From contig NZ_CP063785.1 of NCBI RefSeq assembly GCF_025860405.1, forward strand, positions 186,001 through 250,000: a stretch of 64,000 bases of DNA. Reading direction: 5' to 3'. Position numbers and translations under genes: made by a program. The notes under the pieces are model-generated. The model made no database searches, was not told the origin of the DNA, and saw only the letters and a list, made by a program, of their open reading frames with translations. The DNA is from Tolypothrix sp. PCC 7712. Lineage in GTDB: Bacteria > Cyanobacteriota > Cyanobacteriia > Cyanobacteriales > Nostocaceae. Shown piece by piece: positions 1-64,000 of the stretch (positions are counted from its first letter, which is position 1; each line of letters starts with the position of its first letter).

Positions 1-147
1 GCGATGGTGAATATTCAAGCTATATCGCAACTGTTTCCTAATGCTGATCAGACTCTCAAGTTGCTGCTGCAAAGGGAGTTGATTGAGGAAATTGGGCAAG
101 ATTATGGCTTTAGTGTGGAGTTGATTCGCCGTTGGTTTACTCTGTAA
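1..147 (+). CDS. C-terminal end of a protein, possibly a STAND/AAA-type ATPase (5' truncated by window)
   Basis: An open frame runs from the first base to a TAA at 145-147, giving the last 48 residues of a longer protein. The peptide is helical, with a run of leucines, a RELIEEIG stretch and the ending VELIRRWF. Cyanobacterial AAA/STAND signalling ATPases often end in a winged-helix segment with a similar motif, where a basic-aromatic pair closes the domain. That family assignment is inference, since no nucleotide-binding motif is in the window. The stop codon lies directly at the junction with a 42-bp tandem repeat, so the repeat may have arisen at or truncated the 3' end of the gene. Confidence 0.5.
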   Translation, partial: AMVNIQAISQLFPNADQTLKLLLQRELIEEIGQDYGFSVELIRRWFTL

Positions 148-420
148 CAACTTGCGCGGAACACGGAAATGTTAAAGCTGAAGTTCCTACAACTTGCGCG
201 GAACACGGAAACGTTAAAGCTGAAGTTTCTACAGCTTGCGCGAAACACGGAAATGTTAAAGCTGAAGTTCCTACAGCTTGCGCGGAACACGGAAATGTTA
301 AAGCTGAAGTTCCTACAGCTTGCGCGGAACACGGAAATGTTAAAGCTGAAGTTCCTACAGCTTTAACGGAAGTTTCTACAACTCAAGCAGAACCTGAAAA
401 CGTTGAGGCGCAAGTTTCTA
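148..420. repeat. 42-bp minisatellite, five near-identical units plus degenerate units
   Basis: Units begin at 148, 190, 232, 274 and 316 and differ by only a few bases. A half unit at 358-378 and a degraded unit at 379-420 follow. Because 42 is a multiple of three, several frames stay open on both strands and produce artificial 14-residue repeat peptides. I do not call these genes. Confidence 0.9.
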
Positions 421-448
421 CAGTAACGCACCGCCAACGATCAGCTAA

Positions 449-503
449 TACCAAATCAAATAATGTTGGCGACAGATAAATTCTTTGTAGGGGCATGGCA
501 TCC
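449..503 (+). repeat. Partial copy of an ~84-bp dispersed repeat (family R2)
   Basis: The segment starts TACCAAATCAAATAATG and continues through TTGGCGACAGAT to GTAGGGGCATGG. These blocks match the fuller copy at 50645-50728 read on the opposite strand, with the centre deleted. Confidence 0.65.
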
Positions 504-581
504 ACAATCTTTTGGCATATCAAATATCTTACTGGTGCCGTGCCCTACCCATTAGTCGCGTTCTTTTTTCAAAACTGTACA

Positions 582-634
582 ATATCAAATAATGTTGGCG
601 ACCTATCAATATATTCTAGAGGACATGGCAGTGC
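582..634 (+). repeat. Second partial R2 repeat
   Basis: It shares AATCAAATAATG-like sequence, TTGGCGAC and TCAATATATTCTAGA with the copies at 10543-10608 and 50645-50728. It abuts the R1 element that starts at 640. Confidence 0.65.
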
Positions 635-639
635 CCAGT

Positions 640-826
640 GGTGCCAACTTCAGCTAAAAGCGATATAGGGCGGGCATTGTACAAATACCTCACACCCTCA
701 TCCCCTAACCCCTTCTCCCCCAGGAGAAGGGGAATTAAATCTCTTGCTCCCCTCTCCCGGCGGGAGAGGGGCTGGGGGTGAGGGCGAAACCTTGCAACAA
801 AGAGGGTTTTACGTTAAGTTGACACC
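640..826 (+). mobile_element. MITE-like element R1, copy 1
   Basis: This 187-bp element has terminal inverted repeats close to GGTGTCAACTTAA. Two internal hairpins are built from CCCTTCTCC/GGAGAAGGG and CCTCTCCC/GGGAGAGG. Four further copies occur at 9748, 16758, 21232 and 24970. Here the inverted repeat extends outward to GCCCAGTGGTG / CACCACTGGGC. It encodes nothing and looks like a non-autonomous element; no matching transposase is in the window. Confidence 0.8.
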
Positions 827-903
827 ACTGGGCGACAACACACCCTACGCATCCCCTGCTATTACCAATTACCAATTACCCAATAACCAATGACAAATGC
901 CAA

Positions 904-2736
904 CTACTCAATTTTGAGGTTAAATGGTAAACGTGCGTAGACTCCTTGGGGATCGTTCATTTTTTGCATAACTGATAATTCCTCTTGGAGTTTGGCAAAT
1001 TCGGCGGTGAGGGGATTGGATTGTTTTACCTGCGCCTTGGGAATTCCTAAAACACTGCGCGCTTCTTGGGTGGATATGCCAAAAAAGCGTTCTTCAAAGC
1101 TGCTATTTTGGGGATATTCTTTGACTTGCCAATCTTTGCCGAGTTTTGCTTGTTTGGCTGCATATTCTATCGCTGCACTCAATCCGCCAATTTCATCGAC
1201 TAAACCAATTTCTTTGGCGGCTGTACCAGACCAAACTCTACCTTGGGCAATTTCTGCTACTCTGGTTCCTGGGAGTTTGCGACCTTGAGATACTTTATTG
1301 AGGAACATATTGTAAATGCGGTTAACACTGCGCTGATAAAGTGCTAACTCTTCGGGTGATTTGGGACGCGAAACCGTTTGACTATCAGCATAACGTCCAG
1401 TTTTCACAGAATCCCAGGTAACACCATGATCATTGGCTAATTTTTGTCCGTTGAATAGTAAACCAAATACGCCAATGGAACCTGTAATAGTATTGGGTTC
1501 AGCAAAAATCCGGTTAGAATCGCTAGCTATCCAGTAACCACCAGAGGCGGCGACATCTCCCATAGAAACTACTACTGGTTTGACTTGACGAGTTAATCGC
1601 ACTTCGCGTTGCATGACTTCGGCGGCTGTAGCGCTACCACCAGGACTATTAACTCGCAAAATCACAGCTTTGATATCATCGTCTTGGCGGAGTTTGTTGA
1701 AGATTTTCGCATAGCGATCGCCTCCTACTTCACCATCGCCACCTTTACCATCAACTATCTCGCCTTCTGCATAGACTACAGCAATTTTATTTTTGGATTT
1801 GCGTTCTACACCCAATGTTTTCCCAGGAACTTGGGCGTATTCACTGAGGCTAATTTGGCGGAAGGTTTTATCATCTTTATCGCTATCGGTTAATTTTTTC
1901 AAATCGCTTACCACTTCATCAAGATAAGCTACCCGATCTACTAAACCATTAGACTTGGCTTGTGGTGCTTCTAATACTGCTTGATTATCTGCGATCGCCT
2001 GTAATTTGTCTGCGCCCATTTTGCGACTTCCACCCACAGCAACGCGCCATTCTCGCCAAACATCATCTAACAATTTCTGCGTTTGTTCGCGGTTTTCTGG
2101 ACTCAGTTGTTTCAAAATAAAGGGTTCGACTGCGCCTTTAAATTTCCCGACGCGCACCACCTGTACCCCAATCCCATATTTCTCTAATGCACCAGCCAGA
2201 AACATCGGCTGAGAACTTAAACCGTTAACTTCCATCATCCCCAAGGGATTCAGCACAACAGTATCGGCTACGGAACTGAGATAATAATCTTTTTCGTCCC
2301 AGTCTTTACCATAAGCTATTACCTTTTTCCCCGCCGCACGGAACTGCTGCAATTCTTGGCGAATTTCCTTTAAGGATGCATAACCTGCACCATTACTTCC
2401 CGCCTGGCTTGCATCTAGATAAATACCTACAATTCTTGGATCGCGTCGCGCCTTTTCTAAGGTATCCAAAACGCTGCGAAGTCCCATTCTGTTTTCTTCT
2501 ACACCTGAGACTACCTTCTCAATAAAGCCATCAGTTTTTGGTTCGCCATCGGTGATGTTCATTGATAAGTCAAAAACAATCATAGATTTATCTTTGACTT
2601 CCGGCCCCGTATCTTTAGAACTAGCAGCAGCAAATAGCAATAAAAATAGTCCAGTAGTACCAATACCACTAAAAATAATAAGTCCTAATAAGCTGCCAAC
2701 CAAGCTGGCAAAGGTTTGTTGAACAAAAGTACGCAT
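904..2736 (-). CDS. sppA: Signal peptide peptidase SppA, 67K type (protease IV)
   Basis: This 610-residue protein has the length of the double-domain (67K) SppA class, whose members cleave residual signal peptides in the membrane. An N-terminal hydrophobic segment (about residues 10-38) would anchor it. The catalytic lysine is expected at K200 in GKFKGAVEPF and the nucleophile at S398 in GDVAASGGYWIA, matching the E. coli K209/S409 contexts. The SPGGSATAAEV loop (about 374) is also typical. In cyanobacteria SppA homologues have been linked to light acclimation and phycobilisome turnover (family knowledge). The gene stands alone, with an R1 element downstream. No clear Shine-Dalgarno sequence precedes the ATG. 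Confidence 0.95.
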   Translation of the reverse strand: MRTFVQQTFASLVGSLLGLIIFSGIGTTGLFLLLFAAASSKDTGPEVKDKSMIVFDLSMNITDGEPKTDGFIEKVVSGVEENRMGLRSVLDTLEKARRDPRIVGIYLDASQAGSNGAGYASLKEIRQELQQFRAAGKKVIAYGKDWDEKDYYLSSVADTVVLNPLGMMEVNGLSSQPMFLAGALEKYGIGVQVVRVGKFKGAVEPFILKQLSPENREQTQKLLDDVWREWRVAVGGSRKMGADKLQAIADNQAVLEAPQAKSNGLVDRVAYLDEVVSDLKKLTDSDKDDKTFRQISLSEYAQVPGKTLGVERKSKNKIAVVYAEGEIVDGKGGDGEVGGDRYAKIFNKLRQDDDIKAVILRVNSPGGSATAAEVMQREVRLTRQVKPVVVSMGDVAASGGYWIASDSNRIFAEPNTITGSIGVFGLLFNGQKLANDHGVTWDSVKTGRYADSQTVSRPKSPEELALYQRSVNRIYNMFLNKVSQGRKLPGTRVAEIAQGRVWSGTAAKEIGLVDEIGGLSAAIEYAAKQAKLGKDWQVKEYPQNSSFEERFFGISTQEARSVLGIPKAQVKQSNPLTAEFAKLQEELSVMQKMNDPQGVYARLPFNLKIE

Positions 2737-2849
2737 AGAGTATGAAGGCTGAAGTATGAAGTATGAAATATGAATGATGAACTATAAATAACGCAAAACT
2801 TGTTAAGATAGACCCTCATGGAAAAACCAAGGGCTAAAAATTCCTTTCC

Positions 2850-2993
2850 CCAGTCCCCAATCCCCAGTCCCCAGTCCCTAATCCCCAATCCCCATTACCC
2901 CTTATCCCCAGAGGGGGCCCCGAGTTCCCCAATCCCCAGTCCCCAATCCCCAGTCCCCAATCCCCAGTCCCTAATCCCCAGTCCCCTACAATT
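2850..2993. repeat. Short tandem repeats of a CCCCAGT/CCCCAAT heptamer
   Basis: Heptamer-like CCCCAGT and CCCCAAT units alternate here. They surround a non-repeated island ending in CCCCGAGTTCCCCAATC. The same island embedded in the same repeats recurs at 8024-8180, so the two arrays share a common origin. Cyanobacterial STRR arrays look like this. Confidence 0.85.
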
Positions 2994-3033
2994 CACCCTG
3001 AAAATTTCCATCTGTGTGTTACATACGTGGTTA

Positions 3034-4101
3034 CTATTGTATCCGTTGTAAACTTCCAGAAAGCTTTAATTGTTCTAAAGTTGCGTTACCAGTACAGAAT
3101 AAAACTGTTGTAATTTCAGCAATTAATACCTCAACTAAATCCTTCACTGCGGCTTCGGATAAAGCTGCTGCTTGCAAAAATGGCATTGCTAAACCAGCGA
3201 TATCTGCTCCCAGTGCGATCGCTTTTGCGACATCCAAGCCATGACGCAACCCACCCGAAGCGATTAATGGTACATCTGGTGCGATCGCACGAATTGCTGT
3301 AATACAATCGGCCGTTGGTAAACCCCAATCAGCAAAAGTCTTACCTAAACGACGTTGCAAAGCATTATCCGCCCGTTCGCTTTCCACCTTAGCCCAAGAT
3401 GTACCCCCTGCACCCGCCACATCAATCGCCTTAACTCCCGCCGCTAGCAATTTTTCCGCCATAACTGCAGAAATTCCATTACCTACTTCCTTGACAATCA
3501 CTGGCACTGGCAGTTCATTGCACAATATACATATCTTGTCAAGCAGTCCGCGAAAATTCGTATCTCCCTTGGATTGAATGCATTCTTGTAGAGGGTTGAG
3601 GTGCAAAATCAAAGCATCAGCTTCTAAAATCTCGATGACGCGCAGACATTCAGCCAAACCATATTTATAGTTAAGTTGCACAGCCCCCAAATTCGCCAGT
3701 AACAACACATCAGGAGCATACTTGCGAACCGCAAAAGTATCAGCCACCTGGGGTTTCTCCACCGCTACACGCTGAGAACCCACACCCATAGCAATTTTGT
3801 ACTCTTGAGCCACTTCTGCCAAGCGGCGGTTAATAATTCCCGCTTCTTCAGTTCCCCCTGTCATAGAAGAAATTAACAGAGGCGCGCCTAGCTGTTTTCC
3901 CAAGAAATTAGTACTGATATCAATATCATTGCGGTCTAATTCTGGTAAACAAGAATGGCTGAAACGATAGCGTTCCAATCCACTAGTTATTTCGTGACAT
4001 TGAACATCTTCTTCTAAACAGATACGAATATGTTCAGCTTTCCGAGACTGAGTTTGTGCCGAGATGCTGGTAGGAACGTTCACTGGTAGATCATAATCCA
4101 A
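3034..4101 (-). CDS. fni: Type II isopentenyl-diphosphate delta-isomerase (FMN-dependent)
   Basis: The 355-residue enzyme interconverts isopentenyl and dimethylallyl diphosphate. These are the precursors of carotenoids, quinone tails, phytol and hopanoids. Type II signatures run in order: RKAEHIRIC near the N-terminus, SSMTGG at about residue 79 (flavin binding), [32 protein letters not shown] and [20 protein letters not shown] near the end. Length and motif order match the family throughout. The ATG at 4101 is followed by a somewhat variable leader before RKAEH. The upstream neighbour is a 9-bp tandem repeat, then a GTPase gene on the same strand. Confidence 0.96.
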
Positions 4102-4191
4102 GCTGTTGCCATCACTATTGTTACAGCCTCAGGGATTATAGGGAATGGTAATTGGTAATTGGTAATTGGTAATTGTAATTTCTTTCCTGCT

Positions 4192-4330
4192 TCCTCATCT
4201 CCCTCATCTCCCTCATCTCCCTCATCCCCCTCATCCCCCTCATCCCCCTCATCTCCCTCATCTCCCTCATCCCCCTCATCCCCCTCATCCCCCTCATCCC
4301 CCTCATCCCCCTCATCTCCCTCATCCCCCA
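4192..4330. repeat. 9-bp tandem repeat CTCATCYCC, about 15 units
   Basis: Units alternate between CTCATCTCC and CTCATCCCC. The array touches the 3' end of the GTPase gene, and the last bases of that CDS lie in it. It creates spurious DEG and PHP repeat frames. Confidence 0.92.
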
Positions 4331-5685
4331 CCCCCTAACTCCTGGCGTAAGCGATAAACAATCGTGTTCGGCTCGACTTGGGAAAGAATTTCTTGAATGA
4401 CGGTGTTAGCGCCTAATTGTCCCCAGGTGCAGCCGTTTTCTAGGTACACTTGTGCGGCTTTTCCTACAGCATAGGCTCCATAACCGGCGATTCCGGCTTG
4501 GGCGATCGCACTGCCGGCGGAGGCGGTAATATTGATGGGATTGTCACCGCTAGCTAGGGCTGCAGTACTTTTGCCTAAACCGAATAAAAAGCTACTGCCT
4601 AATTCACTCAGCAATAAGCCCCCAGAACTTAATAAAATCGTTTTTAAGATTTTCCCAGCTTCATAGCTAGTGATGGGTAAACCATACAACCGCGCTAGGG
4701 AACGAATTAATAGTAAATCGGCAATAGCACCGCCTAAAATATCTAACACGGCGATGGGGTTGAGTCCGACTACCAAAGCCTTGTATTTGGTAAACTGCCA
4801 AATAATCTCTTCGGCTTCTCGTTGGCGTAAGTCGATAGTTTTTTGAGCGATCGCGGCTTCTGCTTCCCTTGCTTGGATGAGTGCATTTAACGCTAACAGC
4901 GATCGCCCTTCACGGTTGAGAATATTTAATATTGTCTGTTTGAGTTCATCTACTTGGGTGGGTGGTGTCTCCCATTCATAAGTTACACTTCCATCAGGCC
5001 ACTCAACCCGCACTTCCATTGGTGCTGGTTCCGCCGCTACCATGACAATCTCATCGGGTAACAAAGGCTCGGCTTCAGGATGTCCAGCACCCAACTGTTG
5101 CAAATTCTGGTAAATCTTGGCTCTATCTGTATCTGGGTATAGGTCGATTTTGTTAAATACTAAAATTAGGGGCTTTTGGGCTTGGCGTAAATCTAGTAGC
5201 GCTTCATACTCTGTGCGCGTAATATCACCAGAGACTACAAACAAAATTAAATCGGCTTGGCGCGCTACTTCTGTTGCCATTTGCGCTCGTGATTCGCCTT
5301 CAATTTCATCCAATCCAGGTGTATCAATTAATTCTACCTGTACCTTACCTCCTGGTTGCCAGCGCACAGAACGGGGCCATTGCGTCACGCCATTTAAAGG
5401 GCCAGTTTGTAGAACCTTGTCCCCTAATAAAGCATTCAACACCGCCGACTTTCCCCGACTCACCAAACCAAAAGCCGCAATTTTAATCACATTTGAGTCT
5501 AGTTTGTTGAGTGTGGTACTCAAAGCCTCCAATTCTGGCTTTACCAAACCCGCCAATTCTGGATTAGATGCAAGCTGTCCTGACTTGCGAAGATATCCAT
5601 ACCAAGACAACGCTTGTCGGAGACTAGCACGCGCACGGTTTAAATGAGTTTCTTGCAAATTACGCACTGGATTGGCTTCAGTCAA
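4321..5685 (-). CDS. Era/dynamin-like GTPase with C-terminal DUF697-type membrane region
   Basis: This 454-residue GTP-binding protein shows a P-loop GLVSRGKS at residues 73-80, a DTPG G3 motif at 121-124 and an NKID G4 motif at 178-181. After the G domain comes a charged helix (about 265-290). A long glycine/alanine-rich hydrophobic part follows (about 300-430), resembling DUF697 regions thought to contact membranes. The most upstream in-frame start is TTG at 5685; a GTG seven codons further in is possible, and neither has a clear ribosome site. The function in cyanobacteria is not established. Membrane remodelling or stress signalling would be typical guesses for the family. Confidence 0.85.
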   Translation of the reverse strand: MTEANPVRNLQETHLNRARASLRQALSWYGYLRKSGQLASNPELAGLVKPELEALSTTLNKLDSNVIKIAAFGLVSRGKSAVLNALLGDKVLQTGPLNGVTQWPRSVRWQPGGKVQVELIDTPGLDEIEGESRAQMATEVARQADLILFVVSGDITRTEYEALLDLRQAQKPLILVFNKIDLYPDTDRAKIYQNLQQLGAGHPEAEPLLPDEIVMVAAEPAPMEVRVEWPDGSVTYEWETPPTQVDELKQTILNILNREGRSLLALNALIQAREAEAAIAQKTIDLRQREAEEIIWQFTKYKALVVGLNPIAVLDILGGAIADLLLIRSLARLYGLPITSYEAGKILKTILLSSGGLLLSELGSSFLFGLGKSTAALASGDNPINITASAGSAIAQAGIAGYGAYAVGKAAQVYLENGCTWGQLGANTVIQEILSQVEPNTIVYRLRQELGGGG

Positions 5686-5836
5686 GGTGAAATTGAGAAC
5701 AAATTACATCTCTATTTTGCGCTAAATTCTCATCGCTCCTTGTTATGAAAGTTCACAAAGCTGGTTTGGTTTTTGGGGAGAAGTGCTTTTGCCGGAGGCG
5801 TTGGCAGAGCGATCGCTTAAAATTAAAACTACTCCC

Positions 5837-5960
5837 AATACTGCTCGGTTAAGGATTTTCAACTCGGAATTGGGTTTGGGGAAAAGGTTAAAGGGTAAGG
5901 GTTAAAGGTTTTTTCTTGCCCTTTTTCCCCTTCCCCTTTTACCCTTAACCGACAAGTATT
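5837..5960 (+). mobile_element. MITE-like element R3, copy 1
   Basis: The ends are an imperfect inverted repeat, AATACTGCTCGGTTAAGG against CCTTAACCGACAAGTATT. The core shares GGTTTGGGGAAAAGGTTAAA and the following GGGTAAGGGTTAAAGG block with 55723-55832. It is non-coding and lies just upstream of the ParD-like gene. Confidence 0.75.
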
Positions 5961-5987
5961 GAAACTACTCCTACTCCTAAAAAATCC

Positions 5988-6233
5988 ATGCAAATCTTTT
6001 TGCCACCTGAAGTAGAAGCCTTGGTACAACGCCAAATTACTAGCGGGAAGTATCAAAACGCCATCGAAGTGATTCTTGCAGGGATAAAACTTCTAGAACA
6101 ACAAGAAGATATCTATCAAGGACGACTACAAGAGCTGCAACAAGCAGCACAGATTGGGTTAGAAGCATCTCAACGGGGTGAAGTTGTTGAAGGCTCAACT
6201 GCAATGGCTCAAATTCGAGCCAATTTGCGTTAG
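5988..6233 (+). CDS. ParD-like antitoxin (CC2985/ParD family), orphan
   Basis: The 81-residue protein starts with a ribbon-like IFLPPEVEALV strand, then the SGKYQNAIEVILAGIKLLE helix pair typical of ParD ribbon-helix-helix antitoxins. It ends with a charged toxin-binding tail (RLQELQQAAQIGLEASQRGE). ParD proteins repress their own operon and neutralise ParE, a gyrase-targeting toxin. The parE gene normally follows directly. Here only 22 bp separate the stop from the end of a convergent Phd-like gene, so no toxin fits. It may be a relic or may act on a toxin encoded elsewhere. Confidence 0.8.
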   Translation: MQIFLPPEVEALVQRQITSGKYQNAIEVILAGIKLLEQQEDIYQGRLQELQQAAQIGLEASQRGEVVEGSTAMAQIRANLR

Positions 6234-6255
6234 CTTTCGTGCAGCGTCCATATTC

Positions 6256-6531
6256 TCAACTACGCACATCAAGCGCAGTCAGACGCTTGAGTTCTGCTGT
6301 AAAAGTTTCCGTTCCAACCATCCGCGAATTTGCGAGTGCGGTTTGGGCTTGTTGACCTAAAATTAAATCTTCTAATTGAGTAAGTCGGTTCATTAATTGC
6401 TCGTAGTTTTCCACCGACATAATTACATAGCTAGGCTGCGACTCTTCTGTGAGTAAAACAGGCTCAACAGCAGCTTGATTTAATACTTCACTATGGATAG
6501 TTTGGATTTCTTTAATCGAAAATTGTTGCAT
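6256..6531 (-). CDS. Phd/YefM-type antitoxin, orphan
   Basis: The 91-residue protein has the Phd/YefM pattern. A short N-terminal strand-helix (IKEIQTIHSEVLNQAAVEPVLL) is followed by the SYVIMSVENYEQLMNRL segment, then a long charged tail. Partners are usually Doc, YoeB or RelE-like toxins encoded just downstream. The downstream DNA here is instead the convergent ParD-like gene. The two antitoxins are therefore tail to tail with no toxin between or beside them. Confidence 0.8.
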   Translation of the reverse strand: MQQFSIKEIQTIHSEVLNQAAVEPVLLTEESQPSYVIMSVENYEQLMNRLTQLEDLILGQQAQTALANSRMVGTETFTAELKRLTALDVRS

Positions 6532-6913
6532 CTTAACAACTTAAGCACAATTTCTTAACTCTATTTTACTGTTTTACCCACTAATCACCTAATAAAGACA
6601 TAATTGATTGTCTTCTTCCTCCTCTGCTTCCTCTGCTCCCCTGCTCCCTCTGCTCACCAAGGCGATTAATTATTTTTGTATTTAGTCGAGTAAAATCGCC
6701 AAAGCTTGTTGTGCGTTACTAATATTCACGAAATTTGGTACTCCCAAAAAATAAAATACATAAGCATATAGCGATAAACCAATGTAACCTCAGGCGATCG
6801 CAGTTTTCAGGTTGCTCAGTTTTATTTAATGACCATAGGCAACTGATAAACCTGATAATTATCTTGGTTTCCACCTGTCTACTTAGTTATCTTGCCTCTA
6901 TTTTTGCAAGCCG
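6532..6913. other. Intergenic, no convincing gene
   Basis: It holds a short CCTCTGCTTCC/CTCCCCTGCTCC low-complexity stretch (about 6614-6658) and a HIP1-like GCGATCGC near 6795. A 60-codon open frame at 6735-6917 has no family resemblance and is not called. Confidence 0.5.
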
Positions 6914-7864
6914 ATGAACAACAAGCTAAAACCAGACTGGGCGGGAGAAGATACACTCTCCAAGTTTGTCAATCTCTTGATCCAAACAAAACCCATCTAT
7001 CAATTGATGAAGCAGCAAGCCAGGAAAGTACTCATCAAAACTGCTGAGAAAAATGGTGTTCCCTGGCGCAAAAACTACGAGGCGCTCAAATCATCGGGAG
7101 TCAAACAGCAAATGGCGGAGGTGACTAACCCCAATGTTGTTTATCCTGACTACTATCAAGTACCTTTCCACGCCTACAATGAAGGTAATCTTTGCTGGGA
7201 TGCTGCTTTTGAAACAGAACCAGCTACCTACGCAATGGCGTTGCGGGTTTGGCCGAAAGAAAACTTAACATGGGAAGTAGCTCATGCAAGGCTCAGAGGT
7301 AGTTTTCACGAAGTTCTCGCCAAATATGGGCCGCAAGAAGTAAGAGATATTCTCGATATAGGTTGCTCAGTGGGTATTTCCACTCAAGCCTTACACCGCT
7401 ACTACCAACAAAAGCAGAGTCATCCAGTGCGGACAGTGGGGCTGGATTTATCACCTTATATGCTCACCGTCGCCCGCAAACGCGATGTCAATCATGAGAT
7501 ATCCGAGTGGATACACGCCCAAGCTGAAAATACAGGGCTACCAGATAACTCTTTTGATTTAGTCACGCTCCAGTTTGTGACTCATGAACTTCCTGGGTAT
7601 GCTAGTCAAGCAATTTTCGCAGAAGCTTTGCGACTACTGCGACCTGGTGGTGCGATCGCACTGGTAGATAATAACCCAAAATCCAGCGTCATTCAAAACC
7701 TGCCACCAGTTCTATTTACATTAATGAAAAGCACCGAACCCTGGAGCGATGAATACTACACTTTTAATATTGAAGCCACATTGCAGTCAGTCGGCTTTGC
7801 TCAACCAATTACCGTAGCCAGCGATCCTCGCCATCGCACCATCGTAGCCAAAAAACCCGCTTAG
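6914..7864 (+). CDS. Class I SAM-dependent methyltransferase
   Basis: The 316-residue protein has an N-terminal extension of about 130 residues, then a Rossmann methyltransferase domain. Motif I is [12 protein letters not shown] (about 148-159), the acidic ribose-binding strand is [11 protein letters not shown], and the motif IV/post region is [14 protein letters not shown] followed by [14 protein letters not shown]. This is the Methyltransf_11/25 layout. The substrate cannot be deduced: the N-terminal part is not one I recognise and no pathway genes are adjacent. The stop codon lies at the edge of a MITE-like element (7863-7998). Confidence 0.85.
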
Positions 7865-7998
7865 GGATTCCACATAAAAAAATAACCAATCGCTTTGGTA
7901 AGCTATGGGAGCAGAGGAAGCAGAGGAAGCAGAGGAAGAATAATACAATGATGGTCTTCGCTGCCAAAAAGGGGTAATTTAATTTCTGGAAGTTCCCT
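7863..7998 (+). mobile_element. MITE-like element R4, copy 1
   Basis: It begins AGGGATTCCACATAAA and ends TTTAATTTCTGGAAGTTCCCT minus one base at the boundary; the ends are inverted repeats of AGGGAACTTCCA type. The interior carries GCAGAGGAA repeats. A related copy is at 38030-38158. The element starts inside the methyltransferase stop codon. Confidence 0.75.
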
Positions 7999-8023
7999 AA
8001 CCCTCTGAATTTCCCCAATCCCC

Positions 8024-8180
8024 AATTACCCCTTATCCCCAGAGGGGGCCCCGAGTTCCCCAATCCCCAATCCCCAATCCCCAGTCCCCAATCCCCAATC
8101 CCCAATCCCCAATCCCCAATCCCCAGTCCCCAGTCCCCAGTCCCCAGTCCCCAATCCCCAGTCCCCAATCCCCAATCCCC
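8024..8180. repeat. CCCCAAT/CCCCAGT heptamer array, second copy
   Basis: About 18 heptamers follow the same non-repeat island that is found in the 2850-2993 array. Confidence 0.88.
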
Positions 8181-8260
8181 AAAACTTTTTCCAATTTTGC
8201 ATAAACTTGCCAACATGGGCTGATGGGTAAATAAGTAAAGACCTCCTAGAGTTGATTTCT

Positions 8261-8283
8261 CCCCTGCTTACCAGGGGTTTTTT
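8261..8283 (+). terminator. Rho-independent terminator on the plus strand
   Basis: The hairpin CCCCTG-CTTAC-CAGGGG is followed at once by six T residues. No gene lies immediately upstream on the plus strand; the methyltransferase ends about 400 bp earlier. An outer AGACC/GGTCT pairing flanks the hairpin. It may therefore end a short unannotated RNA. Confidence 0.6.
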
Positions 8284-8361
8284 GGTCTATAACGCTGGAA
8301 ATTCATCATTATTGGATTTGGTATGAGTTTTGCGATGCGATCGCAACATCAATACACAGAA

Positions 8362-8391
8362 AAAGCGCCCTCCCAATTGGGAGGGCGCTTT
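8362..8391 (-). terminator. psbA terminator, perfect 30-bp palindrome
   Basis: A perfect palindrome with a GCGCCCTCCC/GGGAGGGCGC core sits 37 bp after the psbA stop codon. It is flanked by A/T runs that would give a U tail for minus-strand transcripts. Confidence 0.9.
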
Positions 8392-8427
8392 CAATTCACA
8401 GAGAAGCTATTACTTTTGTCTCAGAAA

Positions 8428-9510
8428 TTAGCCGTTGATAGCAGGAGCAGTTAGTGCAACAGGTGCTTGCTCACCAGCAGCCAAGTCTAAGGGGAAGTTG
8501 TGAGCGTTACGCTCGTGCATAACTTCCATACCCAAGTTAGCGCGGTTGATGATATCAGCCCAGGTGTTAACTACACGACCTTGAGAATCAATCACTGATT
8601 GGTTGAAGTTGAAACCGTTCAAGTTGAACGCCATTGTGCTTACGCCCAACGCGGTGAACCAGATACCGACTACAGGCCATGCAGCCAAGAAGAAGTGTAG
8701 AGATCGGCTGTTGTTGAAGGATGCGTATTGGAAGATTAGACGACCAAAGTAACCGTGTGCAGCTACGATGTTGTAGGTTTCTTCCTCTTGACCGAACTTG
8801 TAACCGTAGTTTTGAGATTCGTTCTCGGTGGTTTCACGAACCAAGGAGGAGGTTACCAAAGAACCGTGCATTGCGGAGAACAAGCTACCGCCGAATACAC
8901 CAGCCACACCTAACATGTGGAAGGGGTGCATGAGGATGTTGTGTTCTGCTTGGAACACGATCATGAAGTTGAAGGTACCAGAGATACCCAAAGGCATACC
9001 ATCGGAGAATGAACCTTGACCAATGGGGTAGATCAAGAATACTGCTGTTGCTGCTGCTACTGGTGCAGAGAATGCTAGGCAGATCCAAGGACGCATACCC
9101 AAGCGGTAAGACAATTCCCACTCACGACCGAGGTAGCAGAATACGCCGATTAAGAAGTGGAAAATTACCAATTGGTAAGGGCCGCCGTTGTACAACCACT
9201 CATCTAAGGAAGCTGCTTCCCAGATGGGGTAGAAGTGCAAACCAATAGCGTTGGAAGAAGGAACAACTGCACCAGAGACGATGTTGTTTCCGTAGATTAA
9301 GGAACCTGCAACAGGTTCACGGATACCATCGATGTCTACTGGAGGCGCTGCGATGAAGGCGATTACGAAGCAAGCGGTTGCAGCTAGTAGGGTTGGGATC
9401 ATGAGGACACCGAACCAACCGATGTATAAACGGTTATTGGTGCTGGTAATCCATTCGCAGAAGCGATCCCATACGTTAGCGCTCTTGCGCTGTTGTAAGG
9501 TTGCTGTCAT
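8428..9510 (-). CDS. psbA: Photosystem II reaction-centre protein D1
   Basis: The 360-residue D1 protein binds the manganese cluster, TyrZ, P680 chlorophyll and QB. All key residues are in place: Y161, D170, E189, H190, H198, H215, S264, H272, H332, E333, H337 and D342. The C-terminal processing site follows A344, leaving a 16-residue extension. Residue 130 is Glu, the feature of the D1:2 (high-light) form rather than the Gln of D1:1. None of the substitutions of rogue or chlorophyll-f-synthase D1 variants was seen. It is monocistronic, with its own promoter, leader hairpin and terminator. Cyanobacteria usually carry several psbA copies regulated by light (family knowledge). Confidence 0.99.
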
Positions 9511-9542
9511 TGTTTTATGAATGCGATTAGTGATTTATGAAT

Positions 9543-9560
9543 CAGACGGGTTTGCGTCTG
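9543..9560 (-). promoter_or_regulatory. Stem-loop in the psbA 5' leader
   Basis: On the minus strand CAGACG-CAAACC-CGTCTG forms a 6-bp stem with a 6-base loop, about 33 bases before the start codon. It would lie close to the 5' end of the transcript predicted from the adjacent promoter and could affect psbA mRNA stability. Confidence 0.55.
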
Positions 9561-9569
9561 TAACAATAC

Positions 9570-9597
9570 TTTATACTCATTTACAAAAGTTAATCAA
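9570..9597 (-). promoter_or_regulatory. psbA promoter (-35 TTGATT, -10 TATAAA)
   Basis: On the minus strand TTGATT is separated by 16 bp from TATAAA. This places the transcript start roughly 50 bases before the psbA ATG. The spacing and -10 box suit a SigA-type promoter. Confidence 0.65.
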
Positions 9598-9747
9598 GTA
9601 CTACTAGTTTTGTAAAACTTATATAACTAATTAGTTTTACTTATATTAAAGTTAAAATTATTACTAGTTAACTAATTAGTAATTCAAAGTTTAATACCAA
9701 TTTGAAAAAAAATGCGACAGATTGTTAGGGGTAAGGCAGGGGACATT

Positions 9748-9933
9748 GGTGTGAACTTAACGTGAAACCCGCTCTTGTGCAAGGTTTCGCCCTCACCCCC
9801 AGCCCTTCTCCCTGTGGGAGAAGGGCGCAAGAGATTTAGTTCCCCTTCTCCTCGGGGAGAAGGGGTTAGGGGATGAGGGCGCAAGGTATTTGTACAACGC
9901 CCGCCCTATATCGCTTTTAGCTTAAGTTGACAC
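9748..9933 (-). mobile_element. MITE-like element R1, copy 2
   Basis: It is in inverted orientation relative to copy 1. The ends read GGTGTGAACTTAACG and AGCTTAAGTTGACAC, with the same two internal hairpins, and the length is 186 bp. It lies upstream of psbA, beyond an AT-rich stretch. Confidence 0.8.
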
Positions 9934-9974
9934 GTATGGGCAGGGGAGCATCCCAAATGTGTAAAAACATATTT

Positions 9975-10084
9975 TGTCATTGCACAGCGTAATGTAATGA
10001 AGAGAGCAATCCCAGCAGCTAGACTTTGTGATTGCTACCCTTCTTCCAAGAGAGGAGAAGGCTTTACACTCCATTCGCAATGAC
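9975..10084. repeat. Palindromic repeat R8 (TGTCATTGC ... GCAATGACT)
   Basis: The ends are inverted copies of GTCATTGCG-like sequence. The interior contains AGCAATCCC and GATTGCT, also found at 22407-22554 and 59651-59729. Confidence 0.6.
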
Positions 10085-10723
10085 TAGTTTTAATTTGATG
10101 AATTTGCAAAATTGGGATGCTCCTCAAGGCACTGCCATGCCCATACCTGCGTAACTTATTGACCTGAAATAGACTGTGTTTTTCACATTATTTTTGAAAT
10201 CGGCATCAGTATAAATTTGATTGATAAAAATTGAGAATTTAATTTTGTGAAAAAAGTCATGGTTATATTCATTACTATTGTCATGATTATTTTTTAAATA
10301 AATAAGCGTTAATAAGTAATTGAATTTATTATTTGAGTCTAAATCTGTTAGTAATCACAGAGCTTCAACAGGTGTAAATATTCTTGGTAAATAATTTGAA
10401 ATTATTTATGCGTCTTTTGGAGCTATCTATCTGTCTATAAACGCACAAATAAGCATCAGGTTTGATTTTTGAGACAAGCCTATATACTGGCTCATGAAAT
10501 ATAGAGTATCTGTTGTTTGCTCTAGGGGGATTTAGTAAATAATACCAAGTCAAATAATGTTGGCGACACATCAATATATTCTAGAAGGCGGCACCCTACA
10601 ATCTGTTAGAGGATGTTTTAAAATTAGTATAAGTATGCAGAGAAGTTTATGGCAGAAATCGAATATAGTCTTATAAGAATTACGTTGCTTTAATTTATTT
10701 CCATTTCTAAAGGAGATATATTT
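10085..10723. other. Intergenic region with an R2 repeat, no convincing gene
   Basis: It is AT-rich. A 66-bp R2 copy (10543-10608) contains TCAAATAATGTTGGCGACAC and ends near ACAATCTGTTA. A 69-codon minus-strand frame (10365-10574) overlaps that repeat and has no recognisable features. Confidence 0.55.
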
Positions 10724-11185
10724 ATGGAGTATAAATTTAATTTCAAGCTGTTATTAGGTGCAGTGACGATCGCGATTTTAACTGCGGGTTGTCAATTATC
10801 ATCACCAAGTAACTCGGTGGCTCCAAATAATTCTACTGAAAATACAAGTGATGGGGCTGCAACAAACGTATCTACACCCTTAGAGAGAATAGCTGACCTA
10901 AATTTAACTGACGCACAAAAAGCCCAAGCGAAACAGATAGGTGAGCAAACCCAAGCCAAAATACTGGCTGTTTTAACTCCTGAACAGCAAGAAAAATTTA
11001 AATCTGCTAGTCAGGGTCAGCAATTCAGAGTACTGCGATCGCTCAATTTATCAGCAGAGCAAAAACAAAAGATTCGCGAAATTCAACGGAATCAAAGACA
11101 ACAATTTCAAGCGATTCTTACCCCAGAGCAAAAAGCCAAATTGCAACAACATCGCGGTTCTAGGAGGCAAGGCTCATCCAATTGA
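10724..11185 (+). CDS. Spy/CpxP-like (LTxxQ) lipoprotein
   Basis: The 153-residue protein begins with a lipoprotein signal ending in the lipobox LTAGC (Cys about 23), then a Ser/Asn-rich linker. Two helical LTPEQ motifs follow: AVLTPEQQEKF at about 87 and ILTPEQKAKLQQ at about 132. The LTxxQ pattern marks Spy/CpxP-type periplasmic proteins, which chaperone unfolded proteins or sense envelope stress. A strong AGGAGA ribosome site (10711-10716) supports the ATG. A terminator follows at 11222. Basic C-terminal residues (RGSRRQ) are unusual. Stress-related function is inference. Confidence 0.75.
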   Translation: MEYKFNFKLLLGAVTIAILTAGCQLSSPSNSVAPNNSTENTSDGAATNVSTPLERIADLNLTDAQKAQAKQIGEQTQAKILAVLTPEQQEKFKSASQGQQFRVLRSLNLSAEQKQKIREIQRNQRQQFQAILTPEQKAKLQQHRGSRRQGSSN

Positions 11186-11221
11186 ACTCTAAAACTTTAA
11201 TTTGATATGTGAGGTGTTATT

Positions 11222-11250
11222 GGTGGGCATTGATTTGCTCACCTTTTTTT
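11222..11250 (+). terminator. Rho-independent terminator after the LTxxQ lipoprotein gene
   Basis: GGTGGGC pairs with GCTCACC (one G-T pair) across an 8-base loop and is followed by seven T residues, 37 bp after the stop codon. Confidence 0.8.
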
Positions 11251-11521
11251 ATTTAATTAGACATTAAATATGACTTTTATAATGGGATAAATATGACTTT
11301 CTTCCTAAAAAACCAGATATTTAATATTCTAGAATTAAAGCATACAGGAAAACTAAATAAATTTGAATACAGCTAAATTACTTTGAAAACTAAGTTGTTG
11401 CTTTGAGATATTTTTAGGAAATTAAATGATTGATACTGTTAATTTCCTGAAAATATTATTCAAGATTATTTAGCAGAACTGTAGAACATCAAATTCAAAT
11501 CAATTGACAGGAGATTCAATT

Positions 11522-11743
11522 ATGAAACGTATTATTTTGGGTTCACTACTAGCTTTACCATTTGCAATTGCGTCTTTACCTTCGCAAGCTTCTGCGGCAC
11601 AAATTATTGTGAGACCAACTGTTCGTCACAATAATGTTGTTGTTCGCCCACGTCCAGTTGTTCACCAAAAGTTAATTCCTGGACATTGGGAACAAACAAG
11701 ATATGGCCGCAAATGGGTTCCGGCTCACTATGTCAGAATTTAA
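11522..11743 (+). CDS. Small exported protein with a PGHW motif
   Basis: The 73-residue protein has a clear signal peptide (KRIILGSLLALPFAIASLPSQASA) with cleavage likely after about residue 25. A Val/Arg/Pro-rich segment follows, and the end is IPGHWEQ...KWVPAHYV. PGHW...W-P aromatic motifs occur in small envelope proteins of the YXWGXW type; the function is unknown. I chose the ATG at 11522 because ACAGGAG lies about 8 bases upstream and the signal peptide starts there. A TTG six codons earlier is less likely. A terminator follows at 11843. Confidence 0.75.
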   Translation: MKRIILGSLLALPFAIASLPSQASAAQIIVRPTVRHNNVVVRPRPVVHQKLIPGHWEQTRYGRKWVPAHYVRI

Positions 11744-11842
11744 TCTTGCTGAAGTGAGAAAAATTTAAAGCAAGTTACCTGTATTTTGCTTTATTCCCAT
11801 TACTCTGATAACTCATAGTCTAAACAACAATTGCGTGCGTTT

Positions 11843-11873
11843 AAACTCTCACTTTTATAGTGAGAGTTTTTCT
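11843..11873 (+). terminator. Rho-independent terminator after the small exported protein gene
   Basis: AAACTCTCAC and GTGAGAGTTT form a perfect 10-bp stem with a 7-base loop followed by a T run. Confidence 0.88.
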
Positions 11874-12334
11874 GGTTTTTGCGGTGAAATTGAGGTGTGT
11901 GTCGCAACTGATGTTAGTGATAAGCCGTTCCACATTTAATTTGCATATATTGGGCGGGCAAGATGCCCACCCGACAAAAAATATACAGTTTCAGATGATG
12001 ACACTAGATTTGGTTTAGCTTACTTAAGAGACCTAGGAGCAAACGCTCAACCAACAATTTGACGATGGGTATGCAGTTATTGTGCTATTGGACACTTTTC
12101 TGGTAAGTTGTATATCAGTCAATTCTAATACTAATTTTATAAACATCAAGCGATCGCGTACCTGCGCGATGCGTTGTTGTCGCATGTTTTTAGAGGTGAT
12201 ATGTAAAACAAAGAAGTATTTAATAAGACTTACGGCCAGTAGACATGATACTCAAGGTTGATGCGAACTCAAGAGTATTTTGAGCATTATAAAAATAAAT
12301 TTAAATTGAATTTTTTGAATCTTTTGGGGTAAAG
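11874..12334. other. Intergenic region, no gene seen
   Basis: It contains a fragment of the R6 palindrome (GGGCGGGCAAGATGCCCACCC, split here: GGGCGGGCAAG then ATGCCCACCC, about 11952-11972), a GCGATCGC site near 12150 and otherwise unremarkable sequence. Confidence 0.5.
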
Positions 12335-12538
12335 ATGGTTAAAAAAGCCGAGTGGAAAACCTTGAGAGAAGAAAGCACAATTCTCGCAGCTAAAAATTTT
12401 TTAGTTGAGATGAATAATGGTGCGACAACGGAGAAATTACAGTTTATTGCCAATGCTGCAGGAGATATTACGCTGTTTTGGCATCTAATTGGCAATCCCG
12501 AGGAGATTCCTTTAGAAGTGATTGGTGGTGAAATGTAG
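12335..12538 (+). CDS. Small hypothetical protein, 67 aa
   Basis: The reading frame encodes an acidic, soluble peptide with balanced composition (KAEWKTLREESTILAAKNFL then LQFIANAAGDITLFWHLIGN). It looks more protein-like than the antisense frame covering the same DNA. GGGGTAAAG just before the ATG could act as a ribosome site. I do not recognise a family, and no operon partner is present. Confidence 0.45.
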   Translation: MVKKAEWKTLREESTILAAKNFLVEMNNGATTEKLQFIANAAGDITLFWHLIGNPEEIPLEVIGGEM

Positions 12539-12571
12539 CTCAAAGCCGACATTTTTCTGTTGAAAGTTCGG

Positions 12572-12624
12572 CTTGTTCGGTGTTGAGTGCGATCGCCAAC
12601 TCTAAATTACTCAACACGAACAAG
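12572..12624. repeat. Long hairpin, 16-bp stem with one bulge
   Basis: CTTGTTCGGTGTTGAGT pairs with ACTCAACACGAACAAG across a 20-base loop that contains GCGATCGC. It lies between the small hypothetical gene and the convergent gene at 12693 and could serve as a terminator, though it has no T run. Confidence 0.6.
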
Positions 12625-12692
12625 CAAGTTTGGTATTCGGTGTTCAGCATTTGTCCCCAATCCCCAGTCGCCAATCCCTAGTCCCTCAAATC

Positions 12693-13088
12693 TTAAAATT
12701 CTTCCAAACCCAGTTTCAGAAAGCGTTCTATTACTGGATCGACTTCCGATCTAACTTCTATAACTTCTGTACTCGGCTCAAGTTCAATAATCTCACTATG
12801 CTGCTCAACACTTTGTTCTATGGGCTGAAAAAGTGGTTGCATGAGCTGTGGCTGTGGTTCATCATGCACAGGAATTGATGAAGCAGCCGGTAATAATAGT
12901 AACCTTGGTGTTGGCGGTTTAGATTTGGGCTTGAGTTGCCGAATTTGTACTGTTGCACCCAGTCCCATCATGGCACCAGCAACAGTATACATTGTGTTTT
13001 GATTCAAATATTGTGTGCCTAAATATCCCAGCCCAATTGCGGATACTGTAGCGGTGATGCTTCCCAGGATGATTTGCTCTTGTTTCAA
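12693..13088 (-). CDS. Small membrane protein of unknown function
   Basis: The 131-residue protein has an N-terminal hydrophobic part that can form two transmembrane helices (about 7-26 and 33-48). A basic, proline-rich stretch (KPKSKPPTPR) follows, then an acidic cytoplasmic or lumenal tail rich in Glu/Val. It ends DPVIERFLKLGLEEF, which looks like a short amphipathic docking helix. I do not recognise the family. The gene is not in an obvious operon; the next gene on the same strand is 180 bp upstream. Confidence 0.6.
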   Translation of the reverse strand: MKQEQIILGSITATVSAIGLGYLGTQYLNQNTMYTVAGAMMGLGATVQIRQLKPKSKPPTPRLLLLPAASSIPVHDEPQPQLMQPLFQPIEQSVEQHSEIIELEPSTEVIEVRSEVDPVIERFLKLGLEEF

Positions 13089-13266
13089 TGTTTTGCCCCT
13101 GATTTTTTGGTAGTTTTTACTTGATTACTCACTGGGTAGATGTAAGGTTAATCACAGCGATCGCTGTTGAAACACTACCTTAATTGCAAATAATCCTAGC
13201 AGTCAAGCAGTCTTCAAGGGGTGGGGGGAATGGGGAAGGGGGAAGGGGGAAAGGGGAAAGAGGGGG

Positions 13267-14013
13267 TTAATTTATAGTTGCAAATATGCGTTCAAAGAAA
13301 GTGGTGATTGCTGACCAAGCGGAGGTTGCGGCGGCGGAATCATAGCGATAACCGTCGTCACGCATGAAAGTATGTTCTGCTTCATATAAGAGAACTTGAT
13401 GCGGGATACCAGCGTTGGTAATTGCTGTGATTAAAGTGTGACGGTCATTTTCTGGAATATGAGGGTCAAGGGTGCCAAATATCATGAGCATTTCGCCTGT
13501 GATTTCTGCTACGCGTGAGATTGTATCAGCGACTCCCTGACCTAATTTACCACTAGGAATGCCTGTAGGGTAACAACAAGCTACTGCTTTCATTTCACTT
13601 TCAAAGGCGGCGCGAAAGGCTAAGTGACCGCCAATACAAAAGCCGAGAGTGCCGATTTTTGTGGGAGCAACAGCACTGTCAGCTTTCAGAAAATCAATCA
13701 CAGCACGAGTATCTGCATCATAAGCTGCGATCGCAGTGCGGCGTGCATTGTCATTACCCCGCATTCTCCCTAAATCATCTGGCTCAATCACATGACCAAT
13801 GACTTCAGTGCGGTGAAAAATTTCTGGTGCTGCAACTACATAGCCAAAACCAGCCAGGTAGTTGACAAGACGAATCATTGCACCGCCTAACTGATAAATA
13901 TCACTATAAAATACAATCCCTGGATAGGTTCCGCTGGGTTTGGGAGATGCGACATAAACGCGCATTAAACTGTCATCAACTCTTAACTCAACATTGCGTT
14001 TAACTATTTGCAC
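13267..14013 (-). CDS. Dienelactone hydrolase family protein
   Basis: The 248-residue alpha/beta hydrolase carries the DLH-type nucleophile elbow GFCIGGH with Cys126. The acid is likely D183 in GTLDPHIPEND and the base H214 in AEHTFMRD. Dienelactone hydrolases open lactones such as 4-carboxymethylenebutenolide. Most cyanobacterial members are uncharacterised and no aromatic degradation genes are nearby, so the substrate is unknown. The start fits the usual family N-terminus. The 3' flank is a purine-rich GGGGAA low-complexity stretch (about 13217-13265). Confidence 0.9.
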   Translation of the reverse strand: MQIVKRNVELRVDDSLMRVYVASPKPSGTYPGIVFYSDIYQLGGAMIRLVNYLAGFGYVVAAPEIFHRTEVIGHVIEPDDLGRMRGNDNARRTAIAAYDADTRAVIDFLKADSAVAPTKIGTLGFCIGGHLAFRAAFESEMKAVACCYPTGIPSGKLGQGVADTISRVAEITGEMLMIFGTLDPHIPENDRHTLITAITNAGIPHQVLLYEAEHTFMRDDGYRYDSAAATSAWSAITTFFERIFATIN

Positions 14014-14370
14014 TGGTTATCTCCACCATCAAAAATGCCTGGGTCACGCTAATTGTGGCAAACAAATTACCATGATTCTGTATTCAGGAAACCGCAATCA
14101 CAGCATGGAAAATTAAGGCAATAATAGGGAAAAACTCTGTGATGCTCAAGCTGGTATCTTGATTTGTCATTTTTGCCGTAATTCTCTTAATTTGACAAAA
14201 TGAGTGTTTCTATTGATACATATACTTTTAGTGCAAGCTTTATAAACTTATGCACATCCAAATCAAATACAAATACAAAAAATGTAAATTTGTGCCTCTT
14301 CTAATTCTGTAAAAGAGAATAGAAGGTACAATTAAGTTCACAAAGCCAATGGCTATAGGACTCAATAACC
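14014..14370. other. Intergenic, probable promoter region of the ATPase/TOPRIM pair
   Basis: It is AT-rich. On the plus strand TACAAT at about 14327 with TTCTGT 16 bp upstream is a possible weak promoter. No repeat or gene seen. Confidence 0.35.
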
Positions 14371-15693
14371 ATGAGAATTAAGCAAATTTCCGTCAATGGC
14401 TTATTTGGAATTTTTGACCATGTGATTCCATTGAACATGGATGAAAGAATTACAATCATTCATGGGCCAAATGGTTTTGGTAAAACAGCAATATTGAGAA
14501 TTTTAAATAGTTTTTTAAACTCGCAGTACTCTGACTTGATAGATATCCCTTTTATAAAATTTCAAGTTGAATTTGATGATAGTAGTAGTGTTGAAATTAT
14601 AAAAAATGTCGATGATGGAGAAGATTATGATAATAATATTGTGTTTACTCTGTGCAAACCTAATTATGAGCAAGTATCTTATCAGGTAAAAACCCAAAAA
14701 CCTAATAACTATAAACTCTCTAAAATAATTTATTCTGTTGGTTCAATATCGCAAAGAGAACAAGCCTATCCTCAAAAATATTCTGAAGAAATATGGTCTG
14801 CTTATAATGAGTTATTGCCTACAAAACTCAAATCAAAGGAAGAGCCTGATTGGCTGGATAATTTGAAGAAAAACATTCATATTCGTCTCATTGAATCACA
14901 ACGGTTGCTTAACTTAGTTACTAATTCTTATTCCAAAGAAGAGCGTGAAACGCTACCAATATTGTCTACTGTGTCTGTCTACTCTGATGAACTTGCTAAA
15001 CTAATGCAAGATAAATTTAAAGAATACGGTATAATATCTCAATCTCTTGATAGAACTTTTCCTTTGAGAGTGGTGAAGCACCAGCCATCTGCCGAGTTAA
15101 CAGATGAACAACTTCGTCATCAACTAAACAAGCTTGAAGCAACACGTTCTCGCCTGATCGAAGTTGGTCTTTTGGATAAAGATGAAGATACAGAATTTCA
15201 AATCCAGCCTCAAGATATAGATGAAAGCACTAAAAATGCTTTGTCTGTATATGTTGGAGATGTAGAAAAAAAGCTGAGTGTTTTTGCTGAAATAGCCAAC
15301 AAAATTGAGTTATTAAGGAAAATTATTAATAATAAGTTTGCTTACTCTTACAAAGAGATAAATTTTAGTAAAGACAAGGGATTTATTATCACAACAAGTT
15401 ATAACTCTCATGTATCTAATTCAAAATTGCTTTCACCAACAGATTTGTCATCTGGTGAGCAACATGAACTAGTTCTTTTATATGAACTACTATTTAAAGT
15501 GCAGCCTAATTCTTTGGTCTTAATTGATGAGCCTGAATTATCTCTTCATGTAGGTTGGCAAATTCAATTTTTAAAGGATTTACAAGAAATCACAAAACTG
15601 GCAGATTTAGATATTATGATGGCTACTCATTCACCAGATATCATTCAGGATCGCTGGGATTTGACAGTTGAACTGAAAGGGCCAGAAAAGTGA
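14371..15693 (+). CDS. ABC/AAA_15-type ATPase, first gene of a PARIS-like pair
   Basis: The 440-residue protein has Walker A GPNGFGKT at 32-39, directly after a KQISVNGLFGIF strand, as in SMC/OLD/RecF-like ATPases. The ABC signature is LSSGEQ at 359-364, Walker B with catalytic acid is LVLIDEPELSLH (D386/E387), and the switch histidine is in ATHSPD (H420). The middle is a charged helical region. The stop overlaps the GTG start of a DUF4435/TOPRIM gene by four bases. That two-gene layout matches AriA-AriB of the PARIS defence system, in which AriA holds AriB inactive until a phage anti-restriction protein is sensed. Identification as AriA is inference. Confidence 0.8.
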   Translation: MRIKQISVNGLFGIFDHVIPLNMDERITIIHGPNGFGKTAILRILNSFLNSQYSDLIDIPFIKFQVEFDDSSSVEIIKNVDDGEDYDNNIVFTLCKPNYEQVSYQVKTQKPNNYKLSKIIYSVGSISQREQAYPQKYSEEIWSAYNELLPTKLKSKEEPDWLDNLKKNIHIRLIESQRLLNLVTNSYSKEERETLPILSTVSVYSDELAKLMQDKFKEYGIISQSLDRTFPLRVVKHQPSAELTDEQLRHQLNKLEATRSRLIEVGLLDKDEDTEFQIQPQDIDESTKNALSVYVGDVEKKLSVFAEIANKIELLRKIINNKFAYSYKEINFSKDKGFIITTSYNSHVSNSKLLSPTDLSSGEQHELVLLYELLFKVQPNSLVLIDEPELSLHVGWQIQFLKDLQEITKLADLDIMMATHSPDIIQDRWDLTVELKGPEK

Positions 15694-16556
15694 GAGATTT
15701 TCTTTCAGTTGACCGTGATGCCAATAAAATTAGATTACTCAGAAGTACTCATTCAGGAACTTTTTTATTAGTAGAAGGTGGTTCAGATAAAACTTTTTAC
15801 GAGCGCTTTGTTGATCCATTAGCTTGTAAGCTAATCACCGTTTCGGGAAAGCCATCGAGTAAACTGCGTGTGATTGCTGTGCTGGAAATTTTAGAGAAAT
15901 CCAGTTTTCTTGGAGTTCTAGCAATTGTGGATGCAGACTTTGATCGTCTTAGTTCTTCGCCACACAGCAGTTCTAATCTACTTCGCACCGATACCCATGA
16001 TCTGGAAACTATGCTAATTCAGTCACCAGCATTGGACAAAGTAGTTGCTGAGTTTGGTTCGGAAGAGAAAATCAGTCAATTTAAACGAGACATCAGATTA
16101 ACATTACTCGAAACTGCGATACCGTTGGGTTATTTACTTTGGATATCTCAGTGTGATAGTTTAAACCTTGCTTTTGACGGTATTATATTTAGCAGATTCA
16201 TTAACGAGCAGACGCTGCAAATTGATGAACTTAAACTAATTCGAGAAGTGAAAAATAAATCACAAGCTTTCTCGTTGAAAGATGAAGAGCTACAACAACG
16301 GCTAAGTATAGAGAAGAACAAGAGCTATGATCCTTGGCAAGTTTGCTGTGGACATGACCTGGTAGAACTATTGTCACTCAGTTTACGCAAAACAATTGGC
16401 TCAAATAAAGCTGCTGATGTTGAACCAATCAGCCTTGAGCGTAATTTGCGTCTGGCTTATGAAGCAGTATATTTTCGTCAAACAAATCTCTATGTAGAGA
16501 TTCGGTTATGGGAAAGTAACAATCAGCCATTTAAAGTTTTGCAAAATAATATATAG
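15690..16556 (+). CDS. TOPRIM/DUF4435-like nuclease, second gene of a PARIS-like pair
   Basis: The 288-residue protein starts with GTG inside the preceding stop (GTGA), so translation is likely coupled. Its N-terminal half shows the TOPRIM pattern: a strand ending in the acid E29 (LLVEGGSDKTFYERF), then D81 and D83 in LAIVDADFD. DTHDLETML at 101-109 is characteristic of DUF4435. In PARIS, AriB is the toxic effector that cleaves host tRNA after release from AriA. Size and residues are compatible with a working enzyme. OLD-type or other ATPase/TOPRIM systems remain alternatives. An R7 repeat starts exactly at the stop codon. Confidence 0.78.
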   Translation: MRDFLSVDRDANKIRLLRSTHSGTFLLVEGGSDKTFYERFVDPLACKLITVSGKPSSKLRVIAVLEILEKSSFLGVLAIVDADFDRLSSSPHSSSNLLRTDTHDLETMLIQSPALDKVVAEFGSEEKISQFKRDIRLTLLETAIPLGYLLWISQCDSLNLAFDGIIFSRFINEQTLQIDELKLIREVKNKSQAFSLKDEELQQRLSIEKNKSYDPWQVCCGHDLVELLSLSLRKTIGSNKAADVEPISLERNLRLAYEAVYFRQTNLYVEIRLWESNNQPFKVLQNNI

Positions 16557-16605
16557 CGATCGCACTTTATACCGCCTGTTACACAATGTCATTATGAGCG
16601 ATTGA
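16556..16605 (+). repeat. Dispersed repeat R7, copy 1
   Basis: It starts GCGATCGCACTTTATACCGC and ends TCATTATGAGCGAT. A near-identical copy is at 21467-21515. The two copies flank the NACHT-CHAT gene region in the same orientation. Confidence 0.75.
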
Positions 16606-16710
16606 GCGCATGGACTGACATTGTTAATGTATCGCCCTACATTGTTAATGTATCGGCTGAAAACAATATATGTAGTAGGGTGGCAAGGCTAAAATATTAC
16701 AATAATTTTT

Positions 16711-16957
16711 CTTGTGGGGTGGACATCTTGTCCGCCCAGGACGGGCAAGATGCCATAGGTATCAACTTAACGTGAAACCCGCTCTTGTGCAAGGTTTCGC
16801 CCTCACCCCCAGCCCCTCTCCCACCAGGAGAGGGGAGCAAGAGATTCAATTCCCCTTCTCCCTGAGGGAGAAGGGGTTAGGGGATGAGGGCGCGAGCTAT
16901 TTGTACAACGCCCAACACCCGCCCCGGACGGGCAAGATGCCCATCCCACAAGAGTTT
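16711..16957. repeat. R6 palindrome split by an R1 element
   Basis: The left part (16711-16754, starting CTTGTGGGGTGGACATC) and right part (16926-16952, ending CCATCCCACAAG) together equal the intact palindrome at 63065-63119. The intervening 171 bp contain R1. GGACGGGCAAGATGCC occurs on both sides (16739-16754 and 16926-16941). Confidence 0.75.
16758..16912 (-). mobile_element. MITE-like element R1, copy 3 (one end lost)
   Basis: It begins GGTATCAACTTAACGTG and keeps both internal hairpins. The opposite end stops after TTGTACAACGCC and lacks the TTAAGTTGACAC terminus. Confidence 0.75.
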
Positions 16958-17013
16958 TTTTCATGCGCTATTTTAGTCTTGTCGCGCCAGTAGCGTGCGT
17001 TACCGACGAAATA

Positions 17014-20000
17014 TTATGCGTGAAAATTCAAGATGATGCCATCTTTTGCACGCATATAAAGTACTGGTGTAGCAAAGTCGCGTTGATTTAATCCGATTTC
17101 TTGAGAGATGGCGTTGCGGGTTGTTTGGATAGCAGCGTCTACGGGATAGCCGAGAGCCAGGGTGCGGTAAAATTCATCAGCAAAAATCTTGGCGGTGGTG
17201 TCAAAGATAGAATATTGCATCGCAACTACCGCAGGTATTCCCCGTTGTACAAGATTGGGTGCGATTCCGGCAAAGATTTGCTGTTCTGACACCTCTGCGC
17301 CTTTACAGGAATTGAGTACAGCTAACCCCAAGCTACGGTAGCCTAAGAAGAAGTTGGAGAAACTCTCTTCATCCATCAATTTAGCTTGCTTATTGTCATC
17401 TTCTAGGGCAATGTAGCCTTTGTTGTCTTTAAAAACACCATGCCCGATGAAGTGGAATATATTGTAGGGTTTTTCGCGCAGCTTTTGATTAATGTTGCGG
17501 GTGGTAGCTTCTTTGATAATATCTAATTCTATTTGACCTGCTTTGATGTGTGTTTCCAGCGCTGAGTTAATCAGCGTTGCTTCGCCAGTTGCGTCTAATG
17601 GAGCTAAGTCGGTAGGAGATGAAATGACGAGTAGCACTTTTAGGGGTAACTTAGCGGTTATGATATCGCGTTTTTGCAGGGGAACATCAATGTAGCGAGA
17701 AAGCACTGTTTGGATGTTGTTTCCTAAAAAGATATTGGTTTCTGCGTCATAAAGAAATTCCCAGGGGAGTGCGGCTAATTGCGGAGATTGAAATATTAAG
17801 CGCAAACGAACGCTTTCTTGATTTGCTTGTGCCCCTGCCATTGTGGCATGGAAGCGAGCGTTAATTTGGTTGGGAAACAGCGCTTGGTAAAGTTGGTTGC
17901 CTAATCTTTTGAGTAATTTATCATTTGTTTTGTTTAACTCAATCAGTTCTAAGGCTAGTTCAATTTCGTTCATGTCTAAGCGGAATTCACTCAAAGCCTC
18001 ACCTTCTTTTGTTGAAGAGGCGCGAATTTGGTTATTTTTATCAACTAATATTTGAAAATCTTGGTATTTCATCGGCTTTGATTCTGTTTGAGTTGCGGTT
18101 TCGATTGAGGGGGAATGAAAAATTTCATGGTTATAAAATTTGTAACGCTCTTGAATCTTTGAAATTACATACTTTGCATCGTCTACCCCAGTTAATCGTA
18201 ACTTCCACATTTCAGGAAGTATTTCAGAGCTACAGTTTTCTCCTAATGCTTGTGTGGCAGGAATACTCACCCAAAAATCTTGATCGTGCAAAGCCTGAAT
18301 CAATGCTGTTAACGCTTGGCTATCTTTGATTTCTCCTAATGCTTGTGCGGCACTGCTACGCATCTGATAATCTTGATCGTGCAAAGCCTGAATCAATGGT
18401 GCTACCGCCTGGCTATCTTTAATTTTTCCTAATGCTTGCGCGGCAATTCTACGCACAGAAGAATTTTGGTCGTGCAAAGCCTGAATCAATGGTGCTACCG
18501 CCTGGCTATCTTTGATTTCTCCTAATGCTTGTGCGGCAATCCTACGCACATCAGAATTTTGGTCGTGCAAAGCTTGAATCAATGGTGCTACCGCCTGGCT
18601 ATCTTTGATTTCTCCTAATGCTTGTGCGGCAATCCTACGCACATCAGAATTTTGGTCGTGCAAAGCCTGAATCAATGGTGCTACCGCCTGGCTATCTTTG
18701 ATTTCTCCTAATGCTTGTGCAGCAATCCTACGCACATCAGAATCTTGATCGTGTAAAGCTTGAATCAATGGTGCTACCGCCTGGCTATCTTTGATTTCTC
18801 CTAATGCTTGTGCAGCAATCCTACGCACCCAAGAATCTTGATCATTCCAAGCCTGAATCAATGGTGCTACCGCCTGGCTATCTTTGATTTCTTTTAATGC
18901 TTGTGCGGCACTGCTACGTACATCAAAATCTCGATCGTGTAAAGCCTGAATTAATGGTGCTACCGCCTGGCTATCTTTGATTTCTCCTAATGCTTGTGCA
19001 GCAATCCTACGCACAGAAGAATCTCGATCTTGCAAAGCTTGAATCAACAGTGCTACTGCCTGGCTATCTTTGATTTTCCCTAATGCTTGTGCGGCAATGC
19101 TACGCACCCAAGAATCTTGATGATTCAAAGCCTGGATCAATGGTGCTACCGCCTGGCTATCTTTGATTTCTCCTAATGCTTGTGCGGCAATGCTACGCAC
19201 CCAAGAATCTTGATGATTCAAAGCCTGAATCAATGGTGCTACCGCCTGGCTATCTTTGATTTCTTTTAATGCTTGTGCGGCAATGCTACGCACCCAAGAA
19301 TCTTGATCGTGCAAAGCTTGAATTAATGCTACTACCGCCTGGCTATTTTTGATTTCTCTCAGGGCTTCTGCCACACGACTACGCACATCAGAGTCTTGAT
19401 CATGCAAAGCTTGAATCAATGCTGCTACCACCTGGCTATCTTTGATTTTTGCTAATGCTTCTGCCACACGACTACGCACCCAAGAATCTCGATCTTGCAA
19501 AGCTTGAATCAATGGTGCTACCGCTTGTCTATCTTTGATTTTTCCTAATGCTTCTGCCGCACGACTACGCACCCAAGAATCTCGATCTTGCAAAGCTTGA
19601 ATCAATGGTGCTACCGCTTGACTATCTTTGATTTCTCCTAATGCCCATGCGGCAGTTATACGCACATTAGCATCTTGATTTTGTAGTCCATTAGTTACAA
19701 ATGCAAATCCGTGCCCAGAGCGCGTGCTGCCTAAAAACTCCATTTTGATCGCTTCAGAAACTTCTAACTCTAGAATTAAATCAACAGTTTTCTTCTGAAA
19801 CTCTGGCTTTACCTCTCCTGCTAACCTTGCTCCTAACTCTAAATCCACCTCTAGAGCTAACTTCACCACGCCTACTGCTTGCGCTTCTTTCTCCACTAAA
19901 GCCAACATTAGCGCTAAAGGTTCTGTCCACTTTAAATAATTTAGATAATCCCGCTTCAACTTTTCATTACTAATATGGGGAAGCTTCTGAAGTAGGCATT

Positions 20001-21117
20001 CCGCAGCGTAGTATTCCTGAAGCAGCTGGTGGCGAAACTCTATTTTTTCATTGCTACTAATTTGAATTAAATGATGCTTGAGTAAATCTTTCAGCAATTC
20101 TTTGGCGCGAGTAGGCGGATAATCAACTTTCCCTTCCAGAAACTTTGTCAAAATTTCTTCCGCCTCAAGCCTATCAATGATGACTCGCAATTCTGTTGGC
20201 GTTTCTCCTTGCATCATGGTGAAAGCCAATGCTTCCAATGACTGCTTCCACCAGCCGCGCAACTCCTCAACTAATCCAACATCATCTTTAATTTTGCCGA
20301 CATAAAATTGCGTAAACTGTCGAAACACCAAACCTAAATTCGGCGGTATATTGTTTGTTTGTTGAAATAACTCACACAGCATCCACAGCAGCAAGGGCGT
20401 TTCCCCAAAGGAACGCAATCTTTCACCTAAACGCTGTAGCATTTCCTCACCTGTTTCCGGCAAATAGGCGCGGATAAACTGCTGCATCTGTTCTTCGGTT
20501 AGGGGTTGCATTTCCAGCTTTTGCTCAATTCCCAAATCGCCACCTACGCCCAAATCTCGCGTAGTAAAAATCATGGGGGTTTTGGGGTGATTTTCCCGAA
20601 AAGTTTTTAAATCTCGCCTTGCTTCTTTATTGGGTAACTCGTTTACCCCATCCACAAGCAGCAAAAATTGCCGGTTACGCAACAAGGTTTTGATTTCTAC
20701 ATCTAGATATAATCCATGTCGGTGCAAAAAATTTTGGATCAAATCCATCACTGAAGTTGTGTATTGTCGCAACTCCAACAGCACGGGTATGCACCCCGAA
20801 TCGCCTAAATATTTTGCTTTCTCTGCTTCTTCCAACAATAGCCGCGCTAACGCCGTTGATTTGCCTGAACCTGGTTTACCTACAAGTAATACATGATTCT
20901 CTGCATATTTACGTAACCCTTCCTGCACTGGTAAGCGTTCTGTTTTCTCCTGGGTGTCATCTCGTTTGTCTTGCTTTGGCGACACTGTTGCTACCATCAA
21001 GCCCTCAAACGGTGAGTTTTGTCTACGCCCTTCTACATCTGTAATGGTGTACTTTTCCCACCAACATTGGTAAGTGTGGCAGACAGATTGTAGGTATTGT
21101 TGAAAATCAGCGTTCAT
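17014..21117 (-). CDS. NACHT NTPase - HEAT repeat - CHAT protease fusion
   Basis: The 1367-residue protein has a NACHT domain with Walker A GKPGSGKST (80-88) and Walker B LLLVDGVNELP (D156). A helical region follows, then 16 HEAT-like repeats of 31 residues (about 475-965). The C-terminal CHAT caspase-like domain has H1226 (FHFIGHG) and C1271 (LNSCKG). No signal peptide is present, so it is cytoplasmic. The layout suggests a self-contained signal module: ligand binding by the repeats, NTP-driven assembly, then proteolysis. Similar STAND/CHAT proteins act in bacterial immunity and programmed death (family knowledge); this protein's target is unknown. It sits just beside the PARIS-like pair. 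Confidence 0.92.
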   Translation of the reverse strand: MNADFQQYLQSVCHTYQCWWEKYTITDVEGRRQNSPFEGLMVATVSPKQDKRDDTQEKTERLPVQEGLRKYAENHVLLVGKPGSGKSTALARLLLEEAEKAKYLGDSGCIPVLLELRQYTTSVMDLIQNFLHRHGLYLDVEIKTLLRNRQFLLLVDGVNELPNKEARRDLKTFRENHPKTPMIFTTRDLGVGGDLGIEQKLEMQPLTEEQMQQFIRAYLPETGEEMLQRLGERLRSFGETPLLLWMLCELFQQTNNIPPNLGLVFRQFTQFYVGKIKDDVGLVEELRGWWKQSLEALAFTMMQGETPTELRVIIDRLEAEEILTKFLEGKVDYPPTRAKELLKDLLKHHLIQISSNEKIEFRHQLLQEYYAAECLLQKLPHISNEKLKRDYLNYLKWTEPLALMLALVEKEAQAVGVVKLALEVDLELGARLAGEVKPEFQKKTVDLILELEVSEAIKMEFLGSTRSGHGFAFVTNGLQNQDANVRITAAWALGEIKDSQAVAPLIQALQDRDSWVRSRAAEALGKIKDRQAVAPLIQALQDRDSWVRSRVAEALAKIKDSQVVAALIQALHDQDSDVRSRVAEALREIKNSQAVVALIQALHDQDSWVRSIAAQALKEIKDSQAVAPLIQALNHQDSWVRSIAAQALGEIKDSQAVAPLIQALNHQDSWVRSIAAQALGKIKDSQAVALLIQALQDRDSSVRRIAAQALGEIKDSQAVAPLIQALHDRDFDVRSSAAQALKEIKDSQAVAPLIQAWNDQDSWVRRIAAQALGEIKDSQAVAPLIQALHDQDSDVRRIAAQALGEIKDSQAVAPLIQALHDQNSDVRRIAAQALGEIKDSQAVAPLIQALHDQNSDVRRIAAQALGEIKDSQAVAPLIQALHDQNSSVRRIAAQALGKIKDSQAVAPLIQALHDQDYQMRSSAAQALGEIKDSQALTALIQALHDQDFWVSIPATQALGENCSSEILPEMWKLRLTGVDDAKYVISKIQERYKFYNHEIFHSPSIETATQTESKPMKYQDFQILVDKNNQIRASSTKEGEALSEFRLDMNEIELALELIELNKTNDKLLKRLGNQLYQALFPNQINARFHATMAGAQANQESVRLRLIFQSPQLAALPWEFLYDAETNIFLGNNIQTVLSRYIDVPLQKRDIITAKLPLKVLLVISSPTDLAPLDATGEATLINSALETHIKAGQIELDIIKEATTRNINQKLREKPYNIFHFIGHGVFKDNKGYIALEDDNKQAKLMDEESFSNFFLGYRSLGLAVLNSCKGAEVSEQQIFAGIAPNLVQRGIPAVVAMQYSIFDTTAKIFADEFYRTLALGYPVDAAIQTTRNAISQEIGLNQRDFATPVLYMRAKDGIILNFHA
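18236..19690 (-). repeat. Tandem 93-bp repeats coding for the HEAT array
   Basis: About 16 units of 93 bp encode a 31-residue pattern of QAVAPLIQAL...VRRIAAQALGEIKDS type. Units at 18511-18603 and 18604-18696 differ at a single base, so amplification or gene conversion is recent. Confidence 0.93.
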
Positions 21118-21231
21118 GCAGGAAGTTGACCGAGCAAGGGCTAAAATTGTTGCTTAGGCTGTATGAATAATTAGTATAAGGTCAAATTTTAGTCTGTCCG
21201 AAAGCAGCGTAAGGGCATGGCAATGGCAGTT

Positions 21232-21413
21232 GGTGTCAACTTAACGCGAAACCCGCCTTGTTGCAAGGTTTTTGCCCTCACCCCCAACCCCTCTCCCGGT
21301 GGGAGAGGGGAGCAAGAGATTTAATTCCCCTTCTCCTGGGGGAGAAGGGGTTAGGGGATGAGGGCGCGAGGTATTTGTATAACGCCTGCCCTATATAGCT
21401 TTTAGCTTAATGT
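21232..21413 (-). mobile_element. MITE-like element R1, copy 4
   Basis: It begins GGTGTCAACTTAACGCG and contains both hairpins. The far end is slightly altered (TTTAGCTTAATGTCA). It sits about 115 bp upstream of the NACHT-CHAT start. Confidence 0.78.
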
Positions 21414-21466
21414 CATAATTAACGCGAAACGGTATTACACCAAAGCTAATGCAGTCTAAAAAATGA

Positions 21467-21515
21467 GCGATCGCACTTTATACCGCCTGTTGCACAATGT
21501 CATTATGAGCGATCG
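21467..21515 (+). repeat. Dispersed repeat R7, copy 2
   Basis: It is almost identical to 16556-16605, differing by TGTTGCAC versus TGTTACAC and in the last bases. Confidence 0.75.
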
Positions 21516-21576
21516 CATCACTTCATGCATTACACAATTAGATCCCCCAAACTTTGACAGCGATAATTAATACATC

Positions 21577-21723
21577 GGTCAGTAATGCGATTACGTCGCT
21601 CAGTAATGTGATTACGTCGGTCGGTAATGCGATTACGTCGCTTAGTAATGTGATTACGTCGGTCGGGAATGCGATTACGTTGGTCAGTAATGTGATTACG
21701 TCGGTCAGTAATGCCATTACATG
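21577..21723. repeat. 21-bp tandem repeat, seven units
   Basis: Units of GGTCAGTAATGYGATTACGTC type are contiguous, with no spacer, so this is a minisatellite and not CRISPR. First-position G-G/G-C and internal C/T changes alternate between neighbouring units, suggesting an older 42-bp duplication. Confidence 0.92.
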
Positions 21724-21840
21724 AACTTGCAATCATGATCTCGCTGTTTCTTCGCTGATTTTATGAACAAATTTTATCTTATTGTTAAGTTTTTTAGAGA
21801 AATGGGCAGATTAAATATATAGTTCATCAGGTATGTATCT

Positions 21841-22212
21841 ATGCCTCTTCCAGACACTACAAATCGGTTACGTCCTCAACAAATTAGTCAAGATGTTACC
21901 TCTTGGCACGGATTGCAAACAGTTAGCACCTACGATACAACTCGTACTGATGCAACTACTGCAAATATCCAGAAAGCTTATAAAGCTATGCTGGCGCAGC
22001 AACAAACAGAAACCGAGAATTTAACTATCTATCGGGCTGCGGCTGATGCTGCAAGATTGGCGGAATGGGAATTTCACAATGCCATCTTAGCAATGAAAGA
22101 AGTTATACGTGGACAATATGGCTCGGATAGCGATCAAGCACAAGCAGTGGGATTGAAGAAAAAATCAGACCGCAAGCGTCCCAGCCGCAAAAAGCCAGTT
22201 GCTACTAGTTAA
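21841..22212 (+). CDS. Conserved-looking hypothetical protein, 123 aa
   Basis: The protein is soluble and mostly helical from about residue 40. It has a Thr-rich N-terminal part (HGLQTVSTYDTTRTDATTAN), then a long amphipathic helix region (YRAAADAARLAEWEFHNAIL). The tail is strongly basic (KKKSDRKRPSRKKP), as in nucleic-acid or membrane-surface binding tails. I do not recognise a family. The start ATG is in an AT-rich context without a clear ribosome site. It is a single gene between repeats. Confidence 0.6.
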   Translation: MPLPDTTNRLRPQQISQDVTSWHGLQTVSTYDTTRTDATTANIQKAYKAMLAQQQTETENLTIYRAAADAARLAEWEFHNAILAMKEVIRGQYGSDSDQAQAVGLKKKSDRKRPSRKKPVATS

Positions 22213-22260
22213 TTAATGAGAGCGATCGCATTTTGAGCAAGGATGCGATCGCCCTTATAC

Positions 22261-22418
22261 ATATCAATTGCAAAGGGTGGGGAAAGGGGAAAGGTTAAAG
22301 ATACCAAACCTTTCTCCATTTCACCCTTCCCCCTTCTCCATATCAATTGCCAAGGGTGGGGAAAGGAGAAAGGTAAAAGGGGAAAGAGAAAATAAGTAAC
22401 CACGCAAAATTAATTACA
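22261..22418. repeat. Two tandem copies of a ~79-bp segment
   Basis: ATATCAATTGCAAAGGGTGG (22261) and ATATCAATTGCCAAGGGTGG (22340) start successive units. Both continue with GGAAAGG purine-rich sequence. Confidence 0.7.
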
Positions 22419-22554
22419 GTCATTGCGAGCGCAGCGTAAAGCTTTCGGCATAGCTTCGCTTAACGCGTAGCGTCTCGAAGAGAAGCAATCTCAACCCTTG
22501 CGATTGCTTCATTCCGCTCCGCTCCATTCGCAATGACATTGTGTAATTAATTTT
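22407..22554. repeat. Palindromic repeat R8 with long inverted ends
   Basis: AAAATTAATTACA and GTCATTGCGA at the left are mirrored at the right by CGCAATGACATTGTGTAATT. The interior contains GAAGCAATCTC and GCGATTGCTTC blocks, as in the other R8 copies. Confidence 0.75.
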
Positions 22555-22618
22555 GTTTAACTACTTACCAAACCTTTCCCCCTTCCCCCTTCCCCCTTCA
22601 CCCACTTCCGGAGCAAGT

Positions 22619-24742
22619 CTAATCAATCCAAGCTTGCAGGTAATCGCGCAGAGATTTGTCCTGAACTTTTGCGACTACTTGTTGAGCTTGATCTGGTAGT
22701 TCTAAGGCAACATACTGCTTCACTAAGCGCGTGTATTGGCTACGGCGATCGTTATAATCAGGTTCTGGTGAATTCTCGTAACGATTAATTGTGCGGCTTT
22801 CTGGATCAGCGATTTGTTGCGCTACTACAAAGGCGCGATTGAGGTATGCAAGAGCATCTTGACGACGTTGCTGTAAAGCATAAATTCTGGCTAGTTCTAG
22901 TAGTGTTGTAGCTTGTCTATCTGGTAGCGATTCTGCTTCCACCACTGGCAATGCAATCTCAATGTTGTTGTTAACATTGATTTCATAGTAGATCGTATTG
23001 TAGACATATTCTAATAGCTGAGAAGTTGAATGAGCTTGAGCGATTTTGAAAGCAGCTAGATATTGTTTTTGGCTCATCAAATACTCTACAGTTTGAGCAA
23101 ATAGACGAGAGCGATTTTCATCATCTTGTACTTGCTGGAGAATTTTGATTGCTTGTTGCAAGAAAGATTGTGTCTGTTCTGTTTCTCCTATACGCAAATA
23201 AGCTTGTGCGATCGCAGCTAGTGATAAGGCTTGATGCTCAATCACTGTGAGGGTTTGTGCTTGTGCAATTGCAGGTTGAATTAAGCTGGTGAATTCTGGG
23301 ATTGTCGGTGCTTTCGCTGCGAGTTCTGCTTGGGTTAATATCTGATATGGTTTGATTAGGGTATTTTTAACTTGTTTAGCTACTGCAATTGCTTGACTCC
23401 ATTGTTGATTATCGGCATAGGCGAGCGCAATTTCTTTCAACATCAGATTGCGTTCTTCTGTCCACAAATCACGATTGGCTTGTTTAGCTACTTCCAGCGC
23501 TTGAGCGAGATTTTGCGATCGCAGAAGTCCTTGAATTAGTTGTTGATACAAACCAGATTGATAGACAAAGTTGCTGGGGTTCTTCAGCTTCTTGAATAGC
23601 GCGATCGCTAAATTATATTCTTGTGCATTGATAGCAGCATTTAATAGTATGCCTTCCCCATCATTTAAACGCTGAATTTGTGCTAAAACCTGTTTTAACT
23701 GCTGGGGTTGTTTGGCTTTGGCGTAAACAATAGCAAGTGCAGCTAATACTGAAGCCTTTAGCCCATCATGAGTTAGTCGTTGAATTGCATTCAGCAGAAT
23801 GGTTAGCTGACCTGATGTGTTGTAAATTTGAATCAGGGTTGCTTGATGGCTTTCAGCAGCCTCTTGTTTGGCTACCTGCTTCAGTGCTTTAGCAAACAGG
23901 CGATTACCCAGCCGGGGTTGATTATGAGTTGCCCAATAAACTGCTATTTCTCCTAAGCAAAAAGCTTGAAATTCTAATGTTTGAATTTTAGGGATGACAG
24001 CCTGGGCTAAATGCAAATCTTTTCGTTTAATTGCATCGCGTACCACTTCTATAATAATTGACTCAGGAGAATAGTCCTTGGCAACTTTTTCGGCTAATGC
24101 TATGGCGCGTTTTGGTTCACCCATTTGAAGATATAGCATGGCAATTGAACTCAGGGAATTACTGCGGCTAAAGGGTTCTTCAGCCGAAATTTGTTCCACA
24201 GAGGTTAAAGCTTGAGTGAGTAATTCTTGGGCTTCGGCTTTTTGTTGGGATGCTAGCCAAATTGATACTAATTGAATTAATTGTTCGGTGCGAGTTGTGG
24301 GATCGGGAATTTGTAGCGCTGCTGTAGTGGCTTTTTGCATGGCGATCGCTACTAGCTCACTGCGTCCCAAATTTTGATAAACTTTTGCCAGTTGCTTTAA
24401 ATCTTGAACAATTACTCTAGGATCTTCATGAAAATTCAGTACAGATTGCTGAACTTTTTCTAGCCACTCAATCCACTTATCCTGCTCTTGGGGCGTTAAT
24501 TTACCTAAAGGTTGAAGTATATAAACAATATCTGCATAACCCAAGAGATAAGAAAGCCAATATGAGCGTTGTTCGCTGTTGCTGAGGAGTGTAATATGAT
24601 TAAGAATTTGATGATATTTTTTCAGTGCTTGGTCATAAATCTGGGTACGCACTAAATAACTGGCTTGCAGGATAGCTTCATTAATTTTCTCAGTAAGAAC
24701 TCTTTGGTAAACTTCTGGGGAAATTTGAATATTAGATGTCAT
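22619..24742 (-). CDS. TPR-like helical repeat protein, paralogue A
   Basis: This protein of about 707 residues is built almost wholly of helix-turn-helix repeats with TPR-like spacing (for example AIALAEKVAKDYSP, AQAYLRIGETEQTQSFLQQA). It ends with an SLRDYLQAWID motif. It has no signal peptide or catalytic motif. I place the start at the ATG at 24742 because GGAG lies about 8 bases upstream and the adjacent paralogue aligns from MTS; a TTG seven codons earlier is also open. The neighbour at 25221-27425 is clearly homologous along the whole length, so this is a tandem duplication. A scaffold or partner-binding role is inferred. Confidence 0.8.
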   Translation of the reverse strand: MTSNIQISPEVYQRVLTEKINEAILQASYLVRTQIYDQALKKYHQILNHITLLSNSEQRSYWLSYLLGYADIVYILQPLGKLTPQEQDKWIEWLEKVQQSVLNFHEDPRVIVQDLKQLAKVYQNLGRSELVAIAMQKATTAALQIPDPTTRTEQLIQLVSIWLASQQKAEAQELLTQALTSVEQISAEEPFSRSNSLSSIAMLYLQMGEPKRAIALAEKVAKDYSPESIIIEVVRDAIKRKDLHLAQAVIPKIQTLEFQAFCLGEIAVYWATHNQPRLGNRLFAKALKQVAKQEAAESHQATLIQIYNTSGQLTILLNAIQRLTHDGLKASVLAALAIVYAKAKQPQQLKQVLAQIQRLNDGEGILLNAAINAQEYNLAIALFKKLKNPSNFVYQSGLYQQLIQGLLRSQNLAQALEVAKQANRDLWTEERNLMLKEIALAYADNQQWSQAIAVAKQVKNTLIKPYQILTQAELAAKAPTIPEFTSLIQPAIAQAQTLTVIEHQALSLAAIAQAYLRIGETEQTQSFLQQAIKILQQVQDDENRSRLFAQTVEYLMSQKQYLAAFKIAQAHSTSQLLEYVYNTIYYEINVNNNIEIALPVVEAESLPDRQATTLLELARIYALQQRRQDALAYLNRAFVVAQQIADPESRTINRYENSPEPDYNDRRSQYTRLVKQYVALELPDQAQQVVAKVQDKSLRDYLQAWID

Positions 24743-24969
24743 ATTGCTTTGCTCCAAATTCAAAATTAATCCTGATATAGGAATCAGATTTGATTATTGA
24801 AAAAAATTCAGTAAACCTTAAATTGTAGGATGCGTTAGCAGAGAGTACGGCATCGACAAAGATGGTGCGTTACGGCTAAATTTCATTGTCTCTAAGCCCG
24901 AAATCCTTGCACAGCCGTAACACAATGCCACTTGCTACAACGCGGGGAACCCGCGCAACGCAGTGCATT

Positions 24970-25155
24970 GGTGTCAACTTAAGCTAAAAGCTATATAGGG
25001 TGGGCGTTGTACAAATACCTCGCGCCCTCATCCCCTAACCCCTTCTCCCGCAGGAGAAGGGGAACTAAATCTCTGGCTCCCTTCTCCCTGTGGGAGAGGG
25101 GCTGGGGGTGAGGGCGAAACCTTGCACAAGAGCGGGTTTCACGTTAAGTTGACAC
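24970..25155 (+). mobile_element. MITE-like element R1, copy 5
   Basis: Both ends are well kept: GGTGTCAACTTAAGC and ACGTTAAGTTGACAC. It lies between the two TPR-like paralogues, in the space opened after their duplication. Confidence 0.82.
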
Positions 25156-25220
25156 AGGTGAACGCAGTGGCTCCCCTACTTAATATTTACTCAATGGGAT
25201 TGTTACTCAGCACTCAGCAC

Positions 25221-27425
25221 TTAACAATCAATCCAAGCTTGCAAGTAATCTCGCAAAGATGCTTCCTGAACTTTTGCTACTACTTGTTGAGCTTTATCGA
25301 GTTGTTCTAAAGCAACATATTGCCTTACCAAGCGGGTGTATTGACTACGGCGATCGCTTTCATCATTTACCTCTATATATTCGTTAATTTGGATAACGCG
25401 ACTTTCTGGATCGGCAATTTTTTGAGCTACTGCAAAAGCGCGATCGAGTAATGTAATTGCATCTTCATTGCGCCCCAGTTGCATATAAATTTTCGCGATC
25501 GCTAATAATTTTGTGGCTTGGATCTCGGGTACTGTTTCTAATTCCACTACTTGCAACGCCACATCAAAAGCGTAGGATGGAAGCGCCTGCTGGAAAATAT
25601 TATGGTAAGCTAACCCTTGCCCATAAGAAACAGGATGAGCTTGCGCTATCGTTAAAGCAGCAGTGTATTGTCTTTGTTGAATTAGATAATTGACCATTTG
25701 GTCGAACAAACGACCCCGCATTTCATTATCTTCTACCTGCTGCGCTGTTTGAATCGCTTGTTCTAAGAAAGATTGTGTTTGTTCTGCATATCCTGCACGT
25801 AGATAAGCTTGAGCGATCGCAGCCAGCGCCCAGGCTTTTAGTTCAAGCTGTTTTAAGGCTTGTGTTTGTGCAATTACTTTTTGAATCAAGCTTGTGAATT
25901 GTTGCGGTGTCGTTGCTGTCGCTGCTAATTCTGCTCCTGTTAATACCTGATAGGGAGTAAAAGCGGAATTTTCAATTTCTGTCAGCACATCAATAGCTCG
26001 ATTCCATTGTTGAGCATTAGCATAAGCGATGGCAATTTCTTGCAGACTAGAATTGCGTTGTTCTGGCCAAAACTTACCAGGAATCTGCTTTGCTAATTGT
26101 AGTGCTTTATCTATATCTGGCAATGCTAATTGTGCTGAGACAACTTGCCGATACCAATAAGGCTTTGAGTCAAAGTTGGCGTTATTCTTCACCGCATTTA
26201 AAATTGCGATCGCCAAATTATACTGTCTTGCATCTACAGCAAATTGCAATATATTGTTGACGTAACCAACATTATTAACAGCGGCTGCCGATTGAATCAA
26301 ATCGGTGAGTTGGGCAAGAATTTTTTGTACCTGCTGCGGTTGTTTAGCTTTTGCATAAGCCACAGCAACTGCACCCAAAGCCAGCGCCTTCGATTCATCC
26401 TGAGTCAGTCTTTGAGCCGCATTCAAGCTAATAGTTAATTGCCCTGATGTCCTGTAAATTTGAATTAGTCTTGATTGGATATTTTGGGCATATTCTTCTT
26501 TAGCTACTCGTTTTAAAGCTTGGGCAAACAGACGATTACCCAATCGAGGTTGATTGTTAGTTGCCCAATAAACTGCCATATCTACTAAGGCGAGTGCTTG
26601 GCTTTCAGCTTCTTGAATTTTTGCTGTAACAGCTTGAGCTAAATGTAAATCTCTTCGTTTAATAGCATCCCGTACAACTTCTTGGCGAATGTAATTAGGA
26701 TAAAATTCATTAATAATTTTGTCAGCTAATGACAAAGCGCGTCTGGCTTCACCCAATTGAATATATAGTGTAGCAATCGAGTATAAATGATCCCCTTGAG
26801 CGTAGGGATTATCACTCGGCATTTGTTCCACAGTCGCCAAAGCTTGAGATAATGCTTGTTGAGCTTGGGCTTGTTGTTGGAATTGCAGGCAAAATCTGGC
26901 TATTTGAATAAATTCAGTAGCGCGAAAGCCAGGATCGGAGATTTGCAGCGCTGCTGTGGTGGCTTGTTGCATAGCGATCGCCACCTGTTCGTTTCTCCCT
27001 AGAATGTAATAAGCTTCCGCCAATTGGTATAACTGTTGAGAAATGGCGGAACTACCAGTTTCAGCTAAACTCAGCAAATATTCCTGTACTTTCCCCAGCC
27101 ACTCAACCCACTTATCTTGTTCTGCACGTGGGAGTTGAGTTAAGGGTTGAAAAATAGTCTGTTCATCTGCAATCAGACTGACAATTACATACTCCCGTTG
27201 TTCGTGGCTGGAGAGAAGTGGAATCTGACTGAGTATTTGATTGTATATATTCAGCGCTTGCTCATACTGCTGAACCTTGATTAATTGCTGTGCATCATTA
27301 CTAGCATCATTAATTTTCTCGTAAATAACTGTCTGGCAAAGTTCTGAGCCAATTTGCACCGTAGATGTCATAGTTTGAGGTATTTGGTTTACTGCTTCAG
27401 GACTTACTACAACAAGCTCATCCAC
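25221..27425 (-). CDS. TPR-like helical repeat protein, paralogue B
   Basis: The 734-residue homologue of the gene at 22619 shares the EKIND/EKINE opening, the PRLGNRLFAQALKRVAKEE segment, the QYTRLVRQYVALEQLDKAQQ block and the SLRDYLQAWID end, here with one additional Cys. The GTG start at 27425 follows GAGG by four bases and adds about 18 residues before the part that aligns with paralogue A. There is no signal peptide or enzymatic motif. The paralogues have diverged along their whole length, with substitutions spread evenly, so both appear to be under selection. Function unknown. Confidence 0.82.
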   Translation of the reverse strand: MDELVVVSPEAVNQIPQTMTSTVQIGSELCQTVIYEKINDASNDAQQLIKVQQYEQALNIYNQILSQIPLLSSHEQREYVIVSLIADEQTIFQPLTQLPRAEQDKWVEWLGKVQEYLLSLAETGSSAISQQLYQLAEAYYILGRNEQVAIAMQQATTAALQISDPGFRATEFIQIARFCLQFQQQAQAQQALSQALATVEQMPSDNPYAQGDHLYSIATLYIQLGEARRALSLADKIINEFYPNYIRQEVVRDAIKRRDLHLAQAVTAKIQEAESQALALVDMAVYWATNNQPRLGNRLFAQALKRVAKEEYAQNIQSRLIQIYRTSGQLTISLNAAQRLTQDESKALALGAVAVAYAKAKQPQQVQKILAQLTDLIQSAAAVNNVGYVNNILQFAVDARQYNLAIAILNAVKNNANFDSKPYWYRQVVSAQLALPDIDKALQLAKQIPGKFWPEQRNSSLQEIAIAYANAQQWNRAIDVLTEIENSAFTPYQVLTGAELAATATTPQQFTSLIQKVIAQTQALKQLELKAWALAAIAQAYLRAGYAEQTQSFLEQAIQTAQQVEDNEMRGRLFDQMVNYLIQQRQYTAALTIAQAHPVSYGQGLAYHNIFQQALPSYAFDVALQVVELETVPEIQATKLLAIAKIYMQLGRNEDAITLLDRAFAVAQKIADPESRVIQINEYIEVNDESDRRSQYTRLVRQYVALEQLDKAQQVVAKVQEASLRDYLQAWIDC

Positions 27426-27558
27426 TTTTCCTCAAAAGTTCATCTGTGCAAATTATTAGATTTCTCGATGGGAATGATTAAGGGGAAGGGGGAAGGGGTA
27501 ATGGGGAAGGGGTAATGAGTAATGAGTAATGGGTAATGAGTAATGGGGAAATTCACGG

Positions 27559-27592
27559 TAGGATGCGTTAGCGGTAGCGTAACGCATCCGCG
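27559..27592. repeat. R9 palindrome (GGATGCGTTAGCG ... CGTAACGCATCC)
   Basis: It is related to the sequences at 24827-24873, 62297-62381 and 63155-63242. It encodes the last residues and stop codon of hemD. Confidence 0.7.
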
Positions 27593-28410
27593 AGGGGATT
27601 GGGGTTGGTGAAAAATTGTGCGATCGCATCTGCGAAACCTGCAAATGAGCTATAGTCTTGTGACAATATGGCAACTTCTAAACCTAATTTTTTCGCATTA
27701 GCAGCAGTATAAGGGCCAAAACAAGCAATTACAGAATGCTGATAATCAAATTTTGAGTTGACCATTGTTAAAAAGCTTTCTATTTCTACCGTACTGCTAA
27801 AAGCAATTACATCGATCATTCCTTGACGCAGTAAGTCTAATTCCACAGCATAAATATTTTTATCTAAACCAGCAGTTTGATAACTAGGTACACGAGTTAC
27901 TTGCATACCTAACTTTTGCAACCCTGCAATAAAATTAGGCACAACATCCGGTTCTGGCATTCCCACTACTTCTGGAACTGGTGCTAGAATTTTTTTCTGG
28001 TGAATATCAGCAATTTTCGCTAATTCATTAACAATTCCTACTGGGCTAGATTCTGCCGGAATTACATCAACTCTGCGACAAAGAGATAATAATAATTCTG
28101 CATCTTTACCAATCGCACAAAGTTTGCAATTTTGCAACGCTGATAGAGAAATATTCAAAACATTCAAGCGTTGAAAAAATGCATTAATTCCATTTCTACT
28201 GGTAAATGCAATCCAATCAAATTCATCTATCCGCCTCAAAACAGCATCTAACTCAACATAATCTGTGAGTGAAGTAGTTTCGATAGTTGGCATCAAAAAA
28301 GGTAATCCACCTTTTTTGATGATTACCTCCGACAACCTAAAAGCATAACTTCTCGGCGCTGTCACCAGTATTCTTTTGCCATATAAAGGCAATTTTTTGT
28401 CATTTGTCAT
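27568..28410 (-). CDS. hemD: Uroporphyrinogen-III synthase
   Basis: The 280-residue protein belongs to the HemD family, which closes hydroxymethylbilane to uroporphyrinogen III for heme, chlorophyll and bilin synthesis. Typical elements are the GKRILVTAPRSYAFRLSEVI start, DWIAFTSRNGINAFF in the first domain, VIAFSSTVEIESFL and ACFGPYTAANAKKLGLEV in the second. Both ends are affected by repeats. The first residues (MTNDKK) come from the tandem TCATTTG array, so the original start may be the TTG six codons further in. The last eight or so residues come from an R9 palindrome. Cyanobacteria may hold a second HemD copy; whether this is the main one cannot be told. Confidence 0.88.
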   Translation of the reverse strand: MTNDKKLPLYGKRILVTAPRSYAFRLSEVIIKKGGLPFLMPTIETTSLTDYVELDAVLRRIDEFDWIAFTSRNGINAFFQRLNVLNISLSALQNCKLCAIGKDAELLLSLCRRVDVIPAESSPVGIVNELAKIADIHQKKILAPVPEVVGMPEPDVVPNFIAGLQKLGMQVTRVPSYQTAGLDKNIYAVELDLLRQGMIDVIAFSSTVEIESFLTMVNSKFDYQHSVIACFGPYTAANAKKLGLEVAILSQDYSSFAGFADAIAQFFTNPNPLADALRYR

Positions 28411-28625
28411 TTGTTATTTGTTATTTGTCATTTGTCATTTGTCATTTGTTATTGGTCATTTGTCATTTGTTATTTGTCATTTGTTATTGGTCATTTGTCA
28501 TTTGTCATTTGTTATTTGTCATTTGTTATTTGTCATTTGTTATTTGTCATTTGTTATTGGTCATTTGTCATTTGTCATTTGTTATTGGTCATTTGTCATT
28601 TGTCATTTGTTATTGGTAATTGGTA
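28395..28625. repeat. Heptamer tandem repeat, TCATTTG/TTATTTG/TTATTGG
   Basis: About 32 contiguous 7-bp units fill the gap before hemD. It creates spurious frames rich in SFVICHLL. It overlaps the annotated start of hemD. Confidence 0.95.
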
Positions 28626-28723
28626 ATGGAAATTTCTCCCCTGCTTCCCCTGCTTCCTCATCTCCTTCATCCCCCATTACCCCTTCCCCCTTCCCCATTC
28701 CCCCAGTCCCCAATCCCCAATCC

Positions 28724-31522
28724 CTATTGCCAATTCCCCACCAAAACATAAGGTGCCCAATAATAAGGATGCGGTGGTAAATTCTTTAACTGAGGGAACG
28801 GTGGATTTTGCTTCAAAGATTCTAACAGCGATCGCTGGGCGTTTCTGAGTGCGTCTGCTTGTTTGACTCCTGGTTGTTTAAGGTCTTGGTAAAATTGACC
28901 CATGAGTTTGGTGGTGGAAGCATCGCCTACAGGCCAAAGAGTTGCTAGTGTACTACGGGCTCCAGAACGCACCGCCATTCCAGCTAAACCTAAAACTGCT
29001 CGCTCATCGCCAGTCGCAGTTTCACAAGCACTCAGCACAAGTAATTCTATAGCTCTATCTTGTCCCCTCAACAAAGTACTCAACTCATTAATACTGATAC
29101 TTTTCGCATCCCCTGTAATAATAAAATTCCGTTGGGGATTAGAACTAAACAAACCATGAGTTGCGAGGTGAACTACAGGGAAATTTGATTGCAATTGCTT
29201 TTGAATAGTTTTGGCGGTGAATTCTTGATTTAGCAGTTTTTTAGAACTAGGAAAGGTTTGTTTAATTTGGTCTAATTCCTTGGGGACGTTCACCAATGCT
29301 GCAAAATATTCTCCTTGGACTTTCAGTTGCTCGCTCACTCCTGCGGCTAATACTTTTAGCGGTCTCCTTTGCAATTGTTTCGGATTAATTAATTGCAAAC
29401 TAGGAACCAAGGCTACACTATATTTCTCAATTAAATAATTCTGTCCGTTGTAAAGAGCAGCTATTGGTACTCGCTGCAATCTGCCATTTAAGACAAATAC
29501 TAAAGTTTGAATTTGGTTTCTATCTAATTCTGCCTCAAAAGGTTTAATCAGCCAGTTATAAACTTCGCCAAATATTGGTAATAATGTTTGCAGATTATCT
29601 TGGAATTCCTTGGGGTCGGGGTTAGAAGTAAAGACAATATTTCGCGCCGAAGTATTGATACTCGCGTTATCTAAATTATCGTAAAGCTTATCGAGAGTTT
29701 CATTAACTTTTTGTTCGCTGATGGGAATTTTGACTTCCTGCAAAGATTTACCCGGTATCGAAGCGATTACTTCTAAGCGGTCAGGCAAAACTATGGGATA
29801 GATAACAGCTGCGTGGGGGTCAATATTATCAATTTGTACCGCGACATTTGTAGTTTCAGAGCAGGGGTCTTGAAAGAAGTTATCGAGTTCTGCTAGTTGC
29901 AAAGATTCTATGACTCTGCGGGCTAATTCTAAACGTTCTTGGGGTTGTTTAGTGGTTGATTTTTGCTCTTTAAGTCCTGCATTAGAGACGATGAGAGAAT
30001 TTAATTCTTCAGCGCTGAGATTAGATTGCAAAAGCAAATCTACTAATTCCACATAAACAGGTTTGACTTCTTGGATAAAGTCAAACTGTACATCTTGGTT
30101 ATTAGCATTTAAATCGCTACGCAGAGATTGCAAAGTACTAAAAGCGGCGGTGTAAGCTGCGATCGCACCTTTGGGATCTCCTTGGCTGCGTAATAATCTC
30201 CCTAACTGAGATTGCCAAAGATAAGTAACTTCCCGCGCATCACCGTTAATATTTTGTTCTTGGGCTAACATCAGCGCTTGTTGGGTAAGTGTTGTAGCCT
30301 GGCTGAATTTTCCTTGCTTTTGATACAGTTTACCCAAGTAGCCCAAAGCGTAACTTTCAGCTTGCCGATCCTGGAGATTACGCGCTTGTTGCAGTGCAGC
30401 ATTTAATACTGGTTCAACTTTGTCTAATTGTTCGCTTTGCATCAAAGATTCGGCAAAGTTGATTTGGGCATAAATTGCAGCGCGACTGGGAGGAAGATTA
30501 CCCAATTGCGATGCAATTTCACCTTGCAAAGCTTGTGCATCTTGGTTTAACGGTAACCGCAACTGCGAGAGAAAATCTTGCGCCCGTTGAATTAAATCAG
30601 CTTCATTAAATCTCGTCCAAGAACCGATACGGCGTTGCGTCTGTTCGCCCCACCATTTTTGAATATCTAGTAATAATTGAAGGTGATTTAGTTGAGCTTG
30701 AATTTTAGGAATTGCTGGGGCTGATGCTAATTTTGCTCCTTGGCTATAGTAGTTAAAAGCTTGCTGATAAGGTGCTAGTGCATCCGCCAGAGATTTGCGA
30801 TCGATAATTTCCGTAACTGCATCATAATCCCAGCGATCGCGGCTTTGGTTTCCTAATAGGCGTTGAGTATTTCCTAAACTCAGCAGCACCCCACTTTTAG
30901 CAGGTGATTCTCCCATTGCGGATAGACTCAACTGCAAAATTTCTTGTGACTGTTGTAAGAATCCCTGCTTGCGGAGAATATCACCCAGGCTATGTAAACC
31001 AATTCCTTGAGTAAGAGACAAAGAACCTTGTTGTTGAGCAAAGGTTTTTTGAACTTCGTCGATTTGATTGGGACGACAATCTGGGTTTTTAATTGCTAAA
31101 GCTTGCAATACAGTCTTACAAGCGGTGGGATAAAGCCCCAAATCTTGCAAAGCCTGAGACTTATTGATCAGACTCTTACTCATCCCCTCGCGATCGCCCA
31201 CTTTTTGATAAGCCTCAGCCGCCCTTTGCCATAACTTCGCTGCTGCTTCTAATTGTCCCGCATTGTAGCGCTGTTGCCCTTCTCGAGCTAGGTCTAGGGC
31301 TGGGGATTGGGGGGACTGGGGACTGGGGACTGGGGATTGGGTAATGGGTAATTGGTAATTGGTAATTGGTAATTGGGTAGTCGATAATTTTTCTAGTTCT
31401 TGGGAGTTCCTAAGTTGTTGACTACCAGAATTTGACCAAGCAGGAATACTCAAACTAGATAACAAGCCCAATAAAGCCGAAAGTATAAAAACTAATAAAC
31501 GACGATATTTTTTATAAAACAT
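28724..31522 (-). CDS. Exported TPR-CHAT protein, third gene of a two-partner-secretion operon
   Basis: The 932-residue protein starts with a signal peptide (LLVFILSALLGLLSSLSIPAWS), then TPR-like repeats (about 75-470). The C-terminal CHAT domain has H789 (HLATHGLF) and C833 (LSACETATGDERAVLGLAG). CHAT domains are caspase-like peptidases; the His-Cys pair is intact. Export puts it outside the cytoplasm, unlike the NACHT-CHAT protein. Between signal and first repeat lies a low-complexity segment (about residues 52-74, ITNYQLPIT then PSPQSPQSP) encoded by in-frame heptamer repeats. It lies 98 bp downstream of the TpsB-like gene on the same strand. A role in processing the secreted exoprotein is inference. 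Confidence 0.9.
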   Translation of the reverse strand: MFYKKYRRLLVFILSALLGLLSSLSIPAWSNSGSQQLRNSQELEKLSTTQLPITNYQLPITQSPVPSPQSPQSPALDLAREGQQRYNAGQLEAAAKLWQRAAEAYQKVGDREGMSKSLINKSQALQDLGLYPTACKTVLQALAIKNPDCRPNQIDEVQKTFAQQQGSLSLTQGIGLHSLGDILRKQGFLQQSQEILQLSLSAMGESPAKSGVLLSLGNTQRLLGNQSRDRWDYDAVTEIIDRKSLADALAPYQQAFNYYSQGAKLASAPAIPKIQAQLNHLQLLLDIQKWWGEQTQRRIGSWTRFNEADLIQRAQDFLSQLRLPLNQDAQALQGEIASQLGNLPPSRAAIYAQINFAESLMQSEQLDKVEPVLNAALQQARNLQDRQAESYALGYLGKLYQKQGKFSQATTLTQQALMLAQEQNINGDAREVTYLWQSQLGRLLRSQGDPKGAIAAYTAAFSTLQSLRSDLNANNQDVQFDFIQEVKPVYVELVDLLLQSNLSAEELNSLIVSNAGLKEQKSTTKQPQERLELARRVIESLQLAELDNFFQDPCSETTNVAVQIDNIDPHAAVIYPIVLPDRLEVIASIPGKSLQEVKIPISEQKVNETLDKLYDNLDNASINTSARNIVFTSNPDPKEFQDNLQTLLPIFGEVYNWLIKPFEAELDRNQIQTLVFVLNGRLQRVPIAALYNGQNYLIEKYSVALVPSLQLINPKQLQRRPLKVLAAGVSEQLKVQGEYFAALVNVPKELDQIKQTFPSSKKLLNQEFTAKTIQKQLQSNFPVVHLATHGLFSSNPQRNFIITGDAKSISINELSTLLRGQDRAIELLVLSACETATGDERAVLGLAGMAVRSGARSTLATLWPVGDASTTKLMGQFYQDLKQPGVKQADALRNAQRSLLESLKQNPPFPQLKNLPPHPYYWAPYVLVGNWQ

Positions 31523-31620
31523 AGTTTTGTTATTTGGTATTTATTATTGGTTATTTCCCCTTTCCCCTTTCACCCTTCACCCTTCACCCTTTCCCCCTTC
31601 CCCCTTTCCCCCTTCCCCCT

Positions 31621-33519
31621 TTAAAACGCTTTATACTCCAATTGAAAATACAACCCATTGTCTTGCCATGTGCGCTTGTCGGTATCAATACTCACTAAAG
31701 GAATCCCCCAATCGAGGCGGGCTGTAAATTTATCGCCCATTTGCCAGAGTAAGCCTAATCCTAAGCCTGCGAGTGTGTTGGGGCTGGAGTTTTCTCTGCC
31801 TGTATTCCATACAGTACCGACATCGATAAATGGGGCTACTTGTAAAGTTCCTTGCACTTGTGGGAAACGGGCGACGGGTAAACGCAATTCGGCGGATGCG
31901 AAAATGCCGTTATCGCTGAGTAATGTATCTTGGCGATAACCGCGCACTGTTCCTTGTCCACCTAAACTAAATTGTTCAATGGAAAGTAGAGAGTCACTGG
32001 CTAATTGCACATTAGAACGTAACAATAATGTGGGTGCGATCGCACCTTGGGTTGAGGGTGTACCAAGGAGGCGTAAATATATCAGCTGTCCCCGCCAGAG
32101 AAAATATCTACTATCTGGTTCGTTATTATTAATCGTGGCATCAAAAGCCCCAATCCCAACGTTAAACTCGGAACGCGCGGCTAATACTTCTTTCCGGCTG
32201 CGTTGTAGCCATTCTTGAGCAAAACTCAATTCGCTGATTCGCGTTTCTCCTTGATCGTTAGCACCAGGAAATAGGGGAAACTTTACACCTTGAATCGAAG
32301 AAAAACTTTCCCTTCTGGCGGCTGAGAAACTAAGTGTCAGTTCTTGACTGAATTCTGGTGTCGCCCTTTGGATGACGGGTTGACGATAAGTTAGTTCAAA
32401 TTCCCGCGAATTCACCTCAATATCCAAATCATTGAATGGCGGTTCCACGATGCGGTTGTCTGTGATGCGGTAGTTAAAGCCAATGGTGCCATTGCGAGCA
32501 TTTATAGGTATAGTGTAGCCACCTTCATATTGATTGCTACCATCGGTATTACTGTAGGAGACACTCAACTTATCTCCTATTCCCAGCAGGTTAGCTTCTG
32601 ATAAGGTGATACCACGCTCAAAACTACCGACGCTGGGGTTGCGATTATTATTGAGGTTGACTTGGGCATTAAATGTTCTGGCACCTTTGACATTTACCGC
32701 CAAAGAATTCACACCAGGCCTAGTACCAGCAGTTAATTCCGCATCCAAACTCTCAATTAAAGGATTGAGTTGCAATATTTGCAAAGCTTCCTGTAACTGA
32801 TTGATATTCAGAGGTTTTTTTGCGCCTAAAGCAATTCGACTGCGAATATAATTTGGGTTCAACCGTCCTTTCGTAACGTTGACTTGAATATCTTCTAAAC
32901 TGCCTTCCACCACCTGAATTTTGATGATTCCAGAACGGAATTCTTGACTCGGTATGTAAGCACCAGAGGTAATGTAACCCTTTTGGACATACAGTTGAGT
33001 GATTTGATTCGCCGCTTGCAGAAGTTGGGCAAAGGCGATGGGTTTATTGGTAAAATCTGCGATCGCCTGACTTAATTCTGCTTGGCTAAATGCTGTATTC
33101 CCCACAAACTCAAACTGCTTCACTGTGATATTCCCCGGAATATCACGCACTTCATCGGGTGATGGTGGCGCTGTGGGTGGTATTTGAATCGGTGCAGGTT
33201 TTGGTGTTGGCGGTAGAGGCTGAGGTGGTGGTAGTTCTGGCGGCTTTGGCGTTACAGGCTGTGGCGTTACAGGATTAGTTGTTTGTCCCAGCACAGAGGT
33301 TGTCTGATGTAGTAGAGTCACCAGCACCATTAAGGAAAGATACGGAGATAAAGAAAATTTCGGTTTCCTCACACTCGCACTCAATGGCAGTTTTTGACAA
33401 CGGTTAACAGATGACGTACCACCTGAGATCAATGGAAACAACATTGGTAATTCAATCCCTTTCCCCTTTTTCCCTTCTCCTTTTCCCCCTATTTCTCCCC
33501 AATTCTGTTTAATTTGCAT
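31621..33519 (-). CDS. ShlB/FhaC/HecB-type TpsB outer-membrane transporter
   Basis: The 632-residue protein translocates a TpsA exoprotein across the outer membrane. A signal-like segment (SLMVLVTLLHQTTSVLG) comes first, then a proline-rich linker (PPELPPPQPLPPTPKPAP). The POTRA domain follows (VKQFEFVGNTAFSQAELSQ ... YIPSQEFRSGIIKIQVVEG). The C-terminal half is a beta-barrel ending in an aromatic residue (YFQLEYKAF), with the FSLGGQGTVRGYRQDTLLSDNG motif of Omp85/TpsB proteins. The ATG overlaps the end of the TpsA gene by 11 bp. The long N-terminal stretch before the signal (GGKGEGKKGKG) is encoded by purine-rich repeat DNA; the true start may be further in. Confidence 0.92.
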   Translation of the reverse strand: MQIKQNWGEIGGKGEGKKGKGIELPMLFPLISGGTSSVNRCQKLPLSASVRKPKFSLSPYLSLMVLVTLLHQTTSVLGQTTNPVTPQPVTPKPPELPPPQPLPPTPKPAPIQIPPTAPPSPDEVRDIPGNITVKQFEFVGNTAFSQAELSQAIADFTNKPIAFAQLLQAANQITQLYVQKGYITSGAYIPSQEFRSGIIKIQVVEGSLEDIQVNVTKGRLNPNYIRSRIALGAKKPLNINQLQEALQILQLNPLIESLDAELTAGTRPGVNSLAVNVKGARTFNAQVNLNNNRNPSVGSFERGITLSEANLLGIGDKLSVSYSNTDGSNQYEGGYTIPINARNGTIGFNYRITDNRIVEPPFNDLDIEVNSREFELTYRQPVIQRATPEFSQELTLSFSAARRESFSSIQGVKFPLFPGANDQGETRISELSFAQEWLQRSRKEVLAARSEFNVGIGAFDATINNNEPDSRYFLWRGQLIYLRLLGTPSTQGAIAPTLLLRSNVQLASDSLLSIEQFSLGGQGTVRGYRQDTLLSDNGIFASAELRLPVARFPQVQGTLQVAPFIDVGTVWNTGRENSSPNTLAGLGLGLLWQMGDKFTARLDWGIPLVSIDTDKRTWQDNGLYFQLEYKAF

Positions 33520-36500
33520 GGCAGTTAGATGAAGGTAATCCAGAACTATAGGGACTAGCAGATGGTGCTTGACTGGCGAGAACTAATACTCCTTGGCTAT
33601 TGACATACCAACCGCGTGCTGGCTCTGGCAGTTGTGCAGTACGATTAACTTCTGTAGCAGCGCTAGGAACAGCAGGTTCAAAACTGACTAAAGCTCCACT
33701 ACTGAGGGCTTCACTGGGACGGGGTGGTAATCCCCCACGTCCAGTAATCGTAAATTCACTCCGCGCTTGTCTGGCTGTGGCTCGACAAGCTTGTGCTACC
33801 ACCTGTTCTGGTTGCGCTACTTCTTGGGGAATATCCACAATTTCAAAGTTACTTTCTGCTTCTGGTGTAATAATTGTGATTTCACCAGCTACCCCCAGTG
33901 CAGAACTGGCACTAATCTGGCATTCTGGACAGGCAAATAACCCTCTGGTGTTGATGCTAATGTTTCCCCCCCTACCCTGAAAAGCATCGGCGGTAATTTT
34001 ACTACCTTCTAGTAGCGCCACGAAGTTAGCCGGACTAAAACCAGTAATGGTAATGTTACCCCCATTACCACTGCCACCTGCGGTAGCAGATATCTGGCTG
34101 TTATGGCGCATCAGCAAAGTTCTCGTTTGCAGGTTGATGTTGCCACCTTCACCAGATGTAGTGGTTGCAGAGATGGTGCCTTGATTATCTAAAAAGATGG
34201 AGTTAGCGACAACTTGCATATTACCTGCATTGCCAGGGCCTAAACTTTGTACGTCAATTTTGGCACCATCTCTCACAATCAGTTTTCCGGTAGATATGCT
34301 GACATCACCAGACGCACCTGTCGCTGGTAGTTCGGGTAAGTTAGCACGTCCCGCCGCCGCTGAGATACCACCCAGCACTAAATCGCCAACTTTGGTGCCG
34401 CTAAGTTCAATTGACTCTGAGGCGTTGACAGTTAATGTTCCCCCTTTCCCTGCACCCAAGGTAGCAGTTGATGCATCTGCCCCATCACGCAGAATCAGTT
34501 TCTTAGTAGAAATCGTTAAGTCGCCGGAGCGAGATGCGCTAAACCCTGTAGTACCCAAACCGCTAGGAAATCTCGCATCAGGTAAAATACCAGCAATTTC
34601 TACAGACTCAGTGGCATTAACTATGACATTCCCCCCAGTACCACCAAAGGGAATCACACCAAATGGCAGGGAACTGCCTGTATTACTACCAATTACTCCA
34701 TCTTCTACAAATAGTTTGCCTGTATCAATTCGCAAATCGCCGCCCTGTCCTGTACCAAAGGTAGTGTTAGTGTAGATCCCTGTTAACAATGCCGCACCGG
34801 GTGGCGTTCTCTCTATTTGCACAGAATCACTGGCTTTGATCAATACATCCCCACCTGCACCATTGCCTAAGGTGGGACTAACAATTGTACCGCCATCTTG
34901 CAATCTTAACTGCTTGGTATCAATGATAATGTCACTAGCTGTACCAGTACTGCCACGGACATTTCCGGTTTGAATAGCAGAACCATTCACATCTACAACA
35001 TCGCTGGCGCGGATATTGACGGTTCCTCCTATTCCTGAGGTGAATGTGGGACTAAAGATAATCCCGCCATTCTGCATCTTGAGGGAGCGAGTCTCTAGAT
35101 TGAGGTTACCAGAAGTACCTGCACCCACAGAGCCAATAAATATGCCAGTGCCTCTATCGGTGGGTTTCAGCGTTCCTAATAAAGCTCCCACCTGAAAAGT
35201 ACCTTGGAACTCAGCAAATCCAGTACCTACTATGTCGATAGAGTCAGCAGCGCGGATATTGAGGTCTCCACCTTTACCTTCACCATAGGTAAGTGCAGAG
35301 AAAAACGAGCGATCGCTCATTTTTAATTTACCTGTATCAATCGTTAAGTTACCGGCTGCTCCTGCACCTAAATTGTCACTAGATATCTGGCTGCTACCAG
35401 ACATCTCTAAGGTATCTTTGACTTTTAAATCAATGGTGCCACCTTTACCCCCAGTAGTTACTGCGGTAATGCCACCTTGATTATTCAGCGAAATTGAGTC
35501 AGCATTGACTCGCAGCGTCCCTGCATCCCCTGAACCATCATTCCTCACAGTCGCTTGTGCCCCATCTGTAACTGTGAATCTTCCTGTGTTAATTGTTACG
35601 TCTCCCGATGCCCCACTGGGTACAGGCGGCACCCTTAATAACTGTTGCAAAGTGGGATCGACAATATTTGCAGAGGAGATAATCAAACTAGGATTGACAG
35701 AGCCGGAGACTTTACCACTCAAATCTACTGACTCTTTCGCATTAATGGTAATGCTGCCAGCTGGGCCACTTGCTAAGGTCGAAGCATCAATTCTGCCGCC
35801 ATCTTTGATGACTACACGCTCGGTATTAATTGCCACACTACCTGCCTTGCCTGGGCCAGCAGTGCCAGCAGAAATGGCGCTGGGTGTAAAAACACCTGGT
35901 GCAACACCAATTAACTCCACTAATTTATCAGCATTTATATTGACATTCCCACCAGAACCAGTACCACCAACTGTTACTGATGTAATCGTCCCTCCAGATA
36001 AGGCACTCAATTGTGTGGTTGAGATTGTGAGTCTGCCAGCATCACCAGCACCAAAAGTTGCCGCAGTAATATTAGTAAACCGACTAAGGTTAAAAGGTGA
36101 AAAGCCAATTACCTGCACAGATTGATCGGCATTGATATTAATATTGCCACCGGGAGCTGCCGTGTAGGTAACCGCAGAAATAGCAGCACCATCTTGAATG
36201 ACTAGGCGCGGAGTGAAAACATTAATATCTCCGCTTTTACCAGCGCCCAGAGTTTCGGTAAATAAGTTGCTAGAGATTTGCCCATTGGTGGTAGTACCCA
36301 CTAATGTTAAGGAATCAGTAGCTTTCACATTGATGCTACCAGCTGATTGCGTTCCTTGGGTTTGAATTAATACTACCGAACCGTCGCGAATACCAATGTT
36401 GCGTCCCTGCAACTGAATTGAGCCGCTACCAGGGCCGCTAGTATCAGCTAATGCTTTTTGAGATAAAGAAATATCCCCAAAATTGCTCACACCTTGATAA

Positions 36501-37273
36501 CCTAAATTCCAGCCTTGAGCATTAGGATTGAGGCTGACTAGACCACCTGCGACGCTACCTAAATCAATGCGTCCGCCTTCAGCTGTCAGTGTACCACCCT
36601 CGGAAATAATTCCTCCGCCTACCAAAGCTAATGTATTACCAGGTTTCACTTTTAAGCCATTAGTAGCGCCCCTAGTGAAGGGCGAGAAAATGGGACTTTG
36701 CAGTGAGATATTATGTCCCTGTCCTTGCAGTCTAATAGCTGCCGGATTTTGCCCAAATTGCAAACCCACTGGCACGCTAATTGTTAGTAACGGGGGAGTG
36801 GCAATATTTTTAGCACCAAATTCTGCACCATCAGCAAATTTGACACTCTCCGCCGTACTTGCCAAAAATGAACCCCCAATATTCAGTTGGGCATTGGCAC
36901 CAAAATTAATCCCACTGGGGTTAATCAGGATAAAATTTGCACCATAATTTTCTCTGATTAAACCATCAATATTAGAAATTGAACCACCTGTGACGCGGTT
37001 GATGATGTTAGTAATGTTATTTAAATTTGTGTTGTTATTGAAAAAAGCCTCGCCGCCAGTGGGTACAGAAAATTCCCGAAAGCTATGGAAAAGGTTGCTA
37101 CCTACTTGCGAACCACCAGTAATTTCATAGATGTTACTAGCAGAACCAGAAATATTCACCTGAGTACCAACGCTGCTATCTGCAGAAATTTGTGCAGAGG
37201 CATAGTCAGCAGCAAATACGCAGCACAGGTAAACACTACAGGTAATCAAAATTTGGCGAGGAACTTGTTTCAT
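33509..37273 (-). CDS. TpsA exoprotein with filamentous-haemagglutinin N-terminal domain
   Basis: The 1254-residue protein has a signal peptide ending near ADYASA. The TPS domain follows (about 28-270), containing FNNNTNLNNITNIINRVTGG and the INPSGINFG motif recognised by TpsB. The central part is a parallel beta-helix of imperfect repeats rich in GSGNGGN, SIDLSG and GKLIVRDGA, coding for fibre stacking. A cysteine pair (FACPECQ) and a variable tail occur near the C-terminus. It is secreted to the cell surface or medium through the TpsB encoded next. Such fibres act in adhesion or contact-dependent interactions; no toxin domain is seen at the C-terminus. Confidence 0.93.
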   Translation of the reverse strand: MKQVPRQILITCSVYLCCVFAADYASAQISADSSVGTQVNISGSASNIYEITGGSQVGSNLFHSFREFSVPTGGEAFFNNNTNLNNITNIINRVTGGSISNIDGLIRENYGANFILINPSGINFGANAQLNIGGSFLASTAESVKFADGAEFGAKNIATPPLLTISVPVGLQFGQNPAAIRLQGQGHNISLQSPIFSPFTRGATNGLKVKPGNTLALVGGGIISEGGTLTAEGGRIDLGSVAGGLVSLNPNAQGWNLGYQGVSNFGDISLSQKALADTSGPGSGSIQLQGRNIGIRDGSVVLIQTQGTQSAGSINVKATDSLTLVGTTTNGQISSNLFTETLGAGKSGDINVFTPRLVIQDGAAISAVTYTAAPGGNININADQSVQVIGFSPFNLSRFTNITAATFGAGDAGRLTISTTQLSALSGGTITSVTVGGTGSGGNVNINADKLVELIGVAPGVFTPSAISAGTAGPGKAGSVAINTERVVIKDGGRIDASTLASGPAGSITINAKESVDLSGKVSGSVNPSLIISSANIVDPTLQQLLRVPPVPSGASGDVTINTGRFTVTDGAQATVRNDGSGDAGTLRVNADSISLNNQGGITAVTTGGKGGTIDLKVKDTLEMSGSSQISSDNLGAGAAGNLTIDTGKLKMSDRSFFSALTYGEGKGGDLNIRAADSIDIVGTGFAEFQGTFQVGALLGTLKPTDRGTGIFIGSVGAGTSGNLNLETRSLKMQNGGIIFSPTFTSGIGGTVNIRASDVVDVNGSAIQTGNVRGSTGTASDIIIDTKQLRLQDGGTIVSPTLGNGAGGDVLIKASDSVQIERTPPGAALLTGIYTNTTFGTGQGGDLRIDTGKLFVEDGVIGSNTGSSLPFGVIPFGGTGGNVIVNATESVEIAGILPDARFPSGLGTTGFSASRSGDLTISTKKLILRDGADASTATLGAGKGGTLTVNASESIELSGTKVGDLVLGGISAAAGRANLPELPATGASGDVSISTGKLIVRDGAKIDVQSLGPGNAGNMQVVANSIFLDNQGTISATTTSGEGGNINLQTRTLLMRHNSQISATAGGSGNGGNITITGFSPANFVALLEGSKITADAFQGRGGNISINTRGLFACPECQISASSALGVAGEITIITPEAESNFEIVDIPQEVAQPEQVVAQACRATARQARSEFTITGRGGLPPRPSEALSSGALVSFEPAVPSAATEVNRTAQLPEPARGWYVNSQGVLVLASQAPSASPYSSGLPSSNCHAN

Positions 37274-37329
37274 TTTCTACAGAGGAGAATAAACCCCACG
37301 TAAACTTTACTTAAAATTTACTTAAAGCT

Positions 37330-37366
37330 TTTTTTAGGTTGAATTTCAGTAAATTCAACTAAAAAA
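37330..37366. promoter_or_regulatory. Palindrome between divergent TpsA and COP23-family genes
   Basis: GTTGAATTT-CAGT-AAATTCAAC forms a perfect 9-bp stem, flanked by a T run on the left and an A run on the right that extend the pairing. It lies 57 bp from the TpsA start and 61 bp from the COP23-family start. It may be an operator for both genes or a bidirectional terminator. Confidence 0.5.
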
Positions 37367-37426
37367 ATAATAATATTGAGTCTATATGCAACTGTAATTT
37401 TCGGTCAAGAAAGGAAGTCAGTAAAA

Positions 37427-37951
37427 ATGAGCAAAAACCACTCTTGGTTGACAATGGGAACAGTTCCGCTTTGGGCTTTAGGAGCAGTAGCGGCCTTCTC
37501 TGTACCCAGTACAGCCACCAGCACAGTAGAAGTTAGCTGTCGGAATGATGGTAGTACTCCTACGGTAGTTGTTACTTTACTTCAAGAAAACACTACTAAA
37601 GAACACACTCTTTTTAAATTTCTGCCCCAATATTTCTCTGACGAAGATGCTCTAAAAACCTGTCAGAACGCAGCTACAAATTTACAGGCTGTTTATGACA
37701 AAGGCACTTCTCAATATTTGACAACTGACAAGCTCAATGGTCAATCTACCGTGTGTGCCGTAGCCCGTAGAGGTGTTGGTTGCGATCACTATAGTGCCCA
37801 GCTTTTATTTACTTTCCAACCTACAGATAACCCCTCTCAAGCTCTGTACGCCATTTTAGGTAATGATTTCAAGCAAGTACAAGCTCCTGATGTGCGGACT
37901 ATTAGCCGTATATATACGGATACCAAACCTTCTTGGTGGCCATTTAAATAA
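37427..37951 (+). CDS. COP23-domain protein (circadian oscillating protein family)
   Basis: The 174-residue exported protein has a signal-like start (WLTMGTVPLWALGAVAAFSVPSTA). The COP23-type domain has its conserved cysteines: VSCRNDG, ALKTCQNAA, STVCAV and GCDHYSAQLLFTFQP. COP23 was described as a membrane protein with a circadian rhythm in a unicellular cyanobacterium (family knowledge); its biochemical role is unknown. I use the ATG at 37427 because AAGGAAG lies about 10 bases before it; a TTG 17 codons earlier is open but lacks support. The gene is divergent from the TpsA operon. Confidence 0.82.
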   Translation: MSKNHSWLTMGTVPLWALGAVAAFSVPSTATSTVEVSCRNDGSTPTVVVTLLQENTTKEHTLFKFLPQYFSDEDALKTCQNAATNLQAVYDKGTSQYLTTDKLNGQSTVCAVARRGVGCDHYSAQLLFTFQPTDNPSQALYAILGNDFKQVQAPDVRTISRIYTDTKPSWWPFK

Positions 37952-38029
37952 TTTCCCTGTGGCTTGGATAATTTGCAGTCAAAAATAATACTAGTCTTTG
38001 TTTTTACAGGTTCGCACAACTATCACTAC

Positions 38030-38158
38030 AGGGAACTTCCAAATAAAAAATAATCAATTGCTGCCTTGAGCAGGGGGAACAGAGGATGCAGAGGAGGAAG
38101 AAGACTATATTATGGCTTTCGCTCTGAACACTGGATAATTTAATTTCTGGAAGCCCCT
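38030..38158 (+). mobile_element. MITE-like element R4, copy 2
   Basis: It begins AGGGAACTTCCAAATAAA and ends TTTAATTTCTGGAAGCCCCTT. It shares GCAGAGGA, TGGCTTTCGCT and GATAATTTAATTTCTGG blocks with 7863-7998. It lies downstream of the COP23-family gene. Confidence 0.72.
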
Positions 38159-38260
38159 TGGGAGAAGATTCAAACTCCTTCCAATTGTAAGTGCTGTAGG
38201 TGTAAACCCTTGTTCTCTTCTGCCTCCTGCCTCCTGCCTTCAGCTTGTCAAACCACCAAG

Positions 38261-41233
38261 CTATCGGCAATTTCTCTTGCCTTGCTCTGCGGCTTCGTAA
38301 TTTGGTTGCAGCTTTAAAGCTTGATCAAAAGCCGCGATCGCTTTTGTTGGTTGGTTAAATTCACAAAGGCTCAAGCCTAAGTAATACCAAGTTTCGGCTT
38401 TTTGGGAATTGCTCAGTTGCGGACGCTCTAGCATTAAATAAAATTGCCCGATCGCTTGATCGTCCCGTTTTAATCCTTGTAGCGCGATGCCTTTACCCCG
38501 CAAAGCTGTAAAGTATTGGGAATTATACTTTAATGCTTGGTCGTAAGCATTCAACGCTGCTTGGTGGTCTTGTTTTTGAGAAAAAGCCTTGCCTTGATAA
38601 CTAAAGGCTACTGATAACTCTTTAGCATGGGATTCTTGTCCTTCGGCTTCTTGCAGCTTTTTCAACATCTCAATTGCTTGGCTAATGGCGGTAATTGCTG
38701 CGTCTGGCTGCTTGAGTGCGAGGAGTGAGTCAGTTTTATTTACCCAGAAAACCGGATCTCTGGGGTTAAGGGCAATAGCTTTATCAAAAGCTGCGATCGC
38801 TTGTTCGTATTGCTTGAGATTATATAGGGCTTCGCCACGGCAATTCCAAGCATAAACAGCGCTTGGTTGAATAATCGTAGCTGTGGTGCAGGATTCTAGC
38901 ATTTGCTTGTAATCTTTCATCCCTGCTAAGGCATAGCCCCGATTAGTCCAAGATTGATAGTAGTTACTATCGATTTTTAACAGCTTGTTGTATTTGGCGA
39001 TCGCTTCTTGATATTCTCCTTGATGCAATAAATCATTACCGCGTTTAAAAATCGTTTCTACTTCTAGCCACTTAAACACATTTAACCCAAACAACATCAA
39101 GCCGGAACCACATACCATCAAGGCAGCTATTCCTAGTAAAGCCCATAATTTTTTCTCTCCCCGATTCTCAGAAGCAATGGTAGTTTTAGCAGCACTAAAA
39201 GCCGTAACTGAGGCGGTAGAGTTGGATGTGGAATTGGATAGAGCTGTTTTTGCCATTGCGGGATGGAGAATGTTCTCTAATTCCCTTTCTATCCACTGGC
39301 GGTCAAATACTAATTGATAAATTCGATTCGCCACTCTTAACTTATCTTGCTGTTGCACTATTAACCCCAAATTCAGGAGTTCGGCTTCTTCTGGACTGCT
39401 ATTAGCCAGGATTTCTCCCTGTTGCCAAATTTGTTGGTATAGCTCCAATAAAGATAAGGGATCGAATTCCTGATTAGCAATAATGCTGTCACGAATTGTT
39501 TGTAAATGCTCAGATGCTATCTGATTTTCCCAATTATTAATCAAGTGGGTTTGGACTAACTGCTGCACCTTGGTAGCTTCTGCACCAGCCGGAATAAAAG
39601 TTTCGGTTTCTGACAGTAATCGGCACAGTTTTTCAGTCAGAATTTGTTGAGCATCTGTCCAGTACAGGACTTCTGAAAGCAAATCTGTTGGCGAACTGGC
39701 TTTAGCATCTAAATTAAATAATTTAATGGTATTGAGGCTAAACAGTCTTAACTTAGCTGATTCTTTTTTAATCCAATAGGCATCAAACACGGATTTGTAA
39801 ATGCGGTTAGCAACTTTCAGCTTGCTATGTTGTTTCGCGATCAATCCCAAATTTAACAGTTCTGTTTGTTCTGGACTGTCTATGGTGGCTACCTCGCCCT
39901 GCTGCCAAATTTGTAAGTAAAATTCCAGCAGTGCTAAGGGGCTGCATTGCTGATTTTTGATGATGCTGTCACGAATTTTCTGTAAATGTTCCGCAGCTAT
40001 TTTTGTTTCCCAATTATTAATTAAGCGGCTTTGTACTAGCTGTTGCACTTGTTCGGCTTCTGCACCTTGGGCAATAAATTCCTGGGAATCAGACAGCAAT
40101 TGACAAACTTTTTGTGTGAGTAATGGCTGACCCTCTGTCCAAGATAAGACTTCTCCTAAAACAATATCAGGACAGCTAGCTCTTTCTGCTAATTTAAATA
40201 ATTTGATCGTGCTGCGGCTAAACAGTTTTAATTTAGCTAATTCTTGCTGAATCCAGTTATCATCAAAAACCAACTGGTAAATGCGATTAGCAACTCTGAG
40301 TTTGTGATTTTGCTTAACTACTAATCGCAACTGCAAAAGCTCAGTTTGTTCTGGAGTGTTATTCGCCTCAACTTCACCCTGCTGCCAGATTTGTTGGTAC
40401 AGTTGCAACAGCAATGAAGGTTTGCATTGCTGATTTTTGAGAATGCTGTTGCGAATTGTCTGTAAATGTTCAGCTGCTACTTGCGTTTCCCAGTTGTTAA
40501 TCAAGCGGGTTTCTACTAGCTGTTGTACTTTTGCCGCTTCTTTTCCTGTTGCAATAAAATCGTCGGACTCGGCAATTAATCGACACAGCTTTTGGGTAAG
40601 AATGGGCTGGCCATTAGTCCAATAAAGCACTTCTGTCAGCACTGCTTCTGGAGAAGCAGCTTTTTCTTCTAATTTGAATAATTTAATTGTGCTGCGATTA
40701 AACAGTCTTAATCTTGTGAATTCCGATTCTGCCGAATGCGGATCTAAACCTGATTGAGAAACGTAATTCGAGGTGTTCAGGTTATTTTGTGCCTCCCCTC
40801 CTGGCAAATGCGATCGCTCTATTTGCTCTGGAGAGCTATTTGTGGATTCTTCTCCCTGTTGTTGTGCTTCCAAAACCAGATGCTCCAGAAAAAATTTGAT
40901 TGTATTTGGTTTCAGCCAACCCTTAAATATAGCTAATTCGCCAAAGCGCAATCCTTTATGTGGTTGTTCTGCAAGGATAGTGACGATTTGCTGCTCATTT
41001 AACAACCCAGCGTCTTTTAAGTACACTCCCAACGGCTGTTTTGCTTGCTGTTGCAATACAGCAGGCCATTGCTCAGAGAAAAAATCAGCTGTTTCTTGTT
41101 TGAGCCATCCATGTGAGACGAGAATATCACCGATCCTCACGCCAGCATACTGCGTCTGCTCTTGAAGAGCGATCTCTATCTGTGCCGATGAGATGAGGTC
41201 AGCCTGTTGTAGAACTTTACCAAGGGGCTTCAT
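38261..41233 (-). CDS. Modular membrane TPR protein with triplicated winged-helix-like segment
   Basis: This 990-residue protein has four parts. Residues 1-115 hold two copies of a LG-x-L-x-x-A-x-L-x-x-x-Q-I pattern, like N-domains of type II/IV secretion ATPases. About 175-640 holds three copies of a 155-residue block (STIKLFKL ... VLYWTNGQPILTQKLC ... LRVANRIYQLVFD) that resembles the C-terminal helical part of cyanobacterial AAA/STAND proteins, here without any ATPase domain. A transmembrane helix lies at about 696-717. TPR repeats (ALYNLKQYEQAIAAFDKAIALNP) run to the end. I recognise no named family. It may be an adaptor for STAND or CHAT proteins, which is inference. Confidence 0.75.
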   Translation of the reverse strand: MKPLGKVLQQADLISSAQIEIALQEQTQYAGVRIGDILVSHGWLKQETADFFSEQWPAVLQQQAKQPLGVYLKDAGLLNEQQIVTILAEQPHKGLRFGELAIFKGWLKPNTIKFFLEHLVLEAQQQGEESTNSSPEQIERSHLPGGEAQNNLNTSNYVSQSGLDPHSAESEFTRLRLFNRSTIKLFKLEEKAASPEAVLTEVLYWTNGQPILTQKLCRLIAESDDFIATGKEAAKVQQLVETRLINNWETQVAAEHLQTIRNSILKNQQCKPSLLLQLYQQIWQQGEVEANNTPEQTELLQLRLVVKQNHKLRVANRIYQLVFDDNWIQQELAKLKLFSRSTIKLFKLAERASCPDIVLGEVLSWTEGQPLLTQKVCQLLSDSQEFIAQGAEAEQVQQLVQSRLINNWETKIAAEHLQKIRDSIIKNQQCSPLALLEFYLQIWQQGEVATIDSPEQTELLNLGLIAKQHSKLKVANRIYKSVFDAYWIKKESAKLRLFSLNTIKLFNLDAKASSPTDLLSEVLYWTDAQQILTEKLCRLLSETETFIPAGAEATKVQQLVQTHLINNWENQIASEHLQTIRDSIIANQEFDPLSLLELYQQIWQQGEILANSSPEEAELLNLGLIVQQQDKLRVANRIYQLVFDRQWIERELENILHPAMAKTALSNSTSNSTASVTAFSAAKTTIASENRGEKKLWALLGIAALMVCGSGLMLFGLNVFKWLEVETIFKRGNDLLHQGEYQEAIAKYNKLLKIDSNYYQSWTNRGYALAGMKDYKQMLESCTTATIIQPSAVYAWNCRGEALYNLKQYEQAIAAFDKAIALNPRDPVFWVNKTDSLLALKQPDAAITAISQAIEMLKKLQEAEGQESHAKELSVAFSYQGKAFSQKQDHQAALNAYDQALKYNSQYFTALRGKGIALQGLKRDDQAIGQFYLMLERPQLSNSQKAETWYYLGLSLCEFNQPTKAIAAFDQALKLQPNYEAAEQGKRNCR

Positions 41234-41765
41234 AAAAAAGAGCGGATATTTAAGCTAAGTCATGAAAATAGGGAAATAGAATAACTTTTTATTTGATTAC
41301 TTGATATTGTAGGGACATTTTACCATTCGAGTAGCAATTATGACTATATATCAATGATTAGCTAATACCAATTCTTTATAATCCGCTACTGTCTGTGCAC
41401 GGTAATTTCATGAGGATAGTACTGCTATCTCAGTGTTGCTTGCGTGATGTAGGGAAATGTTTGCATTGGGTAGTACTGCTTCATAAAAATTTTAATTGGT
41501 GCAGGAGGCAGGACAAGACAGTTCGGTTAAGGGGGAAAGGGAAACGGGAAAAAGGATTGAATTCACCCTTACCCTTTTCCCAAATCACGAGGGAGATGCA
41601 AAATACTGATCCGAACCGTATTGGGAGGTAGGGGGCAGGAGGTAATTCCTATATAGATTCAGAGGATTTGATGAGGATAGTTTTTTTGCGGTGGGTGCGT
41701 CTTGAAAAGAATTTTTCTCCTCTTTTTCCTGAATAGGCATGGAATATTTTTTATACCAAAATAGT
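41234..41765. other. Intergenic region, no convincing gene
   Basis: It contains a possibly decayed R3-like patch around 41521-41585 (TTCGGTTAAGGG ... CACCCTTACCC) and otherwise unstructured DNA. Confidence 0.4.
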
Positions 41766-41795
41766 AAAAGGTCATCTCTTAACTAGGGATGACCT
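41766..41795 (-). terminator. Terminator of the chemoreceptor gene
   Basis: AGGTCATC and GATGACCT form an 8-bp stem. On the minus strand it is followed by TTTTACTATTTT. It lies 30 bp after the chemoreceptor stop codon. Confidence 0.75.
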
Positions 41796-41825
41796 GTTGA
41801 CAAGCCAAAATCAGGGTGAAGTAGA

Positions 41826-44795
41826 TTAATTCACTTTAAACATCTCTACAGTGGCTTGTAATTCTTGGGAAATTTCCACAGTCTGTTGTAGAGATTGGCA
41901 CACTTTACGCGAGTCATTGCTAGTCAGTACGGATACTTTGGAAATGTCTTGCATCAATTTGCTGACTGCTTGCGATGTTTCAACCTGAGATGCTGTGGCT
42001 GCAGAAATTGACTGGACTAACTCATCAATTTGTGCAGATACATTGAGAATTTCATTCAGGGAGGTTTTGGCATTTTCCACAATGTGAGTACCTTCTACTA
42101 CCTGCTGAGTTCCCTGTTCCATCGCTTTCACTACTTCAGTGGTTTCCCGTTGAATTTTCTTGACTATCTGCTCAATTTCTTGGGTAGCATCAGCGCAACG
42201 GGCTGCTAGGGAAGCAACTTCTTCAGCAATAATTGCAAAACCTTCTCCTTCTGTACCGGATCTGGTGGCTTCCAAACCAGCATTGATGGCTAAAAAGTTG
42301 GTTTGCATAGCGATTTGATTAATCAAGGCGACTACATGGGAAATTTGTTGTGAAGATTCGCCCAAACGCTTAACTTTTTTCGCTGTATCACCAATTGTAG
42401 AACGCAATTTTAAGGTGTTTTGTACAGCTAAATCCATCGCCTCGCCATTGTGTTGAGCCGTAGAAGATGCTCTGTGAGCCACAAGCGCAGCTTGTCTGGC
42501 ATTTTCGGCTACAGCTTCAATAGAAACTTTCATTTGGTGAATACTATTTAAGCCGAGGCTGATATCATCTGTTTGTTTGAGGGCTTTATCTGCCAGTTGA
42601 CGGATGGCTACTTCGTTGTCACCTAGGGCTGTATTTACCTGGATAGCCGAGGCTTTCACTTTTGTCACAATCACACGCAAACTTTCTACAATGGAGTTGA
42701 AAAAGTCTGCAACTGTTCCCAATTCTCCGTATGTGACTTCCGATCGCACTGTCAAGTCACCTTGGAATGCGCCTTCGATATCGCTGAGGAGTGTGAGGAT
42801 TTGCTGTTGTAAAGCCTCGTTGTGTTGGCGTTGTTCTAGTGCAGTTAATTCGGCGCGGGAACGTGATGTGTCGATTTGTTCTAAGAGAGATGATTGCTCT
42901 AGTGCATAGCCGATAGGAATCGCCACCTGCTTTAACAAATTAATTTCTATATCATCCCACTCACGGAAACCAGAACATTGGTGAGCAATCAACAAACCAT
43001 AGAGTTTGTTGTCAATCAAAATTGGAGCTACTAAATTGGCTTTAACTGCAAATCTTTCTAGTTGGACAAGGTGACAGTCACTCAAGCTAGCTGCATAGAT
43101 ATTTTCTAGTACTTGTACCCGGCCTCTTTGATATTTTTGAACATAATCCCTGGCAAAACAAGGATCAGTAATTTGTTCTCCTAAAGAGGATGGCCAATCA
43201 GCTCCCACGGATTCGGCAATAATTGTGCCTTCCCAATTTTCGTTGAAGCGATAGACAATAACGCGATCAGCTTTGATGGCTTCTCTAGTGCTGCTGACTG
43301 CTACATTGAGGATTTTTTTAGCGTTGAGCGTACCCCGGAAGCGAGCGGTAATTTCATTGACTATTTGTGATAGTTTGGCTTCATTTTCTTGGCGAATTGC
43401 TTGTTCTGTGAGCTTATCTGCCATTTGATTAAAGGTATTAGCCAATTGCCCGACTTCATCACTGGCAAAAATCTCCGCCCGAGCAGTGCGATCGCCTGTG
43501 GCAAATTTTTGAGCTGTTTGCTCTAGATGCTGAATTGGTTTAACAATGCCGCGCCGAAATACCAGTGCCCAAAATGATATGATTAATAATGCTAAAACTA
43601 TGGTTAGAACTTCTACCCAAAAGCTATTTTCTAGTAATTGATTGAGGGCAGTTTCTGGAGTTCCTCGCACTAACACTGCTACCGAGTTTTCATCTACTAC
43701 AGTAGCTAAACCATCATTGGTTTCAATGATTTTATTCGGCACTGCTTTCGCTGCCATTGTGTAAGTTTGGTTACCTACTTTTATCCTGCCGGTAACTGGA
43801 TTCCCATTGGCTGATATTGCTGCTGCCAATAAATTTTTCCCGGTTGCGGGTAATGGCACATTTGTTTGTGCTTGATTAATATCTTTAGATGAGCCTTGAT
43901 CCAAAGCTGTTGCTAAAGAAAATTCGCCTGTTGGTTGGCTGAGGTAAACCGCACTATAGCCACCACCAGTGGCTTTTAATGTTCCTTTGACAATGGGTTC
44001 TTTCCCATTCACAATGTCTCCAGAAATTAAAGCCCCAACTACTTCTTGAGTTTTGGAGTTTTTGACAGGTGTGACTGTATAACGAATCAGGGCATTTTGG
44101 TTACTAAAACCTTCTGGTAAGACAGGTGATTCTTTGCTGATTTCTGACCAAGTGACTATTCTTGTAGCTTTGATTTGTTGCGGATTATTTAATACCTCAC
44201 TCACCAAATTATCGGGGTTAAAAATCTCGCCTTCCCGATTAGTATTGCCATTAACAATAATTTTAAAATCTTTACCAACTAAGGTGGCGTATTCAATTTT
44301 TCTGGCTTTAAGTTCGTTGGTGAGAATTTGCTTAACTTCTTGCTTTAATGTTGGCGTTAATACTTGCCCTGAGCTATGCAAAACCGCAGCTTGAATAATT
44401 GCCGGATTATCAGATTGACCCCGGAAACCAAAGCCCATCTGATTAATTTTGATATTGTAATTAATATCTGTAACAGCTAACTCTGACTTGGCTTGCTCAA
44501 GTGAGAGAGTCTGCAAATTACTCGTAATTAAGTATCGACCAACTAAGCTAATACCCACAATCGATACTAATTCTGACGCTATTAAAGCAATCAGTTGTTT
44601 GCGTCCAATAGAAAGATTATAAAATCGCTGGAATAAAGACTTAATTAATCCTTGCTGTGCCTGTTGGTGTTGAGGAATTGGCGCTCCTAATCCTAGGGAG
44701 TAATTACTCTGCTGCTCAAGGTTTACGGGTGGGTTTAAAGATGATGGCTGATACTCTGATGTCAAAGTAGTGTTGCCATGAAGCCTATTATTCAT
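41826..44795 (-). CDS. Methyl-accepting chemotaxis protein with periplasmic Cache-like domain and CBCR-type GAF domain
   Basis: The 989-residue receptor has TM1 (about 66-90), a large periplasmic Cache-like domain (91-390), TM2 (391-414), HAMP (411-465), a GAF domain (about 478-640) and an MCP signalling domain (about 700-989). The GAF holds D544-P-C546-F, the DXCF motif of blue/green cyanobacteriochromes. It also holds C574-H575 (SDCH), the chromophore-binding cysteine. The 28-residue spacing equals that of TePixJ (C494/C522). It therefore likely binds a bilin and acts in phototaxis, like PixJ. No cheA or cheW genes are adjacent. AGGTGAAG precedes the ATG. Confidence 0.93.
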   Translation of the reverse strand: MNNRLHGNTTLTSEYQPSSLNPPVNLEQQSNYSLGLGAPIPQHQQAQQGLIKSLFQRFYNLSIGRKQLIALIASELVSIVGISLVGRYLITSNLQTLSLEQAKSELAVTDINYNIKINQMGFGFRGQSDNPAIIQAAVLHSSGQVLTPTLKQEVKQILTNELKARKIEYATLVGKDFKIIVNGNTNREGEIFNPDNLVSEVLNNPQQIKATRIVTWSEISKESPVLPEGFSNQNALIRYTVTPVKNSKTQEVVGALISGDIVNGKEPIVKGTLKATGGGYSAVYLSQPTGEFSLATALDQGSSKDINQAQTNVPLPATGKNLLAAAISANGNPVTGRIKVGNQTYTMAAKAVPNKIIETNDGLATVVDENSVAVLVRGTPETALNQLLENSFWVEVLTIVLALLIISFWALVFRRGIVKPIQHLEQTAQKFATGDRTARAEIFASDEVGQLANTFNQMADKLTEQAIRQENEAKLSQIVNEITARFRGTLNAKKILNVAVSSTREAIKADRVIVYRFNENWEGTIIAESVGADWPSSLGEQITDPCFARDYVQKYQRGRVQVLENIYAASLSDCHLVQLERFAVKANLVAPILIDNKLYGLLIAHQCSGFREWDDIEINLLKQVAIPIGYALEQSSLLEQIDTSRSRAELTALEQRQHNEALQQQILTLLSDIEGAFQGDLTVRSEVTYGELGTVADFFNSIVESLRVIVTKVKASAIQVNTALGDNEVAIRQLADKALKQTDDISLGLNSIHQMKVSIEAVAENARQAALVAHRASSTAQHNGEAMDLAVQNTLKLRSTIGDTAKKVKRLGESSQQISHVVALINQIAMQTNFLAINAGLEATRSGTEGEGFAIIAEEVASLAARCADATQEIEQIVKKIQRETTEVVKAMEQGTQQVVEGTHIVENAKTSLNEILNVSAQIDELVQSISAATASQVETSQAVSKLMQDISKVSVLTSNDSRKVCQSLQQTVEISQELQATVEMFKVN

Positions 44796-45970
44796 AAAAA
44801 ATCTTCACCTGTCAGTCACTGAAAATACCCTAAATACGGAAGTATCAATATCCAGTCAGATTAATACTTAATATTTAATACTGAACTTCAAGCCAGGTTT
44901 TAAACTCGTGACTGGAAACTAATAAATTTCATCTATTTTATGGAAAAGATAGCTATAAAAGTAGATACGATATCACCCCTGATATTGAGTAGTAGATAGG
45001 TGAAAATTACCTGGCACCATTGGGATAATAAAATATATTTTGCTAATATTTATTACCCATCTCTTCGTAACTACTTTAGGCGCTCTATCTGCGATTCCCG
45101 GATTTTAATTTTGAGTGTCAATATCTCATAATTGCCATTTTCGGGATACTTGCTGATAGATATTCCTAGAGCTAACTTTCATTTGTGTTACTGACTTCCA
45201 AGCAAGTAGCTTGATTTTGGTAAACACATAGTAATTAATAGGGAACAGGTAAAAGCTCAAACAATTGGTACGAGTTGCTAAATCATGAATATGTTGTAAA
45301 AAATTTTTAACTCATAATCTGGCAACCCTTGTTGATTTCAGTACAATAGCTACATGAATTTTCTCTGCCTCAGTAATGCACCTAGTGGTTTTTACGTAAA
45401 GAAAATTTCCTAAATAAAAACCTATGCTGATAACAAAGAATGGCAATAATACCATGAAATCTTTTCACTATTAAAGTGTTAATATCAGGCTGATGTATGG
45501 TTAAATCAGTGTTTACCATAATTGCTGTGAAGCAAAGCAAATTTTGATGAAATTGATATTGTTTTGACTTCAACCTTGTAAGTAACTAATTATGCCATAT
45601 ATTGAGCATTATTTTGTAGTTATTTAAGTGACTTTATAAAAATAATACCTTTGTTAGATTTTAACTTTACAATTCTCCCAGTATTTCTGTCAAGCAAATT
45701 TAACAGGTATTGTTTGCTACAAAAATATATACTTAAGTTTGTGTGTCTTAGTATTACCAAGCAGTCCCAGAATATAAATTATTACTGGGTAGGTGAGAAT
45801 CAAATATTAAATTTTTATATAGCTATCTGGTTGAATTGCAGAAATAATTTACACAAAAAGAAAAGGAATAGGGAACAGAGGATAGGGGAGAAGAATCCAG
45901 GTATGTTCAGTTATTTTCCAAATTAAATATGAGTTTCCTAGCAGCTATTTGATGCATGAACTTACTCGTT
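44796..45970. other. Long AT-rich intergenic region, no convincing gene
   Basis: I see no gene. Open frames at 45382-45573 (minus) and 45651-45926 (plus) have biased, low-complexity composition and no ribosome site. The region probably holds the chemoreceptor promoter and ends at the IS target site. Confidence 0.5.
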
Positions 45971-46005
45971 GCTTCAAAGGGGTGAACGAAAAAAGGTGTG
46001 GGGAA

Positions 46006-46042
46006 GAGCTTAGTTAGCGTACATCATACGCTAACTAAGCTC
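46006..46042. repeat. Subterminal hairpin of the insertion sequence
   Basis: GAGCTTAGTTAGCGT pairs perfectly with ACGCTAACTAAGCTC over a 7-base loop. It may block transcription into the transposase genes or serve as a terminator. Confidence 0.8.
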
Positions 46043-46079
46043 TGACTCATATAGATGTTAACTCTTATGAGAGTATGAA

Positions 46080-46496
46080 TTATTTTTGAAATCTTGCCGC
46101 TTCTTCAACTAGGTCATTGAGTCCTAGTTCTAATGTATGAAGCACCTGGTTTAACGCTTCGATTTTTGTCCGATTTTTCATCATCTCAACTGCCTTTAAA
46201 AAAGCAGGACTACCTGCTTTACCAATATATTGATGACAACTTTTGCTACCATTTTTGGTAACAAAGATAGGTTCTCCTGATTGCCACTTGTAATACCAAT
46301 AAGCGCCACCCTTACCTTTGGCGCGGTAACGAACAATCCAACAACTATTAGCAGCTACATCACTCTTAAGAAGAGTAGAGATTTCTTGGTTGATTTCTTC
46401 TCTTTTGGCTTGTAATTGTTCTATTCTATGTGCTAAATCTGAAAGATTCTGTTCTCTTGTTTTGACCACTATGTAAGTACTAACTTCAAAGGACAA
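46080..46496 (-). CDS. Accessory protein of the insertion sequence
   Basis: The 138-residue protein has a coiled-coil-like N-terminal part (LSDLAHRIEQLQAKREEINQEIS). A compact central part follows with CWIVRYRAKGKGGAYWYYKWQ and SCHQYIGKAGSPAFLKAVEMM, and the end is helical. It lies 15 bp downstream of the transposase stop in the same orientation, inside the same inverted repeats. It must therefore travel with the element. The aromatic-rich central motif resembles DNA-contacting domains, but I do not recognise a named family. Confidence 0.7.
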   Translation of the reverse strand: MSFEVSTYIVVKTREQNLSDLAHRIEQLQAKREEINQEISTLLKSDVAANSCWIVRYRAKGKGGAYWYYKWQSGEPIFVTKNGSKSCHQYIGKAGSPAFLKAVEMMKNRTKIEALNQVLHTLELGLNDLVEEAARFQK

Positions 46497-46511
46497 GTTT
46501 TATCGTAAACT

Positions 46512-47804
46512 TTACGCTACCTGACTGTAATTGTAAGATTTGGATGACCAAAAATTTGACCATCGAGTTGAATTACTTAAATATGCTGCCCTTAATGCCA
46601 TAACTCCTTCAGCTCCAAATAAAGACCAATGCATTCCCGCTTGTTTTAATCTTTGTGTAACCACACGCCGATTGGAGCTTTCAACCACTCCCGAACCAAT
46701 CATTAAACCAGCTTTTAAATAAGAGTGATAATCAATCCGACTCTGATTATTAGTTAAATAACGCTCTAAATCGGTAATAGCTCCCTTTAAATCTTTCTTC
46801 TTTTTGGGGAATTGATGACAATTTTCAATTACTGTATTCCATTGTGATTTTTTTAGTAATTGTTGTTGAGTTTTTACCCAATCCAATTGATAGTCTTCGT
46901 TATTTGGATACGCTGCTTTCGCTACTGCCCACACATATTCCGAGAGATGAAAAAAGTCGAGAATTTCCACCGAACCTGGAAATTGTTCTGATGCCATCGA
47001 CCAAATCCAATGTGCGCCATCACCAATTACTACGGTTTTTGTGGGTTTTGTACCTGCTACTTGATTATATAACTGGGATACTCTCTGAGTAAATTCTGGT
47101 CGAGATTTTAAAGTAGCTACATATTCCCGAGTACGTATAACACCTCTTTTTTTACCAACTTTTTGATGGTCTTTACTCCAGAAAATTACACCAACTTTTG
47201 CTTCTTTATATCCTTGTTTTTGATTCAAGGGAGTCATGACTCCATCAACTCCCACATATAATAAATCTGGTGGTTCCTGCTCTTGATTGGGAATTCCAAA
47301 CTGTGAAGAAGTGTCTTGCTCACATCGAACCTGAAACTCTTGTGTTTGTAGTTGATTTCCTGTCTTTTCTACTTGATTAGCTAAGGTTTTTTGTGTCAAA
47401 TCTAGTCTTGTCCATTTTTGAAACAAGGAGTGAGAATTTGGAAATTCACTACTAACTCCCAAGGCACAGGCTAATTCTAATACCATTGGTAGCCATTTAT
47501 CTTTTGGTAGTCCTAACTCTTCATCAACTTTGACTTTAATACCATCTGTTGTCTCATAAGCTCTACGTACAACAACCATTTCACCTAATGGAGTGTAATA
47601 TCTTTTTTCTCGTTTAGTTCTCGGATGTGAGTATTCGGCTTCTTTTTCTTCAATTAAGGCTTGGAATAAGCTTTGTTGCACAAAGTTCCCTAATTTTAGC
47701 CACATATTGTAAAATTCGCCCACAAATTCTTCTAAATGGTGACACTCCGGTAAGTCCTGGAGTGTGTCATTGATGTGAGACAGAATTGATTGGTGGTTGT
47801 TCAT
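46512..47804 (-). CDS. ISKra4-family DDE transposase
   Basis: I start this 430-residue protein at the ATG at 47804, since longer frames reach outside the element. It has candidate catalytic acids in LLYVGVDGVM, VVIGDGAHWIW and GSGVVESSNRR, in the order expected of the ISKra4 DDE triad. It also has the zinc-finger-free N-terminal region with TKREKRYYTPLGEMVVVRR typical of the family. No frameshift or premature stop was seen. It is transcribed with the accessory gene. Confidence 0.9.
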   Translation of the reverse strand: MNNHQSILSHINDTLQDLPECHHLEEFVGEFYNMWLKLGNFVQQSLFQALIEEKEAEYSHPRTKREKRYYTPLGEMVVVRRAYETTDGIKVKVDEELGLPKDKWLPMVLELACALGVSSEFPNSHSLFQKWTRLDLTQKTLANQVEKTGNQLQTQEFQVRCEQDTSSQFGIPNQEQEPPDLLYVGVDGVMTPLNQKQGYKEAKVGVIFWSKDHQKVGKKRGVIRTREYVATLKSRPEFTQRVSQLYNQVAGTKPTKTVVIGDGAHWIWSMASEQFPGSVEILDFFHLSEYVWAVAKAAYPNNEDYQLDWVKTQQQLLKKSQWNTVIENCHQFPKKKKDLKGAITDLERYLTNNQSRIDYHSYLKAGLMIGSGVVESSNRRVVTQRLKQAGMHWSLFGAEGVMALRAAYLSNSTRWSNFWSSKSYNYSQVA

Positions 47805-48152
47805 GGGAAGTTTGGTTTTATGGCATCTCAGATATGTTAGCGGAATTTGTCCGCTAACTCCTCTCCCACACTTTTTTTCGTTCACCCGCTTCAAAGCTAA
47901 CGTCTCACAGAGAACCGGGAGTAGAAAAAATATCTTTGAGTTGTATCTAGCGGCACCAAATAGCAACTAAAAACCTGTATATCTGCCTAATTAAAAACTC
48001 AACACCAAAACCTATCAGCTCTTTGCTGGCTAAAGTACAGCTAACAACACTAGCCATTTGTCTAGGATGAATTCTCCCCAATTTTCTGATGTCGCCTAGA
48101 AGTAAAGCAGTACAAGATATTGAGTATATCAGAATGTTTGTGGAGAAATTAG

Positions 48153-49058
48153 ATGTCTTCATTACTAGCTTTGTCCAATAGTTTAGCTGATACCGTAGAA
48201 CAAGTCGGGAGTTCTGTAGTTGCAGTTAACGCTGGTAGACGGGTTTCCTCAAGTGGAATTCACTGGCGGAATGGCATCATTGTCACTTCCGATGAATCGC
48301 TGCAACGTTATGAGGAAATTACTATTACTCTGGCAGATGGCCGTACTGTTGGAGCTACACATTTAGGACATGATTCTAGTACAGATGTCGCTGTGTTTCA
48401 AATTTCAGATGCAGCCGTACCTGTGGCGACAATTGGCGATACTACAACACTTAAAGTAGGCAATTTAGTATTAGGAATAGCCAGAAGTAACGAAGGAGAA
48501 TTGCGCGCGGCTTTAGGCGCAGTAAGTGTCGTGAGTGGTGCGTGGCGGAGTATGAACGGTGGGAATATTGACCAATATATCCGCCCAGATATTACCCTAT
48601 ATCCAGGCTTTGCTGGCGGCCCGTTGGTAGATGCGGCTGGTAATGTAGTAGGCATGAATACATCGGGAAGGCGTAGTACAGCATTAACTATCCCTGTGGC
48701 TACAGTTAACCGTGTAGTTGAGCAATTATTAGCTAAAGGTCATATTGCCCGGGGTTATTTAGGTGTAGGAATGCAACCTGTACGCTTACCCAATAACCTC
48801 ACAACTACCTTAAATTTACTTACTGATACTGGTGTAATTGTTGTCAATGTTGAGCCAGCTGGGCCTGCAGATAAAGCCGGGGTATTGCTGGGGGATGTAT
48901 TAGTGAAATTGGATGGTACAACGGTGAGTGATACCGGTGATGTGATGGCGTTACTTAATAGTAGCGATCGCGTGGGTAAAACTGTACCATTGCAAGTGGT
49001 TCGTGGTGGGGTGTTAGTCGAGTTAGCGATCGCAATTGGCGAACGTCCAGCTGAGTAA
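48153..49058 (+). CDS. Trypsin-like/PDZ protein with lost catalytic His and Ser (pseudo-protease)
   Basis: The 301-residue protein has the HtrA layout: trypsin-like domain (about 10-195), then a PDZ domain (YLGVGMQPV ... DTGVIVVNVEPAGPADKAGVLLGDVLVKLDG). The catalytic sites are altered. The TNAHV motif is replaced by TSDES (E48 in place of His), and GNSGG is GFAGG (A154 in place of Ser). Only the aspartate context (SSTDVAVFQI, D78) remains. It should bind peptides but not cut them. It has no signal peptide, so it is cytoplasmic. It lies 31 bp before an active paralogue and probably forms an operon with it and a response regulator. Confidence 0.9.
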   Translation: MSSLLALSNSLADTVEQVGSSVVAVNAGRRVSSSGIHWRNGIIVTSDESLQRYEEITITLADGRTVGATHLGHDSSTDVAVFQISDAAVPVATIGDTTTLKVGNLVLGIARSNEGELRAALGAVSVVSGAWRSMNGGNIDQYIRPDITLYPGFAGGPLVDAAGNVVGMNTSGRRSTALTIPVATVNRVVEQLLAKGHIARGYLGVGMQPVRLPNNLTTTLNLLTDTGVIVVNVEPAGPADKAGVLLGDVLVKLDGTTVSDTGDVMALLNSSDRVGKTVPLQVVRGGVLVELAIAIGERPAE

Positions 49059-49089
49059 TGCAAAATTCACAATTCACGATGGCAAAACT

Positions 49090-49932
49090 ATGACTAACAC
49101 AAGCTTTCCCAACATTGCTGATGAATTGGCAGCCTTAGCTGCTAAATTACGCCACAACACCGTTAAAGTCAGAAGCGGTTCCCAAGGAGTTGGTTCTGGT
49201 GTGATTTGGCAAGCCGATGGCTTAATTATTACCAATGCCCATGTCGCTACTAGCCGCAGAGCTACGGTAGAATTAGCTGATGGGCGGATATTTGAAGCTG
49301 TACGTACTAAGTTTGACCCACAACAAGATTTAGCTGCACTGAAAATTAATGCTACTAACTTACAGACTGCAACTATTGGTGATTCGGATGCGCTGCGAGT
49401 CGGGGAATTAGTTATAGCGGTGGGGAATCCCTTTGCTGATACTGGCGCTGTGACTACAGGAATTATTCACGGACAGCATCAACGAGCAGTGATGGCAGAT
49501 ATTCAATTGTATCCTGGGAATTCTGGCGGGCCTTTGGCTGATTGTCTCGGTCGCGTTGTGGGAATTAATACAATGGTTGTCAACGGTTTAGCTGTCGCCG
49601 TCCCTAGTTTAGCAGTCAACCGCTTTTTACTAGGTGCCAGCCGTCCGCAACTAGGAGTAACTTTGCAACCTGTGCTGATAGGTAACCGCAACCTGGGATT
49701 ATTAGTTTTATCTGTGCTTCCTGATAGCGCAGCCGCCACAGCTGGCGTACAAATTGGCGATGTGTTGATTGGCGTGTCGGGGCGATCGCTCTCTAGATAT
49801 GATGATTTAAGCAAATATCTGCAACAAAGCAAAGATGGCGAAGCCTTACCCCTACAAATTTGGCGTGGCAGTCAGCAATTTGTAGTTTATGTAGTATTGC
49901 AGAGTGGGAAAACTGCGGTGGAGTCGAGATGA
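49090..49932 (+). CDS. Trypsin-like/PDZ serine protease of the S1C (HtrA) type, apparently active
   Basis: The 280-residue protease keeps the full triad: H51 in ITNAHVA, D80 in DPQQDLAALKI and S145 in PGNSGGPL. A PDZ domain follows (LGLLVLSVLPDSAAATAGVQIGDVLIGVSG). I start at the ATG at 49090; upstream in-frame TTG codons would run into the end of the previous gene and lack support. No signal peptide is present. The stop overlaps the next start as ATGA. The paralogous pair of dead and live proteases followed by a regulator suggests a regulated proteolysis unit. Confidence 0.88.
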   Translation: MTNTSFPNIADELAALAAKLRHNTVKVRSGSQGVGSGVIWQADGLIITNAHVATSRRATVELADGRIFEAVRTKFDPQQDLAALKINATNLQTATIGDSDALRVGELVIAVGNPFADTGAVTTGIIHGQHQRAVMADIQLYPGNSGGPLADCLGRVVGINTMVVNGLAVAVPSLAVNRFLLGASRPQLGVTLQPVLIGNRNLGLLVLSVLPDSAAATAGVQIGDVLIGVSGRSLSRYDDLSKYLQQSKDGEALPLQIWRGSQQFVVYVVLQSGKTAVESR

Positions 49933-50561
49933 TTCGGGTAATGGTAGTTGCAACTTCCCCTGTGGTGCGGGCGGGTTTAGCGGCGGTTGTAACTAGCAAT
50001 TCCCAGTTAACGGTGGTGGGGAGTGCATCCGATTTGGATGTGTTAACTAGGGAAGTAGAACAATTAGAACCTGATGTAGTGCTACTAGATTTAGGTGCGA
50101 ATCTGCAACCAACAATCTGGGAAAAATTGCTTTTAATTCAACAGCAACAATATCCTCTAGGATTTTTGGTAATTGTAGAGGAACTAGAAAGCATTGATTT
50201 AGAAGCCGCCATTCATGCTGGCGTTCGGGGTTTATTACCCAGTACCAGTACAGAATCAGAAATTATCGCGGCGACAATTGCGATCGCAGATAATTTAGTA
50301 GTGCTACATCCGGATTTTTTAGAGTTACTACCCCTGCGGGAAAAAGTCACCACTACTCCCGTACAAACCCTAACACCCAGAGAAATTGAAGTTTTAGGAA
50401 TGCTTGGTTCTGGTTTAGGTAATCGAGCGATCGCTAAACACCTGCATATTTCTGAGCATACTGTAAAGTTTCACATCTCATCGATTTTTCAAAAGCTAGG
50501 TGTGTCTTCCCGCACTGAGGCTGTAACTGTTGGTGTACGTCTGGGTTTGATTATGCTCTAA
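49929..50561 (+). CDS. LuxR/NarL-type response regulator with degenerate receiver
   Basis: The 210-residue protein joins a receiver-like domain (1-120) to a LuxR-type HTH (LTPREIEVLGMLGSGLGNRAIAKHL ... HTVKFHISSIFQKLGV). The phosphorylatable position D54 remains (VVLLDLG), but the acidic pair that binds magnesium is replaced by A8-T9. The conserved lysine region reads GLLPSTSTE (P104). Phosphorylation is therefore unlikely and it may sense by binding a ligand or partner. The ATG overlaps the protease stop by four bases (ATGA), so translation is coupled. No histidine kinase is nearby. Confidence 0.85.
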   Translation: MIRVMVVATSPVVRAGLAAVVTSNSQLTVVGSASDLDVLTREVEQLEPDVVLLDLGANLQPTIWEKLLLIQQQQYPLGFLVIVEELESIDLEAAIHAGVRGLLPSTSTESEIIAATIAIADNLVVLHPDFLELLPLREKVTTTPVQTLTPREIEVLGMLGSGLGNRAIAKHLHISEHTVKFHISSIFQKLGVSSRTEAVTVGVRLGLIML

Positions 50562-50644
50562 ATCAACAGCTTCAGATTTGTAGATAAGTAGCTAAGTCTG
50601 TCATTGGAAATAAACCCAACTATTTATCCCAATTTAAAACAATA

Positions 50645-50728
50645 ATGCGACAGATTGTAGGGGCATGGGCAATGCCCTGCCCTCTAGAATATATTGATGT
50701 GTCGCAAACATTATTTGATTTGGTATTA
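50645..50728 (-). repeat. Most complete R2 dispersed repeat
   Basis: It begins ATGCGACAGATTGTAGGGGC and ends in the complement of ACCAAATCAAATAATG. It is the reference copy for the fragments at 449, 582 and 10543; the first few bases are also seen at about 9712-9730. Confidence 0.78.
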
Positions 50729-50864
50729 ATAAACGTAAATAGTTTTAAAATCCTCACCAATGACTAATGACCAATGACAGCCTCAGCCAGTTATCTTTAA
50801 TTTCGCCGATACACACATATTTTTTCTATTCGCTGTTAAGAATTCCCTGTCCCCTCCCTTTGTC

Positions 50865-51554
50865 CTATAACTTATCTACCCAACCGTTGTTAGTTAGATA
50901 CAAATTAATTTGAATCTCAGGTGGATTATCTTTACTTTCTAGTATTTTATGAAGTGCACCATTTCCATCATTTAAAGGTTGATTGGCAAATATTCCTCTT
51001 TTCCACATAGTCCCAACTGTTGCTTGCACTTCTGGATCTTCAAACCATTTACCCAGATTTTTAAATTTGTAGGTGAATTTCACATTAGACACTTGGGGAG
51101 ATCCAGGATAACTCTGCGGTTCAGTGAAGTTAAGAATTTTGTCAACTTCTGCTTCCCCAATACAAAAACCTCCTGTGGGTTGTGATTGTGGAGATCTGGG
51201 ATAAACATTAGATGTGTAAAACTTTTCTCCCTCGGCTGTAACAGAATATTCAATTCCCGGAATACTTTTTCCTGAATAATCTTTTTTTTCCCCTTCTTTG
51301 CTAGATAAAAAGCCAACTTTTACCAAAGAATTAAGTTGGTTTATTTGTTCTGTTGCTAGCTTGGATATTGTAATCGGAAATGACTCCATATTTCCCAAAA
51401 CAGGAACACACCCAACTCTGTGTTTAGTTAGGATTGTGTTGAGAGCTTGTTTAAAATTAGCCTCGCTAGCTTCTTTAGGATTACTACAACTAGCCAGAAT
51501 TAAATTAAAGCTGATAAAAGTCAAGAAAATTATGCTGGTACTCTTTGTTTTCAT
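50865..51554 (-). CDS. Lipoprotein of unknown function
   Basis: I use the ATG at 51554 because it begins a lipoprotein signal (STSIIFLTFISFNLILASC) with lipobox LASC. This gives 229 residues; a longer frame upstream lacks any feature. The mature part has paired cysteines (RVGCVPV and GGFCIGE). It also has YKFKNLGKWFEDPEVQATVGTMW, which reads like a soluble periplasmic domain. I do not recognise a family. It is single and transcribed away from the TPR-CHAT gene at 52151. Confidence 0.7.
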   Translation of the reverse strand: MKTKSTSIIFLTFISFNLILASCSNPKEASEANFKQALNTILTKHRVGCVPVLGNMESFPITISKLATEQINQLNSLVKVGFLSSKEGEKKDYSGKSIPGIEYSVTAEGEKFYTSNVYPRSPQSQPTGGFCIGEAEVDKILNFTEPQSYPGSPQVSNVKFTYKFKNLGKWFEDPEVQATVGTMWKRGIFANQPLNDGNGALHKILESKDNPPEIQINLYLTNNGWVDKL

Positions 51555-51720
51555 GGGAAATCTCAAATCATTAATAGACTCATTCTTGTGTAATCTAGGA
51601 AAGCAGAAATAATTGCAATTGTGAGATTTATTAGTTGCAATTTCTCGGCATATTTTGCAAATAACCTCCTTAGAATATCGATTCATTAATCAAAAATGAA
51701 CGATTTTTGGAGATTTTGCT

Positions 51721-51777
51721 GGGGTGGGCACTTTGAGATCATTAGTTTAAATACTGATGATCTCTAGTGCTCACCCT
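51721..51777. repeat. 57-bp imperfect palindrome in a divergent intergenic region
   Basis: GGGTGGGCACT and GAGATCAT at the left are mirrored by ATGATCTC and AGTGCTCACCC at the right. It lies between the divergent lipoprotein and TPR-CHAT genes. It could be a REP-like element or a regulatory hairpin. Confidence 0.7.
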
Positions 51778-52150
51778 ATGGTTTACTCAGGTTTACCGAA
51801 TACTAAATCGGTGTTTTAGTAATCAAATTCTTAAACAGATGTTTTGGTAGCAAATCAGTACAAAGTTAATGTAACTTTACATACATATATTTGCCATATT
51901 GTGGTATTAATTTTTTTGTAAACTACTGAAGTCTCCCTATGCAGTTATTTTGCTATTGGTGGCTATATGGTCAATTTCTTATGTATTATAAAAATTTATA
52001 AAATAACGAAAAACCTATACAGATTTGATTACGGTATCAGCTAGATGCACTTCAGATATTACAAAATTACCTTTTTTTCAAGCTGACCAGTATGTCAACT
52101 TTAGTCAAGTATGAAATAATCAACTGGAACCCAACGGTATCAAAAATTAT

Positions 52151-55100
52151 ATGCTACATAAAAATATATATATTCATGCAGTTGTGATTATTATTACAAC
52201 CATACTTAATCCCTTTGTAGGCAATTTATCTCCTTTTTTCAATGCACCTCAAGCAGTAGCACAAACTGCACAAGAAAGGAAAAGACAAGCTGATATTTTG
52301 CGACAAAAAAAAGATATAGAATCTTTGCAAGCAGCTTTAACTATTTATCAAGAAATTGGAGACAAAGAAGGAATAGTTGCGGCACTGCAGATGCTAGCAA
52401 AGAGGCATCGATATCAAAAGGAATATGTAAAAGAAATTGCCTATTTGCAACAAGCTTTAGTGATAGTAAAGCAACTGCAGCAACCAGAAAAAGAATTGGA
52501 AGTTTTGGAAGCGATCGCTAATTATTATAGAGGACAAGATAACTATGCTAAAACTATTGAATCTCTTCAGCAAATGTTAGCATTAGTACGCCAAATTAAT
52601 CACCCTGAAAGAGAGTTTAATTACCTAGCTCGTATTAGCCGTACTTACAGTTTGCTCAAAGATGATGCTAAAACTATTGAATCTCTTCAGCAAATGTTGG
52701 TGTTAGCGCGTCGCATTAATAACCAGGATAAAGAGTTAACAGTTCTCCAGGAATTAGCTGCGGCTTACGGTCAGAACAACTATACTCAAGCAATGGCTTA
52801 CTATCAGCAAGTTTTAGTACTAGCAAAAAAATTGCAAAAACCAGATATAGAGTTGCAAGTTCTCACAAGGCTAGTTAATATTCATGGTTATATTGGTGAT
52901 GAAGCTAAAGTTGGTAAATACGCACAACAAAGTCTAGCCTTAGCAAGGCAACTACCAAATAAAGAGCGGGAATTAGAAGTTCTTAAAGATGTAGCTTTTG
53001 CCTACCAAATCATTAAAAATTATCCCAAAGCTATTGATTACTATAAGCAAACTTTAGCTTTAGCAAAACAACTAAATAAAGAAATTATAGAGAGTCAAAC
53101 CCTACAAAAATTAGTACGGTTATTTGTAAAGATTGAAGACACAAATCAAGCAGATATATATGCACGTGCTGTTCTCATGTTAGCACAAAACAAATCACAA
53201 ACAAATCAGACTTTAGAGGTTTTGAATGAACTAGCCTGGGCTTACTATTCTGGAGGAAATTATCACAAAGGGCTGGAATATCTTCAGCAAATGCTTTCTC
53301 TAGCACAAAAGTCACAAAATCAAAAACAAGAATTAGAAGCGCTTAACGATTTAGGTAAATTTTCTGATTCTTTAGAAGACTATGCCAAAGTTATTTACTA
53401 CTATCAGCAAAGGCTAAAAATCGCCCGAAATACACAAAATCAGGAGATAGAGTTGGAGACTTTAAAATCTCTAACTAATGCTTATTTGATTTTAGGAGAT
53501 TATGTCAAAGCAATTGATTACGAACAGCAAATTTTAACTGTAGGCAGGAAGTCCCAAGACCGGAAAATAGAATTGGAATCGCTGAGGTCTCTAGGTAGTA
53601 TTTACAGCAATTTTGAAGATTATTATCAAGCAATTAACTACTATCAGCAAAGTTTAGCTGTAGCACGACAACTGAAAAATCGTGAAGCCGAAAGAATGCT
53701 GGTTGCAGATATAGCATCTGGATATTTTTCATTAAAAAACTATACCAAGGCACTGGAATATTTTCAGCAAAGTTTAACATTAGCGCGGCAAGAGAAGTTT
53801 AAGGGATTAGAAGTATCTCAATTAAGAGAGCTAGGTGATTTTTATTTAGCTAGAAAAGACTCCGTTAAAGCCATTAGCTACTTTCAACAAGCTTTAGAGG
53901 TAGCGCGACTAGATAAAGAATCCAAAGGACTTAATGAACAGTCTGCCCTCGAAACACTAGGTTATGCTTATCTTGAACTTGGAGACTATACTAAAGCAAT
54001 TAGCTATGCCCAACAAAGTTTAGAAGTCGCGCAGAAAATCACTAAAATATATAGTGAAGATGTAGTATCTAGCAGCTTAATTCTCTTAGGAACTATCTAC
54101 TACGAACAGGGGAACTACAACCAATCCCTTAAATATGCTCAAAAACTTTTAGAAATCGAAAATCTCACAGAAAAATTAACTACTAATTCTCAGTGGCAAT
54201 CTTTAAGAAATTTAGGAATTTCTCTAGCTGAATCTGGTCATTTCACAGCAGCAGAGAAAAAACTACGTGCGAGTATTCAACAATATGAATCTGGCAGAAA
54301 AAAGCTAAACAATAATCAAGCCTATAATGATACATACAAAGTATCTTCTTTTGAGGATATCATTGATTCTTACCGGACTTTACAAAAAGTACTCATTGCT
54401 CAGAATCAGCCGCAATCAGCTTTAGAAATTGCCGAACAGGGACGTAGCCGCGTGTTTGTTGATTTATTAGCCAAGCGGTTATTGTCTAAGCAAGCTACTC
54501 CAGTAAGTCTTCAGCCATTAAATATCTCTCAAATTCAGCGAGTTGCTCAACACCAAAAAGCCACAATAGTTGAATATTCAATTACTAGGAGATATTGGTC
54601 AGATACTTGGAATCCACAACAATCAGAATTATATATTTGGGTTGTCAAACCTACAGGAGAAATTATATTTCGGCAAGTTGACCTTAAATCTCTGAAAACT
54701 CCTCTTAAAGATTTGATTCGCCAAACTCGTCAACTAATTAACCAAGGTAGAGGTAGTAACAAAAATAATCTGACAATCAAACAACTAGATAATCCCGAAG
54801 CACCGCCAATCAAAGATGTGGTTTCTCCAGTTGAGTCTTTGCGTATCAATCACCGCAGCTTACAGCAACTCCATCAACTACTCATTGCACCTATTGCTGA
54901 TTTACTACCAAATGATCCTGATTCCCATGTAATTTTCATTCCTCAAGATGAACTCTTTCTTGTACCTTTTCCTGCGTTGCAAGATGCACAAAGCAAATTC
55001 TTAATAGAAAAGCATACGATACTGACCGCCCCAGCCATTCAAATTCTTGACCTAACCCATCAACGGCGTAAGCTGAATCGTAGAGATAAAAGTGCCTTGG

Positions 55101-55717
55101 TGGTAGGTAATCCTACGATGCCAAAAGTATCTTTTGTGCCGGGGCAATCTCCAGAACAATTATCACCTTTACCAGAAGCAGAAACAGAAGCGCAGTTAAT
55201 TGCTCAGATGCTAGGTACTAAGGCTTTGATTGGCAATCAACCTACTAAAGCAACTGTGATATCAAAGTTACCAAAAGTCAACATCATTCATCTAGCTACT
55301 CACGGCTTACTGGATGATAGACGTGGCTTAGGAAGTAGTATTGCTCTAGCGCCTGATGTCGAAAAGCAGGAGGGTAACGGTAATGGTTTACTGACTGCTG
55401 ATGAAATTCTCAATTTACAGCTAAATGCTGAATTAGTCGTTCTCAGTGCTTGCGACACTGGCGCGGGTAAGATTACAGGTGATGGGGTAATTGGTTTATC
55501 TCGCTCGTTTATTTCTGCTGGTGTTGCTAGTGTGTTGGTTTCTCTCTGGGCTGTACCGGATGCGCCGACAGCATCGTTAATGACTGAATTTTATCGCAGT
55601 TGGCAACAGCAACCAGATAAAGCTGCTGCACTGCGTCAGGCAATGTTGGTAACGATGAAACAACACCCTCATCCTAAAAATTGGGCGGCTTTCACTATTA
55701 TTGGTGAGGCAGAGTAG
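52151..55717 (+). CDS. Exported TPR-CHAT protein
   Basis: The 1188-residue protein starts with a signal-like segment (HAVVIIITTILNPFVGNLSP ... AVAQT). About 20 TPR-type repeats follow (about 45-740), with a typical pattern YAKTIESLQQMLALVRQ. A linker leads to a C-terminal CHAT domain with H1051 (IIHLATHGLLDD) and C1101 (VVLSACDTGAGKITGDGVIG). The His-Cys pair is intact. Regions of near-identical DNA between repeats (for example 52548-52580 and 52668-52700) indicate recent duplication. It has no secretion partner next to it, unlike the gene at 28724. Target and signal unknown. Confidence 0.92.
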   Translation: MLHKNIYIHAVVIIITTILNPFVGNLSPFFNAPQAVAQTAQERKRQADILRQKKDIESLQAALTIYQEIGDKEGIVAALQMLAKRHRYQKEYVKEIAYLQQALVIVKQLQQPEKELEVLEAIANYYRGQDNYAKTIESLQQMLALVRQINHPEREFNYLARISRTYSLLKDDAKTIESLQQMLVLARRINNQDKELTVLQELAAAYGQNNYTQAMAYYQQVLVLAKKLQKPDIELQVLTRLVNIHGYIGDEAKVGKYAQQSLALARQLPNKERELEVLKDVAFAYQIIKNYPKAIDYYKQTLALAKQLNKEIIESQTLQKLVRLFVKIEDTNQADIYARAVLMLAQNKSQTNQTLEVLNELAWAYYSGGNYHKGLEYLQQMLSLAQKSQNQKQELEALNDLGKFSDSLEDYAKVIYYYQQRLKIARNTQNQEIELETLKSLTNAYLILGDYVKAIDYEQQILTVGRKSQDRKIELESLRSLGSIYSNFEDYYQAINYYQQSLAVARQLKNREAERMLVADIASGYFSLKNYTKALEYFQQSLTLARQEKFKGLEVSQLRELGDFYLARKDSVKAISYFQQALEVARLDKESKGLNEQSALETLGYAYLELGDYTKAISYAQQSLEVAQKITKIYSEDVVSSSLILLGTIYYEQGNYNQSLKYAQKLLEIENLTEKLTTNSQWQSLRNLGISLAESGHFTAAEKKLRASIQQYESGRKKLNNNQAYNDTYKVSSFEDIIDSYRTLQKVLIAQNQPQSALEIAEQGRSRVFVDLLAKRLLSKQATPVSLQPLNISQIQRVAQHQKATIVEYSITRRYWSDTWNPQQSELYIWVVKPTGEIIFRQVDLKSLKTPLKDLIRQTRQLINQGRGSNKNNLTIKQLDNPEAPPIKDVVSPVESLRINHRSLQQLHQLLIAPIADLLPNDPDSHVIFIPQDELFLVPFPALQDAQSKFLIEKHTILTAPAIQILDLTHQRRKLNRRDKSALVVGNPTMPKVSFVPGQSPEQLSPLPEAETEAQLIAQMLGTKALIGNQPTKATVISKLPKVNIIHLATHGLLDDRRGLGSSIALAPDVEKQEGNGNGLLTADEILNLQLNAELVVLSACDTGAGKITGDGVIGLSRSFISAGVASVLVSLWAVPDAPTASLMTEFYRSWQQQPDKAAALRQAMLVTMKQHPHPKNWAAFTIIGEAE

Positions 55718-55722
55718 ACCTC

Positions 55723-55832
55723 AATACTCCGCGATTAAGGGTTTTCAATTGGTAATTTGGTTTGGGGAAAAGGTTAAAGGGTAAGGGTTAAAGGTTTTTT
55801 CTTGCCCCTTTTGCCCTTAACCGAAAAGTATA
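55723..55832 (+). mobile_element. MITE-like element R3, copy 2
   Basis: It starts AATACTCCGCGATTAAGG, six bp after the TPR-CHAT stop codon, and ends CCCTTAACCGAAAAGTATA. The core is shared with 5837-5960. Confidence 0.75.
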
Positions 55833-55866
55833 GGAATAGACTTTGTTGTTTCTGCAATAATTAGCC

Positions 55867-56742
55867 TCAACAACGTGCAGAACGGGGAAGGGTAAATTTT
55901 TCCTTTTCTGCGGCAAATTTACCACGCACCATTAATTTAGTTTCTTCAATTTCATAGATAAATGCTTCCACATCTTCAACATTCAGCAAGTCGGGACTGA
56001 AGTAAATCACGACTTCTTTAATGAGTTGAGGTATCCTATCCAAGATTTTTTGCAAGGGATACATTTGAGTAGTCACTAAATCGTAAAGATGAAGTGTGGT
56101 ATTTTCTATCTCCATGCAGGCGATCGCATCTAAATCTGGGAAATAATGTAAAGGACGGCTACCTTCGTCAACGCAGAATACAGCCTTTTCGTTGACTACC
56201 CCAACTATATTAGAGACAGGTACACGGGTTTCTAGCAGTCTGTGCAACAATGCAATATCTTTGACATCTGCAAAATCCAGTGTTCTCAAGCCGTTGATGC
56301 TACCTGTGGAATTACACTTGAGTTTAAAGCTGTGTTCTGGAACAACGCGAAAGCCAAAAGGTAAATAATACTCTGGTTCCAACGTCGTCAATACTAGAGT
56401 TTCATAACGTTGGTCGCAATATTCCATTACTTCATTCATGACTTGGCGATAATAGCCTCTTCTGCGAAATCCCTCGCGGGTACATACGCCATGAACTCCG
56501 CCAACGGTTACCTTTTCACCCATGATGTACATCGGAATTTCTAAAACTCCGATATGGGTAATGGCGACATCATCATCAAAGAGAATGAAGGGAGTTGAAG
56601 CGTCTTCCCATGATGCACCTAGTTCTCGTGCGCGTTCAGCTAGGCTAGTAAGTCCCGGAAAGGTGGCTTCTACTAAGTCAAACAGCTTACTGCTTAAGGT
56701 AGGATCGGCAGAGAAGGATTTTTGGAAGCGATCGCAGCTCAT
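55867..56742 (-). CDS. GNAT family N-acetyltransferase
   Basis: The 291-residue protein has a GNAT domain in its first half. The acetyl-CoA binding loop is CTREGFRRRGYYRQVMNEVM (about 88-107), and the region after it (LVLTTLEPEYYLPFGFRVV) has the family's final strand-helix. The second half resembles the sterol-carrier-like tail of Eis-type acetyltransferases. The acyl acceptor cannot be read from sequence. The next GNAT gene on the same strand ends 63 bp upstream of its start. Confidence 0.85.
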   Translation of the reverse strand: MSCDRFQKSFSADPTLSSKLFDLVEATFPGLTSLAERARELGASWEDASTPFILFDDDVAITHIGVLEIPMYIMGEKVTVGGVHGVCTREGFRRRGYYRQVMNEVMEYCDQRYETLVLTTLEPEYYLPFGFRVVPEHSFKLKCNSTGSINGLRTLDFADVKDIALLHRLLETRVPVSNIVGVVNEKAVFCVDEGSRPLHYFPDLDAIACMEIENTTLHLYDLVTTQMYPLQKILDRIPQLIKEVVIYFSPDLLNVEDVEAFIYEIEETKLMVRGKFAAEKEKFTLPRSARC

Positions 56743-56805
56743 AAATAAAATCTGGCTATCAATTCACTTATTCATACTACACATAATACAAAATTGATTC
56801 CAGAT

Positions 56806-57672
56806 TTATTTCATGTCAAATAAAACTAAACCAAATTCCTCACCAGTCGTCCGAAAACCAATACTCCGATAAGCGGCTTGTGCTGCTAAGTTAGTTTGCT
56901 GTGTAAATAAGATAGCGCGTTCTACACCATGCGATCGCGCTTCTAACAATGAGCCTGCAACTACGCTTCTGGCATAGCCTTTACCTCTGAAAGCCGGCGG
57001 TGTCCACACTCCACCGATTTGGACAATATCTGGCAAGCGGGCGTTAAAGGTAGTATAAGCAACAGGTGTATCTTCTACTACTAAAATCCAATGTCTCGCT
57101 GTAGCTTGACGCGCTTCTATTGCATGGCGACAAGATAAACTTAAATCAGTATTTCCACTTTGTTTTAATGCTTCCACATTATAGGCAACACACCATTCAG
57201 TGAGTAAATCAAATTCTTCTTGGTGTGGCAATCGACACTTTACTTCACCGGATGCTAAGGCAGGGGGAATTTGTAAATCTGATAGTGCTAAGGAAAATAA
57301 TAATTCACGCTCATCTATATTAGTGGGATGATGAGCCAGCCCTAAAACTTGCTTGGTAACTTCCACTTGTGCAGCCGGGCCAGCAATTCCAGAAATAGTG
57401 CGATGAGACTGGGCTACTGCTATTTGCACCACCTCTGGTAAATACACTGGCGCTTGTACCACCACCATGCCATTCCAATAATGGGCGGCGACTGCAACTA
57501 TATTGTTATCTAACAACGCTGCAATATAAGTTCCCTGAAACCTTTCACCCACATCCACCAACCCCGCCTCTCGCCAATTAGAACGCAAAAACATCGAAGT
57601 ATCGATATGTTGCAACAGAAAATTCTCTAGCAACATTTCATCACCTGGTTGTAGGGTTCTGATGGTGGGCAT
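56806..57672 (-). CDS. GNAT family N-acetyltransferase, second copy
   Basis: The 288-residue protein starts at the ATG at 57672 (PTIRTLQPGDE). An upstream extension would be made of minisatellite-encoded proline/serine residues. The C-terminal GNAT core has VWTPPAFRGKGYARSVVAGSL and the closing YRSIGFRTTGEEFGLVLF strand. Such proteins modify small molecules or protein N-termini. The gene is co-directional with the GNAT gene that follows and may form an operon with it. The two share no close similarity, so they are not a recent duplication. Confidence 0.85.
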   Translation of the reverse strand: MPTIRTLQPGDEMLLENFLLQHIDTSMFLRSNWREAGLVDVGERFQGTYIAALLDNNIVAVAAHYWNGMVVVQAPVYLPEVVQIAVAQSHRTISGIAGPAAQVEVTKQVLGLAHHPTNIDERELLFSLALSDLQIPPALASGEVKCRLPHQEEFDLLTEWCVAYNVEALKQSGNTDLSLSCRHAIEARQATARHWILVVEDTPVAYTTFNARLPDIVQIGGVWTPPAFRGKGYARSVVAGSLLEARSHGVERAILFTQQTNLAAQAAYRSIGFRTTGEEFGLVLFDMK

Positions 57673-57679
57673 GGGTGGG

Positions 57680-57800
57680 GATGAGGGGGATGAGGGGGAT
57701 GAGGGGAAAAGGGGAAGGGGACAAGGGGAAATAATTATGCCAATTACCAATTACCAATTCTCCATGCCCCATGCCCCATGCCCCATGCCCCATGCCCATC
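57680..57800. repeat. Two short tandem arrays, GATGAGGGG and CCATGCCCC
   Basis: About four units of GATGAGGGG-type 9-mers and five units of CCATGCCCC 9-mers lie between the GNAT and dioxygenase genes. Confidence 0.85.
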
Positions 57801-57802
57801 CC

Positions 57803-59569
57803 CTAATATCCCGCTATTCCAACCTTTCGCCAAGGGGCGAAGCCGTTGTTAATACCAAATAAGGCGGGTGCTAGGGTGGGATAGTGGCGGCGGAGGACGG
57901 ATAACAGTCCATTGCTGTCGATCCAGTCTAGACCGAATTGGGTGTAAATTTCGGCGCGGTAGTCTTTGGTGAAGAAGCGATCGCTCTTGAGGCGGCGGGA
58001 AGCCATTAAAATAAATACTCGAAAGGCTGTGTCGCTAAAGCCAAAGCCGTCTGGTAAGTCTTCGGCAAACATGCCAACAACTAAATCAACGCTATTGATA
58101 TCGTTGTTGTAGACTTCCCGTAGTTCTTTCGCCCAGACAGGCTTGCTGGTAATCTCTTCAAAGGATTTGACTCGTCCACGACCGATGATTTCGCGAAATT
58201 CGTTATAGCGGGGTACGCCACGTTCGCGATCGCGCAAAATATCAATGGCGGCTAAATCTAAGGTTTCGCCGTTGTCACGAATTAATTTCTGTAAGGCTTT
58301 GGGGTAATTGTGTAAGGTAATTGCCCCGGGGTGAGCGATTCCTAAGGAATAAAATAAATCTGGAATGCCGATTTCTTCTACTACTCCCCTAGCGCGTTTA
58401 CCTGCTACTTCAAAGAAGTCACCTGTGCGCCGCAATTGACCGTTTTTGTGGGAATAGAATTCAAATTCGTCGGGAATTAGGGGATGTAAGCGATATACGC
58501 TCACAAATTCTTCGGTAATGTAGTAAGGTGCTGCATGGTGATCCGTTGGCGAACCAATAATTCCACTCAGGGTCTCACCTTCGCCAACACGTCCCCAGAG
58601 ATTCTTGACGTGTTGACCTAGTAACCCCCACCAGTTAGCACTCATAGCAATTTGCAAGGCGGGATGGGCGAGAATACCGGGAGTCCATTCCACTGTATGA
58701 ATTTTCGCCATTAATGCCGCGTTAATCAATCGCGCATGGTCGTAGAGGTCGTCATCTCGCCAATCTGGGTATTGTTGTTTGAGGCGATCGCAGATGGTGT
58801 TATGCTCTTTGACAAATAGGGTATGCATTAAACTTAAGCCAATCCACCAGTTGTCATTAAAGCCAGTGCGATCAATTCCAATTGCTGGATCTACAGGTAA
58901 TAGCCCATCATCACCAATAATCAGTTTGCCATCAACATGAGAACGCAATTCATGCACCTGTGTGGCATTATTCCCGTAGATTTGCGAACCATCCCACCAA
59001 TGAGTCACCTTGTTAATAAAAGTTGGGGGTTCTGCTTTATCTCCTTCTGGGCGGCTTTGATCAACTAAGGTTTCTTTAATCGCCATTGGTCGATGTTCTT
59101 GCGGCCAAGTATCATCCTCTGCAAGGGGAATAACTATTTTTTTATCTGGCTGATTGTTTCCATGAGAAAACCAGTCATGGTTTTGAAACTGAATCCAAGC
59201 AGCCGCTAAGATATTCAACGATGTCGCTGGGATAAATTCATCTCGCGTCATCAATCTCTGGCTAACAACACGGGGATTAGGATTGAGAATATTTTTCTGA
59301 TCTACATTAGCTTTTGTCAGGGGAACATTTCGCCCTAAACGAGTCTCCACCATTCCCATTGTTGGATTTTTCAGGTCATTAAAACTACCATCTGGGGTAC
59401 GCGCTACCAAATGACGGCCATCGGGACTTGCTTGAGGATGAGGAAGTTTATTTGTATCAGGTAATTGAGCAGTATCGTGGAGATTTTCTTGTCTTAATTT
59501 GTTGCGAAACCCAACTAGTTTTAACAATGCTAATGGTGTAGGTAGGCGATGCCAAGGAATTCCAAACAT
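57803..59569 (-). CDS. Animal-type heme peroxidase, cyclooxygenase-like fatty-acid dioxygenase
   Basis: The 588-residue protein belongs to the heme peroxidase/cyclooxygenase superfamily. The distal heme ligand region is FQNHDWFSH (H131). VYRLHPLIPD at 358-367 places Y359 and H362 exactly as the catalytic tyrosine and proximal histidine of cyclooxygenases (YHWH in COX). A Nostoc relative was shown to be a linoleate 10S-dioxygenase (established work). The retained tyrosine therefore supports oxygenation of a fatty acid rather than simple peroxidase activity. It diverges from a P450 gene about 940 bp away. Confidence 0.9.
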   Translation of the reverse strand: MFGIPWHRLPTPLALLKLVGFRNKLRQENLHDTAQLPDTNKLPHPQASPDGRHLVARTPDGSFNDLKNPTMGMVETRLGRNVPLTKANVDQKNILNPNPRVVSQRLMTRDEFIPATSLNILAAAWIQFQNHDWFSHGNNQPDKKIVIPLAEDDTWPQEHRPMAIKETLVDQSRPEGDKAEPPTFINKVTHWWDGSQIYGNNATQVHELRSHVDGKLIIGDDGLLPVDPAIGIDRTGFNDNWWIGLSLMHTLFVKEHNTICDRLKQQYPDWRDDDLYDHARLINAALMAKIHTVEWTPGILAHPALQIAMSANWWGLLGQHVKNLWGRVGEGETLSGIIGSPTDHHAAPYYITEEFVSVYRLHPLIPDEFEFYSHKNGQLRRTGDFFEVAGKRARGVVEEIGIPDLFYSLGIAHPGAITLHNYPKALQKLIRDNGETLDLAAIDILRDRERGVPRYNEFREIIGRGRVKSFEEITSKPVWAKELREVYNNDINSVDLVVGMFAEDLPDGFGFSDTAFRVFILMASRRLKSDRFFTKDYRAEIYTQFGLDWIDSNGLLSVLRRHYPTLAPALFGINNGFAPWRKVGIAGY

Positions 59570-59629
59570 TTGACCAATTCCTCTAATATTTTTTGAGACA
59601 ATGACTCAGTTTTTTCCGCTTATATTACC

Positions 59630-59755
59630 AGGACTTACGCAAGCAAAATTTGTCATTGCGACCGGAACGTAGTGTAGGGAAGCAATCCCATAGTTTTAGG
59701 GGATTACGTCGCTACGCTCGTAATGACGTAATTCCGTGACTTTTGCGTAAGTCCT
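59630..59755. mobile_element. MITE-like element R5 with an R8 core
   Basis: The ends are AGGACTTACGCAAGC and TTTTGCGTAAGTCCT, an inverted repeat of 13 bp or more. The interior (59651-59729) carries a TGTCATTGCG ... GTAATGAC palindrome like R8. It is 126 bp long and non-coding. Confidence 0.75.
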
Positions 59756-60512
59756 AATTACTTACACCTAATTTTCGGTAATTGCTGAAGGTGTAAGTAT
59801 TTTTTTAGATATCGATAATTGAAAAAAGTAATGAGTAATAAGTAGTGAGTAATAAGTAAACTTCCTACTCATTATTCATTACTCATTACTCATGATGTAC
59901 CTCACTTACTTCAAATGGTGGTGTTTTATGCCATAGGCGAAGGCACCGAAAATCGCTGATAATTTAGTCGTAGGATGAGTTAGTAACGCATCTTATCCAG
60001 TACAGGCGGGAGTGCCGTACTTATTTGTTCAATAATCAATGAGACATTTTCTATCTATCAATCTAACTTACAAAATTTATGCGCGATCGCCCACTTGCAT
60101 TTTTTAGTTCATTAGTATTAATGTTTGTCCAAGCTTATTCATAGTAAGCCTTTGAGAGATTTTCTGTACTTCACAAAATTACAAAACAGTCGAAATCAGC
60201 ATATAAAAAAATTAAATGATTGCAGCAGTTGTAAACAAATACTAAGTTGCTGATCGCGCTATGTTGGACAATTTATAATACCTATTTAAATGTAATTCAA
60301 TGCTTCAGAGAAAAATAGTACCCTCAAGGGTACTGTAAGATTAGTTATATTAATTGAGAATAAATAATAGACAAAGTTTTTAGCATTAGTTCGCGCTCAT
60401 TATTACTCAATAGTTATAAATTTTGAGTAAGCAGGTATCTCACAAGATTTTTGATGCACCGTCTAATTAAATACCAATTATTGCTGTAGTTCCTGTCATA
60501 ACGCTAGCCATT
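59756..60512. other. Intergenic region upstream of the P450 gene
   Basis: It holds an inverted repeat of AGTAATGAGTAATA type (59826-59893), an R9-like TAGGATGAGTTAG fragment (about 59971) and AT-rich sequence. Probably contains the P450 promoter; no gene seen. Confidence 0.5.
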
Positions 60513-61805
60513 ATGGAAACCTATCCTTCAACGAATGTGCTTGATATCGTGCGGCTTTTAGGAAGTGCGATCGCAAAATTCCTCAGTAGCCCTCATCGCT
60601 TCAACTTTCAGGAGGTACTGACTAATTGGCTCAAAGGTGTCACTATTAACTACAAAAGCGAGAACGTAATTCTCAATTTTTTAGTGAAAAAAGTCTTATT
60701 AGTATCTGGGCGGGACTTATCAGCACATATCCTCAAAGGGACACCATCTAGCGCAGGTTATCTAGAAGGAACTCTGAAAAAACAGGGGATGTCTTATCTT
60801 GCACCTAACGCTTTGACTATCAGCCATGATCAGCAATGGCAACGCCTACGCCCTTATAATGAAAAAGTGCTTTGCACAGGTGCTCAACACCACTATCAAC
60901 AAGCTTTTTTGCATCAGATACAGCGTGGTTTTGCTCAACCAGTCTCCAGCATTGAGGATATTCGCCAAGGTATGGGGATAGCGATGTTGGGGATTGTATT
61001 TGGCGACAATGTTGCGCCTGTAGAGTTAATCGAAGATATTCAGGTTTTATTTAGTTTGGTAGGTAATCCCATCAAAAGGTTGCTGTTTGGGAATCGTGAA
61101 CAAGTACGACGGGCAAAGTTATATGATTACCTACGACAGCTATGGAAACAAAGTGAATTATCCCATCAACCCTCATTGCTGTCGATGGCGCATCAGATGA
61201 AACCAGAAGCGTCAGAAGCGGAGTTATTACAGCAAATTCCCCACTGGATGTTTACCTTCACCGGATCTGGTACAGATTTGTTGGTGCGTTCTTTAGCGTT
61301 GATTAGTTCTCGCCCAGAAGTTTTACAGCGAGTGCAATCAGAAATTAACCAGCACAACCTAGCAGAAGCTGCGACAATTAGCCAATTAACCTATCTAGAA
61401 GCCTGTGTGTTAGAAACCGGTCGCCTTTATCCTCCGGTAACACTCACATTTCACCTGACACCAACAGGAGATAGTTTTAACAACCATTATATTCCCGAAG
61501 GGATGGACATTCTGCACTTTTTTCCGATGATGCAACGACATCTAGAATTTGAGCCGAGTGCAGATTTATTTCAACCAGAACGCTGGCTAGATAAAAATTA
61601 TGAAGTTGACGCACCTTATTCTAACCTATTTTTGCGAGGTTCCCGTACCTGTCCGGGAAAAGACCTAATTCTGTTTGTATGTAAAAGTGCGATCGCAATT
61701 TTAATCGCACAACAGAAAATCACGATCAACAGCACCCTACTCGCTCACGATCCTTTACCACTCTATTTTCCCGGAAAAGATATTCGCTGGCAAAACTATC
61801 AATGA
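60513..61805 (+). CDS. Cytochrome P450, atypical I-helix
   Basis: The 430-residue protein has the heme loop FLRGSRTCPGKD with C380, the ExxR motif LETGR (E301/R304) and PERW in the meander. The I-helix reads FTGSGTDLL (about 249-257). The threonine (T254) is present, but the acid before it is replaced by glycine (G253). Loss of that acid is seen in P450s that use hydroperoxides or rearrange them instead of activating oxygen. With the dioxygenase gene next door, a hydroperoxide-converting role is plausible inference. The next gene starts 10 bp downstream. Confidence 0.88.
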   Translation: METYPSTNVLDIVRLLGSAIAKFLSSPHRFNFQEVLTNWLKGVTINYKSENVILNFLVKKVLLVSGRDLSAHILKGTPSSAGYLEGTLKKQGMSYLAPNALTISHDQQWQRLRPYNEKVLCTGAQHHYQQAFLHQIQRGFAQPVSSIEDIRQGMGIAMLGIVFGDNVAPVELIEDIQVLFSLVGNPIKRLLFGNREQVRRAKLYDYLRQLWKQSELSHQPSLLSMAHQMKPEASEAELLQQIPHWMFTFTGSGTDLLVRSLALISSRPEVLQRVQSEINQHNLAEAATISQLTYLEACVLETGRLYPPVTLTFHLTPTGDSFNNHYIPEGMDILHFFPMMQRHLEFEPSADLFQPERWLDKNYEVDAPYSNLFLRGSRTCPGKDLILFVCKSAIAILIAQQKITINSTLLAHDPLPLYFPGKDIRWQNYQ

Positions 61806-61815
61806 GGTAACAAGA

Positions 61816-62247
61816 ATGGCGATTACCACAGCAGACATGATGAAAATGTCGCCTGCTGAATTAGATCAACTTTACCAAAACAGTCCCGTCGGAGAAATAC
61901 CCAGTGGACAAGGTAGAGGTACAGTTGTTTTTGTCACTGGACTCCCGGAACGTAATTTTTTAGCTGCTTTGGTAAGGTTACTTGCTTGGCAAGGAAAGAT
62001 ATTTTATCGTAATCAAAATTTCTTACTGAATAGCATTACTATTTTAGGTTTGAAGTTAGTAAAAGCCAAAGTTTACCGTGGGGAAAGTTGGTTTAGTCAA
62101 GGTGAAGCGATAATTTTAGACTATTCTCAAACCTCATTTATCGCTCAAAAAATTAGAGATGAAATCCGCGAGGTTGCACCTGGGGTTTTTCTAGGTCAAG
62201 CTTATTGGAGTAAGACGCGGGTGTTGTGTTTTGCATTGGAATTTTAA
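61816..62247 (+). CDS. Hypothetical protein co-transcribed with the P450
   Basis: The 143-residue protein starts with MSPAELDQLYQNSPVGEIPSGQGRG, then a conserved-looking core (WQGKIFYRN, VYRGESWFSQGEAIILDYS, IRDEIREVAPGVFLG). I do not recognise a named domain. It follows the P450 stop by 10 bp, and GAGG in the stop region serves as ribosome site, so they are one operon. It may bind a lipid or support the P450/dioxygenase step; both are guesses. Confidence 0.78.
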   Translation: MAITTADMMKMSPAELDQLYQNSPVGEIPSGQGRGTVVFVTGLPERNFLAALVRLLAWQGKIFYRNQNFLLNSITILGLKLVKAKVYRGESWFSQGEAIILDYSQTSFIAQKIRDEIREVAPGVFLGQAYWSKTRVLCFALEF

Positions 62248-62296
62248 ATTGCGATCGCTAATTGCAAAAATCAACAATTAACCACCAATAAAAGCG

Positions 62297-62381
62297 CGTA
62301 GAATGCGTTAGCGTCAGCGTAACGCATCTTTCTTCGCCAACAATTTTGATGTGTTACGGCTTTGCCTAACACATCCTACAT
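62297..62381. repeat. R9-type double palindrome
   Basis: TAGAATGCGTTAGCG and CGTAACGCATC form the left half; GATGTGTTACGG and CCTAACACATCCTAC the right. It lies downstream of the P450 operon. Confidence 0.7.
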
Positions 62382-62524
62382 AAATTTATTAACTAAACAA
62401 ATAGACTGCGATACATCAACATCAATAACCTTAATTTTTAACAGATTCTCAGCTTCTATTAATTTTATCAACAGCTAAAACCCTTAAATTGTAGGTATAA
62501 AGGCATTTGAGGGAGATAAAAGCT

Positions 62525-62983
62525 ATGAAGTTTAAGCATTTAGCTATTGTAGGTATGATGGCGCTAATAACTGTAGGTTGTGCCAACGAAAGCGCCTCTA
62601 ATAAAACAGATACACCAAAAGCAGCGACGGAAAACGTAGCAAGTTCAGGTGCAGGTTTGGGTGCATTTAAAGCTGGGGAACATCCTACTCAAGGGAAAGT
62701 GAAAGTCATTACCGAACAAGGAAAACGCTTTCTCGAGTTTGATGGAGATTTTAAAACTGATCAAGGCCCAGATTTATATGTAATTTTATATCGTACTGAT
62801 AAACCACCTATATCTGGCATTAAAGAAAAAGATTATTTCAGCATTGCACCATTACAAAAAACTAGCGGTACTCAACGCTATGCTTTACCAGAAACTGTCA
62901 AGTTAGGTGAATTTAAATCTGTAGCAGTATGGTGTCGTAAATTCAATGCTACTTTCGGCTATGCACCTTTAGCAAATAGCTAA
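62525..62983 (+). CDS. DM13-domain lipoprotein
   Basis: The 152-residue protein has a lipoprotein signal with lipobox LITVGC, then a DM13 domain. The domain has FKAGEHPTQGKVKV, LEFDGDFKTDQGPDLYVIL and the conserved cysteine in VAVWCRKFNATFGYA. DM13 domains are proposed to act in electron transfer or redox sensing at the cell surface. The ATG at 62525 follows GAGGGAG by about 10 bases and starts the signal. A DUF4079 membrane gene follows 306 bp later in the same direction. Confidence 0.88.
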   Translation: MKFKHLAIVGMMALITVGCANESASNKTDTPKAATENVASSGAGLGAFKAGEHPTQGKVKVITEQGKRFLEFDGDFKTDQGPDLYVILYRTDKPPISGIKEKDYFSIAPLQKTSGTQRYALPETVKLGEFKSVAVWCRKFNATFGYAPLANS

Positions 62984-63064
62984 CACTAAATCTTACCCAT
63001 TACCTTTATATGGAAATAGAAATGTAGTAGCGTGTCTAGACTAAAATATTGCATTATTCAAACT

Positions 63065-63119
63065 CTTGTGGGATGGGCATCTTGCCCGTCCTGGGCGGAC
63101 AAGATGTCCACCCCACAAG
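63065..63119. repeat. Intact R6 palindrome
   Basis: A 55-bp imperfect palindrome begins CTTGTGGGATGGGCATCTTG and ends with the near-complement. It is the uninterrupted version of the R6 sequence split by R1 at 16711-16957. Confidence 0.8.
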
Positions 63120-63289
63120 AAAATTATATTGCCACATTTTAACCTTGTCGCGCCAGTAGGGTGTGTTGTCGCGTAGCGCAACGCACCAAGTTACCATCAA
63201 AAATTCTAGGTGCGTTAACGCTGAGAGTACAACACCCTACGAATTACTAAATCTTACCCATTACCCATTACCCATTACCCATTTATTAT

Positions 63290-63997
63290 ATGGAAATAGC
63301 CGATTTTCTTAGCCTAATACATCCCGCGATCGCAGTAATTTTTGTCTTCCCTCTGATTGGGAATGTGGTAAATTTTGCTTGGCAAACACGCCAACGCAGG
63401 TTACAAAGTTTAGGGGGAGGTAAAAGCAAAATTCCCCCGGTAGTTGGTTCAGAACATAAAAAGTTAGGCGAGTGGTTAACTAGTGCAGTTGTTGGCTTAA
63501 CTTTAATTGGTCTAGCTTATGCAATTGGCAAAGATATCGTCAAACATCAACTTTGGAACACTGCAACTTTTCAATTCATTTTCATTATCTTGATGTTTGT
63601 GGCAACGATTATCTCTTTAGTTTTACTCTATCAAGCCAAGCAAAAGTTATGGCGGGGAATATTTGCCACTTTAACTGGTGCGGGGTTAGTGATTCTTGGC
63701 TGTCAGGATGGAGTGTATCGCCTGACTAAAGAATGGTACTGGTCACATTATTATATTGGCATTACCGCAGCCTTGCTGATGATTTTTTCTTTAGCAATTG
63801 TGCAAGATATTTATCAAGATAGATCCAATCGCTGGCGGCTAGTGCATACAATTTTAAATTGCGTAGCTTTATTATTGTTTATCGGGCAAGGTTTAACAGG
63901 TACAAGAGATTTACTGCAAATTCCCCTAAGTTGGCAAGAACCATACATTTATCAGTGTGATTATGTGAATAAGGTTTGTGGAACGATAAAGCCGTAG
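63290..63997 (+). CDS. DUF4079 integral membrane protein
   Basis: The 235-residue protein is a membrane protein with about six hydrophobic helices. Conserved-looking elements are the HPAIAVIFVFPLIGNVVNFAWQTR start and KLGEWLTSAVVGLTLIGLAYAIGKD. Buried histidines and charged residues (HPAI, WSHYYIG, RLVHTIL) recall cytochrome b561-like folds, but heme binding is not proven. A Cys pair near the C-terminus (YQCDYVNKVCG) could form a disulfide. The DM13 lipoprotein upstream suggests a shared redox role. The stop is just inside the window. Confidence 0.82.
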   Translation: MEIADFLSLIHPAIAVIFVFPLIGNVVNFAWQTRQRRLQSLGGGKSKIPPVVGSEHKKLGEWLTSAVVGLTLIGLAYAIGKDIVKHQLWNTATFQFIFIILMFVATIISLVLLYQAKQKLWRGIFATLTGAGLVILGCQDGVYRLTKEWYWSHYYIGITAALLMIFSLAIVQDIYQDRSNRWRLVHTILNCVALLLFIGQGLTGTRDLLQIPLSWQEPYIYQCDYVNKVCGTIKP

Positions 63998-64000
63998 GGG

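Follow-up and report, generated by a model that had tools for sequence, protein, structure and literature searches.

In the cyanobacterium Tolypothrix sp. PCC 7712 we found a two-partner secretion (TPS) locus whose genes adjoin a gene encoding a TPR-CHAT protein, and this CHAT-TPS adjacency is not accidental. We propose that the TPR-CHAT protein is a periplasmic separase-like cysteine protease, which would cut the C-terminal tail of TpsA and in this way bring about its release from, or maturation at, TpsB; we consider this reading about evenly balanced between right and wrong. The evidence comes from a stretch of 64,000 nucleotides of this genome (hereafter the window) and from comparison with other genomes.

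Organization of the locus

A preliminary description, made from the letters of the window, had placed four open reading frames in this region, and all of them were recovered with the same coordinates and strands. On the minus strand, tpsA (33509..37273) encodes an exoprotein of 1254 residues in which, by Pfam and a model of the C-terminal part, a signal peptide, a TPS secretion domain (residues 27-288, 36410..37195; PF05860, 209 bits), a beta-helix and a C-terminal tail follow one another; strands of the beta-helix are seen in the predicted model of the last 254 residues. It is followed on the same strand by tpsB (31621..33519), encoding an outer-membrane transporter with POTRA_2 (PF08479) and ShlB barrel (PF03865) domains, and by the gene for the TPR-CHAT protein (28724..31522), 932 residues long, with Pfam CHAT and TPR matches and predicted to be exported from its hydropathy. 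The fourth gene, of the COP23 family, is divergent from tpsA. With a TpsA carrying TPS domain and beta-helix and its cognate TpsB adjoining, the locus is a two-partner secretion (type Vb) system.

The order COP23 (divergent)-TpsA-TpsB-CHAT is conserved in 15 of the 20 related loci found. Concerning the five exceptions, two end at contig ends (L027 and L016), one is a fragment (L032), and two (L026 and L029) show no TPS gene in the stored flanks of the CHAT gene. The 11-bp overlap between tpsA and tpsB that had been reported is present in the window, as the start of the longest open reading frame, but it is not conserved: among the 15 orthologous loci with both genes an overlap is seen in 3 close relatives, while in the other 12 the genes are separated by roughly 50-580 bp, and the true start of tpsB is probably downstream of the listed ATG. 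A 49-nt overlap of TpsB and CHAT, exact in 8 loci, was also discarded, as its MARKR start corresponds to the WQENG codons of TpsB in another frame; judging from these letters the start codon behind it may be wrong. Scans for promoters and terminators gave only chance-level results.

The TPR-CHAT protein

From its sequence the TPR-CHAT protein is a predicted CHAT peptidase (PF12770, clan CD) with an intact His-Cys dyad. The peptidase domain spans residues 653-930 (28733..29566, minus strand; 209 bits, cut-off 24), and the catalytic residues, assigned by family, are His789 (29156..29158) and Cys833 (29024..29026). Both are invariant in 66 aligned orthologs and also in 26 diverse members, and the two motifs are retained in 83 of 85 TPR-CHAT members. 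The first 31 residues (31430..31522, minus strand) form a predicted signal peptide according to the sequence and a hydropathy survey: by eye, KKYRR is followed by about 18 hydrophobic residues. The earlier statement that the protein is exported holds as far as this signal-peptide-like N-terminus goes, and export itself is a prediction from hydropathy. A signal peptide is not an exclusive marker of TPS-linked CHATs, since the CHAT protein at 52151-55717 likewise begins with a hydrophobic stretch. Elsewhere in the window there are genes for a NACHT-HEAT-CHAT protein and for one further CHAT protein.

Sequence searches of the PDB, with the single protein and with the profile A4 (for the latter, the best 60 of 146 matches), gave matches that cover the TPR part, and a comparison of folds was therefore required. 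The model of the TPR-CHAT protein suggests a Csx29/separase-like fold, with Csx29 as the highest fold match; the top rows in Foldseek's own ranking are the anti-sigma factor DdvA, separases and ciliary proteins, with low TM-scores. Against the NCBIfam model of Csx29 the protein reached 22.2 bits, the cut-off being 300, and a Pfam scan at E 1e-3 returned TPR and CHAT models only, with no model of the LapG family. TPR-CHAT proteins of the window type form a single family, whose limit of 390 bits was placed by eye at a gap in the scores; one pseudogene with 374 bits entered a single count as TPR-CHAT. In the CHAT tree, which is rooted at its midpoint, part of the rows were picked for their nearness to TPS genes, and a check was made without such selection.

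Linkage and co-occurrence of CHAT and TPS genes

Rare adjacency of the three genes in other genomes would, by the preliminary description, have refuted it, and such rarity is contradicted both by the conserved order and by the surroundings of tpsB elsewhere. In 26 other genomes a CHAT gene was found in 32 of 60 TpsB regions and none in the remaining 28 (the 60 regions being drawn from 87 TpsB matches of at least 65 bits outside the window's genome), as compared with 1 of 20 control regions, taken at round rather than random positions in 7 genomes. Seen from the other side, 96 of 116 TPR-CHATs in 30 cyanobacterial genomes lie near TpsA, TpsB or a TpsA tail, and the 20 with no TPS gene in reach include several at contig ends. 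Within the genome of the window, 9 of 11 TPR-CHATs are near TPS genes, whereas among the 52 other CHATs of that contig this holds for 2.

We also evaluated this linkage by rotation in the window's genome, with distances taken between domain midpoints and a length of 8.7 Mb used for the 9.0-Mb contig. Of 12 POTRA_2 matches, 6 had a CHAT no further than 8 kb away, with 1.2 expected (3 of these 12 matches score as other Omp85 proteins), and for TPS clusters within the same distance the figure was 9 of 22, with 2.6 expected. At 3 kb there was no excess (TPS 1 of 22, 1.2 expected), because the midpoints of neighbouring genes are further apart than that.

The TpsA tail and the TPR-CHAT protein are present in the same 25 of 30 cyanobacterial genomes, and 3 of the 5 genomes lacking both encode TPS proteins; in a set of 98 genomes the two coincide in all but one. 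Presence was scored per genome from the best first-look candidates (at most 31, 9 or 40, depending on the scan), so that the scan with at most 9 gives minimum copy numbers, and genomes counted as without may have a low-ranking member that escaped notice; match lists give best matches, while genome tallies span all of them. Linkage and co-occurrence are not independent lines of support. In the window's genome there are 36 tails and 10 TPR-CHATs, and for one TpsA array the nearest CHAT is over 40 kb away; many of the proposed cuts would thus need to act in trans.

The TpsA tail and the fusion proteins

The tail of TpsA (residues 1117-1254, 33512..33925, minus strand), mostly predicted to be disordered after the end of the beta-helix, matches no model in Pfam or NCBIfam. 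It is a conserved element without a family model, new here, made of a cysteine, a TGRGGLPP-like motif and a second cysteine near the end. The first cysteine, C1163 (33785..33787), is a cysteine in all 67 aligned tails; the motif occupies residues 1177-1184 (33722..33745) and is a candidate region for recognition or cleavage; the second cysteine, C1251 (33521..33523), is located by the alignment four residues from the C-terminus. The pair is 88 residues apart and encloses the motif. Beyond residue 30 the only cysteines of the window's TpsA are 1115, 1118, 1163 and 1251, which by sequence gives the HMW1-type arrangement, a C-terminal cysteine pair in an otherwise nearly cysteine-free exoprotein.

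The arginine of TGRGG is not a fixed P1 site: it is found in 51 of 67 tails only, hence there is no single obvious P1 residue. Tails without it largely accompany a side branch of CHATs (L116 and L171 are exceptions), a pairing that shared ancestry accounts for equally well. E731 and D867 were considered as S1 acids and set aside, with no clear switch between the CHAT branches: at or adjoining 731 the main branch commonly has an acidic residue, the side branch being mixed, and D867 is retained in nearly all 26 rows, being absent in L152 and shifted in L163.

In at least 11 proteins the TPR-CHAT is fused to TpsA, and the tail sits at the junctions of both TpsA-TpsB and TpsA-TPR-CHAT fusions. In all 11 TPS-tail-TPR-CHAT fusions found, the folded TPR-CHAT occupies the position of the second cysteine. 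A separate subgroup of CHATs, comprising at least L093, L099, L115, L120, L125 and L133, is joined directly to TpsA without a tail. One protein search, that for L169, started from a TpsA-TpsB fusion, which favours fusions, and covers the best 120 of 293 matches. The apparent TpsA-TpsB-CHAT single protein (L169, P0121) was dropped as topological proof of a periplasmic CHAT: read in three frames, its junction contains a normal TpsB C-terminus in the neighbouring frame, and the single open reading frame probably stems from a single small shift of frame in a draft genome.

A possible release mechanism and its alternatives

It was previously suggested that the CHAT protein processes or releases the fibre, or reacts to contact. 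The first half of this statement is now the better supported, since the conserved tail tracks the CHAT and lies at the fusion junctions. According to this hypothesis TpsB would export TpsA as far as the disordered, disulfide-closed tail, which would halt in the periplasm and anchor the fibre there, in the way described for HMW1, HxuA and CdrA. The CHAT protein would then bind the tail region with its TPR solenoid, and its His-Cys site would cut at the tail and set the beta-helix free. A wider form of the idea, for which we would claim slightly less than an even balance, is a three-partner secretion in cyanobacteria, in which exoprotein and pore are joined by a protease of the separase/caspase class that recognises the Cys-TGRGGLPP-Cys tail, releases the fibre on a signal and serves several fibres. 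If the cut fell inside the disulfide loop, the two chains would stay joined to each other unless the thread could then slip out, which counts against the model. We also counted against cleavage the two loci without TPS genes (L026 and L029), the 20 of 116 unlinked TPR-CHATs and the 28 of 60 TpsB regions free of CHAT.

A single anchoring module that involves no proteolysis could also account for the shared presence of tail and CHAT. TPR solenoids serve in binding, and the TPR-CHAT protein might be mainly a periplasmic holder or chaperone whose TPRs grip the tail and hold the fibre to the cell, with a CHAT site that is seldom active or has another target; the 11 fusions with TPR-CHAT at the second-cysteine position, like a bulky plug, agree with this. 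However, occasional loss of the His and Cys motifs would then be expected, and they persist in 83 of 85 members and are invariant in the 66 orthologs and 26 diverse proteins, so that we regard this explanation as rather unlikely. Somewhat less probable still is a sensory role of the TpsA fibre, in which contact or damage would relieve the CHAT protease, which would then cut other envelope proteins and set off a stress or death response resembling that of Csx29 in Craspase. This would suit the top fold match, the NACHT-HEAT-CHAT and further CHAT proteins of the window and the 92 CHAT matches of its genome, but what was seen to go with the protease is a TpsA tail.

The CHAT subgroup fused straight to TpsA, without tail or TPR, recalls a third scheme, in which the CHAT is cargo exported through TpsB to act outside the cell or on neighbours, like effectors of the CdiA type. 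Unfused TPR-CHATs, however, lack a TPS domain and begin with a predicted signal peptide of their own, and would consequently stop in the periplasm, which makes this scheme improbable. Finally, the adjacency could be hitchhiking of two large gene families: with 92 CHAT and 38 TPS matches in the window's genome chance neighbours are expected, and the 3 kb midpoints gave no excess. As far as linkage goes, this is refuted by the rotation at 5-10 kb, by the one-sided spread among the families of CHATs, by the fact that tail and TPR-CHAT occur together and by the recurrence of fusions, and we give it almost no weight.

Relation to known systems

The LapG family is transglutaminase-like, and the TPR-CHAT protein, by analogy, may work like LapG without being a member of that family. 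CdrA of Pseudomonas aeruginosa (CdrA-CdrB) is held at the surface via C-terminal cysteines and freed near its C-terminus by periplasmic LapG (PMC11898600, PMC5422565); the locus described here would resemble it in a C-terminal-cysteine TpsA and a candidate periplasmic protease. LapG is under c-di-GMP control (PMC11898600, PMC5422565), whereas the candidate here is a TPR-CHAT protein encoded beside tpsB. In HMW1 and HxuA of Haemophilus a disulfide-closed C-terminal domain of TpsA stays periplasmic (PMC5422565, PMC8151025). The window's TpsA has a cysteine pair in the same place, where a disulfide may form as well, but here the two residues, 88 apart, enclose a TGRGGLPP-like motif. SphB1, which acts on FHA in Bordetella, offers the likeness of a TpsA freed proteolytically from the cell surface, as may be the case here; it is a subtilisin autotransporter whose gene is distant from fhaB-fhaC, whereas our candidate is encoded beside the TPS genes.

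Among proteases, Csx29 is the TPR-CHAT protease of Craspase, activated by RNA in a CRISPR effector complex; the window protein differs in its predicted signal peptide and in its 22 bits against the NCBIfam cut-off of 300. Separase, the protease of chromosome separation in eukaryotes, cleaves cohesin after Arg (PMC4626109), and the window protein resembles it in modelled fold. HetF of Anabaena, a namesake of CHAT, is also a cyanobacterial CHAT protein with TPRs (PMC8406250), but its role is in cell division and heterocyst formation, and the passages cited give no tie to secretion (PMC8406250).

Among the open-access papers searched we found none that names the CHAT domain along with two-partner secretion or filamentous hemagglutinin, other wordings and most subscription journals being outside this scope. 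CHATs are numerous in this genome, and one family now gains a concrete candidate substrate, the TpsA tail. If the proposal is true, it would explain the role of a bacterial separase-like protein set outside the cytoplasm and offer a way into the question of how cyanobacteria attach themselves and detach again. Two-partner secretion would also gain a dedicated maturation protease encoded nearby; in the cited part of a 2017 review, genes for such proteases are apparently not part of TPS operons (PMC5422565).

The COP23 gene and the palindrome

The COP23-family gene (37376..37951, plus strand; first in-frame ATG at 37427) had been described as divergent from tpsA, and this was confirmed; it matches PF14218 (63 bits, cut-off 27) and is a conserved neighbour in the ortholog group. 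Across the surveyed TpsB regions it occurs in 2 of 60 and is therefore outside the general system and bound to the ortholog group of the window. The palindrome noted between COP23 and tpsA (37330..37367) does exist, with arms at 37330-37346 and 37351-37367 that are 88% complementary; it is a possible operator, and its core is partly retained in 11 aligned orthologous loci.

Organization of the operon and its conservation

The ORFs named in the preliminary description were all recovered at the coordinates and on the strands proposed there: by Pfam, the minus strand carries an ORF with CHAT and TPR domains (28724-31522), TpsB with POTRA_2 and ShlB (31621-33519) and TpsA with a TPS domain (33509-37273), and the plus strand a COP23 ORF (37376-37951). 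The 11-bp overlap between TpsA and TpsB, also described, is present in the window ORFs, but it rests on the longest-ORF start and is absent in 12 of 15 orthologous loci. The palindrome between COP23 and tpsA lies at 37330-37367, and an alignment with 11 orthologs shows it partially conserved. Beside it we observed the direct repeat TTTACTTAAA (37305-37326), both copies of which occur only in the three closest of 11 aligned relatives.

One scan of genome contigs gave 20 related loci, and the order divergent COP23, TpsA, TpsB, CHAT is kept in 15 of them, including one in which tpsA is interrupted (L030, 2585-8009, about 1.7 kb of other sequence splitting the gene). In L027 TpsB and CHAT are present and the contig end cuts off the rest; L016 is too short, L032 is a fragment, and in L026 and L029 the CHAT gene is present and TPS genes were not found within the stored flanks.

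A search for ShlB (PF03865) covered 30 genomes of the order. From 26 genomes other than the window's, 60 of the 87 strong matches were fetched, each in a region no longer than 20 kb, together with 20 control regions, and all were annotated with HMMs made from sequences of this analysis. The association of CHAT with the secretion genes was borne out here, CHAT being present in 32 of the 60 TpsB regions versus 1 of the 20 controls, less than 6 kb from TpsB in 28 regions and touching or fused in 14. In L116, L131, L144, L152, L159, L163, L165 and L167 tpsB shares exactly 49 nt with the chat ORF, whose start falls out of frame inside the WQENG codons of the TpsB end. Outside the ortholog group, COP23-family ORFs were seen in two TpsB/TPR-CHAT regions (L113, L131) and, at the sensitivity used, in no other surveyed TpsB region.

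Linkage is concentrated in one CHAT family

The window's own genome (10.1 Mb, 16 contigs) holds 92 CHAT, 38 TPS and 12 POTRA_2 matches, three of the latter scoring as other Omp85 proteins. By rotation, 9 of 22 TPS clusters lie less than 8 kb from a CHAT versus 2.6 expected (p 6e-4), and 6 of the 12 POTRA_2 matches versus 1.2; at 3 kb no excess was found. On the same contig, 9 of 11 TPR-CHATs of the window family (a 374-bit pseudogene included) are within 10 kb of TPS or TpsB versus 2 of 52 other CHATs, a split that excludes two TpsA-CHAT fusions as well as the 27 CHATs of other contigs, where TPS matches are absent.

A tree of 75 CHAT domains, rooted at the midpoint and with rows partly picked for TPS linkage, contains a 49-row group (100/90) in which 48 members are TPS-linked. 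The group divides into 41 TPR-CHATs (98/84) and a branch of 8 CHATs (100/100), six of which are joined to a TpsA that lacks the tail; among the other 26 rows of the tree a single CHAT, L094, is linked. In view of this picking, a profile of 26 full-length TPR-CHATs was run over the 30 order genomes, giving 116 members above a clear score gap: 84 lie less than 15 kb from a listed TPS or TpsB, 67 less than 5 kb. The surroundings of the remaining 32, apart from two in the window's genome already covered by its data, were fetched and inspected; in 12 cases this revealed a tail, TPS or TpsB there, so that 96 of 116 are linked and 20, several at contig ends, are not.

A conserved TpsA tail accompanies the TPR-CHATs

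The tail follows the end of the beta-helix. In it a first Cys is separated by 10-20 residues from a TGRGGLPP-like motif; a variable linker then leads to a short motif of G-W and G-L, and a second Cys stands close to the C-terminus. It was found in 60 of 67 complete unfused TPS ORFs, four of the seven others being broken-gene fragments; it is present in 3/3 TpsA-TpsB fusions and in the sole ORF joining all three proteins, and in 0/6 direct TpsA-CHAT fusions. In the alignment the first Cys and the motif Gly are invariant (67/67), Arg occurs in 51/67, and the second Cys in 59/59 where aligned; all 65 unfused tailed TpsAs have a Cys within the last 15 residues. Neither Pfam nor NCBIfam matched the tail of the window TpsA, for whose C-terminus AlphaFold2 (alignment of 18 sequences) predicted a beta-helix and then 117 residues of pLDDT <50.

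Profiles of tail and TPR-CHAT were run over identical genome sets. Among the 30 order genomes both occur in the same 25; three others (G012, G013, G021) have 1, 3 and 8 TPS domains and lack both the tail and any TPR-CHAT reaching 390 bits, and no TPS was found in G011 and G027. Among 98 phylum genomes, a set partly overlapping the first, 27 have both, 70 neither, none TPR-CHAT only and one, with a single weak match, the tail only (G068). Copy numbers of tail and TPR-CHAT correlate at rho 0.90 (partial rho 0.84 given genome size), and those of TPS and TPR-CHAT at 0.77; as these genes frequently lie side by side, the co-occurrence is not independent of linkage. The window's genome has 36 tails versus 10 TPR-CHATs, and thus one protease may serve several fibres. 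In this genome, tailed TpsA genes also stand in tandem in two arrays, six to seven in each (L108, L111; contig C1, about 4.33-4.35 and 4.79-4.81 Mb), and neither TpsB nor CHAT was found within 40 kb of the second.

Fusion proteins and a possible role of the protease

A protein search seeded with L169 gave 293 matches, and the 120 listed and scanned comprise 62 TPS-tail, 45 TPS-tail-TpsB, 10 TPS-tail-CHAT, one TPS-tail-TpsB-CHAT, one tail-TpsB and one TPS-only protein. The TpsA-TpsB-CHAT protein (L169/P0121) was rejected as a true single ORF, being probably the product of a frame change. Against the TPR-CHAT profile the ten TPS-tail-CHAT proteins (P0191 with a weak tail match) reach 597-1125 bits, and L200 is an additional such ORF (975 bits); in all 11 the TPR-CHAT directly follows the tail, and of the two tail cysteines the first alone remains. 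From its position at the junctions, the tail sits wherever a cut would part the fibre from the pore or from the protease.

There is good support for TPR-CHAT as a dedicated partner of the tailed TpsAs of cyanobacteria, and we consider a functional link between them highly probable. As for mechanism, the best candidate, to which we give about an even chance, is that TPR-CHAT would cut the TpsA tail and thereby release or mature the fibre. For a response to contact, no support emerged from these data. In published work, the disulfide-closed C-terminal domain of HMW1/HxuA stays periplasmic (PMC8151025), and CdrA, a surface-held TpsA with C-terminal cysteines, is released by the periplasmic protease LapG (PMC11898600). 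In Zhang et al. 2012 (PMC3482391), caspase-like peptidases are listed as releasing enzymes of other toxin export routes, and HINT alone is named in the T5SS row consulted; for separase, a modelling paper reports acidic S1 residues for Arg (PMC4626109), and HetF is described in PMC8406250. In the open-access papers searched, "CHAT domain" was not found together with "two-partner secretion" or with "filamentous hemagglutinin".

Tail-less TpsA-CHAT single proteins were also observed (L093, 3813-10130; L099, 6420-11531; L115, L120, L125, L133, L223-L228). They have low TPR-CHAT profile scores, the ones included in the tree fall into a CHAT subgroup of their own, and they are possibly a cargo-type or self-cleaving variant. 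In L145 (11071-17593) a TpsA gene with collagen-like repeats overlaps a CHAT ORF in a different frame, and the catalytic His and Cys of the CHAT part are replaced by Gln and Ser.

Two further CHAT proteins are encoded in the window. One of 1188 aa (52151-55717) has a hydrophobic N-terminus and belongs to a CHAT branch without TPS link; the other, a NACHT-HEAT-CHAT protein of 1367 aa (17014-21117), on the operon's strand and about 8 kb from it, has an NLR-like architecture and a CHAT that differs from that of the operon.
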